From positions 1-46,281 of the forward strand of contig JABXHO010000113.1 of NCBI GenBank assembly GCA_013373595.1: a stretch of 46,281 bases of DNA, written 5' to 3'. Origin of the DNA: Flavobacteriales bacterium (GTDB lineage: Bacteria; Bacteroidota; Bacteroidia; Flavobacteriales_D; Crocinitomicaceae). Within the stretch, counting starts at the first letter, position 1; each line of letters opens with the position of its first letter. This document shows, in pieces, positions 1 to 46,281 of the stretch. The notes below the pieces were generated by a model. The model was not told the DNA's origin. It was given only the letters and a program-made list of their open reading frames with translations, and ran no database searches. The position numbers and the translations under genes are program-made.

Positions 1-1966
1 CAACAAACCCTTGTTTTACAAACTCTTCCCCTGTGGATGATTCACCAGATATTTTGTAAAAATAGGTACCTGGGGAAACTGCATTTCCGTGTTTATCTCT
101 CCCGTCCCAAGCAAAATTTGGTTCATCAAACTGCTGAATGGTACTTCCCCAACGGTTCACGATAATACATTCCAACGAAGCTATTCCCTCGTATGAAATT
201 AGTGAAAAAACATCATTCATCAAGTCGCCGTTCGGAGAAAACACATTTGGCACTGCTATATCACAACCGTATAATACTTCAACAAAAAATGAATCGGGTT
301 CCGACACACAGCCTTGACTTGTTGCATACACGTAAATCATTCCGCTTTGCTCTACGTTAAGTGTTGCTTCAGAACTTCCAGACGTACTTTCGGACCACGT
401 GAACGTGCTTCCCGCAACAGTACTTGAAGCTTGAACAGTTAAAGATTCTCCCACACAAATTTCGGCATCGGAAGGGGCCTTTACCTCTGGTATCGGGTTT
501 ACAATGACTGTTATTTCTTCTTGCGTCGCTGGACATAGCCAGTAATTTCCAGATACGGAATACGTTTCTGTTGCAGTAGGAGTAACCGTTATTTGAGGCG
601 TTGTTTCAAGCGTGGACCACTCGAAGGTCATTCCTTGAATGTTTCCTTGTGCTGTTAAATCAGAAGACTCTCCTTCACAAAGCTCCGTATCTCCAACAAT
701 GTTTACGTCCAACGCAGGAATTACCTCAATCGAAACAGTATCATATCCCTCGCAACCTTGTGTGTTCGTTGCTATCACCGAAAAGTCTGTTGAATTCGTC
801 GGGCTGACAAAAATGGTGTTTCCTGTTTGATTCCCTGGACTCCAACTGTATTGAACGTTGGCATTTGCTGTGCTCGCTGTGAGTTGCACCTCCTCACCTA
901 CACAAAGCGTATCACTTGAGGCCGTAATTTGCACTTGTGGAGATGCCGAAACGTGAACCAATCGCGTGTGAAGGTCCGAAACACATCCATTTGCATTTTC
1001 TCCTGTTACGTTGTATATCGTTGACGAATTGGGAGACACGTTCAACGTAGCTCCTTGAATATTTCCAGGGTTCCACGTGTATGTTAGTGCTTCATTTGAA
1101 GATGCCGTTATGCTTGCCACTTCTCCAGCACAGATTGTATCGTTGGGTGTTACCGTGATAACCGGCTTTGGTAATGTTCCCACTTGAATTGTATCGGTTT
1201 CAAAACAGAAGGACGAAAAGCTGATATCATCAAGGGCGAAATCGTTGCCTCCTACTGACGTATTTTGATTCACAATACAAATTTGAGCCGATGTAGCTGA
1301 GCCTGAATTCCACACTTGGAAAAACTGACTCCATTGACATCCTTGCGCGCTTGGAGAAAATATTCCTCCCAAGGGAGATCCATTTATTGAAAACTGAAGT
1401 TGAGCTACGTTTGGATCGTTTAAGGCAGATGATACCCATGTACTAAATTGGTAATCGGTGTTGGGCGTAACGGACACTGTTTGGCACCAAACATTTGTGT
1501 TCGGAGTACCAGATCCATTCACAACCATCATTTGCGTTCCAGGGTTGGGCGTGTGATCTGAACAGTTGCTAAAGTTTGAGTGAACTAAATTGGGAGATGA
1601 CGTTATTGCGTAGGTTCCTTCATTTGAAACTGCACCATACGTTCCGCCTGTTCCTAAGGTGTAATCGGTAGAAATTCCTGAGTTACCCTGTTCAAAATCA
1701 CCGTTTGTTACGAGGTTTCCTGAGAGTTGAGCGACTTGTACCCAATAAGTTCCACTTTGAAATACGGATCGTGTTTGACCCGTAGAATTATTATCCCATA
1801 AATAACTAATGTATCCAGATCCTGCATTTAAAACAAGTGATTGCCCTTCACAAAACGATGTGTCATTTCCTAAATCGGGAGGCACTATCGAGCATTGCCC
1901 GTAGGCAGTATTTACGATGCTAATAACCATCAAAGCTTGAAAAAAGCGCATGCAAATCTGTTTCAT
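1..1966 (-). CDS. T9SS type B (gliding motility-associated C-terminal) surface protein, partial
   Basis: The minus frame is open from an ATG at 1966 to the window edge, about 655 codons, with no stop in the window. It begins with a signal peptide (MKQICMRFFQALMVISIVNT, then AYGQ). A region around residues 15-65 reads like an Ig-like strand with a WDNNSTGQT motif. A carbohydrate-binding-like stretch follows (about 70-240, containing NLVTNGDFEQGN). Then come four or five Ig/PKD-like repeats of 80-90 residues, each with a pattern like 'D-T-I-C-x-G-E'. The C-terminus has the CHU_C signature (VPNVFSPNGDLMNDVF, IVNRWGSTI, WDGRDKHGNAVSPGTYFYKI), which is the type B T9SS sorting domain. The last codons visible read KQGFV, so the stop should lie only a few codons outside the window. 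It is probably a cell-surface or secreted adhesin; the ligand is unknown. Confidence 0.85.
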   Translation of the reverse strand, partial: MKQICMRFFQALMVISIVNTAYGQCSIVPPDLGNDTSFCEGQSLVLNAGSGYISYLWDNNSTGQTRSVFQSGTYWVQVAQLSGNLVTNGDFEQGNSGISTDYTLGTGGTYGAVSNEGTYAITSSPNLVHSNFSNCSDHTPNPGTQMMVVNGSGTPNTNVWCQTVSVTPNTDYQFSTWVSSALNDPNVAQLQFSINGSPLGGIFSPSAQGCQWSQFFQVWNSGSATSAQICIVNQNTSVGGNDFALDDISFSSFCFETDTIQVGTLPKPVITVTPNDTICAGEVASITASSNEALTYTWNPGNIQGATLNVSPNSSTIYNVTGENANGCVSDLHTRLVHVSASPQVQITASSDTLCVGEEVQLTASTANANVQYSWSPGNQTGNTIFVSPTNSTDFSVIATNTQGCEGYDTVSIEVIPALDVNIVGDTELCEGESSDLTAQGNIQGMTFEWSTLETTPQITVTPTATETYSVSGNYWLCPATQEEITVIVNPIPEVKAPSDAEICVGESLTVQASSTVAGSTFTWSESTSGSSEATLNVEQSGMIYVYATSQGCVSEPDSFFVEVLYGCDIAVPNVFSPNGDLMNDVFSLISYEGIASLECIIVNRWGSTIQQFDEPNFAWDGRDKHGNAVSPGTYFYKISGESSTGEEFVKQGFV

Positions 1967-1984
1967 ATTCTTATGTTGAGATGA

Positions 1985-2024
1985 TAATCAAAACAAAACG
2001 GAGAAAGGCCCTCACCCTTCTCCG
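1985..2024 (-). terminator. Rho-independent terminator of the lectin-like T9SS gene
   Basis: On the minus strand a stem of about 10 bp (CGGAGAAGGG against CCTTTCTCCG, one G-T pair, short loop, at 1999-2024) is followed by a T-rich run (TTTTGTTTTGAT). It lies 22 bases past the stop of the 2046-5138 gene and just upstream of the next gene's start at 1966, so it separates the two transcripts. Confidence 0.7.
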
Positions 2025-2045
2025 CTTCTATTGTCCACAAAAAAA

Positions 2046-5000
2046 CTATCGAACTACTACTTTCTGAATTGTGGATTTTCCATTCGTCGTAATCTGTACG
2101 AAGTACACACCAGCATTCCAACCGTCAACATTTACGGTGTAAGAACCGTCAATTTTAACTGTTTCCATAACTTGGGCACCCGTTACTGCGACTACAGACA
2201 TATATGCTTCAACTGATTCGTCTACTGTTACTGTAAAGTTTGTTGAAGCTGGGTTTGGATGGATTTTCACCATTTCTACACCTTCCTCATCAATCGATAC
2301 TGTATTTATTAACTCAAACTGTTCTGTTACCGTTGTGCTTCCACACATGTTCGACAAGACTACAGAAACGTCTACAAGACCATCTTGCGTATACGTGTGT
2401 GACACTGTACTTGGCGCGTTTGACACATTTGTTCCATCACCGAAATCCCAATCGTATGTTTGAGCGTTCACTGCATTCATTACAGTAAATGTGTACGTTG
2501 GGAAAGCTCCTTGCATAAAGATGGTGTTCGCAGATGGTGCATCAATTACATCAACGTTGATTGTTCCGATTCCCACACAACCGTTTGCATCTGTTACGTA
2601 GGCAACATATGCTCCTGAAGTTGATACCGAAATTGTTTGAGTTACCTCGTTGGTATTGCTCCATGTGTACGTAGAACCAGCATTTCCAGCGTTAAGTACC
2701 AATACGTCTCCCTCACACAATGTTGTATCGCTACCCAAATCAACTATTGGGTTTGTGTTGATGATCTCGATTGTTTGTACGTTTCTACTACACGCTGCTG
2801 TTGCATCTTTGGAAACCCACACGTGGTATGTTCCTGGCGTTAAGTTATCGAATGTTGTTGCTGTTTGCCATGTTGTTGGAACATCTGTTGGTGATCCAGC
2901 AGAAATTCCATAAACCATCGAAGATGACTCAACATCCAGATTAGCAATTGCGTGTCGCTGTGCGTCTCCTCCTGTTGCAGCGGAGAACAAGTGATTCCAT
3001 GTCGATACGTCAGCTTCTTTGTACGCTTGAGGCATATCGATGTCTTCGAAAATAAGTGTTCCATTCACCCACAAGCTAGCACGACCTTCTCCATTAATTG
3101 TGAACTCAACTGGAATATCCGTTAGTCCTTTCCAAGATGAAACGTCTGTGGAGTACGCAAGTGTTTCTGTACTTGTAGGGCCAAAGGCATCGTTTCCTGT
3201 CCATCCGTATACCAAGTAGATTCCTGGTTGGTTTCCATTTTGATTACTGTTTCCAGCTGCATCGAAAGAAAGACGCAATTTCGTTCCTCTTCCGTTTGGT
3301 CCATTTCCGTTAGATCCTTGTGTCGCATCGTCTCCAAATGAGTAAGCAATACCGTCTGCTCCTCCTGTTCCGTAATTGTTGATCGGAAGGTCTGTTGTAA
3401 GGTCGAAGCTCATTGAGAAATTGTTGTTCCCTCCGTAGCTATTTCCTCCGAAATCAATTGATGCATAACCTGATACACCTGTTTGAGATGGTGTCAACTC
3501 CAAACGGTCTTGGTTTTGAGATGCACTTCCTGTCATTGTAACCGATGATAAGTTTGCACTTGCATCAAATGTATTTGCGTAAACGCTTTGAACTTCTGGT
3601 TGCCCAAAAATGTTTGATAGGCTTGCCGAACCTCCCATGTTCAAACAGTTGTAGCTTTCTACTGCTACATCTGCTCCAAATCCAACTACTACTTGAATAG
3701 CAACTGAATCCAATGGATTTGTACATGCTGAGTTTTGTGCTTGTCCGTAAATAACAAATACAGAATCATCTGCTGGAATAAAGCTGTATGTACTTGAAGC
3801 ACTCCACGTTTGTAATTCTGTTGTTCCATCTTCTTCCAAGAATCGGAACGACCAAGAGCCTCCACCAGCAACTGTTGGCATCGCAGAGACATCAACAGAA
3901 ACCATACTTCCAGAAGTACAGATTTCACCTGGTGTCACGAATAAGTCTGTTACTACATCAGAAGCGGGAATAATTACTGAGGTGTCTGTGTTTGAACATC
4001 CATTCAAATCTGTTCCTGTAACCACGTATGAAGTCGCTACAGTGGGCGATGCCACAACAGTTGCTCCAGTTCCTGTATTTAAGCTTGAAGCTGGCGTCCA
4101 TGTATAGGTGTCTGCTCCAGAAGCATTAATCGTTGCTGTTCCTCCTGGGCAAACTGCTGCCTCAGTTAAGTCAACTACAACTGTTGGTAATGGGTTTACT
4201 GTAAGTGTAATTGGGTTTGAAGCTGTTGATGATCCAGAAAGAGCACAACCAACTACCAATTGGTAATCTGCTGTTGTCTGTAAGTTATCTGCTAAATAAG
4301 ATGTTCCTGTTTCTCCAACGATATCCTCCCAAGTTGAAGATGTTGTATTAAAGGATTGCCATTGATACGTAATTCCGTTTTCCAAAACTGCGTTGTCGAT
4401 ACTGAGCGTTGTTGCATCTCCAGTACAGAGCGATGATCCGTTTGAACTAAGAATGTTAGATACGGCAGGCGTTCCAGCACAATCTGGAAGTGGAGTCATT
4501 TCGAATTGAATATTCGGCACGAAACCATTTCTACCAAATGCATTTTCAGGGTTCGCTGGATCGGGATTTATACCATCTGAGTAATAATAAATCGATCTAT
4601 CTGATCCTAAATCAGACTTTTGCCAGTATCCATTTGTAGTACCGTAGCCCGGTTGGTTTTCATCTACCGCAACTACAATATTGCTCGTACCATCCCAAAT
4701 GAAAGGAGTTGTGAGTTGGACTTCAATCCAGTTTCCACCACCAAGCATTGTAACCGTTCCGCTGAAACAATTCTCTAATTGATTGATGTCTACCCAATCT
4801 GAATTGGAGTTAAACGATGTTTTTGTCGTATTTCCGAGGAGTACTGTCCAGTTATCGCTGTTGTTGTTTGCCCCACTTTCAAAGTAGAAGCGAACGGCTG
4901 TAATTTCATTTAAGCCAGATGCTGCTCCAGCGCCTGTCAAATCAGAAGCTGTGTAAATCTGTTGTGTGTAGGAGTAACCGTAATAAGCTGTTATCGGATA

Positions 5001-5138
5001 GTTTAATGTTGTTCCTGTTTGTGTTCCCACCTGAACAGTAGTTTGTCCAAAAGAACAGAGTGCACTCATTCCAAATAGCGTGCTTAGCGCAACACCTTTG
5101 AAACCAGACACCATGGGTTTAAGTCGTTTCAATTTCAT
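2046..5138 (-). CDS. Large secreted Ig/lectin-like protein with T9SS type A sorting domain
   Basis: This is a 1030-residue exported protein. A signal peptide-like N-terminus (two basic clusters, then a hydrophobic run ending SALCSFGQ) leads into a beta-rich region. Ig-like repeats at about 225-310 and 315-390 contain motifs such as LCTGDATTL and VCPGGTATI. Residues 515-745 resemble an L-type (legume-like) lectin domain: TGGADGIAYSFGDD, GTKLRLSFDAAG and a WNHLF strand. A PKD domain lies near 900 (YDWDFGDGTNV). The C-terminal 70 residues are a type A T9SS signal (HPNPASTNFTVTVDES, GVYFVQITTNGKSTIQKVVVR split across strands). The protein is predicted to be secreted or anchored to the surface, possibly binding polysaccharide. 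The domain calls are by eye. A terminator follows the stop. Confidence 0.85.
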   Translation of the reverse strand: MKLKRLKPMVSGFKGVALSTLFGMSALCSFGQTTVQVGTQTGTTLNYPITAYYGYSYTQQIYTASDLTGAGAASGLNEITAVRFYFESGANNNSDNWTVLLGNTTKTSFNSNSDWVDINQLENCFSGTVTMLGGGNWIEVQLTTPFIWDGTSNIVVAVDENQPGYGTTNGYWQKSDLGSDRSIYYYSDGINPDPANPENAFGRNGFVPNIQFEMTPLPDCAGTPAVSNILSSNGSSLCTGDATTLSIDNAVLENGITYQWQSFNTTSSTWEDIVGETGTSYLADNLQTTADYQLVVGCALSGSSTASNPITLTVNPLPTVVVDLTEAAVCPGGTATINASGADTYTWTPASSLNTGTGATVVASPTVATSYVVTGTDLNGCSNTDTSVIIPASDVVTDLFVTPGEICTSGSMVSVDVSAMPTVAGGGSWSFRFLEEDGTTELQTWSASSTYSFIPADDSVFVIYGQAQNSACTNPLDSVAIQVVVGFGADVAVESYNCLNMGGSASLSNIFGQPEVQSVYANTFDASANLSSVTMTGSASQNQDRLELTPSQTGVSGYASIDFGGNSYGGNNNFSMSFDLTTDLPINNYGTGGADGIAYSFGDDATQGSNGNGPNGRGTKLRLSFDAAGNSNQNGNQPGIYLVYGWTGNDAFGPTSTETLAYSTDVSSWKGLTDIPVEFTINGEGRASLWVNGTLIFEDIDMPQAYKEADVSTWNHLFSAATGGDAQRHAIANLDVESSSMVYGISAGSPTDVPTTWQTATTFDNLTPGTYHVWVSKDATAACSRNVQTIEIINTNPIVDLGSDTTLCEGDVLVLNAGNAGSTYTWSNTNEVTQTISVSTSGAYVAYVTDANGCVGIGTINVDVIDAPSANTIFMQGAFPTYTFTVMNAVNAQTYDWDFGDGTNVSNAPSTVSHTYTQDGLVDVSVVLSNMCGSTTVTEQFELINTVSIDEEGVEMVKIHPNPASTNFTVTVDESVEAYMSVVAVTGAQVMETVKIDGSYTVNVDGWNAGVYFVQITTNGKSTIQKVVVR

Positions 5139-5244
5139 AGAGTTAAAATTTTACATTGAAACAACAATTTGTAAACATCTAATACAAATTAGTGACGGGA
5201 CAAATACGGGACAATTGTGTTCTCTTTTCTCTTTCTTAGACCAA

Positions 5245-6897
5245 CTAAACACTGTCTATCAGCGATTTAAGTTCGTTTCGGTCGAGAATGCCGAGTTTCT
5301 TTCTAAGGCGTAGGTTCGTTTTCCTTACTGAGTCCACTCCAATTCCAAGTGCTTTGGACATTTCGGTTGTTCCTAGGTTCAGCTTAATCAAAACGATCAG
5401 TCGAATCTCCGCATTGGTTAAGTCGGGATAGGTTCTTTCAAAATACGCGAGAAATCCTTCAAATCGCTGGTCGAATAAACGGCGAAACTTGTGCCACCCT
5501 TCATCAGTCAGTAGCAAGTGTGAATTGATTTTTTCGCTCAGTTCTTCCCGTTGGGTATCATCAACTTTATCCTGCCACTTTTGAATTTCATCATTTAGCG
5601 CAAAAACAATTTCATTTTTTTCCATGAGGTTTTGAAGTGCGGTATTCAAATCTTCCTCCACGCGTTCCATATTCTCACGTATTCGCTGGCTTTTCAACTC
5701 AAATATTTCCTGTTCTTTTTTGCGGCGTTTACTGATTTGTCGGATGATGATAATCGCTCCAATTAACAATAAAATCAGGCCACTCCATAAACTGACGATG
5801 AGTACCGTAGCGGCTTTTCGTTTTTGATGCAGCTCTTTTATTTCGGACTGTTTTCGCTCGAATTCCAATTGAAATTCTATGTTTTGAATCGTAGTGAGGT
5901 CACTCGCGCGTCGCATCGAGTCTTCTACTTGTTTTTGCAAACGATAGGTACCTAGCGCTTGTTCAAAATCTCCTATGTACTCGAAAAAATCCGTTTTTGC
6001 TCGGTAATAATCAATCGGTGAAACTTCCGAAGAATGTTCGAGCATCAAAGAATCGAGCAGTTGAATTTTTTGCGTTGCGTCTTTTATTTTGCCTGTTGTC
6101 AAATCGACTTGAGCCAAGAGGCTTAACGCGTTCAATGCACTCTTCCATTGCGCATGATCTACGCTCAGATTATAATCGATTTCCAGGTATTTTCTCGCTT
6201 TTGACACGTCCTTTTTGACATAGTATAACAAGCCTAGGTTCCCCGAAATAACACCGTACCAAGCTTTGTTATTCTCTTTCTTGGCAAGGTTACTTGCACG
6301 TACAAAGTATGATTCTGCCGCTTTGGTATCAAATCGTTTATTGTAAATCAAGCCCATCGTGTTCAGCATGGAAATCCTGTTCTCTGAAAGTAAACCTGGG
6401 CATCGAAATCCTTTTTCAAACATTTCTTCGGCCTTTTTCAGTCGACCAAAGAAATAATACGAATGCCCCATCACTTCGTAAAAGCGACAAATATGCTTGA
6501 CGGTGGTCGAATCACTTTCTTCTAAACGCGCAATTTTATACAGAAAAGGATATGCTTCCTTGAAATGGTCCGCACGCTGCAATCGATCCCCAGCTGCAAA
6601 AAGTACATCGACATACTTCGGCTGATCCGCAAGGATAAAATCCTTGATGAACACAATCAATTTGATGAACTCATCCTCCGTTGTTCTGTTTTTCTCAAAG
6701 TCGCAGATATACTTCTTGAGATTCGAGTTTACGCGGCTTAAAGTCGATGATCCAACGAGTGCTTTTACTTCACTCTTTGCTTTACTTAATTCTATTGAAT
6801 GAGCGAACGAATACGTACAGATGAAAAGTACCAACAAACAAGAAATTGCTCGTAGAACGAGCGCAGTATATGATCTGTATGTTCGCTTGTCTTTCAA
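5245..6897 (-). CDS. Membrane-anchored TPR protein with C-terminal LuxR-type HTH
   Basis: This 550-residue protein has a Bacteroidota-specific regulator architecture. An N-terminal hydrophobic segment (AISCLLVLFICTYSFAHS) acts as a signal or anchor. TPR-type helical repeats follow at about 75-330 (AYPFLYKIARLEES, GHSYYFFGRLKKAEEMFEKG, ISGNLGLLYYVKKDVSKARK). One clear transmembrane helix lies near 360-385 (VLIVSLWSGLILLLIGAIII), then a basic, heptad-like coiled coil at about 390-450. The C-terminal 60 residues are a helix-turn-helix (TNAEIRLIVLIKLNLGTTEM, then ALGIGVDSVRKTNLRLRKKLG) resembling LuxR/GerE. The layout suggests a periplasmic TPR sensor and a cytoplasmic DNA-binding tail. No target is evident; the adjacent T9SS gene is one guess. 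The gene is monocistronic. Confidence 0.8.
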   Translation of the reverse strand: MKDKRTYRSYTALVLRAISCLLVLFICTYSFAHSIELSKAKSEVKALVGSSTLSRVNSNLKKYICDFEKNRTTEDEFIKLIVFIKDFILADQPKYVDVLFAAGDRLQRADHFKEAYPFLYKIARLEESDSTTVKHICRFYEVMGHSYYFFGRLKKAEEMFEKGFRCPGLLSENRISMLNTMGLIYNKRFDTKAAESYFVRASNLAKKENNKAWYGVISGNLGLLYYVKKDVSKARKYLEIDYNLSVDHAQWKSALNALSLLAQVDLTTGKIKDATQKIQLLDSLMLEHSSEVSPIDYYRAKTDFFEYIGDFEQALGTYRLQKQVEDSMRRASDLTTIQNIEFQLEFERKQSEIKELHQKRKAATVLIVSLWSGLILLLIGAIIIIRQISKRRKKEQEIFELKSQRIRENMERVEEDLNTALQNLMEKNEIVFALNDEIQKWQDKVDDTQREELSEKINSHLLLTDEGWHKFRRLFDQRFEGFLAYFERTYPDLTNAEIRLIVLIKLNLGTTEMSKALGIGVDSVRKTNLRLRKKLGILDRNELKSLIDSV

Positions 6898-7172
6898 GGC
6901 AAGAGGTTTAGGAGTCCTCTAATTTACATTTAGTATCTGAAGGATCAAAATTTAAAACTCGCTAAGCTTAATCGTTTAAATAGAGGGTTTCGCTAATCTT
7001 GATGAATTGAATGACTGCCATACTCCACCATTTTTGGTATTAACCAATACTCCATTTCATGGGTTTGTACAACGAAACAGCCATTTTTCGACTGTCGTGA
7101 AACGGCATTTTCGTAGAGAATATCTCCGCTTAGATAGTTCATTTCTGAGAAGAATTCGGTTTCTCTGGATAC

Positions 7173-7709
7173 TCACAATTTCTTTCGAAAACAGTCAAAA
7201 ACGGAAGGTACTTTTAAGTCAACGGCTCGGTCTGGGCGTCGATCTTGAAAGTTCTCGCTGTATGTATATTCGTAGCCCATTTTTTCGTACCATGTCCTCA
7301 AACGATTCTTGCCAGGCATTTGAAAATCACGTGGACGTAAAATATCAATTACCATGTAATCTGATCCATCCAAACGCGCCTGATTTTCGGCCACTTCAAT
7401 CAATTTGGAGCCTATGCCTTTTCCTTCCGCACTTGAATGCACTCCGAGTAAACCGAAACTACTTTCTTGAGCATTGACTTTCTTCAAATAAAGTGTCCCA
7501 ACAAGTTGACCGTTGAGTGCTGCACCCAAAATCACCTCATCATCTATCAATTTCTGAAATTCATGTTCTGGCAGCCGAACGTAGTTCTCTCCCCAAATTT
7601 CAACTTCAGTACGTGCGTAGGCATCGCGCATGATTTCATAAAGTTCCGTGCACTGACTTGGCGAAAACACGTCATTTTTCGAGGAGTAGATCGTCAACAA
7701 TTGGCTCAT
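7173..7709 (-). CDS. GNAT family N-acetyltransferase
   Basis: This 178-residue protein fits the single-domain GNAT fold. The acetyl-CoA binding motif A is clear (LGVHSSAEGKGIGSKLIEVA, matching the Q/RxxGxG/A loop as EGKGIG). The preceding strand is GTLYLKKVNAQESSFG, and a late WYEKMGYEYT matches the motif B 'GF/Y' segment. The substrate cannot be read from the sequence. The start at 7709 lies two bases from the stop of the upstream lipoprotein gene (7711), so the two are almost certainly one transcript and probably translationally coupled. It could acetylate a small molecule or a protein N-terminus. Confidence 0.85.
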   Translation of the reverse strand: MSQLLTIYSSKNDVFSPSQCTELYEIMRDAYARTEVEIWGENYVRLPEHEFQKLIDDEVILGAALNGQLVGTLYLKKVNAQESSFGLLGVHSSAEGKGIGSKLIEVAENQARLDGSDYMVIDILRPRDFQMPGKNRLRTWYEKMGYEYTYSENFQDRRPDRAVDLKVPSVFDCFRKKL

Positions 7710-7710
7710 T

Positions 7711-8247
7711 TCAATTTGTTTTTTGCACTCGAGGCAATGGTTTTTTGTAGTGAATCCCTATCGGTTTTGACTTTGCTTTTTTTGCATTCAAGGTATACGT
7801 TAAAATATATCGTGTGTCTTGATGTGGAATTTTTTCTCGTCCTATATCGCAATAATAGAGGAATAAAGAATCTTCAACGATGCTCGCCGAGCCATCAAAA
7901 ACATAGGCCCCGCCACCTGTAAATTCAACTTGAACGGTCAGCGTTTTTCCCTCCTTTTTCTGTGAAATGATTGTTGGATTTTTGTAAAACTTCAACCACT
8001 CTTTGTGCTCCCGCAAAATAGCTTCTCTCAATTTTAAATCCATTGTATCTCCAAAACTACTAACGATAAAACCCATTGTATCGGGAATTGTTTGTAGTAC
8101 GGAATCTCTATCCAAATAGGTTTCGTACGACCGTTCAAATGCGAAATCGACGAAAACTTGCTCCATTTTGTCTCTGTCAGAATGGTTTTGCGACGCACAC
8201 GATGTGAGCAATAGTGTAAACAGGCCAATAACGAGTTGTTTTGTCAT
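7711..8247 (-). CDS. Putative lipoprotein of unknown function
   Basis: This is a 178-residue protein. The N-terminus is a lipoprotein signal (MTKQLVIGLFTLLLTSCASQ), with a lipobox cysteine at residue 17 followed by ASQN. The mature part is a small alpha/beta domain: a charged N-terminal helix, then strands such as TLTVQVEFTGGGAYVFDG and SLFLYYCDIG. I do not recognise the family. It is directly followed by the GNAT gene with a gap of one base, implying an operon. An in-frame alternative start is not needed, because the ATG at 8247 gives a complete signal peptide. Confidence 0.75.
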   Translation of the reverse strand: MTKQLVIGLFTLLLTSCASQNHSDRDKMEQVFVDFAFERSYETYLDRDSVLQTIPDTMGFIVSSFGDTMDLKLREAILREHKEWLKFYKNPTIISQKKEGKTLTVQVEFTGGGAYVFDGSASIVEDSLFLYYCDIGREKIPHQDTRYILTYTLNAKKAKSKPIGIHYKKPLPRVQKTN

Positions 8248-8292
8248 ATTACTTTGGATAAACCCTCAGCTTGAAGGTACAAAAATGTCTGT

Positions 8293-8460
8293 TTAGTAGT
8301 CGGAAGCATCGCCACATGGGTTTTTCTCCCGGTTGATTCCACAGCGATCATTGTTTTTCGGCTCTTTCCGAAAAGGATTGATGATCCCCCATTCTCTCGA
8401 GGTAGGTTCTTGCTTCTTCTCTAAGTGCTTCGTGTTGCTCTTTGTGTTCTGCTCTTTCAT
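8293..8460 (-). CDS. Probable small ORF, 55 residues, charged
   Basis: The minus strand carries an ATG at 8460 and a TAA at 8293-8295, encoding 55 residues. The protein is highly charged: it starts MKEQNTKSNTKHLEKKQEPT and contains EWGIINPFRK and two cysteines in RCGINREKNPCGD. There is no signal peptide or membrane helix. An AGAAG stretch sits about 5 bases before the start. It fills most of the otherwise empty 8248-8638 gap. No family is recognised. The support is an open frame with non-shadow composition and a Trp/Cys-containing C-terminal half, so it may be real or chance. Confidence 0.4.
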   Translation of the reverse strand: MKEQNTKSNTKHLEKKQEPTSREWGIINPFRKEPKNNDRCGINREKNPCGDASDY

Positions 8461-8537
8461 TTAATCTTCTGACGTCTTTCTTTGCGAAACCTTACTTACA
8501 ATAACCAGAAAGCATTTCATAAAACGAAAGTACATAG

Positions 8538-8570
8538 AAAAAGGTCAGCGGGAGCCGACCTTTTCCTTTT
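8538..8570. terminator. Bidirectional terminator hairpin after the FAS1 gene
   Basis: AAAAGGTC (8539-8546) pairs with GACCTTTT (8557-8564) around a 10-base loop, with T-rich flanks on both strands. On the minus strand it follows the stop of the fasciclin gene by about 70 bases and ends its transcript. Confidence 0.7.
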
Positions 8571-8638
8571 TAACTGTGATACCAATAACAGTTATTAAAC
8601 CTAACCTAACTAACCCTATGAAGAGATTTTTATTACTA

Positions 8639-10195
8639 CTACAGTTTGACGAATTTCCCTAGAGCAACTTTTTCATCCTCTGCTACACGGATAAAATAGT
8701 TTCCATTCTCTAGTTCGGAAATTGTAACTTTTCCGTCAACTGAAGTTCCTTTTTTCACTGTAATTCCATTTGCATCGATGATTTCGTACTCACCGCTTGT
8801 TACCACGTTGAAGTGTACTTCCTCTGATGCTGGATTTGGATATACAGCGATTGTTTCGTTTTCAATTTCGTCGATTGATGCCGTTCCTGGAATCAATACT
8901 TTGTCAATAACATGCACAACACCGTTATCTGATGTTACATCTGCCATTTCAACGTTTGCGTCGTTAATCATTACTCCTGAAGAAAGATCAACCAAAATGT
9001 CATTTCCTTCTAAAGTAACGACTGTTCCGCTAGTCAAATCTGTCGATAATACCGTTCCATCTAAAGTGTGGTACAATAAGATGTCACCTAAGTTTGGAAG
9101 TGCTAAGATTCCGTTGATATCTGTGTTCAACTCTGCTGCTAAATTATCGAATGCTTGATCTGTTGGAGCAAATACTGTGAACTCAGAAAGTGGATTTGTT
9201 AATGCTGGTAACAACTCTGCTTCAATTACTGCTGAAGTTAATGTTGAAAATCCATTGTCGATTGCAACGTCTACTACTGTTTCTGAAGGCAAAACAACTG
9301 CGTCAAGAACGTGTACCACTCCATTGTCTGAAGTAATGTCTGTGCTGACAACTTGCGCTTGATTCGCGAATACATCTCCTGTACTGTTCACTGTCATTTT
9401 CAATGAGTTCGTTGTGCTTAGCGGTTGAGCAATCAAACCGTTTGTTACGTCTGCTGCCATTACTTCTGAACCGAGCACGTGGTAAGTTAAGATGTCTGCC
9501 AAGTTTGGAAGAGCCAATAACCCATTAATATCTGTGTTCAATGCTACTGCAAGATCGCTAAATGCTTGATCTGTTGGCGCAAAAACTGTGTACGTTCCAA
9601 AAGGATCTGTCAAAGCTGGAAGCAATTCCGCTGTGATTACTGCTGTTGTAAGTGAAGTAAAGTTGTTGTCAATGGCTACATCTACAACTGTTTCCGAAGG
9701 AAGTACAACTGCGTCAGTTGAGTGCACAACACCGTTATCTGTTGATAAATCTGCCGCATTTACCATTGCTTGGTTCACGTATACGCTTCCCATTGAAGTT
9801 TTCGTCAATTTCAATGAATTCGCTGTATTGAGAGGAACTACGATGTCGCCATTGTTAACGTCTGCCGCAGGAACTGTTGTTCCCAAAACATGATAAAGGA
9901 GAATGTCAGACAAGTTCGGAAGTGCCAAAAGACCATTAATATCCGTGTTCAACTCTGCTGCTAAATCATCAAATGCATTATTATCTGGTGCAAAAACTGT
10001 TAGTGTTGCACTTGGATCTTGAAGTGCGCTCTCCAAACCTGCTTGCTGAATCGCTGCAGCGAGAGAAGTATGGTTTGGACTTGTTGCAATCACATCATCG
10101 TATACGTTTGTTTGGGCATTCAAACCGAGAACACCCAAAAAAAGCATCAAGGAGAGTGATGTCATTTTTAATATTGGTAGAGATTTCATTTTCAT
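8639..10195 (-). CDS. Secreted protein with three fasciclin (FAS1) domains and T9SS type A sorting domain
   Basis: This is a 518-residue exported protein. The signal peptide ends near LGVLGLNAQT. Three FAS1 domains follow (about 30-165, 168-300 and 303-432). Each shows the hallmark sequences: 'TVFAPDNNAFDDL' or 'TVFAPTDQAFxxL', then 'LPNLxDILLYHxL', then 'SDNGVVHxxDAVVLP' (DKVLIP in the last). The C-terminal ~70 residues are a T9SS type A signal (VYPNPASEEVHFNV, ENGNYFIRVAEDEKVALGKF). FAS1 proteins mediate adhesion or matrix interactions at the cell surface. The three copies are close enough to indicate internal duplication. The gene lies downstream of an ECF sigma/anti-sigma pair on the same strand, with a separate promoter-like site near 10234-10260. 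Confidence 0.92.
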   Translation of the reverse strand: MKMKSLPILKMTSLSLMLFLGVLGLNAQTNVYDDVIATSPNHTSLAAAIQQAGLESALQDPSATLTVFAPDNNAFDDLAAELNTDINGLLALPNLSDILLYHVLGTTVPAADVNNGDIVVPLNTANSLKLTKTSMGSVYVNQAMVNAADLSTDNGVVHSTDAVVLPSETVVDVAIDNNFTSLTTAVITAELLPALTDPFGTYTVFAPTDQAFSDLAVALNTDINGLLALPNLADILTYHVLGSEVMAADVTNGLIAQPLSTTNSLKMTVNSTGDVFANQAQVVSTDITSDNGVVHVLDAVVLPSETVVDVAIDNGFSTLTSAVIEAELLPALTNPLSEFTVFAPTDQAFDNLAAELNTDINGILALPNLGDILLYHTLDGTVLSTDLTSGTVVTLEGNDILVDLSSGVMINDANVEMADVTSDNGVVHVIDKVLIPGTASIDEIENETIAVYPNPASEEVHFNVVTSGEYEIIDANGITVKKGTSVDGKVTISELENGNYFIRVAEDEKVALGKFVKL

Positions 10196-10719
10196 AATCT
10201 ATAATTGTTTAACTTTTTTAATTTTGAGTTAAACAAACTTAGTAATTTTTTGTTGAACAATTGTAAAAATTTGTTAAACATTTTTTTGGTTTTCTTTCTG
10301 GTTTTTTATATGTGTCTTATTTTCAGTTATTTATGTTTTTATCTGCCCGGGTAATTTTTTTAGTGGAAATTGTGTTTTTGAGTAATCTAGCGCTCTTTTT
10401 GGGTAAGTTTTCCGCTGGACACGCTTAGAAATTAATGCACAGCGCTAGTGAAATTTTCTTGAATTCTTCCGATTCTATCATCCGTTCAAATACAGAAGCC
10501 ATTCTTTTTTAAGCTATTATGATGAAAACGACTATTACTCGCATTCTTAATCTGTAGCGATTTTGTTTTCTGGTAAAATCAATCGTTTTGGGGAGGTAGA
10601 AGCGAACAAGCGACCTATGTCATGTTCAATGCTTTACACGAAATGAGGGACGATCAACAAAAGAATTGAGGGAATTGAGAAGGTATTGGAGGAGAAAATC
10701 CGTTTGGATGCTCTTTATT
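10196..10719. other. Intergenic region upstream of the FAS1 gene
   Basis: This 524-base stretch lies between the FAS1 gene start and the anti-sigma stop. The first ~170 bases are very AT-rich and hold the promoter-like site at 10234-10260. The rest contains only short frames (12-15 codons) on the plus strand and no convincing gene, RNA or repeat. Confidence 0.6.
10234..10260 (-). promoter_or_regulatory. Bacteroidota-type promoter for the FAS1 gene
   Basis: On the minus strand TAAGTTTG (10241-10234) matches the Bacteroidota -7 consensus TAnnTTTG exactly. A TTG (10260-10258) lies 16 bases upstream, slightly closer than the usual -33 spacing. The -7 box is about 39 bases before the FAS1 start codon, in an AT-rich context. 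It may be read by the housekeeping sigma factor or, given the neighbours, not be the only promoter. Confidence 0.4.
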
Positions 10720-11568
10720 TTAGATCGTACCTACTACGTACATTTGATCCAAGGTTGGCTTCACACTACCTCCATTTTTCTCTAGGGTAATGGCAAATGC
10801 TTGAATGTTTTCAAGATCGATTTCCTTCGGTGAAACAATTGTCGATTGTTTGTCGAGTACACCAAGGTCTACTGGAACTCCGTCTGCAATTGCCCACAAT
10901 TGATATTGTTTACTAGAAACTGGTGCCGGCAATCGGTCGGAAACGAGCATGAATTGTTTTTTCGCATCGCTCCAGAACACACGTGCTTGCGACTCTGGAC
11001 TTAAATCCGTTCCGGCCAACAATACTTCCTGCGTTGATTCGTCTAGAATGAGTTCTTGATATGCTTCGTTTTGAGCAAGTGTTTCGCGCAATCCTGTAAG
11101 ACTATCTTCGAATTGCTTTGCAGTTTCCGCTTCTACTTTGGCCAACTGATTGTTTGCCTCAATGCGCGAGTTACGCTCACCGAAGTACATGATTCCGAGT
11201 CCAATCAACGGAACAACGGCTGCTGCCACTGCCCAATTTAATCTAGACTTCGGCTTCATCTCCACTATTTTAGGCTGATCTGATTCTGCCTTATCTGGCT
11301 TCATCGAAACAATCTTCCCTTTTGTTTCCGAAGGATCTTGCTCAATGTTTTTGATGGACTCCAAGATAGATTGTTTTAACCCAGCGGGTGGCTCTACCGC
11401 AATGGACTCCATGTACGATTCAATAGTAGATTGAGCAGCATGCAATTCATCCTTCAGTTCAGGATAAATCGAAGACATGCATTCTACTTCACGGCGCTCT
11501 TGGTCAGAAACCGCACCGATCACATATCGTTCAATGATACCACTTGCTATATACTCTTTGCAATCCAC
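10720..11568 (-). CDS. Anti-sigma factor, RskA-like
   Basis: This 282-residue single-pass membrane protein has an N-terminal cytoplasmic part of about 100 residues (MDCKEYIASGIIERYVIGAV, DQERREVECMSSIYPEL), the typical anti-sigma helical region, without an HxxxCxxC zinc motif. A transmembrane helix lies at about 106-126 (AVAAAVVPLIGLGIMYF) and a coiled region follows. The C-terminal ~80 residues match the RskA domain (FWSDAKKQFMLVSDRLPAP, QYQLWAIADGVPVDLGVLD, AFAITLEKNGGS). It should hold the adjacent ECF sigma inactive at the membrane until a signal triggers its release. The start at 11568 overlaps the sigma gene's 3' end by 22 bases, so the pair is co-transcribed and coupled. Confidence 0.9.
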   Translation of the reverse strand: MDCKEYIASGIIERYVIGAVSDQERREVECMSSIYPELKDELHAAQSTIESYMESIAVEPPAGLKQSILESIKNIEQDPSETKGKIVSMKPDKAESDQPKIVEMKPKSRLNWAVAAAVVPLIGLGIMYFGERNSRIEANNQLAKVEAETAKQFEDSLTGLRETLAQNEAYQELILDESTQEVLLAGTDLSPESQARVFWSDAKKQFMLVSDRLPAPVSSKQYQLWAIADGVPVDLGVLDKQSTIVSPKEIDLENIQAFAITLEKNGGSVKPTLDQMYVVGTI

Positions 11569-12110
11569 AATAAAAGAATTGATACAAAAATTTCTCTTAG
11601 TTCTTGCACGGCTGAGCGTGCTCTTGTTTTTACTGTTCCTAAAGGAATTCCAAGCTCATCAGAAACTTCCTGCTGAGTGTATCCTTTGAAGTAAATGTAT
11701 TTTAATATTATCTGTTGATCTTCTGTTAGTTTGGCAATGTGATCTTCTAATCCGATTGCACTAATATTTGTCTCAGTTCCTGTACTTGCGTATACATTCT
11801 CCTGCTTCAAATTGTCTTTTCCTGTTCTTACACGTTCAATTTTTCTCAGTTCATCAATCGATTTATTTCGACAGATGTTCAGCATCCACGTGAAGAAGCT
11901 ACCTTTTGATGAGGAGTAGGAGTTTGCCTTTTTCCAAATTTTGACGAAACAGTCTTGCAAAATATCCTGGGCTAAGCCATCATCATTTACAATTTTCAAA
12001 ATAAGTCCATAGAGAGATCCGCTGTACAAATCGTACAATTGCGACAATGCCGCTTCATTTCCATCCTGTAGCTGGACAATGAGTTCTCCTATGTTCGTTT
12101 CTTTCGCCAA
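11547..12110 (-). CDS. ECF RNA polymerase sigma factor
   Basis: This 187-residue sigma-70 family protein contains only regions 2 and 4. Region 2 (about 25-95) includes LYDLYSGSLYGLILKI, the DILQDCFVKIWKKA segment and FFTWMLNICRNKSIDELRK. Region 4 (about 130-178) includes LTEDQQIILKYIYFKGYTQQ followed by the HTH EVSDELGIPLGTVKTRAR. A linker of 30-35 residues separates them. It directs RNA polymerase to a dedicated promoter set and is controlled by the RskA-like membrane anti-sigma factor encoded next, with a 22-base overlap. The likely regulon, by position, includes the FAS1 gene and the duplicated lipoprotein that flank the pair. Confidence 0.95.
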   Translation of the reverse strand: MAKETNIGELIVQLQDGNEAALSQLYDLYSGSLYGLILKIVNDDGLAQDILQDCFVKIWKKANSYSSSKGSFFTWMLNICRNKSIDELRKIERVRTGKDNLKQENVYASTGTETNISAIGLEDHIAKLTEDQQIILKYIYFKGYTQQEVSDELGIPLGTVKTRARSAVQELREIFVSILLLWIAKSI

Positions 12111-12171
12111 TTCGTTAATCCTGAAAGATACGTTTTTTTAGTTAGTTAGTGTATTTGGTTGGTGATTTTGG

Positions 12172-12207
12172 TAAGAAAGGATGAAGCCTCCAACCTAGGC
12201 TCCATCC
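12172..12207 (-). terminator. Terminator of the His-rich lipoprotein gene
   Basis: On the minus strand an 11-bp stem (GGATGGAGCCT against AGGCTTCATCC, one G-T pair, 7-base loop) at 12179-12207 is followed by TTTCTTACC. It starts 12 bases after the stop at 12219. Confidence 0.7.
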
Positions 12208-12218
12208 ATATCTATAGC

Positions 12219-13214
12219 CTAGTTGCGAGCAAAAAGACCTAGTAAAACGTAGGTAGTGGGGTCCGTTGTTGTAATTGGTTGAAGTGGGTCGTGCACTACA
12301 AAGAATCCTTCATAAACTGATGTGATATCAGCATACGACATTGAAGACATCTGACTTCCACCAGCTGTTCCTCCATTTCCTGTTACCATCATAGTACAAA
12401 GTCCTGCATTTGGAGTTTCATCGTAGGGAGTATTGTTCGGAGTTGTGTTTGGATCGGCCGCGTCGTGTGCGTGTACGTGGTACATTTCTCCGTCCATTGA
12501 GTTGTTCAACATTACCGAAACACGTGATGTTCCATCTGCTAACTCTTGAATTTTCAAATCTCCTGAAAGTGACGAGTCGTGCATTCCGTTATATGCATAA
12601 GCTGCTGCTACTTGTCCTGTATTAAACGCATACGGGAAAGTCATTGAACTCAAGTTTGTTGCTGCTTGTGTTCGGGCAAATGACCCAACAATCAAGTACG
12701 TTGAAATATCCGTTGTTGTAATTGGTTGTAAAGGATCGTGTACTACAAAGAATCCTTCATATGAAGATGTAATATCCGCATAACTCATCGAAACATCTTG
12801 TGATGCCGATACTGTTCCTCCGTTCCCCATAATCATTTGCGTGTACACTGCTGTGTTTGGCGATTCATTATAAGGTGTTCCATTTGGTGTTGTGTTTGGA
12901 TCAGCTGCATCGTGTGCATGGGTGTGATAGGTTTCACCTGCGATGGTGTTATTCAATGTTACTGTAATTCTCGCTGTTGAGCTGGTTAATTCGGTTACTG
13001 TAATGGATGCTGTTACATTATCCATGTGAGAACCATCGTAAGCTGCTGTTGGAACTACTTGTCCGTTGTTAAATTCGTAATCATACGTTGAACTCATCGC
13101 TGGAGGAGTTGGTGTTGGTTCTGTGGTTTCAACATCATCCTTTTTACACGATTGTGTTCCTGCTAATAATGCGAAAGCCAAAACTGGCAATGCTAAATGT
13201 CTTGTAAATTTCAT
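12219..13214 (-). CDS. Lipoprotein with two tandem CHRD-like, His-rich domains
   Basis: This is a 331-residue protein. The lipoprotein signal ends in LAGTQSCKKDD (lipobox Cys at 23). Two near-identical domains follow (about 42-185 and 190-331). Each contains 'YxxHAHDAADPNTTPN', 'Y-N/D-E-S/T-PN', 'MSYADITS-Y-EGFFVVHDPL' and 'QPITTTD'. The H-x-H-x-H-D cluster resembles CHRD domains and may bind a metal, but the match is by eye and uncertain. The repeats are also highly similar at DNA level, implying recent tandem duplication. The gene lies upstream of the ECF sigma gene on the same strand, separated from it by a terminator. It probably sits on the outer membrane. The function is unknown. Confidence 0.8.
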   Translation of the reverse strand: MKFTRHLALPVLAFALLAGTQSCKKDDVETTEPTPTPPAMSSTYDYEFNNGQVVPTAAYDGSHMDNVTASITVTELTSSTARITVTLNNTIAGETYHTHAHDAADPNTTPNGTPYNESPNTAVYTQMIMGNGGTVSASQDVSMSYADITSSYEGFFVVHDPLQPITTTDISTYLIVGSFARTQAATNLSSMTFPYAFNTGQVAAAYAYNGMHDSSLSGDLKIQELADGTSRVSVMLNNSMDGEMYHVHAHDAADPNTTPNNTPYDETPNAGLCTMMVTGNGGTAGGSQMSSMSYADITSVYEGFFVVHDPLQPITTTDPTTYVLLGLFARN

Positions 13215-13352
13215 ATCCGTTTAGTTTTTAATTCACCATACATACGCCACGGATTCGAGTTTGGATTTTTGAAAGGTGATTTTTTTTGAAAAAACAAACA
13301 ATTAAGAGGTTAATACGGTGATAATCAAAGATTTTTCCGCTGTGATTTTTTT

Positions 13353-13383
13353 AAAAAAAGAAACCCGATCTGAAATGATCGGG
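13353..13383 (-). terminator. Strong Rho-independent terminator of the SBBP propeller gene
   Basis: CCCGATC (minus, 13383-13377) pairs with GATCGGG (13370-13364) around a 6-base loop and is followed by TTTCTTTTTTT. It begins 24 bases after the stop codon at 13408. Confidence 0.85.
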
Positions 13384-13407
13384 CTTAGACAAGTTATTTC
13401 ACTCTGC

Positions 13408-15774
13408 TTATTTCTTTATCAATCTTATAATTGATCGCTGATGATTGTTTCCAGAAAGTTCAATCGTATATGTGCCTTTGGGTTCGTTCAGCTCATAGTT
13501 GATTTGTTCGGTGTTTGTAAATGTTTTCTCCGCAACCTTTCTTCCTGCAGCGTCGGTAATTTTCATTTTAACATATGCTATTATCTGATTAAATACAATT
13601 TGAAAATTGCCCTCTGTAGGATTTGGATAGAGTTCAAAATCCGTATCAAATGTATTTTCAACAATCCCTGCGCTTAACACTTCAAGGCAAGCAGTAGTGT
13701 CTACACATCCGTTTTCTATCAATTGAACAGCATAGTGTCCCGGTGAAGAAGGCGTAAACGATTGGTTCGTTTCCCCAGTTATGGGCGCAAAGCCATTATC
13801 GCAATCCAACCACTGATATGCGGCCGATAAGTTCGTCGCATAAATTGTAGTACCATTAAAGGACATGTTGAGATTGGACACTGTATTGATTGTTAAGTCG
13901 AGGGAGGCAATACTGTCGCACCCCATTGAACTCACGCCTACCCAGTCGTAAACTCCTGAAGTCGTATAGGTGTTCCCGTTCCACGTGTACGATTCGCAAG
14001 CCGTTGCAGATGTGGTCGAGGTCGCACTATTCGTTATATCTAAGTGAAGGGTGGCTGTACTATCACATCCATACTGATTGGCTCCCGTCCAGTAGTACGT
14101 GCCGCTATTGGAATAATTTGTTCCGTTCCAACTATATGAATCGCAAGCTGTTTGCATGGTTGTGGAGAATGTACTCTGATGGATGGTTAAATCCAACGTT
14201 GCAACCGTACACCCGTTGTCGTCTGGCGTTGATGTATAGATTCCCGTTGTTGTATATGTCGAATCCGCCCATGTATAAGAATCACACGCTGTAACTGTGG
14301 AGTTTGGTAGGCAATCTGACAACTTCAATATAAACTGGTTATCATATCCTGAAAGACTCGTCACTCCCAACCCGGGCTCAAGATCCACCATATTTCCTCC
14401 TACTTCCCCTGAAACAAATATCCCTCCAATGTTATCTTTCGCAAGTGAGTAGCCCACCGTATTCTCGGTTTCTCCAAATGCCTCTGCCCACATATAATCT
14501 CCATTAATATCTAGTTTCAAAATATACATATTGGGACATCCACTAGATTGAAGATTAACGACTCCTACTCCTGGATCGAAATCAGCTAAGCCATAAAAAT
14601 AACCTACTGTATACACGTTTCCCCACATGTCTGATAAGATGGAACTCGGTCTGTGCGCTCCACTGGTTGAACCTACACTTTTCGACCAGATATAATTCCC
14701 ATTTTCATCTAGCTTTAACACAAAAGTTGATTCGCTGTATGGCGCTGTATGGTTTTCTACACCAGAACCTAAATCAAAATCCACCGTTCCTTTAAATTTA
14801 CCCGTTACCAGTACATTATTGAACAGATCAACAGCAACTGAAATCCCTTCTGTTATATGTATTCCCACTGGTGCTCCTGTGTTCTTCGCCCAGATATAAT
14901 TTCCGCTAGCGTCTAGTTTCAAAATAAACATGTCTTTCGCCCCGACACACGTCGTATTTGATGTCCCAGCTCCCGAGTCAAAATCAACGGTTCCTGATAC
15001 TCTTCCTGTTACATAAACATCACCTGCGACGTCTATTGTTACCGACCCTCCTGTCCACATACCGTTTGCTCCTCCAAACGATTGTGCCCAAATGAAATTG
15101 CCATTCGCATCCAGTTTTGAAATAAAACCAGACATTCCCAATGGTGCCACTTGGTTTGAAACGCCTACGCCAGGATCAAAATCTGCCGTGCCTCTAAAGT
15201 TACCCACGGTGTATATGTTTCCTACATCGTCTGTGGTGATAGAAGACACGTCATCAATTAGCGTGCTTCCAAAACTTTTTGCCCATAGAAAATTACCTGA
15301 CGAATCGAGTTTTACCATGAATACATCTGTTTCTCCAACAGGAGTGAGTGTTGCCGTTCCTGAGCTTGGGTCAAAATCTCCGACATCATTGAATGTTCCA
15401 ACGATGCAAATGTTTCCTGCAACATCTATCGTAATTGATACGCCAGAATCATATGAGTACAACCCTCCGAACTGCTTTACCCAAAGAAAATTTCCATCGG
15501 AATCTAGTTTAGATACATACGCGTATCGCGAACCATTGATGGGCGTAGTGAGCGTGCTTGTACCCAACCCTGGGTCAAAATCTACCGTTCCCGTAAAAGA
15601 TCCGGTTGCATACACATTTCCCGCTGCATCTGTGGCTATTGTTTGATCTTTGGTATACGGGTGGACATCTCCTCCCAAATCTTTTACCCAACAGAAGTAG
15701 GGTTGTTGTGAATATGCGGTGCTGAGCAGAAAAACCGACAAGGCTCCGACTAGAAAAAGTTTCTGTAACAACAT
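13408..15774 (-). CDS. Secreted SBBP beta-propeller protein with T9SS type A sorting domain
   Basis: The chosen ATG at 15774 gives 788 residues and a proper signal peptide (MLLQKLFLVGALSVFLLSTA, then YSQQ). The frame is open further upstream, but that extension (to 16047) looks non-coding. Residues ~25-480 hold about eight SBBP repeats of 55-60 residues, each with 'G-N-x-Y-x-x-G-x-F-x-G-T-x-D-F-D-P-G' then 'F-x-x-K-L-D-x-x-G-N-F-x-W-A-K', predicted to form a seven- or eight-bladed propeller. Residues ~490-640 carry three 'ACDSYTW' repeats, an Ig-like block common in this phylum. The last ~75 residues are a T9SS type A signal (LYPNPTEGNFQIVF, KGTYTIELSGNN). The protein is predicted to be surface or extracellular. 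The substrate is unknown. Confidence 0.88.
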   Translation of the reverse strand: MLLQKLFLVGALSVFLLSTAYSQQPYFCWVKDLGGDVHPYTKDQTIATDAAGNVYATGSFTGTVDFDPGLGTSTLTTPINGSRYAYVSKLDSDGNFLWVKQFGGLYSYDSGVSITIDVAGNICIVGTFNDVGDFDPSSGTATLTPVGETDVFMVKLDSSGNFLWAKSFGSTLIDDVSSITTDDVGNIYTVGNFRGTADFDPGVGVSNQVAPLGMSGFISKLDANGNFIWAQSFGGANGMWTGGSVTIDVAGDVYVTGRVSGTVDFDSGAGTSNTTCVGAKDMFILKLDASGNYIWAKNTGAPVGIHITEGISVAVDLFNNVLVTGKFKGTVDFDLGSGVENHTAPYSESTFVLKLDENGNYIWSKSVGSTSGAHRPSSILSDMWGNVYTVGYFYGLADFDPGVGVVNLQSSGCPNMYILKLDINGDYMWAEAFGETENTVGYSLAKDNIGGIFVSGEVGGNMVDLEPGLGVTSLSGYDNQFILKLSDCLPNSTVTACDSYTWADSTYTTTGIYTSTPDDNGCTVATLDLTIHQSTFSTTMQTACDSYSWNGTNYSNSGTYYWTGANQYGCDSTATLHLDITNSATSTTSATACESYTWNGNTYTTSGVYDWVGVSSMGCDSIASLDLTINTVSNLNMSFNGTTIYATNLSAAYQWLDCDNGFAPITGETNQSFTPSSPGHYAVQLIENGCVDTTACLEVLSAGIVENTFDTDFELYPNPTEGNFQIVFNQIIAYVKMKITDAAGRKVAEKTFTNTEQINYELNEPKGTYTIELSGNNHQRSIIRLIKK

Positions 15775-16099
15775 AAGCTTTAGGTGGGTTAAGTGACCAA
15801 TAGTATCTCGAATGATAATGAATAAATCCCCGAAAAGCAAACTATTGGTAAATATCGTGTGGAGTAAAGGATTTGATATACAGTTTTGTAGGAGTTGATT
15901 AGAGTGGGGTCTGGGGTGAGTAGGAAGGGTGAAGATCGAATTCATTTCACAAGACGAATTGCGCAGGATTGCAAATCCTGCGCAGCGGGGGAATTTCGAT
16001 AAACCAAGACAAGAGGTTATATTGAATGATTCTTCGAACTTTATCAATTAAAAAGTAATTGACTTAGTTCACAACAAAGTTGTTAGAATCACTCAAATT
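15775..16099. other. Intergenic region with REP-like palindrome
   Basis: This 325-base stretch lies between the XRE operon's 3' end and the propeller gene start. It holds the palindrome at 15961-15983, and no frame that looks coding except the upstream read-through of the propeller frame. Confidence 0.6.
15961..15983. repeat. REP-like perfect palindrome
   Basis: GCGCAGGATT (15961-15970) and AATCCTGCGC (15974-15983) are perfect reverse complements around GCA, followed by AGCGGGGG. The form (GC-rich stem, tight loop, G-rich tail) resembles extragenic palindromes mobilised by RAYT transposases in this phylum. Only one copy is seen here. It has no T-run, so it is not a classical terminator. Confidence 0.55.
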
Positions 16100-16426
16100 T
16101 CAGGAAGATCGCTCGGAAAGAGACAACCCCTCATCACCTTCATGAAAAATTTTGATCATAAAATCTTTGATGGAGGGATAAAGGGTGTCATATATCTCTT
16201 TTTTGTTATCAGGAACATCTTCTCTTTTGATACTCAACACATACAACAATGACTCGGGGATACCTATTTCCTTACAAATAGCATTAAGCGTCTTTTGATT
16301 AGGTCTTGTAACACCATTCTCTATCTGGCTGAGTGACGTTTGAGTAATTCCAACAGCTGAGGCAAGTTTAGCTTGACTTAAACCCATCTGCTTACGTACT
16401 CTTCCGATCGTTTTTCCAATGTCCAT
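16100..16426 (-). CDS. XRE-family HTH transcriptional regulator
   Basis: This 108-residue protein has an N-terminal Cro/C1-type HTH at about 5-60 (IGRVRKQMGLSQAKLASAVG, TQTSLSQIENGVTRPNQKTL, then ICKEIGIPESLL). A short alpha-helical tail of about 45 residues (IYDTLYPSIKDFMIKIFHEG) may mediate dimerisation. It is the last gene of a three-gene minus-strand cluster, 10 bases after the 63-residue gene. Likely roles are autoregulation of this cluster or control of the divergent lipoprotein gene at 17612; a 7-bp inverted repeat at 17421-17438 is a candidate operator. It has no toxin/antitoxin partner that I recognise. Confidence 0.88.
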   Translation of the reverse strand: MDIGKTIGRVRKQMGLSQAKLASAVGITQTSLSQIENGVTRPNQKTLNAICKEIGIPESLLYVLSIKREDVPDNKKEIYDTLYPSIKDFMIKIFHEGDEGLSLSERSS

Positions 16427-16436
16427 GTATTCCGTT

Positions 16437-16628
16437 CTACATTAGGAATTCCATACCAAGACCAATAACTTTTATGAGTTCTTTAGCCATCTCGACTACA
16501 TCCTCTTTGGTTCTGGCTTTCCTAATAAGTTCTCTAATATTTTCTAATTCAAGTCTATCCTCTTTGGACAACTCACTGGTGCTAGAATACAATAACTTAT
16601 CAATTCTAGCGATAATTTCTTTTTTCAT
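16437..16628 (-). CDS. Small helical protein of unknown function
   Basis: This 63-residue, strongly charged, alpha-helical protein (MKKEIIARIDKLLYSSTSEL, then LELENIRELIRKARTKEDVV) has no signal peptide. It lies between the coiled-coil membrane protein (28-base gap) and the XRE regulator (10-base gap) in one orientation, so it is probably a real operon member and not a chance frame. The pattern of alternating basic and acidic residues suggests a helical hairpin. It might act as a partner or antagonist of the regulator, but nothing in the sequence shows that. Confidence 0.7.
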   Translation of the reverse strand: MKKEIIARIDKLLYSSTSELSKEDRLELENIRELIRKARTKEDVVEMAKELIKVIGLGMEFLM

Positions 16629-16656
16629 TATTTATAATATTAATACGATTAAAAAT

Positions 16657-17274
16657 TCAGGCGAACTTGTAAATCATATTAATAGTGTCTTCACTATCGG
16701 GCGTCCTTCGAAACATCCGTAAAAACTTCCTTAAACTAATGCAAACAGGAATGGAGTTTACCCGATAAAGTCTCAGCTTAGTACTAACCTGAAGCCTAAT
16801 CAAATTAAGCATCACTTCATGTAAACTCTCCTTTTTAGAATAAAGGCCTCCAAGATACCCCAAGAGACCAGTAATAAATTCAATCCCATCGAGTAGCTCA
16901 TCAAGTCTCTTTTCAGTAATCTCCTCTTCAAGAATCTGCGTAATCGCCGGATTATCTGACAACCCAATCCTCTCCAATAACTTCAGAAGATGTTGCCTCT
17001 TTTCCTCAACTCTTTTCTTTTCTTCTTCTTTATTCTTTTCCTTTTGATGCTGGACTACCGCAATATAAATCACGGCAATTATCAAAATACAGACGGCAAT
17101 CCACACATGGAGAAATCCCTTCTTACTTGATTTAGAAGCAACAACACTAGAGTCAAGTTTAGAAAACAAGTGATCAAAAGAATTCTCAACTTCCAAAATA
17201 GAACGATCTACCCTCTGTTGAGCTTTCTTTGTCTCATTTATTTTTTGATCTAATATGTTCGTTTCACTAATCAT
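16657..17274 (-). CDS. Single-pass membrane protein with coiled coil, unknown function
   Basis: This 205-residue protein has a polar N-terminal helical part of about 50 residues (NILDQKINETKKAQQRVDRS), one transmembrane helix at about 55-75 (FLHVWIAVCILIIAVIYIAV), then a highly charged coiled coil (KEKNKEEEKKRVEEKRQH). A helical C-terminal domain of about 100 residues follows. It lacks a cleavable signal. It is the first gene of the cluster with the 63-residue protein and the XRE regulator. The operon faces the divergent lipoprotein gene at 17612. I do not recognise the family. An envelope-sensing role for the operon is only a guess. Confidence 0.7.
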   Translation of the reverse strand: MISETNILDQKINETKKAQQRVDRSILEVENSFDHLFSKLDSSVVASKSSKKGFLHVWIAVCILIIAVIYIAVVQHQKEKNKEEEKKRVEEKRQHLLKLLERIGLSDNPAITQILEEEITEKRLDELLDGIEFITGLLGYLGGLYSKKESLHEVMLNLIRLQVSTKLRLYRVNSIPVCISLRKFLRMFRRTPDSEDTINMIYKFA

Positions 17275-17611
17275 TTATAGTTCAAAGTTAATAAAAATTG
17301 TTTTAATTCACGTTTTTATTAATCATTACACGCTAAAGGTTGAGTTTTGACCAGACCGAGAGGGAATGAATTGAACCAGAATAGATAGGTCAACATCATT
17401 AGATATTACATTTAGTTTGATGAATGAGTAATCATTCAAATTATATTCGCGTCATCTAATGTATACTCTACAGTCCCCATTAATATTAGTGTTTTCCGAA
17501 GGGATTTAGGGTAATGTCCGAATTGCTTTTTGTCATGTCAATCGCTTACTTAGTAATATGTACTGTATTCAAAAATAAGTGTTTGATTATGAAACGTAAT
17601 AAAATTAAATT
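17275..17611. promoter_or_regulatory. Divergent intergenic region with palindromic operator candidate
   Basis: This 337-base AT-rich region lies between the divergent XRE operon and the lipoprotein gene. It contains a perfect 7-bp inverted repeat with a 4-base spacer, TGAATGA (17421-17427) and TCATTCA (17432-17438). The size and symmetry are typical of an XRE-dimer operator. No gene is visible in the region. Confidence 0.4.
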
Positions 17612-19579
17612 ATGAAATTTCTCCATATTTCTCTTGTCTTATTTGTGCTCACATTAATCTCATGTAAAAAAGAAGATACGCAACCGAACACTCCCAACAC
17701 AGAGATAGGTGTAAGTGATCCAGTGATTATAAATGCAGAATATCTGGTTATTGATTCAAATGATCAGATTCTTATCAGTACAGATCAAGAACTTCTGAAC
17801 GGCACGTATATCTTTAATTCTAGTGTAAGCGAAATCGCTGATATTGGAACCCTCATTGTTGGAACTCAAGGTTCAGGCTTCTTGAGAAGAGTAACTTCGG
17901 TAAGTCAAAGTGGATCGCAGATAACGTACGAGACTACCTTTGCGAGTATGAGTGAACTTTTTTCTGAGGGAGATGTAAACTTTGATGTTAACCTTAATGA
18001 CAGCTATCAATATAAGTCAAACCTAAACCATACTTTTAGTAATTACGAACTCATCAATTCTAACGGAGTTACTGCGATTATGAACGGTTCTGCAGAATTA
18101 AATATACCTGCCATAAATACAGAATTGTCCTTTACGACTTCTGGACCAGACAAGTTGTTATTCGAAACGGTGGGAGCAGAGTTCAACGGTACATTAACCC
18201 TCGATATAACTGCCAACGGGAATTTGCCTGTCTTTAGTTTCGTGGATACGCTTGTTGGATTTAAAAAGAAATTTATTTACCCTGGACCCTTTGGTATACC
18301 GATCGTTGGGGTAATGACTACTGATTTTATAATCAGAAGTACAGTTAACATCGCTGTTAATGGAAATACCAGTGTTACTTTTGAGAATAATTCTCCTATC
18401 GATTTACAAATATCATATGAGAATGGTTCATGGCAGTCCGATATAAGTTTCACTCCTAACAACAATGTATCCTTCGATCCAATAAATGGAGGTATCCAAT
18501 CTAATTATACCGTCGCATTGGTCCCAACAATTAATATTGAGTTTTACGGCGTTAGTGGGCCATACGGATCAGTATCACTCAACAATTCTGTGAACGCTGA
18601 AATTGCCTCTCCTTCTCTTGATTGGGATTTTAGCACTTCAGTTTGGGTGGGAAGCACTATTGGCATAAGCGCGGATATCTTTGATATTAATCTCTTTGAT
18701 TATAACACATCATGGTCAAGTCAGCTCATTGAGTATGTGACTCCCTATCAACTTGAAAAGGTCTCAGGGGATAATCAGATTGGCCCAGCGGGAACCCCTC
18801 TTCAAGACCCAATAAGAGTTCGAGTTATTGATAAGGATGGGTCTCCGCAAAGTAATGTTCCAGTATATTTTAGCGTGTCTCAGGGGGGAGGTAGTTTATC
18901 ATCGAATAATATTTTAACCGACGCGAATGGCCTAGCCGAGGTAATATTCACCCCAGGATCCACTGGAATGCAAAATATTTCAGTTGTAGCGAAGAAAGCC
19001 AATCAAGACAATCTAAATTCGTCACCTCAAACCTTCACGGCAAATGGAAATGTTTTTGTTCAACAAAGATTAGATTTTGGAGAGACACCACTTCAAATCT
19101 ATAGCAGTGGAATACCATTGGATTCACTTTACTTTAAAAGCTACGCGGGGGGTAGAATATTTTATCTAAATACAAATACGGGAAGTGGATTGGTTGCTTC
19201 ATCTTCAACAATGTATTGGATGAAATGGACCGAAGGGACTCCAACGTTAATCGGAACTTCAACGAACCTCGGAACGGGGCAATCGAATACTTTCTCGATT
19301 GTCGGAGTACAAGGAACGGGAGTCTATGCAGCTCAAGAAGCTAATGATCTCGTGAGCGGTGGCTATAATGATTGGTATTTACCCAGTAAGGATGAATTAC
19401 AAGCGTTAAGAGACAATTGGGAAGAAACAGGTTTCTCATGGACGGGATCTACGCTTCCAATGTGGAGTTCAAGCGAAGTAGATAACAACTCAGCATGGGC
19501 ACTTATACCAGAAACAAATATCTGGACAACCAAAACCAAAACACAACAAGCTTCGACTCCACATATTCGTTCATTCTAG
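17612..19579 (+). CDS. Large lipoprotein with Ig-like (Big_1-type) and DUF1566/Lcl-C domains
   Basis: This is a 655-residue protein. The lipobox is LTLISCKKED (Cys at 19). Residues ~30-375 are a long beta-rich region without recognised motifs. Residues ~380-478 look like an invasin-type bacterial Ig domain (IRVRVIDKDGSPQSNVPVYF, then DANGLAEVIFTPGSTGMQNI). Residues ~505-640 match the DUF1566/Lcl C-terminal domain: GGRIFYLNTNTGSGLVAS, GGYNDWYLPSKDELQALRDN and a WSSSEVDNNSAWAL tail. The protein is probably surface-exposed or outer-membrane anchored, with an adhesive or binding role. It is divergent from the XRE operon and 68 bases before a seven-helix membrane protein on the same strand. Confidence 0.82.
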   Translation: MKFLHISLVLFVLTLISCKKEDTQPNTPNTEIGVSDPVIINAEYLVIDSNDQILISTDQELLNGTYIFNSSVSEIADIGTLIVGTQGSGFLRRVTSVSQSGSQITYETTFASMSELFSEGDVNFDVNLNDSYQYKSNLNHTFSNYELINSNGVTAIMNGSAELNIPAINTELSFTTSGPDKLLFETVGAEFNGTLTLDITANGNLPVFSFVDTLVGFKKKFIYPGPFGIPIVGVMTTDFIIRSTVNIAVNGNTSVTFENNSPIDLQISYENGSWQSDISFTPNNNVSFDPINGGIQSNYTVALVPTINIEFYGVSGPYGSVSLNNSVNAEIASPSLDWDFSTSVWVGSTIGISADIFDINLFDYNTSWSSQLIEYVTPYQLEKVSGDNQIGPAGTPLQDPIRVRVIDKDGSPQSNVPVYFSVSQGGGSLSSNNILTDANGLAEVIFTPGSTGMQNISVVAKKANQDNLNSSPQTFTANGNVFVQQRLDFGETPLQIYSSGIPLDSLYFKSYAGGRIFYLNTNTGSGLVASSSTMYWMKWTEGTPTLIGTSTNLGTGQSNTFSIVGVQGTGVYAAQEANDLVSGGYNDWYLPSKDELQALRDNWEETGFSWTGSTLPMWSSSEVDNNSAWALIPETNIWTTKTKTQQASTPHIRSF

Positions 19580-19647
19580 GTCGATTTATCGACAAAAAAC
19601 ACCCGTGATTTTGGATTATTCTGACCTCTCGTTAATTGGTATAATAC

Positions 19648-20310
19648 ATGAATAATGATTATCCATATATTTTTGAAATTATACAGTACGTCGCGACCTT
19701 CTCGATTCTAATTCCTTTTTGTCTGGGGGCATATGCGTACTCTCGTCTCACGAAACCACTCAAGTTTCTATTCTTATCAGTGATAACGTCAGTGCTATTC
19801 GAAGCGACTACTTTCACCTTATACCTATATTGTGCAAACAACTTGTTTCTCTTTGGCTCATTTAATATTGTAAACCTTTGTTCACTTTCCCTTGTCTTTT
19901 ACCATCTCCTTGAACGAGCAAGGTTCAAATGGCTTGTGCTGTCTGTTACAACAATAACAAGCATATACTTTTCGTACTGTTATTTGATTTATGATGATAT
20001 TCTCGTCGACGCAGAAAATAAAGCCATTACATCCATTGTCATTTCTGTTTATTGCATTTTATATCTGCTAACGTCAGTAGATAAGCTAAATGTCAGAAGA
20101 ATTGAAAAACACCCTTATTTTATATTTATTGCCGGATCGTTAATTTATTTCTTAGGGACGCTTTTCGTCTTTTTTTTAATTCCAAGAATCGCATCTAACA
20201 AGAGCTACATGCTTTCATGGGGAATTCATTGTGCACTGAATATCGTTGTGAATATTAGTTATTCATATTCTCTTTTCAGAGGTTTCAGCTTCTTGAAAAG
20301 GGATTCGTAA
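19648..20310 (+). CDS. Seven-transmembrane-helix protein of unknown function
   Basis: This is a 220-residue, very hydrophobic protein. Seven helices can be read: about 12-32, 36-58, 63-88, 92-112, 125-145, 153-176 and 188-210. Loops are short and there is no extramembrane domain. There is no ABC, MFS or CAAX-protease motif. It resembles the stand-alone 7TM membrane proteins of unknown function frequent in Bacteroidota. It lies 128 bases upstream of the lanthipeptide precursor on the same strand, so a role in immunity, sensing or export of the product is possible but unsupported by any motif. It could equally belong with the preceding lipoprotein. Confidence 0.75.
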   Translation: MNNDYPYIFEIIQYVATFSILIPFCLGAYAYSRLTKPLKFLFLSVITSVLFEATTFTLYLYCANNLFLFGSFNIVNLCSLSLVFYHLLERARFKWLVLSVTTITSIYFSYCYLIYDDILVDAENKAITSIVISVYCILYLLTSVDKLNVRRIEKHPYFIFIAGSLIYFLGTLFVFFLIPRIASNKSYMLSWGIHCALNIVVNISYSYSLFRGFSFLKRDS

Positions 20311-20358
20311 TACACAACCCTTCGCTACGGAAAATACCACTTATTCATTTCGGAAACC

Positions 20359-20385
20359 TTGATTATCAATATTATAATAAATTTA
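20359..20385 (+). promoter_or_regulatory. Possible promoter of the lanthipeptide precursor gene
   Basis: TTG (20359-20361), a 16-base spacer and TAAATTTA (20378-20385) approximate the Bacteroidota TTG/TAnnTTTG promoter, with the last base off consensus. It lies 54 bases before the precursor ATG in a strongly AT-rich leader. The spacing equals that of the FAS1 promoter candidate in this window. Confidence 0.3.
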
Positions 20386-20438
20386 ATCTCTAAATTGTTG
20401 TTGATAAAATGATTTAATCACTAATTAAAAAAGTAATC

Positions 20439-20603
20439 ATGGAAAAAGTAACATTAGAGAGTATTCAGGAATCAATACTTAAACTTCAAAGAATCATCGT
20501 TGAAGGTGAAGAAGCAGGTATTTTTGCCCGCAGTACGCAAAGTACTACGTGCAGTACAAAAAGTGTAGGATGCAATATTGGAACCAGTAAGCTGACAGCC
20601 TAA
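20439..20603 (+). CDS. Class III lanthipeptide precursor peptide
   Basis: This 54-residue ORF is preceded by an A-rich leader. The N-terminal ~28 residues form an acidic amphipathic helix (MEKVTLESIQESILKLQRII, then VEGEEAG). SILKLQRI corresponds to the hydrophobic 'L-x-L-Q' recognition box of class III leaders. The C-terminal core is rich in Ser, Thr and Cys: S32-T-Q-S35-T-T-C38, then S39-T-K-S42-V-G-C45, then NIGTSKLTA. Both heptads match Ser-x2-Ser-x2-Cys, the pattern that LanKC enzymes convert to labionin (or lanthionine plus Dha). The gene ends 217 bases before a class III synthetase on the same strand. Leader cleavage is expected near residues 28-31, but no obvious double-Gly site is present, as usual for class III. 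The product is not identical to any peptide I recall. Confidence 0.82.
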   Translation: MEKVTLESIQESILKLQRIIVEGEEAGIFARSTQSTTCSTKSVGCNIGTSKLTA

Positions 20604-20617
20604 CACGCCTCTAGACA

Positions 20618-20642
20618 AGATCGTTAGTAATATTCACGATCT
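20618..20642 (+). promoter_or_regulatory. Hairpin just after the precursor gene
   Basis: AGATCGT (20618-20624) pairs perfectly with ACGATCT (20636-20642) around an 11-base loop, 15 bases after the precursor stop. There is no T-run after it, so it is more likely an mRNA-stabilising or partial-attenuation structure than a full terminator. Confidence 0.4.
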
Positions 20643-20651
20643 GTAAACTTT

Positions 20652-20701
20652 GAAGGTGCATTTTAATGTGTTGGTACTTGACCTGCATGAATTGCACCTT
20701 C
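20652..20701 (+). promoter_or_regulatory. Second hairpin between precursor and synthetase
   Basis: GAAGGTGCA (20652-20660) pairs perfectly with TGCACCTTC (20693-20701) across 32 bases, with further weak pairing inside. It is followed by TAATTTATCC. With the hairpin at 20618-20642 it could let the precursor be expressed more strongly than the synthetase, as is common in lanthipeptide operons. Confidence 0.4.
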
Positions 20702-20820
20702 TAATTTATCCTCCAGAACTACTTTTATTAACTCCTTATGAAAATAATGGTCGCCTGTGTTTTATCATACTCTTCCTTGTACTCCCAGTTGTAAATATGA
20801 ACCAATTAACCTGAACTTGT

Positions 20821-23505
20821 ATGGATAATAATGCTGCAATTAATGCTCAAAATATTTTTGGTCTTGCCAGTCCTGAATATTATGAGCCAGTTTCAAAGCT
20901 TGAGTTGGATCAAGTGTTTATCGAACTATTAAAAGAAATGGTTCCACCTCAATGGAATTTAATTCGTGGCGATATATGGGTTCATGCACAAAGCCCTCTT
21001 GATAAACCTCCAAGACCCCAAGGATTTAAGATTCATGTTTCTACTACCCCATTGCATGTTCAGAGGATTCTTGAAATTATTGTCCCTATCTTGGTCAATA
21101 AGAATATAGAATTTAAGATTGCAGGGGATGAGAGTATTTTGTTTTTATTGAATTCAAAACAACAATCCCGTGGTAGTTCGGGGAAATTCATGACTATCTA
21201 TCCGCCTTCTGAAGAAGTTTTCATTGATGTGATCGAGAATTTGTACCAAAACACAAAAAATGAACCGTTCGAGGGCCCATATATTCTTTCTGATAATAGG
21301 TACAAAGAGAGTAATATCTTATTCTACCGATATGGGGGTATCAACCCCCCTGATAAATTAACAATAGAAGGAACAAGAGATTCCTACCTGATTTCGCCTG
21401 ATGGTGAACATGTTTTAGATCAACGATTGCCGTATTTCAATTTGCCTGCTTGGGTAGTCGACCCATTTAAAAAAGTGTCGCAGGACAACGACGATAACAG
21501 TACGCTCCTGAAATCACGTTACCGCATTGAAGGTGTTCTGAGTTTTTCGAATTCAGGTGGCGTTTATCACGGCATTGATACTTTCACGAATCAATCAGTC
21601 ATAATAAAAGAAGCTCGTCCACATACTAATTTCTGGAGAATTGAAGATAAGATTTGGGATGCGACTTATTTACTCAAAAGAGAGTATAAAACCTTGGTTC
21701 AGTTAGAATCCCTTAGCTTTATTCCAGACCCTATTGATTTTTTTCAAGAGTGGGAACATAGCTTTTTGGTTGAACAGAGGGTTGATGGCATTCGGTTTGA
21801 CAGTTTTTGGACGCAGGAGGATGTCATTCTTGCTCCGTATATTCGGGACATCAAAAGCTTCAATACTTTTATCCCCAAATTTCGGGAAATTGCATTACGG
21901 CTGATTGCCATGGTACAAGAAATCCATGCTAAAAACGTAATTCTGGGGGATTTGTCCCCCAATAATATCCTCATCAATAATGACACCCTTGAAATGTATT
22001 TCATTGATTTTGAAAGCGGTTTGTTGCCTGGTGACGATTCTGAAATCATGAAGTATGCTTTGCATTGGGGAACTCCTGGTTTTATGAGCCAGAACCGTGA
22101 GGGGCAGGAAAGTTTGAAACCTAAGGATGATTTCTATTCCTTAGCAATGGTGCTATACAGTTGTGTTATTTCAGTGAACAATATATTTGAGATCAATAAC
22201 AAGCCGTTGATGTTTTTCATTGATAAACTAGTCGACTTAGGACTACCTATAGAAGTCAGCTCAGCGATAACCCACCTAATGAATAATGAAGTTGATAAGG
22301 CCAAGGAAGCATTGCTTCAGCTTCGGGTTGGGAATACTGAAATGCTCGCTAATTTTCATTCAAGCAAGGTGAATGAGAACATGATTAAATCCATTGCCAG
22401 TAATGTTGAAAATACTTTAGAGCGAATGGTCGAGTACATTCTGAGTACTACTGATTGTGACAGAAATGACAGACTCTTCCCTGCTCATTACTCGATATTT
22501 ATGACTAATCCGATAAATGTCGCTTATGGAGCCAGCGGGACAATGCTTTTTCTTCAGGAGATGATGGAAGAACTACCAGACCCTATATGGGATTGGGTAG
22601 ATAAGCAGCCAATAGACTTACAGTTCTATCCTCCCGGATTCTTTGTTGGACTATCAGGAATTGCGTATACCTTTTTGAGATGCGGGCAACTGGAAAAGGG
22701 CGAAGAAGTAATGGATATGCTTTATAGATCGGAATTGCTTTTTGAAGAACCTAGTATTTTTCTCGGAGTTGCAGGGTGGGGTATGGTTAGCCTGAGTTAT
22801 TGGAAAAGGACGAAGAAAGACATCTACCTCAATATGGCACTAAAAGCGGGTGAGCACCTGTTGGAAACCGCTGCTTATGAAGAGGGACTTCCTTACTGGG
22901 AATATCAGAACGACAACCGGGTTCATTTCGGACTTGGGTATGGGAGTAGCGGAATCGCTTATTTCTTATTGCTTTTATTTATGGAAACCAACAGAACTGA
23001 ATTTAAGGAATATGCCGAAAAAGCTCTCGAGTTTGATCTTCAGCAAAAAATGGAGAGCGAATTTGGATGGCAATGGACCCGATACAAAGATGATACTCTT
23101 CTATACCCTTATTGGATTCATGGATCCTCGGGAATAGGTAGTATTGTGATCAGGTTTTATAGTATTTTAGGCTATGAGAAATACAAGGATCTTGCATGCA
23201 AAATAGCTGACGATACATTCGTGAAGTATGCGTTTATCCCAAGCACATTTGAGGGACTAGCTGGAATCGGTGAATTCATGTTAGATATGTACTTCTATTC
23301 AGGGAAAACTGATTATTATGAAAAAGCCTTTGATATCGCCGAAACCATTCTGTGGTTTAAGATCGATACTCCAAAGGGGACGGCATATCCAGGGAGGTGG
23401 TTAACAAAAACTTCCACTGATTATGCAACCGGATCTGCTGGTATCGGATTGTTTTTCAAACGATTGCTAAACCCTGGGCCACACATCATACTGGACATGT
23501 ACTAA
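20821..23505 (+). CDS. lanKC: Class III lanthionine/labionin synthetase LanKC
   Basis: This 894-residue trifunctional enzyme has the usual class III length. The N-terminal lyase-like domain (about 1-230) includes GFKIHVSTTP at 68, RGSSGKFMTIYP at 117 and GPYILSDNRYKESNILFYRYG. The kinase-like domain (about 233-500) has VIIKEAR with predicted ATP Lys263, the catalytic loop GDLSPNN (D377, N382) and the metal-site motif as D396-F-E. The C-terminal LanC-like domain (about 560-885) has the glycine-rich repeats (VAYGASGTM, LGYGSSGIAY). The zinc ligands of class I/II cyclases are absent: WIHG stands at 765-768 where WCYG is expected, and STFEG at 808-812 where a Cys-His pair is expected. It should phosphorylate and eliminate core Ser/Thr and form (labi)thionine rings in the peptide encoded at 20439. 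No transporter follows on this strand. Confidence 0.93.
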   Translation: MDNNAAINAQNIFGLASPEYYEPVSKLELDQVFIELLKEMVPPQWNLIRGDIWVHAQSPLDKPPRPQGFKIHVSTTPLHVQRILEIIVPILVNKNIEFKIAGDESILFLLNSKQQSRGSSGKFMTIYPPSEEVFIDVIENLYQNTKNEPFEGPYILSDNRYKESNILFYRYGGINPPDKLTIEGTRDSYLISPDGEHVLDQRLPYFNLPAWVVDPFKKVSQDNDDNSTLLKSRYRIEGVLSFSNSGGVYHGIDTFTNQSVIIKEARPHTNFWRIEDKIWDATYLLKREYKTLVQLESLSFIPDPIDFFQEWEHSFLVEQRVDGIRFDSFWTQEDVILAPYIRDIKSFNTFIPKFREIALRLIAMVQEIHAKNVILGDLSPNNILINNDTLEMYFIDFESGLLPGDDSEIMKYALHWGTPGFMSQNREGQESLKPKDDFYSLAMVLYSCVISVNNIFEINNKPLMFFIDKLVDLGLPIEVSSAITHLMNNEVDKAKEALLQLRVGNTEMLANFHSSKVNENMIKSIASNVENTLERMVEYILSTTDCDRNDRLFPAHYSIFMTNPINVAYGASGTMLFLQEMMEELPDPIWDWVDKQPIDLQFYPPGFFVGLSGIAYTFLRCGQLEKGEEVMDMLYRSELLFEEPSIFLGVAGWGMVSLSYWKRTKKDIYLNMALKAGEHLLETAAYEEGLPYWEYQNDNRVHFGLGYGSSGIAYFLLLLFMETNRTEFKEYAEKALEFDLQQKMESEFGWQWTRYKDDTLLYPYWIHGSSGIGSIVIRFYSILGYEKYKDLACKIADDTFVKYAFIPSTFEGLAGIGEFMLDMYFYSGKTDYYEKAFDIAETILWFKIDTPKGTAYPGRWLTKTSTDYATGSAGIGLFFKRLLNPGPHIILDMY

Positions 23506-23512
23506 GATGTAG

Positions 23513-24223
23513 TTATTCGATGACTTTTTTTTCACCATTTTCATCTATGCTCTCGATATGAGGTACGCCCTCCTTATCAAGATATATTTGCAACCTCGTA
23601 TTATTACTCTCATCCATCAAGTAAAGACCGAATTCATCCGAGAAGGTTCTACCTAAAAACAGTCTGTAAGGAGCTGAGTGGTCAGGATCATTGTAAAACT
23701 TTTCCAATTCTTTTTCACGTAATCGGGAGTCTTCAATTTTTTCAATCTTCCTCAATTCTGATGTGATCGCGTCGTTTTGTTTATCGGATCGTTGCTGCAG
23801 CAAAAGACCATACTGCTTTTTCCACTCTCCTTTTTCCAAATATTCGTCTTTTCTGAGTGCCATTATCTGATCATTTTTTCGCTGATCAAATGTCAGAAGC
23901 TGATAGCTATTTGCGCTATCAATTCCGTAAACCAAGCCTCCGATTTCATCTCCATCCTCATTAAAGAACAGTAATCCTGCAATGTTTCTTTCAGTTGCAT
24001 CAGGATCCACGGGTTTACCATCGATTGTGGCTAACGCCTGTCTTTCAGGACTGCTCAATACCAAATACTTATTTCCGTCTTGTCCAACAATATTTAGTCT
24101 TTCAGTTGTTATTTCAGGTATTACGTTTTCGAAATTATTCTCCCCTTGCCTAATGTACAAGACTATTAGGTATACCAGAATTGACAATAATAACAGGAAA
24201 TTAATTAGTGGTAGTTTTTTCAT
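23513..24223 (-). CDS. Membrane-anchored protein of unknown function
   Basis: This 236-residue protein has an N-terminal uncleaved-looking hydrophobic segment (LINFLLLLSILVYLIVLYI) and then a soluble domain. Sequence features are a beta-rich part (ERLNIVGQDGNKYLVLSSPE, NIAGLLFFNEDGDEIGGLVYG), a charged helical middle (about 110-175) and a beta C-terminus (NNTRLQIYLDKEGVPHIESI). I do not recognise the family. It is convergent with the LanKC gene, with only seven bases between the stops, so it is probably not part of the lanthipeptide transcript. Homology to generic Bacteroidota 'hypothetical' proteins is likely. Confidence 0.75.
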   Translation of the reverse strand: MKKLPLINFLLLLSILVYLIVLYIRQGENNFENVIPEITTERLNIVGQDGNKYLVLSSPERQALATIDGKPVDPDATERNIAGLLFFNEDGDEIGGLVYGIDSANSYQLLTFDQRKNDQIMALRKDEYLEKGEWKKQYGLLLQQRSDKQNDAITSELRKIEKIEDSRLREKELEKFYNDPDHSAPYRLFLGRTFSDEFGLYLMDESNNTRLQIYLDKEGVPHIESIDENGEKKVIE

Positions 24224-24669
24224 TTTTGTTAGGTCTTTACAATTCCGAGTATTATCCCCCAGCTTTTACTGACTTTCATAAAGGTTGAATGACACTCATA
24301 TTAGCATTCAATTTAGCGAATAATTTCTATATCTCAGGTGTTTTACTCTTTCTTTTTTGGTGTAAATACTCATAAATTGTTCTCTGTATTATCCCAAGGG
24401 CAAGTTCACAAACCACACTAGTAAGAGGATGTTTCGATTATTTCTAGAGTCGGGTTTTGTTCCGTTTTGCGCTCATTTGCAAAACCGAATGCCTCTAACC
24501 CGCATAAAACCGTTTCGCTGTTTGGACTAATAACCCGACAAGCTCAAATCAACTCAATTTAACATACATTGTACTTCCCCCTTTCTTCAAAACAAAAAAA
24601 CATTGTAACTTGGAGCAAAACGCACCAACCGGTGTCATGGAACAATAAAAAATTTAACGCAATGATTAA
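24224..24669. other. Intergenic region with spaced inverted repeats
   Basis: This 446-base stretch has no convincing gene. It contains GTCGGGTT (24449-24456) with its reverse complement AACCCGAC (24532-24539), enclosing a second pair, GTTTTGC (24464-24470) and GCAAAAC (24479-24485). The nested symmetry could be a structured RNA or the remains of a mobile-element end. It lies upstream of a small excisionase-like gene. Confidence 0.45.
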
Positions 24670-24954
24670 ATGGAAGTTATTGTTTTTGAGAAGGAATCCT
24701 TCAACAAACTCATTGACGAACTAACCGTTCGTATTATCCAAAATGTAGAACGTCACTATCACGACAAAGAGTGGATTGGCGAAGATGAAGCTAAAGAGCT
24801 TCTTGGTATTCGGGGTAAAGGAAGAACCTGTCTTCAGCGCTTGCGAGACACATTAGCCATTGAGTTCAGTCAATTTGGAAGAATTATTCGTTACAGTCGA
24901 TCAAGCATTCTTCAGTTTTTAGAGAAGCATCGAATGAGTCTTGATAGGATTTGA
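24670..24954 (+). CDS. Excisionase-like HTH protein
   Basis: This 94-residue protein has a short N-terminal helical part (VIVFEKESFNKLIDELTVRI) and then a winged-helix/MerR-like HTH (about 36-88). The HTH has WIGEDEAKELLGIRGKGRTC, LQRLRDTLAIEFSQFGRIIR and the final YSRSSILQFLEKHR. This is the layout of the small HTH-17/excisionase-type proteins that accompany integrative elements in Bacteroidota. A Rho-independent terminator follows directly. No integrase is next to it, but a tRNA-Asn gene, a common integration target, begins about 140 bases downstream. It may be a leftover of a former mobile element. Confidence 0.75.
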   Translation: MEVIVFEKESFNKLIDELTVRIIQNVERHYHDKEWIGEDEAKELLGIRGKGRTCLQRLRDTLAIEFSQFGRIIRYSRSSILQFLEKHRMSLDRI

Positions 24955-24977
24955 ATACTCTAAATTCTTTGCTGCAT

Positions 24978-25010
24978 GGGCTTGCCAATTTGGGTAAGCC
25001 CTTTTTATTT
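24978..25010 (+). terminator. Terminator of the excisionase-like gene
   Basis: GGGCTTGCC (24978-24986) pairs with GGTAAGCCC (24993-25001), one G-T pair, followed by TTTTTATTT. It lies 24 bases after the stop codon. Confidence 0.85.
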
Positions 25011-25038
25011 TCCAAACAAAAACTGGCAAAAAACTCGC

Positions 25039-25078
25039 AAAAAAGAAAAAGGGCTTTCAACATTTCTGCTGAAAGCCC
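25039..25078 (-). terminator. Terminator of tRNA-Asn
   Basis: On the minus strand GGGCTTTCA (25078-25070) pairs perfectly with TGAAAGCCC (25059-25051), followed by TTTTTCTTTTTT. It starts 13 bases after the tRNA 3' end. Confidence 0.88.
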
Positions 25079-25090
25079 CGTCCTGTTTAG

Positions 25091-25164
25091 CGCTCCTTCC
25101 AGGGCTCGAACCTGGGACCCTCTGATTAACAGTCAGATGCTCTAACCAACTGAGCTAAAGAAGC
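25091..25164 (-). tRNA. tRNA-Asn (GTT)
   Basis: The minus strand reads GCTTCTT (acceptor 5' arm, 25164-25158), a D-arm with AGCTCAGTTGGTTAGAGC, and an anticodon arm TCTGA-CTGTTAA-TCAGA with anticodon GTT. It continues with a T-arm containing GGTTCGAGCC and the 3' arm AAGGAGC plus discriminator G (25091). The acceptor arms pair with one G-T. CCA is not encoded, as is common in Bacteroidota. A strong terminator follows. Confidence 0.96.
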
Positions 25165-25278
25165 GTTTCACAACCTTCTTGAGGCGCTCTGCCTTTTTCA
25201 AAAGGCGAGTGCAAATATAAAGAAAGAATTTCTTTTTCAGCAAGCAAAAACAAAAAAATCCGTGCAGAAATGCACTTT

Positions 25279-26193
25279 TTAGCGCTTGGTGACGAATGCA
25301 TCGCGGAATCCTTTTTGGCGAATTCCTTCTAATGCTGCTTTTGCTTCTGATCTAGTTGCATAATTTCCAACAATATAGATGTATTTGTAGGCACTCGTCG
25401 TGTTGAGCTTGATGCGCTTTACGTCCAGTTTCTTCCAACGGGCATCTTCATCGTCAATCCATTCTTTGGACGAAGCAATTTGAATGGCATAGGTTCCTGA
25501 TCCCGAATTAGAAGCTGAACTTCCTGCTGTTTTCTTAAACGAGATGTTCGGATGCTCTTTGGTAATGAAGGCACGAAATGCTCTGAAAATCGCCGAAGCA
25601 ATTATTTCCTGACCGTAGGTCGAATTGAGGTAATTCGCTTCACGTCGGTTCGTGATAAAACCGCATTCTACCAAAACGCTTGTCATCTCCGTGAACTTTA
25701 ATACCTGCAAGGAATGCTGTAAGTCGTTTTTGTCTTTTACTCCGCGGGAATGGCGCCCTGCTCGTGATGAAAACTGCTTCTCAATCATTCGTGCCAGCGA
25801 AACCGACTTCTTCGCAGACATTGAATGCACATGCGATTCGGTCCCTCGTACGTTTCTATTGTCATTTCCATTGCAATGAATACTCAAGAAATAATCCACC
25901 TTCGCATTGTTTGCCATATCTACGCGACTATCTAGTGAAACCGTTGCGTCTGTTGATCGCGTGTACATTACTTTTACATTGCTCAAGTATTTTTCAATGT
26001 ATCCTCCCAGAAACTTGGCAATTTTTAGGTTGAGATGCTTCTCGTCTTCGTGCCCACTCATCGATGTTTCGTGCCCCACGTCTTTTCCTCCATGTCCAGG
26101 GTCGATCATTACCACGATTTGGTTCTTTTGAGCCAACACGCCTCCCATCGAAAGCACTAAAAATGAGCAAAAAGCAACAAAAAGATTTCTCAT
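25279..26193 (-). CDS. N-acetylmuramoyl-L-alanine amidase with C-terminal SPOR-like domain
   Basis: This is a 304-residue exported protein with a signal peptide ending in GGVLAQKN. The Amidase_3 domain (about 25-215) carries the zinc motifs in order: IDPGHGGKDVGH (His), a glutamate in GHEDEKHLNL, FLSIHCNGN (His) and the catalytic glutamate in VLVECGFITN. It cleaves the bond between MurNAc and L-Ala in peptidoglycan during division or turnover. The C-terminal ~70 residues (YAIQIASSKEWIDDED to GFRDAFVTKR) have the short beta-alpha-beta pattern of SPOR domains, which bind denuded glycan at the septum. The gene is divergent from the glycosyltransferase-like gene at 26259. It follows the tRNA-Asn region but is not linked to it. 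Confidence 0.92.
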   Translation of the reverse strand: MRNLFVAFCSFLVLSMGGVLAQKNQIVVMIDPGHGGKDVGHETSMSGHEDEKHLNLKIAKFLGGYIEKYLSNVKVMYTRSTDATVSLDSRVDMANNAKVDYFLSIHCNGNDNRNVRGTESHVHSMSAKKSVSLARMIEKQFSSRAGRHSRGVKDKNDLQHSLQVLKFTEMTSVLVECGFITNRREANYLNSTYGQEIIASAIFRAFRAFITKEHPNISFKKTAGSSASNSGSGTYAIQIASSKEWIDDEDARWKKLDVKRIKLNTTSAYKYIYIVGNYATRSEAKAALEGIRQKGFRDAFVTKR

Positions 26194-26258
26194 AGTTCCA
26201 AAATTACGACGAATTGTTTTTCGTTTATTTGTGTAACAAATAGCTTTCCAAGATCAAA

Positions 26259-27398
26259 TTGTTGAAATCGAAATCACTTCCCGAACGCATTGCTCTGATT
26301 GAACTGGATTCTTCTCACGACGAATGCTTGTTAACGCAGGTTCACGCATTGAAGCGTCGCAATTGTTTTATTCTACTCGTGACGAACGACTTGGTACGAA
26401 AGAGAAATCATCATTTAGAATCTTTGGTGGATGAATGGATTCATGTTGATGATCGACCAGAAAACGCACGAATCGGCTTAACAGGTGCGGCTATTGGTGA
26501 TGCTTTAATTATCCGTCGGTTGATGCGGAAGCTGAAGCGAAAACACATCGATAAAGTTATCTTTAATACTGCCCAAGGTGGACATGTTCGCAACGCCTGT
26601 TTATTTTCTCTGTTTCGTAAAATAGAGTTCATCGGTGTGATTCATACGACGCGTAAATTTCAGGGAAGCTTTACGCAGCGTGTCATCAACTTGAAAATCA
26701 AAAAGTACTGCTTGCTGGCTGATTTTTTGAAAGAACAGGTGATTTCGACTTCACCCGATAGTTCACAGGTTCGACAGGCTCATAAGTTTCAAATAACCTC
26801 TTTTTATCCTTTGGATTTTCCGAAGTCTGAAACTACGGTTCCTGAAAATGACGTCGAAACCCATATCGCTTTGATGGGAAGTGTGGAAACGCGAAGAAAA
26901 GATTTGGATGGATTTATTTCGCTCGTCGAACAGTGTGATTCTAATGTTCATTTTCACTTTTTAGGAAAGGCAGATCCGCAACATGTAGACGTCATTCATT
27001 TGAATGAAAAATTGACTGAAATGGGTCGCTTGAATCAAGTTACTTTTTACGATTCTTTCGTAGATTTCGATACTGTTGATTTAATTCTGCGAAAATCAAG
27101 TGCGGTTCTTCCGCTAATTCACCCCGATACACCCAGTGCCGAAGAGTATTTTCGACATCAAATTCCCGGTTCAATGAACATTGCTTTGGGTTATCGTCTT
27201 CCTTTGTTGATTCACGAAGCATATCGCAAAATAGACGAATTGAACGCTGCATCCATTTACTATGGACTGTCCACTTTTTCAAATGCTTTGGAAGAACTGA
27301 AGTCAACGGGAATCGAAATTCGAAACGCTATCAAATCAAACAAACGGTTTGCATCCGAATATCAGTATGAAACGTATTTGAGATTGGTTTTCGAGTGA
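26259..27398 (+). CDS. GT-B-like glycosyltransferase-family protein, TTG start
   Basis: This 379-residue protein has a Rossmann-type N-terminal half (ERIALIELDSSHDECLLTQV, FILLVTNDLV, KVIFNTAQGGHVRNACLFSL) and a second half with a glycosyltransferase-4-like pattern (THIALMGSVETRRKDLDGFI, VHFHFLGKADPQHVDVIHL, SSAVLPLIHPDTPSAEEYF). The E-x7-E type motif is not clear, so activity is tentative. The frame is closed by an in-frame TAG at 26241, and the first ATG comes only at about residue 90. The start is therefore TTG at 26259 (or the next codon, also TTG). It could modify the cell wall or lipopolysaccharide. The neighbours are divergent or convergent, so it stands alone. Confidence 0.72.
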   Translation: MLKSKSLPERIALIELDSSHDECLLTQVHALKRRNCFILLVTNDLVRKRNHHLESLVDEWIHVDDRPENARIGLTGAAIGDALIIRRLMRKLKRKHIDKVIFNTAQGGHVRNACLFSLFRKIEFIGVIHTTRKFQGSFTQRVINLKIKKYCLLADFLKEQVISTSPDSSQVRQAHKFQITSFYPLDFPKSETTVPENDVETHIALMGSVETRRKDLDGFISLVEQCDSNVHFHFLGKADPQHVDVIHLNEKLTEMGRLNQVTFYDSFVDFDTVDLILRKSSAVLPLIHPDTPSAEEYFRHQIPGSMNIALGYRLPLLIHEAYRKIDELNAASIYYGLSTFSNALEELKSTGIEIRNAIKSNKRFASEYQYETYLRLVFE

Positions 27399-27402
27399 AA
27401 CT

Positions 27403-28242
27403 TTACTCTTCGTCGCGCTTGTCGTTTACTTCGATAAAGTACATGCGCGGACCACCTAACATGATCTGTTTCTCGTCGGCTACGTACAATTCAAACTTTG
27501 TTTTGACCACCAGCGCCTCCTTTTGACTGTAAGTTTTGAAACTGATGTTTTCGTCTCCCACAAACTCTCCATTTTCAAGCTTTTTAATGATGACGCGGTT
27601 GTAGGTCATCAAAAAGAACTCATCCCCAACGATATCGGCAGCCGTTAATGCATCGGCCCAAATTCCTCCTATTCCAATGTAAATCTCCGCCATTTTCGAA
27701 ATGGAATAATCACCTGGAACAACGGGCAACTTGTACACCCAGGCATTTCCATCCTTGGGTCGTGCCCGGTTTTTTGTGAAAATATAGAGGGAATCGTTGT
27801 CGTATGCGAGTGCTTCGGCATCGAAAAACTTCCCACTTCTCTCTGGAGGAAATGCCGTTTGTTCCGCATAATTGAAGGTGATTTTTTCTGCTTCTACGGT
27901 TGTGTCTTGCAGTAAATCGTTGATTTTTACTTTGTAAATCGCCAAATCCTTGCGGCTGTTCGCATTGTTTCCGATGTCTCCAATGTAGAGGTGATTTTCA
28001 TCTACCGCTAAGTCTTCCCAGTCGCGATTCGTCGCATTTGTGACCTTCACTACACCTTGAATTTTTCCTTCCAAGTTCAATAAATACACCCACGGTTTGT
28101 GCCCTCCATCATTGATGGCTGCAATTGTCGTGTCATTTAAAAATTCAATGCCCGAAATTTCGCTCAGCTCTTTAGAAAGATGAAAGGTTTGCGCCTGCGA
28201 ATAAGATGTGCTCAAAAGAATGAAAAGAAGAATTTTCTTCAT
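27403..28242 (-). CDS. Secreted beta-propeller-like protein, unknown function
   Basis: This is a 279-residue protein with a signal peptide (MKKILLFILLSTSYSQAQTF). The body has repeating 'xLYIGDIGNN', 'LAIYKV', 'SLYIFTKNR' and 'EFFLMTYNRV' strands. These are typical of a SdiA-regulated/esterase-like or phytase-like propeller, but no catalytic motif is clear. Conserved features to note are SGIEFLNDTTIAAINDGG near the start, RDWEDLAVDENHLYIGDIGN and FFDAEALAYDNDSLYIF. It is the last gene of a minus-strand run (DUF6427, purQ, purD, CNNM/CBS, this gene) with a 29-base gap. It converges on the glycosyltransferase-like gene with four bases between the stops. Confidence 0.75.
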   Translation of the reverse strand: MKKILLFILLSTSYSQAQTFHLSKELSEISGIEFLNDTTIAAINDGGHKPWVYLLNLEGKIQGVVKVTNATNRDWEDLAVDENHLYIGDIGNNANSRKDLAIYKVKINDLLQDTTVEAEKITFNYAEQTAFPPERSGKFFDAEALAYDNDSLYIFTKNRARPKDGNAWVYKLPVVPGDYSISKMAEIYIGIGGIWADALTAADIVGDEFFLMTYNRVIIKKLENGEFVGDENISFKTYSQKEALVVKTKFELYVADEKQIMLGGPRMYFIEVNDKRDEE

Positions 28243-28271
28243 GATTTTTGTGTTGTTTGACCCAAAAAGGG

Positions 28272-29528
28272 TTATTGGAGAATGATTCGAACTAGGTCGA
28301 TACGGTGATCACTCACCTCTTCAATAATAATCGACATTCCATCCAGCGCAAGTTTTGTACCAGCATCAGGAATACTTTCGAGTTCATGAATGATCAGGCC
28401 GCCCAGCGTTTCGTATTCTTCGTTTTCCTCCAACTCGAACTCGTATTCTTGAATCAAATAATCGATTTCTACTCGTGCTGAAAAAAGGTACTCTCCGTCT
28501 CCAAGGTCTTCCTCTACCCAATCTTCGCGGTCGTGCTCATCTTCAATTTCACCGAAAATCTCTTCGATCACATCCTCAATCGTAACAATTCCCGATGTTC
28601 CTCCATATTCGTCGACTACAACGGCTACGTTCCCTGATTTCTCCGCGAACAGTTCCAACAATTCTTTCCCTGGAATCGATTCTGGAACAAAGTTGATTGG
28701 CAACAAAATCTGCTTGATCGCCTTCGGTGCTTTGAACATTTCAAACGAGTGCACATAGCCGATTACGTTATCAATGTTTTCGCGGTAAATGATGATTTTA
28801 GACAGTCCCGTTTCGATGAAACTATTTCTCAAGTTCTCAATCGTGTCTTCCACATCCATGGAAACGATGTCGGTACGCGGAATCATACAATCTCTCGCTT
28901 TTACGCTGTCGAAACTCAATGCATTTTTCAAAATCTGCATCTCATTTCCAAACTCCTCTTCTTCGTTGATTCGTTGATTCAAATCATCTACGTAGTGTTC
29001 CAAATCGACTTTGGAAAACACTTTTTCTTGATTCTCGTTTTCCACGCGAAGGATGCGCAAAAAGGCATTGCTCATTCCCAACACTAAGAAAGTTGGTAGA
29101 TAGAGTAAAATGAAAACGACTAATAGCGGAAAAGCCATTATTTTCAAAAATCCGTTTGGATTCAATTGAACGAAGGCTTTGGGCAAAAATTCCGCAAGAA
29201 TCAGCACAACGATGGTCGACATCACTGTTTGCGTTAACAGCATCGTGGCACTTCCGTCTTCAATTCCCCACGTGGCAATTAGCGGATTGAGTAGGTCTGC
29301 GGCAAACAACCCAAAGAATACCAGTGCGATGTTGTTCCCGAGCAAAAGCATTGCAATAAAATGCGACTCATTTTTGTAGAAACGTCCGAGGATTCGCCCA
29401 TTGAGCGTTCCTTTTGTTTTATCTAGCTCAACTTTGAGTCGGCTCGAGGAAATGTACGCGATTTCCATGGCAGAAAAAAAAGCCGAGAAAATAAGCGTGA
29501 TGATAATGCCGATTAGCGGTACTTCCAT
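28272..29528 (-). CDS. CNNM/CBS-domain membrane protein (hemolysin/CorC family)
   Basis: This is a 418-residue protein. The N-terminal CNNM domain (about 1-180) has four hydrophobic segments and the family's IFSAFFSAMEIAYISSSRLK start. The cytoplasmic part has two CBS motifs (about 205-325; DCMIPRTDIVSMDVEDTIEN, SKIIIYRENIDNVIGYVHSF, VAVVVDEYGGTSGIVTIEDV). The CorC/HlyC domain (about 340-418) starts near the EIFGEIEDEHD segment. Family members are usually linked to magnesium or other metal efflux. It is not GldE: the typical GldE N-terminus is absent. It lies 36 bases after purD on the same strand and probably shares its transcript. Confidence 0.9.
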   Translation of the reverse strand: MEVPLIGIIITLIFSAFFSAMEIAYISSSRLKVELDKTKGTLNGRILGRFYKNESHFIAMLLLGNNIALVFFGLFAADLLNPLIATWGIEDGSATMLLTQTVMSTIVVLILAEFLPKAFVQLNPNGFLKIMAFPLLVVFILLYLPTFLVLGMSNAFLRILRVENENQEKVFSKVDLEHYVDDLNQRINEEEEFGNEMQILKNALSFDSVKARDCMIPRTDIVSMDVEDTIENLRNSFIETGLSKIIIYRENIDNVIGYVHSFEMFKAPKAIKQILLPINFVPESIPGKELLELFAEKSGNVAVVVDEYGGTSGIVTIEDVIEEIFGEIEDEHDREDWVEEDLGDGEYLFSARVEIDYLIQEYEFELEENEEYETLGGLIIHELESIPDAGTKLALDGMSIIIEEVSDHRIDLVRIILQ

Positions 29529-29564
29529 TTGGGTAATTGGTATCGGAAATATACGAAATTTCGT

Positions 29565-30839
29565 TTAGAGCACGTCTTGCCCTATGTCCTTTCGATATGT
29601 TGCTCCGTCAAATTCGATTTTTTCGATTGATCCATAGGAGCGTTTCAATGCCGTTTCCAAATCCTTTCCGTAGGAAGTAACCGCCATAACGCGTCCTCCT
29701 GAAGACAAGACAACAGGTCCGTCTGCTTTTGTTCCTGCATGAAACACAATGCTATCTGAAACGGTATTCAATCCGTAAATCTGCTTTCCTTTTTTGTAAC
29801 TCCCTGGATATCCTCCTGAAACCATCATCACCGTTGATGTGCTTCGTTCATCGAATTGGATGTCTCTTTCCGACAAAGTTTGCGTTGCGACTCCTTCAAA
29901 CAAATCCAGAATATCTGATTTCAATCGTGGCAATACAACCTCTGTTTCAGGGTCACCCATTCGGCAGTTGTATTCAATTACGTACGGCTCATTTTTCACG
30001 TTAATCAATCCAAAGAAGATAAACCCTTTGTACGTAATTCCTTCCGCTTTCAATCCCTTTATCGTTGGGATGATCACTTGGTTTTCAATTTTATCGAGGA
30101 AGGTTGGGTTGGCAAACGGAACAGGTGAGATTGCTCCCATTCCTCCTGTGTTTAATCCTGTATCACCTTCTCCTATTCGCTTGTAATCTTTTGCTTCTGG
30201 CAGCTTTTTGTACGCATCACCATCGGTAATCACGAAGCACGATAGCTCAACACCATCCAAAAACTCTTCAATTACTACTCGCGAGCTTGCATCACCGAAC
30301 TTAGCGTCCGACAACATGCTTTTCAATTCATTTTTCGCTTCTTTGAGGTCGTCGATGATCAACACCCCTTTTCCAGCGGCGAGTCCGTCTGCCTTCAATA
30401 CGAAAGGAGGCTTCATCGACTCCAAGAAAGCGTAACCTTCGTTTAAAGTATCTTTCGTAAACGTTCCGTATTTCGCTGTTGGAATATTGTGACGCTTCAT
30501 GAATTGCTTCGCGAAGTCCTTACTTCCTTCTAGTTGCGCTGCTTCTTTGTTTGGACCAATTACAGCCACTTTTGACAACTCTGCGTCTGCCTCAAAGAAA
30601 TCCGCAATTCCATTTACCAATGGGTCTTCAGGTCCAACAACTACCGTATCGATGTTGTTTTCGAGTACAAATTTCTTAATCCCTTCGAAATCATTTACTG
30701 AAAGGTCTACGTTTACTCCGTGCTGCAAAGTTCCAGCATTTCCCGGTGCGATAAATAATGCTTCGAGAATTGAGCTTTGTCCCATTTTCCAAGCCAAGGC
30801 ATGTTCTCTACCTCCAGATCCTAACAATAAAATTCGCAT
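29565..30839 (-). CDS. purD: Phosphoribosylamine--glycine ligase
   Basis: This 424-residue protein has the normal PurD length. It catalyses the second step of purine synthesis, joining phosphoribosylamine and glycine with ATP. The N-terminal domain has MRILLLGSGGREHALAWKMG and the ATP-grasp core has PPFVLKADGLAAGKGVLI. Further conserved segments are LNTGGMGAISPVPFANP and YNCRMGDPETEVVLPRLKSD, and MVSGGYPGSYKKGKQI in the C-terminal domain. The gene starts four bases after purQ ends, and the CNNM/CBS gene follows 36 bases later, so it lies within a purine-gene transcript of this strand. Confidence 0.98.
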   Translation of the reverse strand: MRILLLGSGGREHALAWKMGQSSILEALFIAPGNAGTLQHGVNVDLSVNDFEGIKKFVLENNIDTVVVGPEDPLVNGIADFFEADAELSKVAVIGPNKEAAQLEGSKDFAKQFMKRHNIPTAKYGTFTKDTLNEGYAFLESMKPPFVLKADGLAAGKGVLIIDDLKEAKNELKSMLSDAKFGDASSRVVIEEFLDGVELSCFVITDGDAYKKLPEAKDYKRIGEGDTGLNTGGMGAISPVPFANPTFLDKIENQVIIPTIKGLKAEGITYKGFIFFGLINVKNEPYVIEYNCRMGDPETEVVLPRLKSDILDLFEGVATQTLSERDIQFDERSTSTVMMVSGGYPGSYKKGKQIYGLNTVSDSIVFHAGTKADGPVVLSSGGRVMAVTSYGKDLETALKRSYGSIEKIEFDGATYRKDIGQDVL

Positions 30840-30843
30840 GAGT

Positions 30844-31539
30844 TTAGTTTTGTGTGCAGTGCTTCAATAATGATTCGAACATCGCGCGACCGTCTTCGTT
30901 TGCTAATTCTGCATCCGCAGCGCGTTCTGGGTGTGGCATCATTCCGAAAACGTTTCGTTTTTCGTTGGTAATTCCAGCGATGTTTTCGAGTGATCCATTT
31001 GGGTTTACTTCGTCGGATACCGCTCCATCTTCGGTACAATATCTGAACAAAATTTGTTCGTTCGCTTCCAATTTTTCAATCACGTCATCGGATCCGTAAA
31101 AACGACCTTCTCCGTGTGCGATTGGAATTTTATATGCCTTGTCTGGATCTAGATCTTTTGTGATTGCCGTGTTCATTGATCCTGGCTTCAAGTAAACATT
31201 TTTACAAATGAACTTTTGGTTGTCGTTGTGAAGAAGTGCTCCTTCTAGCAATCCCGATTCCGTTAAAATTTGGAAACCATTACAAATTCCCAACACGTAT
31301 CCTCCTGCGTTTGCGTGTTTAATCACTTCACCCATAATTGGCGACAATTTCGCGATAGCTCCCGAACGGAGGTAATCTCCGTAGGAAAATCCTCCTGGCA
31401 ACACAACGAAATCTACTCCTTTCAGATCCGTGTCTTTGTGCCAAAGGCGTTCTACTTCTTGTCCTAAAATATCTTCTAAGACGTAAATCATGTCTTGATC
31501 ACAATTCGATCCTGGGAACGTAACTACACCAAATTTCAT
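30844..31539 (-). CDS. purQ: Phosphoribosylformylglycinamidine synthase subunit PurQ
   Basis: This is 231 residues from the ATG at 31539, which gives the family N-terminus MKFGVVTFPGSNCDQDMIYV. The frame continues eight codons further upstream, but that extension is not conserved-looking. It is a class I glutamine amidotransferase: GGFSYGDYLRSGAIA, the catalytic cysteine C86 in GICNGFQIL, and a C-terminal MMPHPERAAD with the His/Glu pair. It supplies ammonia to PurL for the fourth purine step. It is encoded separately, so this organism uses the small PurL/PurS/PurQ form, not the large fused PurL. It is followed by purD after four bases. Confidence 0.95.
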   Translation of the reverse strand: MKFGVVTFPGSNCDQDMIYVLEDILGQEVERLWHKDTDLKGVDFVVLPGGFSYGDYLRSGAIAKLSPIMGEVIKHANAGGYVLGICNGFQILTESGLLEGALLHNDNQKFICKNVYLKPGSMNTAITKDLDPDKAYKIPIAHGEGRFYGSDDVIEKLEANEQILFRYCTEDGAVSDEVNPNGSLENIAGITNEKRNVFGMMPHPERAADAELANEDGRAMFESLLKHCTQN

Positions 31540-31582
31540 AACTTCAAAAATTGTACGGTGCAAATTTACGATAATTCGAGTG

Positions 31583-32545
31583 CTAAAATTCGAAAGGAAT
31601 GAAAAACTTACTCACAGAAAAAATCAAAAGCAGGTAAAAGATAAATGCGGGAAATTGTCTCACCTGTTTTGTGCCAAACGCATAGGTTAAAAAGAAGGTA
31701 AGCCAACCCACAATGAAGCTGGTTGAATCTAGCTTTCGAAGTACAAGAAATTCGAGTCCGCTTAGCAGTACAAAGAACAAAATCATCCACACAACTACGC
31801 GAAATAGTTTTTTGAGTCGGATGGAACTCTTTCCTAATTTTTGAGACAATGGACTTAATGCCGCAATGGAAATCAAAAAGAGTCCGCCCGAAATAACATA
31901 CAAATCAGGAAACTTCCATTCGGCAGGGAATCCTGTAAATGAATCTCCTTGAATGGGCACACCAAAAATAGTACTGTAGCAACCTGCGTACACGAGGGGT
32001 ATGATAAATCCAACCACTAACAGCGCCGATTCTCGCAAAATAAAGGGTCGTAAAATCCAAACGATGAGAAACAAAAACGGAACAAACAAGAGTAGAACGG
32101 GATAAAACGAAGCTGCAAGTCCTGCAAAAAACGCTGCGTTAAACACCGCTTTTCTTCCGTCTGAGTTTTGATCCAATTTGAACACTTGAAAAAAGGTGAG
32201 AATCAAAAATGTTTCAGCCAAACCGAAGCCATTGAAAAAATAGAAGGAATGGAAATAACTTTTACCGACCACGTACAGCAGTCCAGGCAAATAATTGTTC
32301 TTTTCCATAAAACCATTTCGGTTGAAAATCCCGTTGAGCAAAAAGGCATTAATGAGAATGAACAAAGGCGCCAAAATGTGACTGAAAACAGAGCTTTCTC
32401 GGAATAGCTCACCATAAAAACCAAACCCCGAAACCGGAGAGGCTGAGTGATATCCCAACAACACATTTAGGAGAACATATACCCCTACAAAAAAGGGCAA
32501 TAGAAGCAAAACGCCAGACCTGTTTCCTACGAAAAGTTTAACCAT
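31583..32545 (-). CDS. Integral membrane protein, DUF6427-like
   Basis: This 320-residue protein has about nine hydrophobic segments (for example VLLLLPFFVGVYVLLNVLLG, VLLLFVPFLFLIVWIL, SALLVVGFIIPLVYAGCYS, WLTFFLTYAFGTK) and a few short charged loops. It matches my recollection of the DUF6427 proteins found next to purine or nucleotide genes in Flavobacteriales. No transport or enzymatic motif is visible. It is the first gene upstream of purQ on this strand with a 43-base gap, and is divergent from the dksA-like gene at 32677 (131-base gap). The function is unknown. Confidence 0.78.
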   Translation of the reverse strand: MVKLFVGNRSGVLLLLPFFVGVYVLLNVLLGYHSASPVSGFGFYGELFRESSVFSHILAPLFILINAFLLNGIFNRNGFMEKNNYLPGLLYVVGKSYFHSFYFFNGFGLAETFLILTFFQVFKLDQNSDGRKAVFNAAFFAGLAASFYPVLLLFVPFLFLIVWILRPFILRESALLVVGFIIPLVYAGCYSTIFGVPIQGDSFTGFPAEWKFPDLYVISGGLFLISIAALSPLSQKLGKSSIRLKKLFRVVVWMILFFVLLSGLEFLVLRKLDSTSFIVGWLTFFLTYAFGTKQVRQFPAFIFYLLLIFSVSKFFIPFEF

Positions 32546-32676
32546 TTCACGAAGTTAATTTTTTATTCGTCCAATATTGCGTAGTATCGTACAGAATTTT
32601 ATCTTTAAGGCTTCGCAAAAACGAGCGATTTATAACGATTGTTAATGCGTTTCAGGACGCTTCAAAATAGAATTAA

Positions 32677-33051
32677 ATGACAAAAACACGATATTCAGAT
32701 GACGAGCTTAAAGAGTTCCAAGACTTGATTAATGGCAAGCTCAAGGAGGCAAAAGAGGATTTGGAGTTGTTAAGAGGTTCTCTTTCTCATAACGATGATC
32801 ACGGAACAAATGACACAGGACGTACTTTCAATATGATGGAAGATGGTTCAGATACTTTGTCTCGCGAAGAAGTTGCGCAGTTAGCTTCCCGTCAGGAAAA
32901 GTTCATTGCTAATTTGAACAATGCATTGGTTCGTATCGAAAACAAGACGTACGGAATTTGCCGCGTAACTGGAAAATTAATTCGTAAGGAGCGTTTGAAA
33001 TTGGTTCCTCATGCAACCCTAAGTATTGAAGCAAAGAATGCCCAAGGCTAG
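32677..33051 (+). CDS. TraR/DksA family protein with degenerate zinc finger
   Basis: This 124-residue protein has the DksA layout: an N-terminal coiled coil (about 1-85; YSDDELKEFQDLINGKLKEA, AQLASRQEKFIANLNNALVR) followed by a C-terminal finger segment (IENKTYGICRVTGKLIRKER). In canonical DksA four cysteines bind zinc; here only C94 or so is left and the others are Thr, Leu and Ser. Zinc binding is therefore lost, as in some Bacteroidota members. DksA proteins act in the secondary channel of RNA polymerase. The gene overlaps lspA (14 bases from its ATG), a pairing also known in other Bacteroidota. Confidence 0.9.
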   Translation: MTKTRYSDDELKEFQDLINGKLKEAKEDLELLRGSLSHNDDHGTNDTGRTFNMMEDGSDTLSREEVAQLASRQEKFIANLNNALVRIENKTYGICRVTGKLIRKERLKLVPHATLSIEAKNAQG

Positions 33052-33820
33052 TCAATTGAAGCGACAAATATTGATCGTTTCGATCGCTGTTTTTCTTGTT
33101 TTATTGATCGATCAGATCATAAAAATTTACGTTAAAACACATTTCGTAGTTGGTGAAGATGTGCCCATTTTTGGCGATTGGTTCGTGATGGAGTACATTG
33201 AAAATCAGGGAATGGCGTTCGGAACAAAGTTTGGATCTAAAGTCTGGCATAAGCTGGCACTGAGCATCTTCCGAATGATTGCAATTGGTGCAATTGTTTA
33301 CTACTGGATCAAACAGGCCAAGAAAGGTGCGCGAACGGAGTTTTTGTTTGCAATTGGTTTGGTCTTGGCTGGAGCTACGGGAAACCTCATCGATTCGATG
33401 GCGTACGATTACATTTTTGAATTTGATCCATGTGGTCCTTTTAATTCGTTGGAAGGTTCAGGAATTTTCGTAGACTGCAACACTTTGTGGGAAGGAAAAC
33501 GGGAAATTCGTCATTCTGGTTTTCTGTTTGGAAACGTGGTTGACATGTTCAAATTTCAAGCTGTTTGGCCCAACTGGGTTCCGTGGCTAGGAGGAAAAGA
33601 TGTGTTCCCTGCTATTTGGAACTTGGCTGATGCGTCTATCACTGTTGGTGTGATTATGATCTTTTTCCGTCAGCGTAAATATTTCCCACAGGAAAAGAAA
33701 AACAGTAAAGGAGGTCTTTTCAAGAGAAGAAAAAACACTTCTGACGAAGCTTCAGAACAAGAGGTTTCACTGCCTGATACTTCTGAGAATTTATCTACTG
33801 AGACAAGCACGGAAGGGTAG
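33038..33820 (+). CDS. lspA: Lipoprotein signal peptidase
   Basis: This is 260 residues from the ATG at 33038; a TTG four codons earlier is possible. LspA is an aspartyl protease in the inner membrane that removes the signal peptide of prolipoproteins. Four membrane helices are readable (about 9-28, 70-90, 100-122 and 188-210). The conserved blocks are VLLIDQIIKIYVKTHF, YIENQGMAFG, GATGNLIDS, FGNVVDMF and WNLADASITVGV. The last two hold the catalytic aspartates. The protein ends with a cytoplasmic extension of about 45 hydrophilic residues. The many lipoproteins in this window are its substrates. It overlaps the dksA-like gene. Confidence 0.96.
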   Translation: MPKASQLKRQILIVSIAVFLVLLIDQIIKIYVKTHFVVGEDVPIFGDWFVMEYIENQGMAFGTKFGSKVWHKLALSIFRMIAIGAIVYYWIKQAKKGARTEFLFAIGLVLAGATGNLIDSMAYDYIFEFDPCGPFNSLEGSGIFVDCNTLWEGKREIRHSGFLFGNVVDMFKFQAVWPNWVPWLGGKDVFPAIWNLADASITVGVIMIFFRQRKYFPQEKKNSKGGLFKRRKNTSDEASEQEVSLPDTSENLSTETSTEG

Positions 33821-33849
33821 TTTTTTCAGCGAAGTTTGAAAACGATAAC

Positions 33850-34179
33850 CTTTGTAAACTTCGTGACTTCGTGGTTTGTTTTTTTCACCACAAGGACGCT
33901 ACTTGACCACGTCAAGGCACAACGCTGTGTATAAATTTACTGCGAAGGGAGCACGCAGCATTGAGTTGGTCGAATCCGGTAACTATCGGATGAAGCTGCC
34001 AAGGTATTTCTTGACGAACAATAAACTTTGTGAACTTCGTGACTTCGTGGTTTGTTTTTTTCAACACAAGGACACGACTTGACTGCGTCAAGGCACAACG
34101 CTGTGTATAATCACCACGAAGGGCGAACGCAGCATTGAGTTGGTCGAATCCGATAACTATAGGGTGAAGCTGCCAAGGT
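33850..34179. repeat. Tandem direct repeat, two ~155-base units, 176-base period
   Basis: Unit one spans 33850-34005 and unit two 34026-34179. They share long blocks: ACTTCGTGACTTCGTGGTTT with the following T-run (33859 and 34035), CAAGGCACAACGCTGTGTAT, GCAGCATTGAGTTGGTCGAA and GAAGCTGCCAAGGT. Each unit contains GTGGT...ACCAC symmetry around the T-run. The region lies between lspA and the convergent surface-protein gene, with no coding potential. The 20 bases between units are unrelated. It looks like a duplicated non-autonomous element or decayed intergenic repeat. Confidence 0.8.
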
Positions 34180-34193
34180 GTTTTCCGATTATG

Positions 34194-36308
34194 CTAATTG
34201 CGTATGAGTGTAACGTTACCCGCCAATTGTTCTTCGACTGTTTCGTTGTCATCAATATACGAGTAGCTGATTTTCCAGAAATAGATGCCTGCGCTTACTT
34301 CGTTACCGTTTTCATCGGTGCCGTCCCACTTATCCGTTAATGAGTTGAAAACTCGAATCACATTTCCCCAGCGGTTGAGAATAATCATTTCAAATTGCTC
34401 AACATTGGATGCTTGAACCAAGAAGAAATCGTTGGTATTATCTCCGTTTGGTGTGAAAACATTGGGGACGATTAACTCGGGTTCACACCCATTTCCAACA
34501 GTGATACTTGCACTTCCTTCACAGCCCAAGGTGTCGGTAACCGTAACGGAGTACACTCCTGGTTCGCTTATGGTCAAAAAAGAATCGCTTGTTCCATCGT
34601 CCCAGAGATAGGTGACGTATGTATTTGAAGGTTCAACGTCGAAAGGAACTTCACACACAACGGTATCCGTGCCAAGCGTAAATGCTGGAGCTGATGTCAC
34701 CGTTACTTGAACCGTATCGGAGTTTGTACAGCCATTTTCCGTTACCTCAACCCAAAAATTTCCCGTTGTGGAAACAACTAAGGCTGAGTTGGTTGATCCA
34801 TCAATCCAGTTGTAGCTCGATCCTCCAGCAGCTGTAGCATCCAATGTTGTTTGATCATTTGGACAAATCCATTGGTCTGGCCCAAGATCTACCGTAGGTA
34901 GTGGAACAACCGTTAACACAAAAGAATCTTCATCTTGGCAACCACTCACATCATCGAATACGTAAAAAGTTGTTGCACCGACCGTGTTATAACTATCACC
35001 AATATTATAGGAAGTGCCTGAACCACCCGAGCCCTCATAATACGCCACACCAGCAGTCAGGTTTGTCCCTTGCACAGCTGGAAAAGTATACGATTCACAA
35101 ACAGCAACATCCACAAGTGGATCAATAACGGGAGGGTCAACGACTGTGACCAAGATGCTATCGGAAACGGAGCAATTTGTAGCCGAATCGATGGCAGTTA
35201 TGTAGTACATAGTGGTTCCTCCAGGTGTTGCTGTTGGATTGTTCAAGGTAGCGTCGTTGAGCGTTCCTGCGGGTGTCCATGAATACGTGTATTCGGATGA
35301 ATAGGGATGAACGAGTCCTGCTCCCAATTGTGAACTTCCTCCAGGGCATACCGAGTCTGGCGTTGCCGATGGATTGAGTGTAGGAGATGTTACCAATACG
35401 GGATGAGTAATACTATCCTGACAGCCCGAGGCATCCGTTACCGTAAGTGTGACGTTGTAAGTTCCATCTGCCGTATACACATGTGATGGGTTTTGTGAAG
35501 TACTAGCATTTCCATCTCCAAAGTTCCAGTTCCAGTTCACGACCTGCCCAAATGAAGAAGTGCTATCCGAAAAATCCATTGGCTGTCCCTCGCACGTGTA
35601 ATCAGCGAGAACGGTTGCCCATTCTGTATTGAGTTCTGTACAAAATTGCTGCTGGTTCGTTAAACTTCCTGTTCCTGCTGTCATTCCCCAAAACACATCA
35701 GGATTCCCTCCAAATATGTTAGCCACGATATCTCCCGTGTAGGAAACATACAAAACTCCGTCCATATATCCCTCCATGGTGAGCGTCACTGGGTCCCACG
35801 TTACCCGAAGCGTATGCCATGCACAATCTTCAATGTTAAAAGGAAGTGATGCAGGTCCAGCTAAATCATCTGGTCCACCATCGTGATTGATATTACCATT
35901 CGCATTAATCGCAAGGTGATCTGCCGCAGGGTCGAAGGAGGCTCCATTATAATATGTATCGATGAAAAGTCCTATTGAAGGCGTAACTCCACCAAATCCC
36001 ATTCCGCCACCGCTAGCACCAACGCCCGTTCCAATGGGTTGAAGTCCAAAAGCCATTCCATCCGCTCCGCCATCGCTACAGCCAAGGAAAACATCGAAGG
36101 TAAAGTCGAAACCTTGCGTTAAGCTGATTGTGTTTACATTCCAAACTGACCCAGACTGTTGCTGAATATTCGGTGTTAGCTCGTAGCAATTACACGAAAG
36201 TGAAGATGCGTTTCCGTTGACTTGATATTGGGCAAACATCATTAGAGGGAAGCCCAAAAATAGGAGTGCAAGACATCTTCTTTTGAAACTCGAAATAGCA
36301 GTTTTCAT
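34194..36308 (-). CDS. L-type lectin/PKD surface protein with T9SS type B (CHU_C) sorting domain
   Basis: This is a 704-residue exported protein with a signal peptide ending near PLMMFAQYQ. Residues ~25-245 form a bacterial L-type lectin domain: GFDFTFDVFLGCSDGGADGM, GLFIDTYYNG, CAWHTLRVTWDPVTLTMEGY and VFWGMTAGTG. A PKD domain lies at about 250-315 (WNWNFGDGNASTSQNPSHVY). Three Ig-like repeats with 'VDLGPDQWICPNDQTTLDAT' and similar motifs lie at about 320-600. The C-terminal ~95 residues are the gliding-associated CHU_C domain (VPNVFTPNGDNTNDFFLVQA, ILNRWGNVI, WDGTDENGNEVSAGIYFW). It is predicted to be exported by T9SS and attached to the cell surface, binding glycans. It shares domain types with the genes at 1-5138. 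Confidence 0.9.
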   Translation of the reverse strand: MKTAISSFKRRCLALLFLGFPLMMFAQYQVNGNASSLSCNCYELTPNIQQQSGSVWNVNTISLTQGFDFTFDVFLGCSDGGADGMAFGLQPIGTGVGASGGGMGFGGVTPSIGLFIDTYYNGASFDPAADHLAINANGNINHDGGPDDLAGPASLPFNIEDCAWHTLRVTWDPVTLTMEGYMDGVLYVSYTGDIVANIFGGNPDVFWGMTAGTGSLTNQQQFCTELNTEWATVLADYTCEGQPMDFSDSTSSFGQVVNWNWNFGDGNASTSQNPSHVYTADGTYNVTLTVTDASGCQDSITHPVLVTSPTLNPSATPDSVCPGGSSQLGAGLVHPYSSEYTYSWTPAGTLNDATLNNPTATPGGTTMYYITAIDSATNCSVSDSILVTVVDPPVIDPLVDVAVCESYTFPAVQGTNLTAGVAYYEGSGGSGTSYNIGDSYNTVGATTFYVFDDVSGCQDEDSFVLTVVPLPTVDLGPDQWICPNDQTTLDATAAGGSSYNWIDGSTNSALVVSTTGNFWVEVTENGCTNSDTVQVTVTSAPAFTLGTDTVVCEVPFDVEPSNTYVTYLWDDGTSDSFLTISEPGVYSVTVTDTLGCEGSASITVGNGCEPELIVPNVFTPNGDNTNDFFLVQASNVEQFEMIILNRWGNVIRVFNSLTDKWDGTDENGNEVSAGIYFWKISYSYIDDNETVEEQLAGNVTLIRN

Positions 36309-36455
36309 AGTTTGATTAGGTAATTTTTGTTTCGGCGAAGACTAAATTTACGAAACTTCCTTGATTTATGGGTGAGGTTTCCCCATAGTATTCAGTGTAA
36401 TAGCATCAAATGACACTATCACACATCGTTTTTCTGTAAAGAATGTGAGTGGTCT

Positions 36456-37538
36456 CTACTCTACCGGTGTTACTTTCACCTCCAAATACTTATCCCAGTA
36501 TTTTCCAGTGATGATCATTTTTTGCGTTTCTGGATTGTACGCAATGCCGTTCAGCACTTCTCCTCTTCCACGATATTCCTTTGCAAGTTGGTTCGCGCTG
36601 ATTTGCTGCACAACCTTTCCTGTTTTTGGATCAATTACAATGATAAAGTTCTGCAGGTAGACGTTCGCATAAATCAATCCATTGATGTATTCGAGTTCGT
36701 TGAGTTGTGGAATCGGTCCAAGATCGTTATAGACATTAATCACTCTTTCCACAGAAAACGTCTTTGGGTCTCGGAAGGTAATGCGTTCTGATCCGTCCGA
36801 CATAATTAGGGATGTCCCGTCATTACACAATCCCCAGCCTTCACCCGCGTAGTTGAACTCTTCCACACGCGACATGAAATCATTTACATTGTACACAAAG
36901 CATTTTCCCTTTTGCCATGTAAGTTGATAGACTTTATCGTTCAAAATTGTGATCCCTTCACCGAAGTAATTTGCATCCAAACCTATTCGTCTTCCTTCAA
37001 TGAGTGTTCCTGTTGATCGGTCGATTTCTCCGAGCATCGTTTTTCCTTGTCTCCCTGGATCTCCCGTTCCTTCGTACAATTTTCCATTATAGAATTCGAG
37101 TCCTTGCGTATAATTCTTTGGATCGTGTGGAAACGTTGTTACAACATCTGCCTTTGCCACCTGCGGGATAATGTCCGACAAAATGCGCAAATTTCGGTAG
37201 TCACCCGTTTCGTGATCTTCGCCAATGGCGCGAAGCGAAAGCTTGTGTGTTCCCATTAACTCATCGGTTCCTTCCATCGAATAGGTCACTTGTCCTTTCT
37301 TCGGTGATTTCCATGTTTTGATCGGGCGGTCGTTCAACAACAATTGAAGTTCTTCAATTCCGTCGTAATCAACATTCACCTTTAATTCAATCGTTTCACC
37401 TACGTGCATCGCCAAATTATCCTGAACGAACTCAAATTCGGCATATTTCCCTTCGAATTCTTCCTTATTAAAGAATGTATAATACAAAAATGCCCCTGCT
37501 ACGAGGACGATCAAACCAATGATAATGGATCTTTTCAT
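36456..37538 (-). CDS. Glutaminyl-peptide cyclotransferase (glutamine cyclotransferase family)
   Basis: This is a 360-residue protein. The N-terminal membrane anchor (IIIGLIVLVAGAFLYYTFF) is followed by a beta-sandwich domain of about 90 residues and then the five-bladed propeller of the plant/bacterial QC family (about 125-360). Key stretches are TTFPHDPKNYTQGLEFYNGK, LYEGTGDPGRQGKTMLGEID, GEGITILNDKVYQLTWQKGK, GEGWGLCNDGTSLIMSDGSE and QLNELEYINGLIYANVY. It converts N-terminal Gln to pyroglutamate in exported peptides or proteins. It is directly adjacent to the ytxJ stop with no gap, in a pheS-ytxJ-QC transcript. Confidence 0.93.
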   Translation of the reverse strand: MKRSIIIGLIVLVAGAFLYYTFFNKEEFEGKYAEFEFVQDNLAMHVGETIELKVNVDYDGIEELQLLLNDRPIKTWKSPKKGQVTYSMEGTDELMGTHKLSLRAIGEDHETGDYRNLRILSDIIPQVAKADVVTTFPHDPKNYTQGLEFYNGKLYEGTGDPGRQGKTMLGEIDRSTGTLIEGRRIGLDANYFGEGITILNDKVYQLTWQKGKCFVYNVNDFMSRVEEFNYAGEGWGLCNDGTSLIMSDGSERITFRDPKTFSVERVINVYNDLGPIPQLNELEYINGLIYANVYLQNFIIVIDPKTGKVVQQISANQLAKEYRGRGEVLNGIAYNPETQKMIITGKYWDKYLEVKVTPVE

Positions 37539-37931
37539 CTACTTCTTAATTGAATTTAGCGCAGCTCGTGGATCAATTCCTGAGTGCGATGCTACGTACA
37601 CCACTTCCTGATTTTTGACCACCACTACTTGCGGTGATTGGTGTGTTACTCCTGTTTCTTCTGCAATTGCGTTGGAAACGTCTCGATGTGCAATTAAATC
37701 GAGGTAATAAATGGTCATTTCTTCTGGTGTTCCTTCCCAACGTTGCTGGAAACCGTTAAGTGCCATTGCTGAAATATTGCAACGTGTACTGTGCTTGAAA
37801 AATAAAATTGGTTTTTCAGACGATAATTCTATCGCCTTTTTCATTTGTTCCACAGACGTTAGTTGCATCCATGGCAACCCCGCTTTTTTCTTCTCCTTAT
37901 TCTCCCCCTTACTTCTTGAAAACCAACCCAT
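37539..37931 (-). CDS. ytxJ: Bacillithiol-system redox protein, YtxJ-like
   Basis: This 130-residue thioredoxin-fold protein has the YtxJ signature. The single redox cysteine sits in ILFFKHSTRCNISAMALNGF, and the cis-proline segment is QSPQVVVVKNQEVVYVASHS. A short basic N-terminus (MGWFSRSKGENKEKKK) precedes the domain. YtxJ-like proteins are associated with bacillithiol-based disulfide reduction, so this suggests the organism makes bacillithiol. The gene lies between pheS (four-base gap) and the cyclotransferase gene (no gap). The strong packing suggests one operon, though a functional link to PheS is not apparent. Confidence 0.88.
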   Translation of the reverse strand: MGWFSRSKGENKEKKKAGLPWMQLTSVEQMKKAIELSSEKPILFFKHSTRCNISAMALNGFQQRWEGTPEEMTIYYLDLIAHRDVSNAIAEETGVTHQSPQVVVVKNQEVVYVASHSGIDPRAALNSIKK

Positions 37932-37935
37932 CTCT

Positions 37936-38958
37936 CTACATTTCTGGTGTAAACTGCTTTAAAAAGCGCACATCATTTTCTGAATACAAACGTAAATCAT
38001 TTACTCTATATTTCAATTGCGCAATTCTTTCTATTCCCATTCCGAAGGCAAATCCTGAATACACTTTGCTATCGATATTACTCGATTCTAAAACGTTTGG
38101 ATCTACCATTCCGCATCCTAAAATTTCTAACCATCCAGTGTACTTGCACACATTACATCCTTTCCCACTACAAATGGTACACGAAACGTCTACCTCTGCA
38201 CTTGGCTCTGTAAATGGAAAATACGAAGGACGTAATCGGATTTGTGTTTTTTCTCCGAACATCTCTTTTGCGAAGTACATCAAGGTCTGTTTCAAATCAG
38301 CGAAAGAAACATCTTTATCGATGTATAGTCCTTCTACCTGATGGAAGAAACAGTGCGCACGCGCAGAAATTGCTTCGTTTCGATATACACGACCTGGTGA
38401 AATTGTTCGAACGGGAGGTTTGGAGTTTTCCATCACGCGCACTTGAACAGACGAAGTGTGTGTTCTCAATGCGATTTCCTCCTCACCTTTTTCAATAAAA
38501 AACGTGTCCTGCATGTCTCTCGCAGGGTGTTCTGGTGGAAAGTTCAACGCAGAGAAATTGTGCCAATCGTCTTCAATTTCAGGCCCTTCCGATACCATGT
38601 AGCCAATTCGACTAAATATTTCAATGATTTCCGATCGAACAAGGGAAAGCGGGTGGCGAGACCCTACTGCAATTTGATCGCCTGGACGTGTCACATCCAC
38701 CTTCGACGATTCCTCCACTTGTGATTCGAGTGAATCCTTAGCTGTATCAAAGTGTTCCTGAGCCTTGTTTCGCAATTCGTTCAGCATTTGTCCTACCTCA
38801 CGGCGCTGCTCATTTGCCACATTTTTTATTTCTCCGAAAAGGTTTTTTACAATCCCTTTTGATCCCAAAAACTTAATCCGAAACTGCTCCAAATGCTCTT
38901 GCGATGAAATCTTAAAAGCTTCAATTTCGGCCTGTATCTCTTTAATTTTTTCGTTCAT
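37936..38958 (-). CDS. pheS: Phenylalanine--tRNA ligase alpha subunit
   Basis: This 340-residue protein has the normal length for PheS. The N-terminal coiled coil (EIQAEIEAFKISSQEHLEQF) binds tRNA. The class II catalytic core shows motif 1 (GSRHPLSLVRSEIIEIFSRI), motif 2 (RTISPGRVYRNEAISARAHC, then FFHQVEGLYID) and motif 3 (GFAFGMGIERIAQLKY). The segment IRLRPSYFPFTEPSAEVDVS is conserved, and a small insertion CTICSGKGCNVCKYTGW carries four cysteines, as in other bacterial PheS. The beta subunit is not in the window. The first gene of the pheS-ytxJ-QC operon. Confidence 0.97.
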   Translation of the reverse strand: MNEKIKEIQAEIEAFKISSQEHLEQFRIKFLGSKGIVKNLFGEIKNVANEQRREVGQMLNELRNKAQEHFDTAKDSLESQVEESSKVDVTRPGDQIAVGSRHPLSLVRSEIIEIFSRIGYMVSEGPEIEDDWHNFSALNFPPEHPARDMQDTFFIEKGEEEIALRTHTSSVQVRVMENSKPPVRTISPGRVYRNEAISARAHCFFHQVEGLYIDKDVSFADLKQTLMYFAKEMFGEKTQIRLRPSYFPFTEPSAEVDVSCTICSGKGCNVCKYTGWLEILGCGMVDPNVLESSNIDSKVYSGFAFGMGIERIAQLKYRVNDLRLYSENDVRFLKQFTPEM

Positions 38959-39150
38959 TTCTTCTCTATTCTCTCCAACTTCCTACTGCTGAGATCATAA
39001 ACTTTCAACTGGGTGTAACTTTTCACCTAGTTCGATTGTTTATGTAACATAACGTTCTTCTTTGCGTACGAAGTTAAGAATTCACGGATAAAGTTTTTTA
39101 CAGAATCTGTTTTTTAGCGTATATTTGAAGACTATCACGTATATATAGAT

Positions 39151-39531
39151 ATGAATAAGGCACGAAAAATTGGTTTGTTGGCATTTGTTGTTCTTTCGAT
39201 TGGGTTCATTCAATCGTGTAAAAATAAAGAGCCATCAGCGATCAAAATATTTGTTCGATCTGCGAGCAATGAATTAGTACAAGGGGCAAAAGTGATAATT
39301 ATTGGAGATGTGAACTCAAACCCTCCTACGCTTTCTCATGTAGATACTGTTTTAACAAATTCATCTGGTTTTGCTGTGTTCGAAATGAAAGCTTATTACG
39401 AAGCTGCTGGAGAATCAAATTCTGTTGGCTATTTCGACGTTATTGTGAAAAGCGGAACAAAGCAGGCGGAAGGACGTGTTAGAAGCCGAGCACACACAAC
39501 TGCTGTAGAAACTATTTACTTACCTAACTAA
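39151..39531 (+). CDS. Small lipoprotein with Ig-like fold, family member 1
   Basis: This is a 126-residue protein. The lipobox is GFIQSCKNKE (Cys at 23). The body is a beta sandwich like the carboxypeptidase regulatory/transthyretin-like domain: KIFVRSASNELVQGAKVIII, NSSGFAVFEMKAYYEAAG, GYFDVIVKSG. It is followed after 14 bases by a related gene at 39546, so the two form a tandem. A third, more similar copy of the second gene is at 42029. The function is unknown; a cell-envelope location is expected. It is preceded by a 192-base region shared with the divergent pheS operon. Confidence 0.8.
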   Translation: MNKARKIGLLAFVVLSIGFIQSCKNKEPSAIKIFVRSASNELVQGAKVIIIGDVNSNPPTLSHVDTVLTNSSGFAVFEMKAYYEAAGESNSVGYFDVIVKSGTKQAEGRVRSRAHTTAVETIYLPN

Positions 39532-39545
39532 GAATTGAATAGATT

Positions 39546-39920
39546 ATGAAAATGAATCGATATATGGCCCTTAGCGTTGTTGCGTTATTATCGCTAGCAA
39601 TGTTTGTAGGATGCCGAAAGAAACAAGATACAATCGCTGAAATTACTGTTCTCGATGCTTCGAACCAAGCGGTTTCTGGAGCTCGCGTTGTGATTTATGG
39701 ACAGTCAACGACAAATCAACCTGCAAATGTAGTGTTGTACGATACAACTGAAACGAACTCGTCGGGAGTAGCTGTTTTCAACTTCAACGATGTTTACCAA
39801 TTGGGACAAGCAGGAGTTGCTGTGTTGAACATTGATGTTCAGAAAGATCAACTAACAGGACAAGGAATTATTAAAGTTGAGCAAGAGGTAACTTCGAAAG
39901 AAACAGTTTTTGTTCAGTAA
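39546..39920 (+). CDS. Small lipoprotein with Ig-like fold, family member 2
   Basis: This is a 124-residue protein. The lipobox is AMFVGCRKKQ. It shares with the gene at 42029 the C-terminal signature FNFNDVYQLGQAGVAVLNID, then GQGIIKVEQEVTSKETVF. The domain is again transthyretin/CarboxypepD_reg-like (EITVLDASNQAVSGARVVIY, then ETNSSGVAVF). It follows family member 1 after 14 bases and a strong terminator lies downstream. The role is unknown; the conserved 'S/G-A-x-V' and 'GxAVFNF' pattern suggests a binding or scaffold domain, not an enzyme. Confidence 0.8.
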   Translation: MKMNRYMALSVVALLSLAMFVGCRKKQDTIAEITVLDASNQAVSGARVVIYGQSTTNQPANVVLYDTTETNSSGVAVFNFNDVYQLGQAGVAVLNIDVQKDQLTGQGIIKVEQEVTSKETVFVQ

Positions 39921-39941
39921 GCGATAACAACTTTTATAGTG

Positions 39942-39973
39942 AAGGCGTTGACTTAGGTTGACGCCTTTTTTGT
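39942..39973 (+). terminator. Terminator of the small lipoprotein pair
   Basis: AAGGCGTTGAC (39942-39952) pairs with GTTGACGCCTT (39957-39967), two wobble pairs and a TTAG loop, followed by TTTT. It lies 21 bases after the stop of the gene at 39546. Confidence 0.85.
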
Positions 39974-39977
39974 TTGG

Positions 39978-40057
39978 TTTCGACTTCGTTCAACCAACGA
40001 CTCAGGGCACATATTAATCAAAAAGGATATGGTATTGTTGGTTGAGCGAAGTCGAAA
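39978..40057. repeat. Inverted repeat with 21-base arms
   Basis: The arms are at 39978-39998 and 40037-40057. They are reverse complements with one mismatch, and the right arm contains GTTGAGCGAAGTCGAAA. The 38-base spacer is AT-rich. It lies between the lipoprotein terminator and the M90 peptidase stop. The GAGCGAAGTCGAAA core is familiar from dispersed intergenic repeats in several Bacteroidota. Confidence 0.7.
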
Positions 40058-40078
40058 TCAACGCCACTCGAGACTCAA

Positions 40079-40900
40079 CTAATCCGTACTACAGCAATTT
40101 CGGAATTTCTTGCCGCTGTCGCAGGGACATGGCTCCCAGTGTTGAGTTGGTTTTGCTTTTTTCACCAACTCTCGATCCGCGAGCTCTTGCCCGAACATCA
40201 ATTCCATGTACTCGTAAAGAACAGGATGCTTTTTTTCGAGCAGTTTCGGTCGTTCGAAAAAGTACTCAGATACCACCGCTAAAAACTCTTCGTGACTGGT
40301 TCCTCCATAATCGCGAATGTCACTTTTGTGTTTACGAATCTCTTTGATGTTTTCATCCATCAGTTTAATCCACGGAAGTACTAGACCTCGCTCCTCAATT
40401 GTTCCAAGCACGCCATCCATCTTTCCATCCGCTTTATCGAGCAAATGAACAAACTCATGAATGGCTGTGTTTTGCTTATCCGTTTTGTTCTTATATCCAT
40501 GCCAGAGCGAATATTTCGAAAGAATCATTTTTCCCTCCATGTAGCCATACCCCACCATTCCGAGGATTGCTTTGGATTTTGATCCGATGGTATGATTTTC
40601 ATCGAAGTGTTTTGGATAGAGCAAAACCTCCCGCAAATTGTGATACTCCCACGCAGGAAAGGCAAAAATGGGAACAATGGCACTCGCACCAATGAGAACA
40701 CGGTCTTCATCTTCTACTGTAGTTTTGATTCCTGTAATTTTCGTCGTATTCAGGAAACGCAAGACCCGTTTTTCAAATTGCTTTTTTTCCTCTGGACCCA
40801 ACGACCGATAAAACGGCAAATATTCAATTAGTAGATCTTTCCATGCTTGAGGAAATTCAATGTCTTGAGCTTTTCGCTTTTTCTTTCTGAAGAAACACAT
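40079..40900 (-). CDS. M90-family zinc metallopeptidase (MtfA-like) with C-terminal SEC-C motif
   Basis: This is 273 residues from the ATG at 40900, which gives the MtfA-type start MCFFRKKKRK. The frame stays open to an ATG at 40972, but that adds 24 unlikely residues. The peptidase domain (about 15-245) has the zinc site NTAIHEFVHLLDKADGKMDG (HExxH), followed by SHEEFLAVVSEYFFERP with the downstream glutamate. The last ~20 residues, HWEPCPCDSGKKFRNCC, are a SEC-C zinc motif. In E. coli MtfA acts in glucose uptake control as a zinc peptidase. Here the substrate is unknown. The gene converges on the lipoprotein pair across an inverted repeat. Confidence 0.88.
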   Translation of the reverse strand: MCFFRKKKRKAQDIEFPQAWKDLLIEYLPFYRSLGPEEKKQFEKRVLRFLNTTKITGIKTTVEDEDRVLIGASAIVPIFAFPAWEYHNLREVLLYPKHFDENHTIGSKSKAILGMVGYGYMEGKMILSKYSLWHGYKNKTDKQNTAIHEFVHLLDKADGKMDGVLGTIEERGLVLPWIKLMDENIKEIRKHKSDIRDYGGTSHEEFLAVVSEYFFERPKLLEKKHPVLYEYMELMFGQELADRELVKKAKPTQHWEPCPCDSGKKFRNCCSTD

Positions 40901-41015
40901 GAGCGCAAGATAATGAGGAATGTTGAAATGTTGTTGAGTTTCGGGGTTCGAGAACTTCAATCTTTGGTTCAAAACAGTAAAATTGCGGGATGATGCTCCG
41001 GAATTCCGCTTCTAT

Positions 41016-41891
41016 TCACAAATCTTCTTCCACCAGAAACCCCATTTTTCCCATACGATAATCGCGCATGGCTTCTAAAATTTGTGTTTCCGTATTCATC
41101 ACGAATGGACCTTGCTGCAACACTTTTTCCTCGATTGGTTTTCCCCCGAGCAGCAAGTACTGCGCTTCTGACTTCGCTTCCAATGAAATCTTTTCTCCCT
41201 CTTTATTAAAAATCATAAAACTTTCAGGATCTACCAATCCGTACCCTTCGATTCGGATATCTCCACGAATACTGTACACCGCAGCGTTAAATCCTTCGGG
41301 AATATCAAACTCCACCTTTCCTCCTTCTTTTGTGATTCCCCACACAATCAGCAATTCGCTTTCCGATGTTATCGTTCCTCTTCTTCCGTGGTAGTTTCCT
41401 GTCACGAGCTTGAGATCACTCAGTCCGTCCTTTGATTCAATTCGGGTAAAATTAGGCGCTTCCACATGCGAATAAACAGGAGGTTTCATTTTCGAAGATG
41501 CTGGACTGTTGATCCATACTTGAATAAATTCCTGGTGCATTTTCTGTTCAACTGCCGCTTCTGATGGTCGTTCACTGTGAATGATTCCGGCTCCTGCATG
41601 CATCCACTGGACTTCTCCTGCTTTTGCAATCTGACTATTTCCTCTACTATCTCGATGGTGCAGTTCTCCTTCCACCACAAAGGTAACGGGAGAAAATCCT
41701 CTGTGTGGATGTGGTCCTACACCTTGAATTCGAGCCGGGCGATCATACATCAATTCAATTTGTGCATGATGCAAAAGCAAGAAGGGATCAAGGTTCGGAA
41801 CATTCTGCGTTGGCAGTGCTTGCTTTACAGGGACACCGTCCATATCAATTTCCCGTGCGGGGAGAATACTACTTACACGTTTAAGGTTCAT
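41016..41891 (-). CDS. Pirin family protein
   Basis: This is a 291-residue bicupin. The N-terminal pirin domain has the metal ligands in order: VGPHPHRGFSPVTFVVEGEL (two His), HHRDSRGNSQIAKAGEVQWM and AGAGIIHSERPSE (His and Glu). The C-terminal cupin (about 165-275) has KLVTGNYHGRRG and GKPIEEKVLQQGPFVMNTE. Pirins are iron-binding proteins, some with quercetinase activity, others redox or regulatory. The gene lies 43 bases upstream of the M90 gene's earliest start on the same strand, but shared transcription is unproven. Confidence 0.93.
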   Translation of the reverse strand: MNLKRVSSILPAREIDMDGVPVKQALPTQNVPNLDPFLLLHHAQIELMYDRPARIQGVGPHPHRGFSPVTFVVEGELHHRDSRGNSQIAKAGEVQWMHAGAGIIHSERPSEAAVEQKMHQEFIQVWINSPASSKMKPPVYSHVEAPNFTRIESKDGLSDLKLVTGNYHGRRGTITSESELLIVWGITKEGGKVEFDIPEGFNAAVYSIRGDIRIEGYGLVDPESFMIFNKEGEKISLEAKSEAQYLLLGGKPIEEKVLQQGPFVMNTETQILEAMRDYRMGKMGFLVEEDL

Positions 41892-42028
41892 GAGTCACAT
41901 TTGAATGGGACAATTTACTGCCGAAAACTGGTATTTCCTAGTCCGATTGGTTGGATATACATTGTAGAAACCTAAGCGAGTGTAACCTTTTCCGCTTGCC
42001 AATTGTTCTACTATCAAACCCGCCGATT

Positions 42029-42385
42029 ATGAAGAACATACTGATCATTAGTTTATTAATTCTTGTTTCGTTTTCATGCCGAAAAAAGGAAGACACCTTG
42101 GTTGAAATCACCGTGAAAAATGAATACAACGAAGTTGTTTCTGGTGCCAAGGTCAAACTGTTGACTGTTCCTCCATATGAAGCAAACAAGACACCCATTT
42201 TGGAAAAAGAAGGAACAACAGATATCAACGGAGTTATTCGATTCAACTTCAACGATACGTATCACCTCGGACAAGCAGGAGTGGCTGTGCTGAACATCGA
42301 AGTAGAAAAAGGGAGTTTAGATGGAAGAGGGATTATCAAGGTGGAACAAGAGACAACTTCCAAAAAGACCGTTTTTATTCAATAA
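42029..42385 (+). CDS. Small lipoprotein with Ig-like fold, family member 3
   Basis: This is 118 residues from the ATG at 42029, which gives a complete lipoprotein signal (MKNILIISLLILVSFSCRKK). The frame extends 26 codons upstream without a signal and is rejected. The domain EITVKNEYNEVVSGAKVKLL and the tail FNFNDTYHLGQAGVAVLNIE, then GRGIIKVEQETTSKKTVF, make it a close paralogue of the gene at 39546. It has probably arisen by duplication and is now separated from it by the M90 and pirin genes on the other strand. The function is unknown. Confidence 0.82.
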   Translation: MKNILIISLLILVSFSCRKKEDTLVEITVKNEYNEVVSGAKVKLLTVPPYEANKTPILEKEGTTDINGVIRFNFNDTYHLGQAGVAVLNIEVEKGSLDGRGIIKVEQETTSKKTVFIQ

Positions 42386-42433
42386 TTACGCCTGCTGTTT
42401 GAACATATTTGCATCTTTCCTGTAGTAAAAGGC

Positions 42434-43042
42434 ATGAAGATGTTATTTGCTCTTTTTGGGTCGCTATTCATTGGGACACTTCACGCACAAAGTGAGGCTC
42501 CATTCGACCCACTTACTATCGATAGTTTGGTTAATGCTCATATTGGAAAGTATTCCGTCCAATCGGGAAATCCTGTTGTGATAGCGGGTGGAGATCAACC
42601 AGTAATTGCGTTTTTTGAAGTTCAATATTTGGATAGTGTTGAGGAAACTCCCAGAACTCAATTCGAACCGTTTTACTCGGGTCGTCCTGCCGTGTCCATG
42701 TTTCAAATTTTGGAACGCGATACCAACCATGTTTTTCGAAAAAAAACGATTGATACATTGGATGCAAATCCTGGATACAGCAATTGCCACATGACTGATG
42801 TTGTTGACAGTGCTGGAATTGTGAATCATGGAAAATCGACATCTCTCGTGCTGTTGGTCTGTCATCCTGTTATGATTACTTGTAACTCCATGACCTATTA
42901 CTACCTACAATCGTACGCTCTTTCCTCACAAGAAAACCCCTTTGAAAAAGAACCACTTGAATCGGTAAACAATATCGACTTTTATCGTCAAGACCGAAGA
43001 GAGAAAGCATTCCAACATGTTACATGGAAAAAAGTCGATTAG
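42434..43042 (+). CDS. Secreted protein of unknown function
   Basis: This is a 202-residue protein with a signal peptide (KMLFALFGSLFIGTLHAQSE). The mature part is mostly beta with few features: FDPLTIDSLVNAHIGKYSVQ, VIAFFEVQYLDS and a C-terminal NIDFYRQDRREKAFQHVTWK. A middle segment holds three cysteines (SNCHMTD, LVCHPVMITC), which may form a disulfide. I do not recognise the family. It lies 48 bases after the small lipoprotein gene and 55 bases before the next secreted gene, all on the plus strand, suggesting a short run of envelope genes. Confidence 0.7.
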   Translation: MKMLFALFGSLFIGTLHAQSEAPFDPLTIDSLVNAHIGKYSVQSGNPVVIAGGDQPVIAFFEVQYLDSVEETPRTQFEPFYSGRPAVSMFQILERDTNHVFRKKTIDTLDANPGYSNCHMTDVVDSAGIVNHGKSTSLVLLVCHPVMITCNSMTYYYLQSYALSSQENPFEKEPLESVNNIDFYRQDRREKAFQHVTWKKVD

Positions 43043-43097
43043 TCTCATCTGAAATAACTGATTTGATTGCTCTTAATCCTTTTGGTATTTTTACATC

Positions 43098-43805
43098 ATG
43101 TTGAAATATGTTGTTTTCTTGCCTTTGTTTATCGCTTATGCATCCTTTTCGCAAGAACGAGCGACACCAGAACGGTTGAAGCACGATAAGGAAATTTGCG
43201 AAGCATTTGCCCAAAAGTCCATTAAAGAAATAAGCGGTGGCTTTTTACTCGTTCGATTGAACTTTCGTCAAAAGCAAGTGGATTACCTCATGAAGCACGA
43301 TACCGTTGAAGCGAAAAAAGTACAAGAGAAGGCCTTGTCTACCAATTTGAAAATTTCGAAGGCGTTTCAAGACAAATACGCGTTTAGTCGTGTGTACTTC
43401 TTTCAGTCGTCGGATTCGAGACACCTTCGAAATCAAGTGTTTGACTCAGTTACCTTTTATGATCACGATTTAAACGTTGTGGAAGCTTCTGAACTTCAAA
43501 AGGACAATTATTTAATCGGTGAATTTGGCCGAATTCAGCAAGATACCGCTCGTTACTACGCGAGTGATCGCATTTACACTCCAAGCAACAAGGAAAAAAC
43601 AAAGGTCTATTACGGCGGTTCGAAAAATGGGCGCGAAGCATTTATCGTTATGGATCGAAAATTCCAGCAAATTCAAAAGCCGTTTCCTTACTTTTCTCCT
43701 CTTCAACCTTTTATGTCTCAAAAAGGACGGTACCGACAAGCATTAGTTGTTCTTGATGAGAAGTTAGGACGGTATGAAAGAGAAGTTAACTCCACAGGGA
43801 AATAG
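43098..43805 (+). CDS. Secreted protein of unknown function
   Basis: This is a 235-residue protein with a signal peptide (MLKYVVFLPLFIAYASFSQE). The mature region has an N-terminal helical segment rich in Lys/Glu (RLKHDKEICEAFAQKSIKEI), then a beta part containing AFSRVYFFQSSDSRHLRNQV and VTFYDHDLNVVEASELQ. Later strands are KVYYGGSKNGREAFIVMDRK and RYRQALVVLDEKLGRYEREV. No motif is known to me. A terminator follows 19 bases after the stop and ends the plus-strand run that started at 42029. Confidence 0.7.
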   Translation: MLKYVVFLPLFIAYASFSQERATPERLKHDKEICEAFAQKSIKEISGGFLLVRLNFRQKQVDYLMKHDTVEAKKVQEKALSTNLKISKAFQDKYAFSRVYFFQSSDSRHLRNQVFDSVTFYDHDLNVVEASELQKDNYLIGEFGRIQQDTARYYASDRIYTPSNKEKTKVYYGGSKNGREAFIVMDRKFQQIQKPFPYFSPLQPFMSQKGRYRQALVVLDEKLGRYEREVNSTGK

Positions 43806-43824
43806 TTGAACCGTTTCAAATAAA

Positions 43825-43868
43825 ACCCTCGTACAACTAAAGTGCTGCACGAGGGTAATTTTATCAGT
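43825..43868. terminator. Bidirectional terminator between convergent genes
   Basis: ACCCTCGT (43825-43832) pairs perfectly with ACGAGGGT (43849-43856) around a 16-base loop, with T-rich flanks in both directions (AATTTTAT on plus, TTTTATTT on minus). It serves the secreted gene on plus and the lipoprotein gene on minus. Confidence 0.8.
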
Positions 43869-43885
43869 ACCGATGTTGGGCTTTT

Positions 43886-45856
43886 TTAATGCGTCATCAC
43901 CAAGGGTCTAAAGTTTAATACATTAGCAATGGAAATTGCACTTTTGCTAACACAGTTTTGATTAATTAGATCATCCAAATCAGCAACTCTTCGTTGTAGG
44001 TCATTAAACCCACGCATCACAGCGGGACCTCCACTTGGTCTTCCTGCAGGATCAAATACACTCATTATTCCATTTGACAGTCCGTCGGCATCTACAGGTG
44101 TAATTCCTCCCACACTTCTCCCTGGAGAACCAGTTAGGAATCCTGAAAGTCCAGCGGGCGAACCAAATCCAGCAGGATCAATGTGTGTGAAACTAGTTTG
44201 GGTTTCGCCTCCATGACATCCACTACATGTATTGAGCGACAAAATATGTCGGGCGTCATCGTTGTTGATTAAGAAAGGAGCGGTAGTTGCTGCATCAAAA
44301 TGACTTGGACTATTCCCTGGAACATTGACATTTCCAACTGGAGGGAACTGAGTATGAGCCGCACCTCCTCTGAAATCAGACCCTGAGAATGATAACGGAA
44401 TTTCATAGTTATTTGCCAAAATATCGGGTTCGTTTCCATTTACATAGCTGGCCAATAATTGCGTTTCTGGTGTTCCATTTTTCTGGTTGTATTTTCTAGC
44501 TGGCTCCATTTTTACATCGACCATTTCCAGAACACCTGCAGCATTCAAATTAAATTCTCTTAACTCCCAAGGAGCGCCAATTGCGATTTCATTTGTTCTA
44601 ATTTGATTAATGGAATTATCATTTGGTTTGGATGTGTTGGTTCCACACTGCGTAAATTGCATCGTGATTGCCTCAAGCGCAGCATTATATGCAGGACTTC
44701 CCAAAGTCAATGTTGGATTACTTAATTCTGCCCATTCTTGACCAAATGCTTTCACATCAACACATGTTTTCTTGTTGATACCATACTCGAAAATGACATT
44801 GAACTCTCTAGGATTACATGCATTATCCAACACACAGAAAACGAGTCTTCCCTCTCCTGCATCACTGAAACCGTACCCTGAACTTCCTCTCAAATCCAAA
44901 CGGTTAACGATCGCTGTTAGCTTAAATGGTAGACGTTCCAACAAAAGCGGGCCAACAGGGTTTCCTGCTGCAATATTGGCTTGATCACTCAAGGTTTGCC
45001 ATGTATTGATAACAGAAGCAATGTTCCGAGGAGGTACACCGTCACCGTTAACTGTATTTGGAATGGTCCATGTGTTCAACCAATCCATAACAAAGTTGAT
45101 TGTTGTTGCGTCGTTCACTATCGAACCTGGGGAGGGAGATGCCATTTGTCTCATCAACTCTCCAAATGTCCAGACACCATTCGGGTTTCCTGCCGCTGCT
45201 GAAAAATCACACGGATTAAACGTACGCGTAGGATCTTCCACCACACCTATACTATTAACTAGTAGCGATTTTTCCGCTAGAATTGGAAAACTCACAGACT
45301 TCGGTCCAAAGGTAAAAGGAAACAAAGTCGATGGAATCTTTAATCGTTTCTTCGATTTCAAATCCGAAGGTTCGAACAATCCCAACCGTTTCTGATCTAA
45401 CTGAGTAATGCTTCTTGCGTTCGAAAAATGTTTTCTCTTACCAAGCAACATCTCTACTTTGGCACCTTCCAAATCTTTGATTAACTGTCCAATATCCTCT
45501 TTAAGGAATAAGGAAAAAACGCCATCTCCTTCTTTCTCATCGGCTCCTTTTCCATCATCGCGAAGAACGACTTGTTCCTTTCCAATTTGAATGGCAAGAA
45601 ATGGTTCCTTAATTCTCTCCACATCTTCTTTTGAGAAAGTTGCTGTAAGGCGAACATTTTCATCTGAACTTGTTGGTTCCTCCAAGAGTTCAATCGAAAC
45701 ATCTTCTGCAATTGGAGGTTTTTGTTCGAACTCAGGTCGAATCTTTACATCAGCAAGAATAGCATTTACTTCCTGATCATCTTGATTATTTCCCGTATCC
45801 TCGCAAGAGAACATGAGAATGCACAAGGGTAGTAGTACAAATTTTAGTGTTTTCAT
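43886..45856 (-). CDS. Large lipoprotein with CxxCH haem-type motif
   Basis: This is a 656-residue protein. The lipobox is LCILMFSCEDTG (Cys at 18). An N-terminal Ig-like/anchor-type domain (about 30-130) includes VRLTATFSKEDVERIKEPFL and VVLRDDGKGADEKEGDGVFS. The large remainder has GFSDAGEGRLVFCVLDNACN and, near residue 542, LNTCSGCHGGETQTSFTHID. CxxCH is the c-type haem attachment motif. It is a single site, and the following sequence lacks an obvious methionine ligand, so haem binding is uncertain. Another structural role is possible. It sits on the outer membrane. No family name is claimed. The promoter region (45857-46042) shows no consensus match. Confidence 0.78.
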   Translation of the reverse strand: MKTLKFVLLPLCILMFSCEDTGNNQDDQEVNAILADVKIRPEFEQKPPIAEDVSIELLEEPTSSDENVRLTATFSKEDVERIKEPFLAIQIGKEQVVLRDDGKGADEKEGDGVFSLFLKEDIGQLIKDLEGAKVEMLLGKRKHFSNARSITQLDQKRLGLFEPSDLKSKKRLKIPSTLFPFTFGPKSVSFPILAEKSLLVNSIGVVEDPTRTFNPCDFSAAAGNPNGVWTFGELMRQMASPSPGSIVNDATTINFVMDWLNTWTIPNTVNGDGVPPRNIASVINTWQTLSDQANIAAGNPVGPLLLERLPFKLTAIVNRLDLRGSSGYGFSDAGEGRLVFCVLDNACNPREFNVIFEYGINKKTCVDVKAFGQEWAELSNPTLTLGSPAYNAALEAITMQFTQCGTNTSKPNDNSINQIRTNEIAIGAPWELREFNLNAAGVLEMVDVKMEPARKYNQKNGTPETQLLASYVNGNEPDILANNYEIPLSFSGSDFRGGAAHTQFPPVGNVNVPGNSPSHFDAATTAPFLINNDDARHILSLNTCSGCHGGETQTSFTHIDPAGFGSPAGLSGFLTGSPGRSVGGITPVDADGLSNGIMSVFDPAGRPSGGPAVMRGFNDLQRRVADLDDLINQNCVSKSAISIANVLNFRPLVMTH

Positions 45857-45991
45857 AATGGTTGTTTTTCAGTAAGGTAATTGTTCTTGGACATAAATTT
45901 TCCGCACTCATTGTTCGGAAAATACTGTAAATCAATGTGTAAAAACCATTGTCGTGCCTTCAGAAAAACACCTAATGTCACTTTTTAAACC

Positions 45992-46021
45992 AAAAAAAGC
46001 CAACCGATAGATTGACTTTTT
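45992..46021 (-). terminator. Terminator of the thioredoxin gene
   Basis: On the minus strand AAAAAGTCAA (46021-46012) pairs with TTGGCTTTTT (46003-45994), one wobble pair, followed by a T-run. It lies 22 bases after the TAG at 46043. Confidence 0.78.
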
Positions 46022-46042
46022 TAACTTAAACAAACGTGATAA

Positions 46043-46281
46043 CTAATTCAGGAGCGCGTTCAATTTCGTTCGAAGGGTTCCTTCATGTGTGAGTCCGTTT
46101 ACTTTGTCGACGATCACATCATCTTTGATGAAGAATAATGCGGGAATGCTTCGAACTTAAATTCTCTAGCCAATTCCTTGTTTTGGTCCACATTAATTTT
46201 TCTCACTTCCACACTCCCTTCGAATTCCTGGGATAATTTGTCTACTGTAGAAAGAAGCGTTTGACAGGGTCCGCACCAATC
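46043..46281 (-). pseudogene. Thioredoxin, partial and frameshifted
   Basis: The minus strand enters the window in a thioredoxin frame at DWCGPCQTLLSTVDKLSQEF, then EGSVEVRKINVDQNKELAREF. That frame then hits a TGA. From 46156 downward the next frame reads VRSIPALFFIKDDVIVDKVN, then GLTHEGTLRTKLNALLN and TAG. The expected protein is continuous across the break (...EF-K-VRSIPALFF), so one base is missing near 46157, after GAATTTAA. The active site WCGPC and the cis-Pro loop (SIP) are both present but in different frames. Either the gene is inactive or the assembly has a single-base error. The 5' end lies beyond the window. Confidence 0.8.

Follow-up and report, generated by a model that had tools for sequence, protein, structure and literature searches.

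A probable minimal locus for class III lanthipeptide synthesis in a Bacteroidota genome and its kinship to split LanKC synthetases

Introduction

Whether class III lanthipeptide biosynthesis reaches into the Bacteroidota, and how a synthetase found there acquired its single-protein form, are the questions raised by two adjacent genes in a Flavobacteriales genome. The initial annotation of these genes described class III systems as best known from Actinomycetota; they are also annotated in Bacillota and Deinococcota, phyla that it left unmentioned. Experimental class III systems are given only from Actinobacteria, Firmicutes and Myxobacteria in the accessible part of a 2025 review, and class I is emphasised for Bacteroidota in the accessible text of a 2020 survey. 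The further claim that a Bacteroidota member is likely undescribed fits the literature searched, where LanKC, the class III synthetase, was not found together with Bacteroidota, and is tempered by a rumen survey whose accessible portion reports some antiSMASH class III clusters and gives no phylum for them; the locus is likely, although not proven, to be undescribed, and by it class III lanthipeptides would be extended to Bacteroidota.

Results

The DNA analysed (the window) is 46,281 nucleotides long. On its plus strand, as initially annotated, a 54-residue ORF for the putative precursor peptide LanA (20439..20603, + strand, 54 aa plus stop), recognised by its leader and core motif as compared with shuffled sequence, is followed after an intergenic gap of 217 nt by the ORF of the LanKC class III lanthionine synthetase (20821..23505, + strand, 894 aa plus stop), recognised by the family model NF038151, PDB matches and Foldseek. 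Together the two ORFs very probably constitute a minimal locus for a class III lanthipeptide.

The Bacteroidota host is supported by the genes around the locus. Of 16 genes tested from 25.3 kb rightwards, 14 are matched in conserved order on contig C2 of G507, a genome of the same genus as the source used for synteny, and T9SS sorting domains are present on the contig, whose place in its Bacteroidota genus is thus supported by synteny. The source assembly, in 179 contigs and with 1.21% contamination, leaves some room for a contig derived from another phylum, but this explanation is extremely improbable and was rejected on the collinearity and the T9SS genes.

The leader (residues 1-31, 20439..20531, + strand) carries the helix motif ESILKLQRI and, at a predicted boundary, gives way to the core (residues 32-54, 20532..20600, + strand), in which S32xxS35xxC38 abuts S39xxS42xxC45 (STQSTTC-STKSVGC, two SxxSxxC units); 11 Ser/Thr and 2 Cys lie from residue 32 onward. 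The leader motif and Ser/Thr/Cys core initially reported are therefore both present, the former as ILKLQ, an instance of the ILxLQ that sequence comparison finds common to class III precursors, and the accessible part of PMC10206099 describes a related motif, LELQEL, as strongly conserved among class III leaders. Only one of the 392 window ORFs of 30-120 aa, namely the 54-residue precursor, combines a class III-type leader motif with a downstream S/T-x2-S/T-x2-5-C; this pattern turns up in one of 2000 dinucleotide shuffles of 20311-20820, and the version with two SxxSxxC units in none of the 2000. As a positive control, 80 LanKC loci were taken, 70 of them with full flanks, and the pattern was found beside LanKC in 55 of the 70 and in 0/70 of the far-flank control stretches. 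Because 640 of the 2000 shuffles of the same stretch contain an ORF of 54 aa or more, ORF length alone is uninformative, and because the pattern was devised with knowledge of class III precursors, these are tests of fit rather than blind tests. A chance ORF was ruled out by the shuffles and the window-wide ORF count.

The precursor scores under the NCBIfam cut-offs (15.8 bits vs 22 for lanthi_III_a and 14.3 vs 30 for lanthi_III_b), as does that of L020, and the precursor of L012, a Chloroflexota locus with the best-matching synthetase, matches no NCBIfam model; such a cut-off is a scoring threshold and denotes no chemical feature. The cores of L012 and L020 contain CSTKSIGC and CSSYSVGC, respectively. 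The peptide belongs to this precursor family and, judging from its sequence and position, is likely the precursor of the adjacent LanKC; further precursors were not found in the source genome at E up to 1.

The 894-residue protein scores 640.7 bits against NF038151 (LanKC), above the cut-off of 575, and 491.1 bits against NF038150 (class IV), below the cut-off of 650; a class IV LanL was ruled out by the latter score and by a cyclase devoid of zinc ligands. By Pfam and structural model it is a single protein in the order lyase, kinase, LanC-like, with a phospho-Ser/Thr lyase domain (RamC_N, PF25816; residues 37-223, 20929..21489, + strand), a Ser/Thr kinase domain (PF00069; residues 244-462, 21550..22206, + strand) and a LanC-like cyclase domain without zinc ligands (PF05147; residues 566-886, 22516..23478, + strand). 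Solved LanKC enzymes in the PDB are matched at E 2.2e-64, and Foldseek ranks 1-5 for the model are occupied by ThurKC (TM 0.73/0.76 to 8sam_A) and ranks 6, 9 and 11 by CuvL, a trifunctional synthetase whose name we take to be that of a class IV enzyme; pLDDT of the model falls below 50 at residues 509-515. When the ThurKC residues of PMC10604976 are mapped by hand from the PDB match alignment, all eight lyase residues (K65, H67, K94, K108, K117, D152, R163, R191), the kinase residues K263, D377, N382 and D396, and the leader-Gln contacts R117, Y249 and E264 are conserved, and in the cyclase I766, F810 and E811 occupy the Cys, Cys and His positions of zinc enzymes. The initial identification of a class III synthetase with an adjacent precursor is borne out by the NF038151 score, the PDB and Foldseek matches, the motif tests and the control flanks, and the assignment of the protein as LanKC is supported at the level of sequence and fold comparison.

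The course of biosynthesis can be proposed as follows. The ESILKLQRI leader helix would dock where the lyase domain and the kinase N-lobe form a groove, the kinase would phosphorylate core Ser/Thr, the lyase would eliminate the phosphate to give Dha/Dhb, and the zinc-free cyclase would couple each Cys to a dehydrated residue. The product would then bear two rings next to each other, S32..S35..C38 and S39..S42..C45, of lanthionine or labionin type, and its maturation and secretion would fall to an unlinked protease and an unlinked exporter. That the enzyme dehydrates without forming rings, or that the active form is the dehydrated, linear peptide, might be suspected from the cyclase, where Ser726 and Asp771 of ThurKC are replaced by Ile and Glu; this is nonetheless very improbable, since Phe770 is retained, one acidic residue is exchanged for another at Asp771, and the ThurKC S726A mutant still formed a ring (PMC10604976).

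An ABC exporter was not detected among the 33 window proteins scanned, whereas all five Deinococcus and Bacillota plasmid clusters examined carry one. Peptidase genes in the window, coding for an M90 metallopeptidase (40079-40972) and for a signal peptidase II (33026-33820), show no sign of a link to the locus; a single C39-peptidase match lies on another contig (C74), with no link shown. Of 34 amidase matches, 11 are only distant amidases, not orthologues. The locus region adjoins a tRNA-Asn gene (25090-25164) and an ORF read as excisionase-like, to which the family scan assigned no family; a copy of the tRNA end is absent among the 20 of 28 repeat families listed, and a genomic island here is only a suggestion. 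Matches to sigma-70 promoters number 8, fewer than the 16.1 in shuffled sequence, an uninformative result. A second full LanKC was not found in sampled genomes of the family (200), order (399), class (395) and phylum (395), samples that overlap, nor was a close orthologue of the locus in the genus or family samples. This sporadic distribution and the exporter not seen in the window could be read as signs of a decaying import without function, a very improbable reading given the intact 894-aa frame, the retained catalytic residues that were mapped and the intact precursor alongside, all kept despite divergence to ~54% identity with the best relative.

This relative, L012 from a Caldilineaceae genome, is one of seven nearest relatives found, in four other phyla, all of which encode the lyase-kinase and the cyclase as separate ORFs; the others are from S. 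hiroshimensis (L020), Nonomuraea (L013, L015), Corallococcus (L018, L019) and Gemmatimonadetes (L021). Neither their split synthetases nor the exporter result was mentioned in the initial annotation. Gene arrangements vary among the seven, the cyclase half of L013 lying on the minus strand of the contig that carries its lyase-kinase. Eleven of 87 loci had come out of the automated scan as split, four of them wrongly: L009, L062 and L091 each consist of one long ORF, in which the cyclase half missed the E limit of the scan, and L083 consists of two tandem full-length synthetases. The small ORF expected beside LanKC homologues recurs next to the enzyme in six of the seven, twice with the abutting double SxxSxxC motif (L012, L020), and the expectation fails once, which tells against the initial annotation, at L015, where no candidate precursor was found beside the enzyme.

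The fused LanKC of the window is akin to this split clade and, in sequence trees, nests within it, most clearly on the joined domains, where it falls within sets of 5 rows (99/99) and 8 rows (100/99). It is fairly likely that members of this clade descend from a split ancestor and that LanKC was re-fused through loss of a stop codon. The AU test rejects a split-only clade excluding LanKC on the joined domains (p 0.0002) and on the N half (p 0.0056). On the C half it does so when 6 split rows are used (p 0.026), but not when all 7 are included and the set of outgroups is slightly altered (p 0.114); the tested group was picked after the split was noticed, the branching order of LanKC, L012, L013, L015 and L020 is weakly resolved, and the roots were placed by midpoint. 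Re-fusion by stop loss would leave a junction aligned to the L012 stop and restart with equal spacing, and the kinase-cyclase junction G504-M508, near the low-pLDDT segment (GGG AAT ACT GAA ATG; 22330..22344, + strand), aligns with TAG GCC AAT TCT ATG of L012 at identical spacing. Retention of the fused state in the Bacteroidota lineage, with independent, repeated fission in the relatives, would agree with the several gene arrangements and the fused outgroups, but is the unlikely course: it demands more events than the alternative, a single fission and a single fusion, each tree counting two changes, and all seven N proteins end 0-10 residues past the last position aligned to LanKC residues 498-503.

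Discussion

Re-fusion is part of a wider proposal, to which we give a somewhat better than even chance, that an overlooked class III subclass, made of a lyase-kinase and a separate zinc-free LanC, occurs in at least four phyla, and that the Bacteroidota locus was re-fused from it by stop loss and acts on a two-ring SxxSxxC-SxxSxxC peptide. Eight split halves (both from L012, L020 and L015, the lyase-kinase only from L018 and L021) score 241-443 bits against the LanKC cut-off of 575, and since each scanned half falls under it, the subclass would be easily missed by current tools. In the 2020 survey, as far as its accessible text goes, an assignment to class III/IV required LanC and kinase to be parts of a single protein, everything else remaining unclassified, a rule by which split systems would be lost. 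A name for the split relatives was not found in the literature, although a myxobacterial split class III system may be in print. The locus also draws attention to class III synthetases that are naturally made as two proteins, and the natural split pairs together with a natural fusion permit a direct test of kinase-cyclase cooperation; an engineered ThurKC lyase-kinase was inactive alone and modified its substrate once the separate cyclase was added, no stable complex of the two being observed (PMC10604976).

Comparison With Known Systems

The system closest in fold is ThurKC/andalusicin of Bacillus thuringiensis (PDB 8sam, 8sao, 8sap), yet ThurKC is only ~24% identical to LanKC in the structural alignment. 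The two share the lyase-kinase-cyclase order, catalytic and leader-binding residues and the leader helix motif (PMC10604976), and the ThurKC cluster likewise lacks a protease; unlike the present locus, it holds seven precursors and a methyltransferase. The split relatives match LanKC in the lyase and kinase residues, and the abutting core recurs in L012 and L020; what sets all of them apart is their two ORFs. In Deinococcus class III clusters (L005, L006) a fused LanKC, 33-35% identical to that of the Bacteroidota locus, is found with ILxLQ-type leaders and SxxSxxC cores as here, accompanied by 2-5 precursor-like genes, a LuxR-family regulator and an ABC transporter. Among Gram-negative bacteria of another phylum, according to the accessible text of PMC9576775, a Myxococcus fulvus class III cluster, not compared here in sequence, went unannotated in the 2020 survey and gave 7 dehydrations and 3 rings in E. 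coli. The pinensins, Bacteroidetes lanthipeptides made with a split dehydratase, differ in their class I chemistry and in the type of dehydratase, as described in the accessible part of PMC7268733.

Genes and enzyme class

As the initial annotation had proposed, an ORF of 54 residues (20439-20603, forward strand) lies 217 nt upstream of a complete LanKC ORF (20821-23505, forward strand), the 894-aa product of which matches, in order, the Pfam domains RamC_N, Pkinase and LANC_like. The proposed class III identity is borne out by the NCBI class III equivalog, which scores 640.7 bits (cut-off 575); the class IV score of 491.1 is below its cut-off of 650. By sequence, the closest solved relatives are the entries of ThurKC, the class III enzyme of Bacillus thuringiensis (E 2.2e-64). 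When an AlphaFold2 model of the window LanKC (mean pLDDT 85.6, pTM 0.85, 19-row alignment) was compared by Foldseek, ranks 1-18 were all lanthionine synthetases: ThurKC took the first five places, SalKC and PneKC (labelled class III) came after it, and CuvL stood at 6, 9 and 11. CuvL is a trifunctional synthetase, which we take from its name to be of class IV.

The precursor, MEKVTLESIQESILKLQRIIVEGEEAGIFARSTQSTTCSTKSVGCNIGTSKLTA, carries an ILxLQ leader and two abutting SxxSxxC units, in agreement with the "L-x-L-Q"-type leader and Ser/Thr/Cys core first described. Among the 392 small ORFs in the window, this one alone shows the leader and core pattern; when the intergenic stretch was shuffled 2000 times, the pattern arose once, and never with both SxxSxxC units. 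Sought beside LanKC genes, it was found at 55/70 related loci versus 0/70 far-flank controls. Among the nearest relatives of the enzyme, the precursor of a Caldilineaceae bacterium (L012, Chloroflexota) contains HSGTSMGCSTKSIGC, that of S. hiroshimensis (L020) SGISIGCSSYSVGC, and that of Nonomuraea cypriaca (L013) SGASDHCGNSAYSNHC, with the two units separated by two residues; a precursor is also present in both Corallococcus loci (L018, L019) and in Gemmatimonadetes (L021), and none was recognised near the enzyme genes of Nonomuraea sediminis (L015). The core type is common to several phyla. In the window's genome no second precursor copy was found at E up to 1. Our best guess for the product is a secreted two-ring peptide, with a possible morphogenetic, signalling or antibacterial role. 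A protein with a C39-peptidase domain is encoded on another contig of the same genome, C74 (stretch L111, from 1432), and is a possible candidate for a leader-cleaving exporter.

Catalytic, leader-binding and zinc-site residues

The correspondence between ThurKC and the window enzyme was read by hand from a sequence alignment (chain number = paper number + 3), and the mapped columns were then checked in the seven nearest relatives. The ThurKC lyase residues K65, H67, K94, K108, K117, D152, R163 and R191 (PMC10604976 section 9) correspond to K70, H72, K99, K113, K122, D158, R170 and R202, identical in 8/8 sequences. The same holds for R117, Y249 and E264, the counterparts of R112, Y243 and E258, which contact the leader Gln in ThurKC (PMC10604976 section 12). 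Other contacts are less well kept: both Nonomuraea proteins differ at the positions of Y148 and W302, and Gemmatimonadetes differs at that of Y148. In the cyclase, the three zinc-ligand positions are I766, F810 and E811; across seven aligned cyclase halves (N. cypriaca excluded) the F is invariant and the last position is E or D, and the N. cypriaca cyclase reads LFSG by eye, with Ser replacing Glu. Judged by the chemistry expected of it, the window locus is an ordinary class III system; its host is unusual.

Split synthetases among the nearest relatives

Two short peptide patterns served as seeds for a scan of 84,980 species genomes, which yielded 126 relatives; the best 80 of these were examined together with seven plasmid loci. 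In the seven of these 87 loci nearest the window, the lyase-kinase and LanC halves are in separate ORFs; in the other 80 the synthetase is in single long ORFs. The halves of the Caldilineaceae and S. hiroshimensis enzymes share a frame and are divided by TAG and TGA stops, which the next start codon follows at a distance of 9 and 0 nt, respectively. At this junction the window frame continues (..V GGG AAT ACT GAA ATG..) versus ..V TAG GCC AAT TCT ATG.. in Caldilineaceae; residues 509-515 of the window LanKC have a pLDDT below 50. In both Corallococcus loci and in Gemmatimonadetes, the cyclase is in a different frame from the lyase-kinase. In N. sediminis the cyclase ORF (5950-7131) is upstream of the lyase-kinase ORF (6905-8791), and in N. 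cypriaca the cyclase gene (3762-5012, reverse strand) is divergent from the precursor (5329-5499, forward) and lyase-kinase (5965-7470, forward) genes. Neither read-through nor frameshifting can account for these two arrangements, in which the cyclase comes first or is on the opposite strand.

A search of 54 genomes from the genus to which N. cypriaca belongs found matches at E up to 1e-50 in 13, of which two, N. cypriaca and (by coordinates) N. sediminis, are of the split type. Since the other 11 carry full-length matches within 838-1107-aa frames, the split follows clade, not genus. Streptomyces albipurpureus (L083) has two tandem full-length LanKC-like genes (4303-7164 and 7300-9984).

The window enzyme groups with the seven split ones both in the tree of lyase-kinase halves, where sets of 5, 7 and 8 rows have support of 98/95, 97/94 and 100/98, and in that of the halves joined, where support is 99/99 for 5 rows and 100/99 for 8. 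A constraint that makes the split rows one group excluding the window was rejected for the lyase-kinase half (p 0.0056), the cyclase half with 6 rows (p 0.026) and the joined halves (p 0.0002), and not for the cyclase half when all 7 rows were included (p 0.114). The split had been seen before the group was drawn up, which makes these p values optimistic. The simplest history of the clade is one fission and one re-fusion, that is, two changes; repeated fission among the relatives is a possible alternative. Through its relatives, the window enzyme brings to light a form of class III synthesis that uses two proteins.

Rarity and genomic setting

In samples of the phylum (395 genomes) and family (200), both at an E limit of 1e-10, and of the order (399, family model) and class (395), both at 1e-60, the genome of the window was the only one in which a full LanKC was found; the samples overlap and their counts are not additive. 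Deinobacterium chartae, one of 14 control genomes, matched in every search with the synthetase model or with that of RamC_N. Two further genomes of the family sample gave partial matches: a kinase-region match at 24% identity in one and, in the other, a genome of the same genus that lacks a full LanKC, a 438-aa LanC-like frame (L002, 862-1935) with 28% identity to the window cyclase. RamC_N alone matched in 3/395 genomes, the two besides the window's own partially and more weakly. RamC_N-like stretches in two other Bacteroidota genomes (L109, 547-1947; L110, 952-2115; 467- and 388-aa frames) perhaps belong to other phospholyase-type proteins.

The contig encodes T9SS-sorted proteins, and to the right of 25,279, where 16 window genes were tested, 14 have counterparts on contig C2 of a same-genus genome (G507), with gene order preserved over 25.3-43.8 kb of the window. 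The flanking amidase gene has matches in 34/34 genus genomes, but strong ones (E 1e-99 or better, 56-83% identity) in only 22/33 others; in the remaining 11, distant amidases alone matched. Adjoining the amidase is a tRNA-Asn (25090-25164); a tRNA-Asn also occurs in 5/6 relative stretches scanned. The relative stretches fetched extend beyond the amidase by 0.7 to 11.9 kb on the LanKC side, and there only genes 7173-7709 and 24670-24954 have counterparts, with a short partial match for 2046-5138. The small ORF 24670-24954, beside the tRNA-Asn, has an excisionase/HTH-like reading and is 84% identical in the stretch L106; beyond it the region is variable among the relative stretches. The tRNA-Asn neighbourhood is possibly an integration hotspot. 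Adjoining LanKC, a 236-aa protein (23513-24223), found in 1/34 genus genomes (its own), has no Pfam match and a weak NCBIfam SAVED match below cut-off. At 8639-12110, genes of ECF-type sigma and RskA-type anti-sigma factors adjoin that of a protein with fasciclin repeats and a T9SS sorting domain.

Comparison with known systems

Experimental class III systems are given as from Actinobacteria, Firmicutes and Myxobacteria in the available part of a 2025 review (PMC12328550). A literature search, of incomplete coverage, found no description of class III lanthipeptides in Bacteroidota; in the portions available, a Bacteroidales mining study reports LanC- and LanM-type genes with no mention of LanKC (PMC10352776), and a rumen survey lists a few class III clusters, the phylum not being stated in the parts examined (PMC8241843). 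A modified class III peptide of Myxococcus fulvus was produced in a 2022 study, in the accessible text of which the cluster is described as absent from the annotations of the 2020 survey (PMC9576775). That survey, in the sections available, has a single protein dehydrate and cyclize in classes II-IV, and assigns class III/IV only if LanC and kinase are in one protein (PMC7268733). A search for split LanKC, likewise of partial coverage, found no description. Individual synthetase domains are each able to function alone, according to the part available of a further review (PMC7296275), and the engineered separate lyase-kinase and cyclase of ThurKC can cooperate (PMC10604976 section 14).
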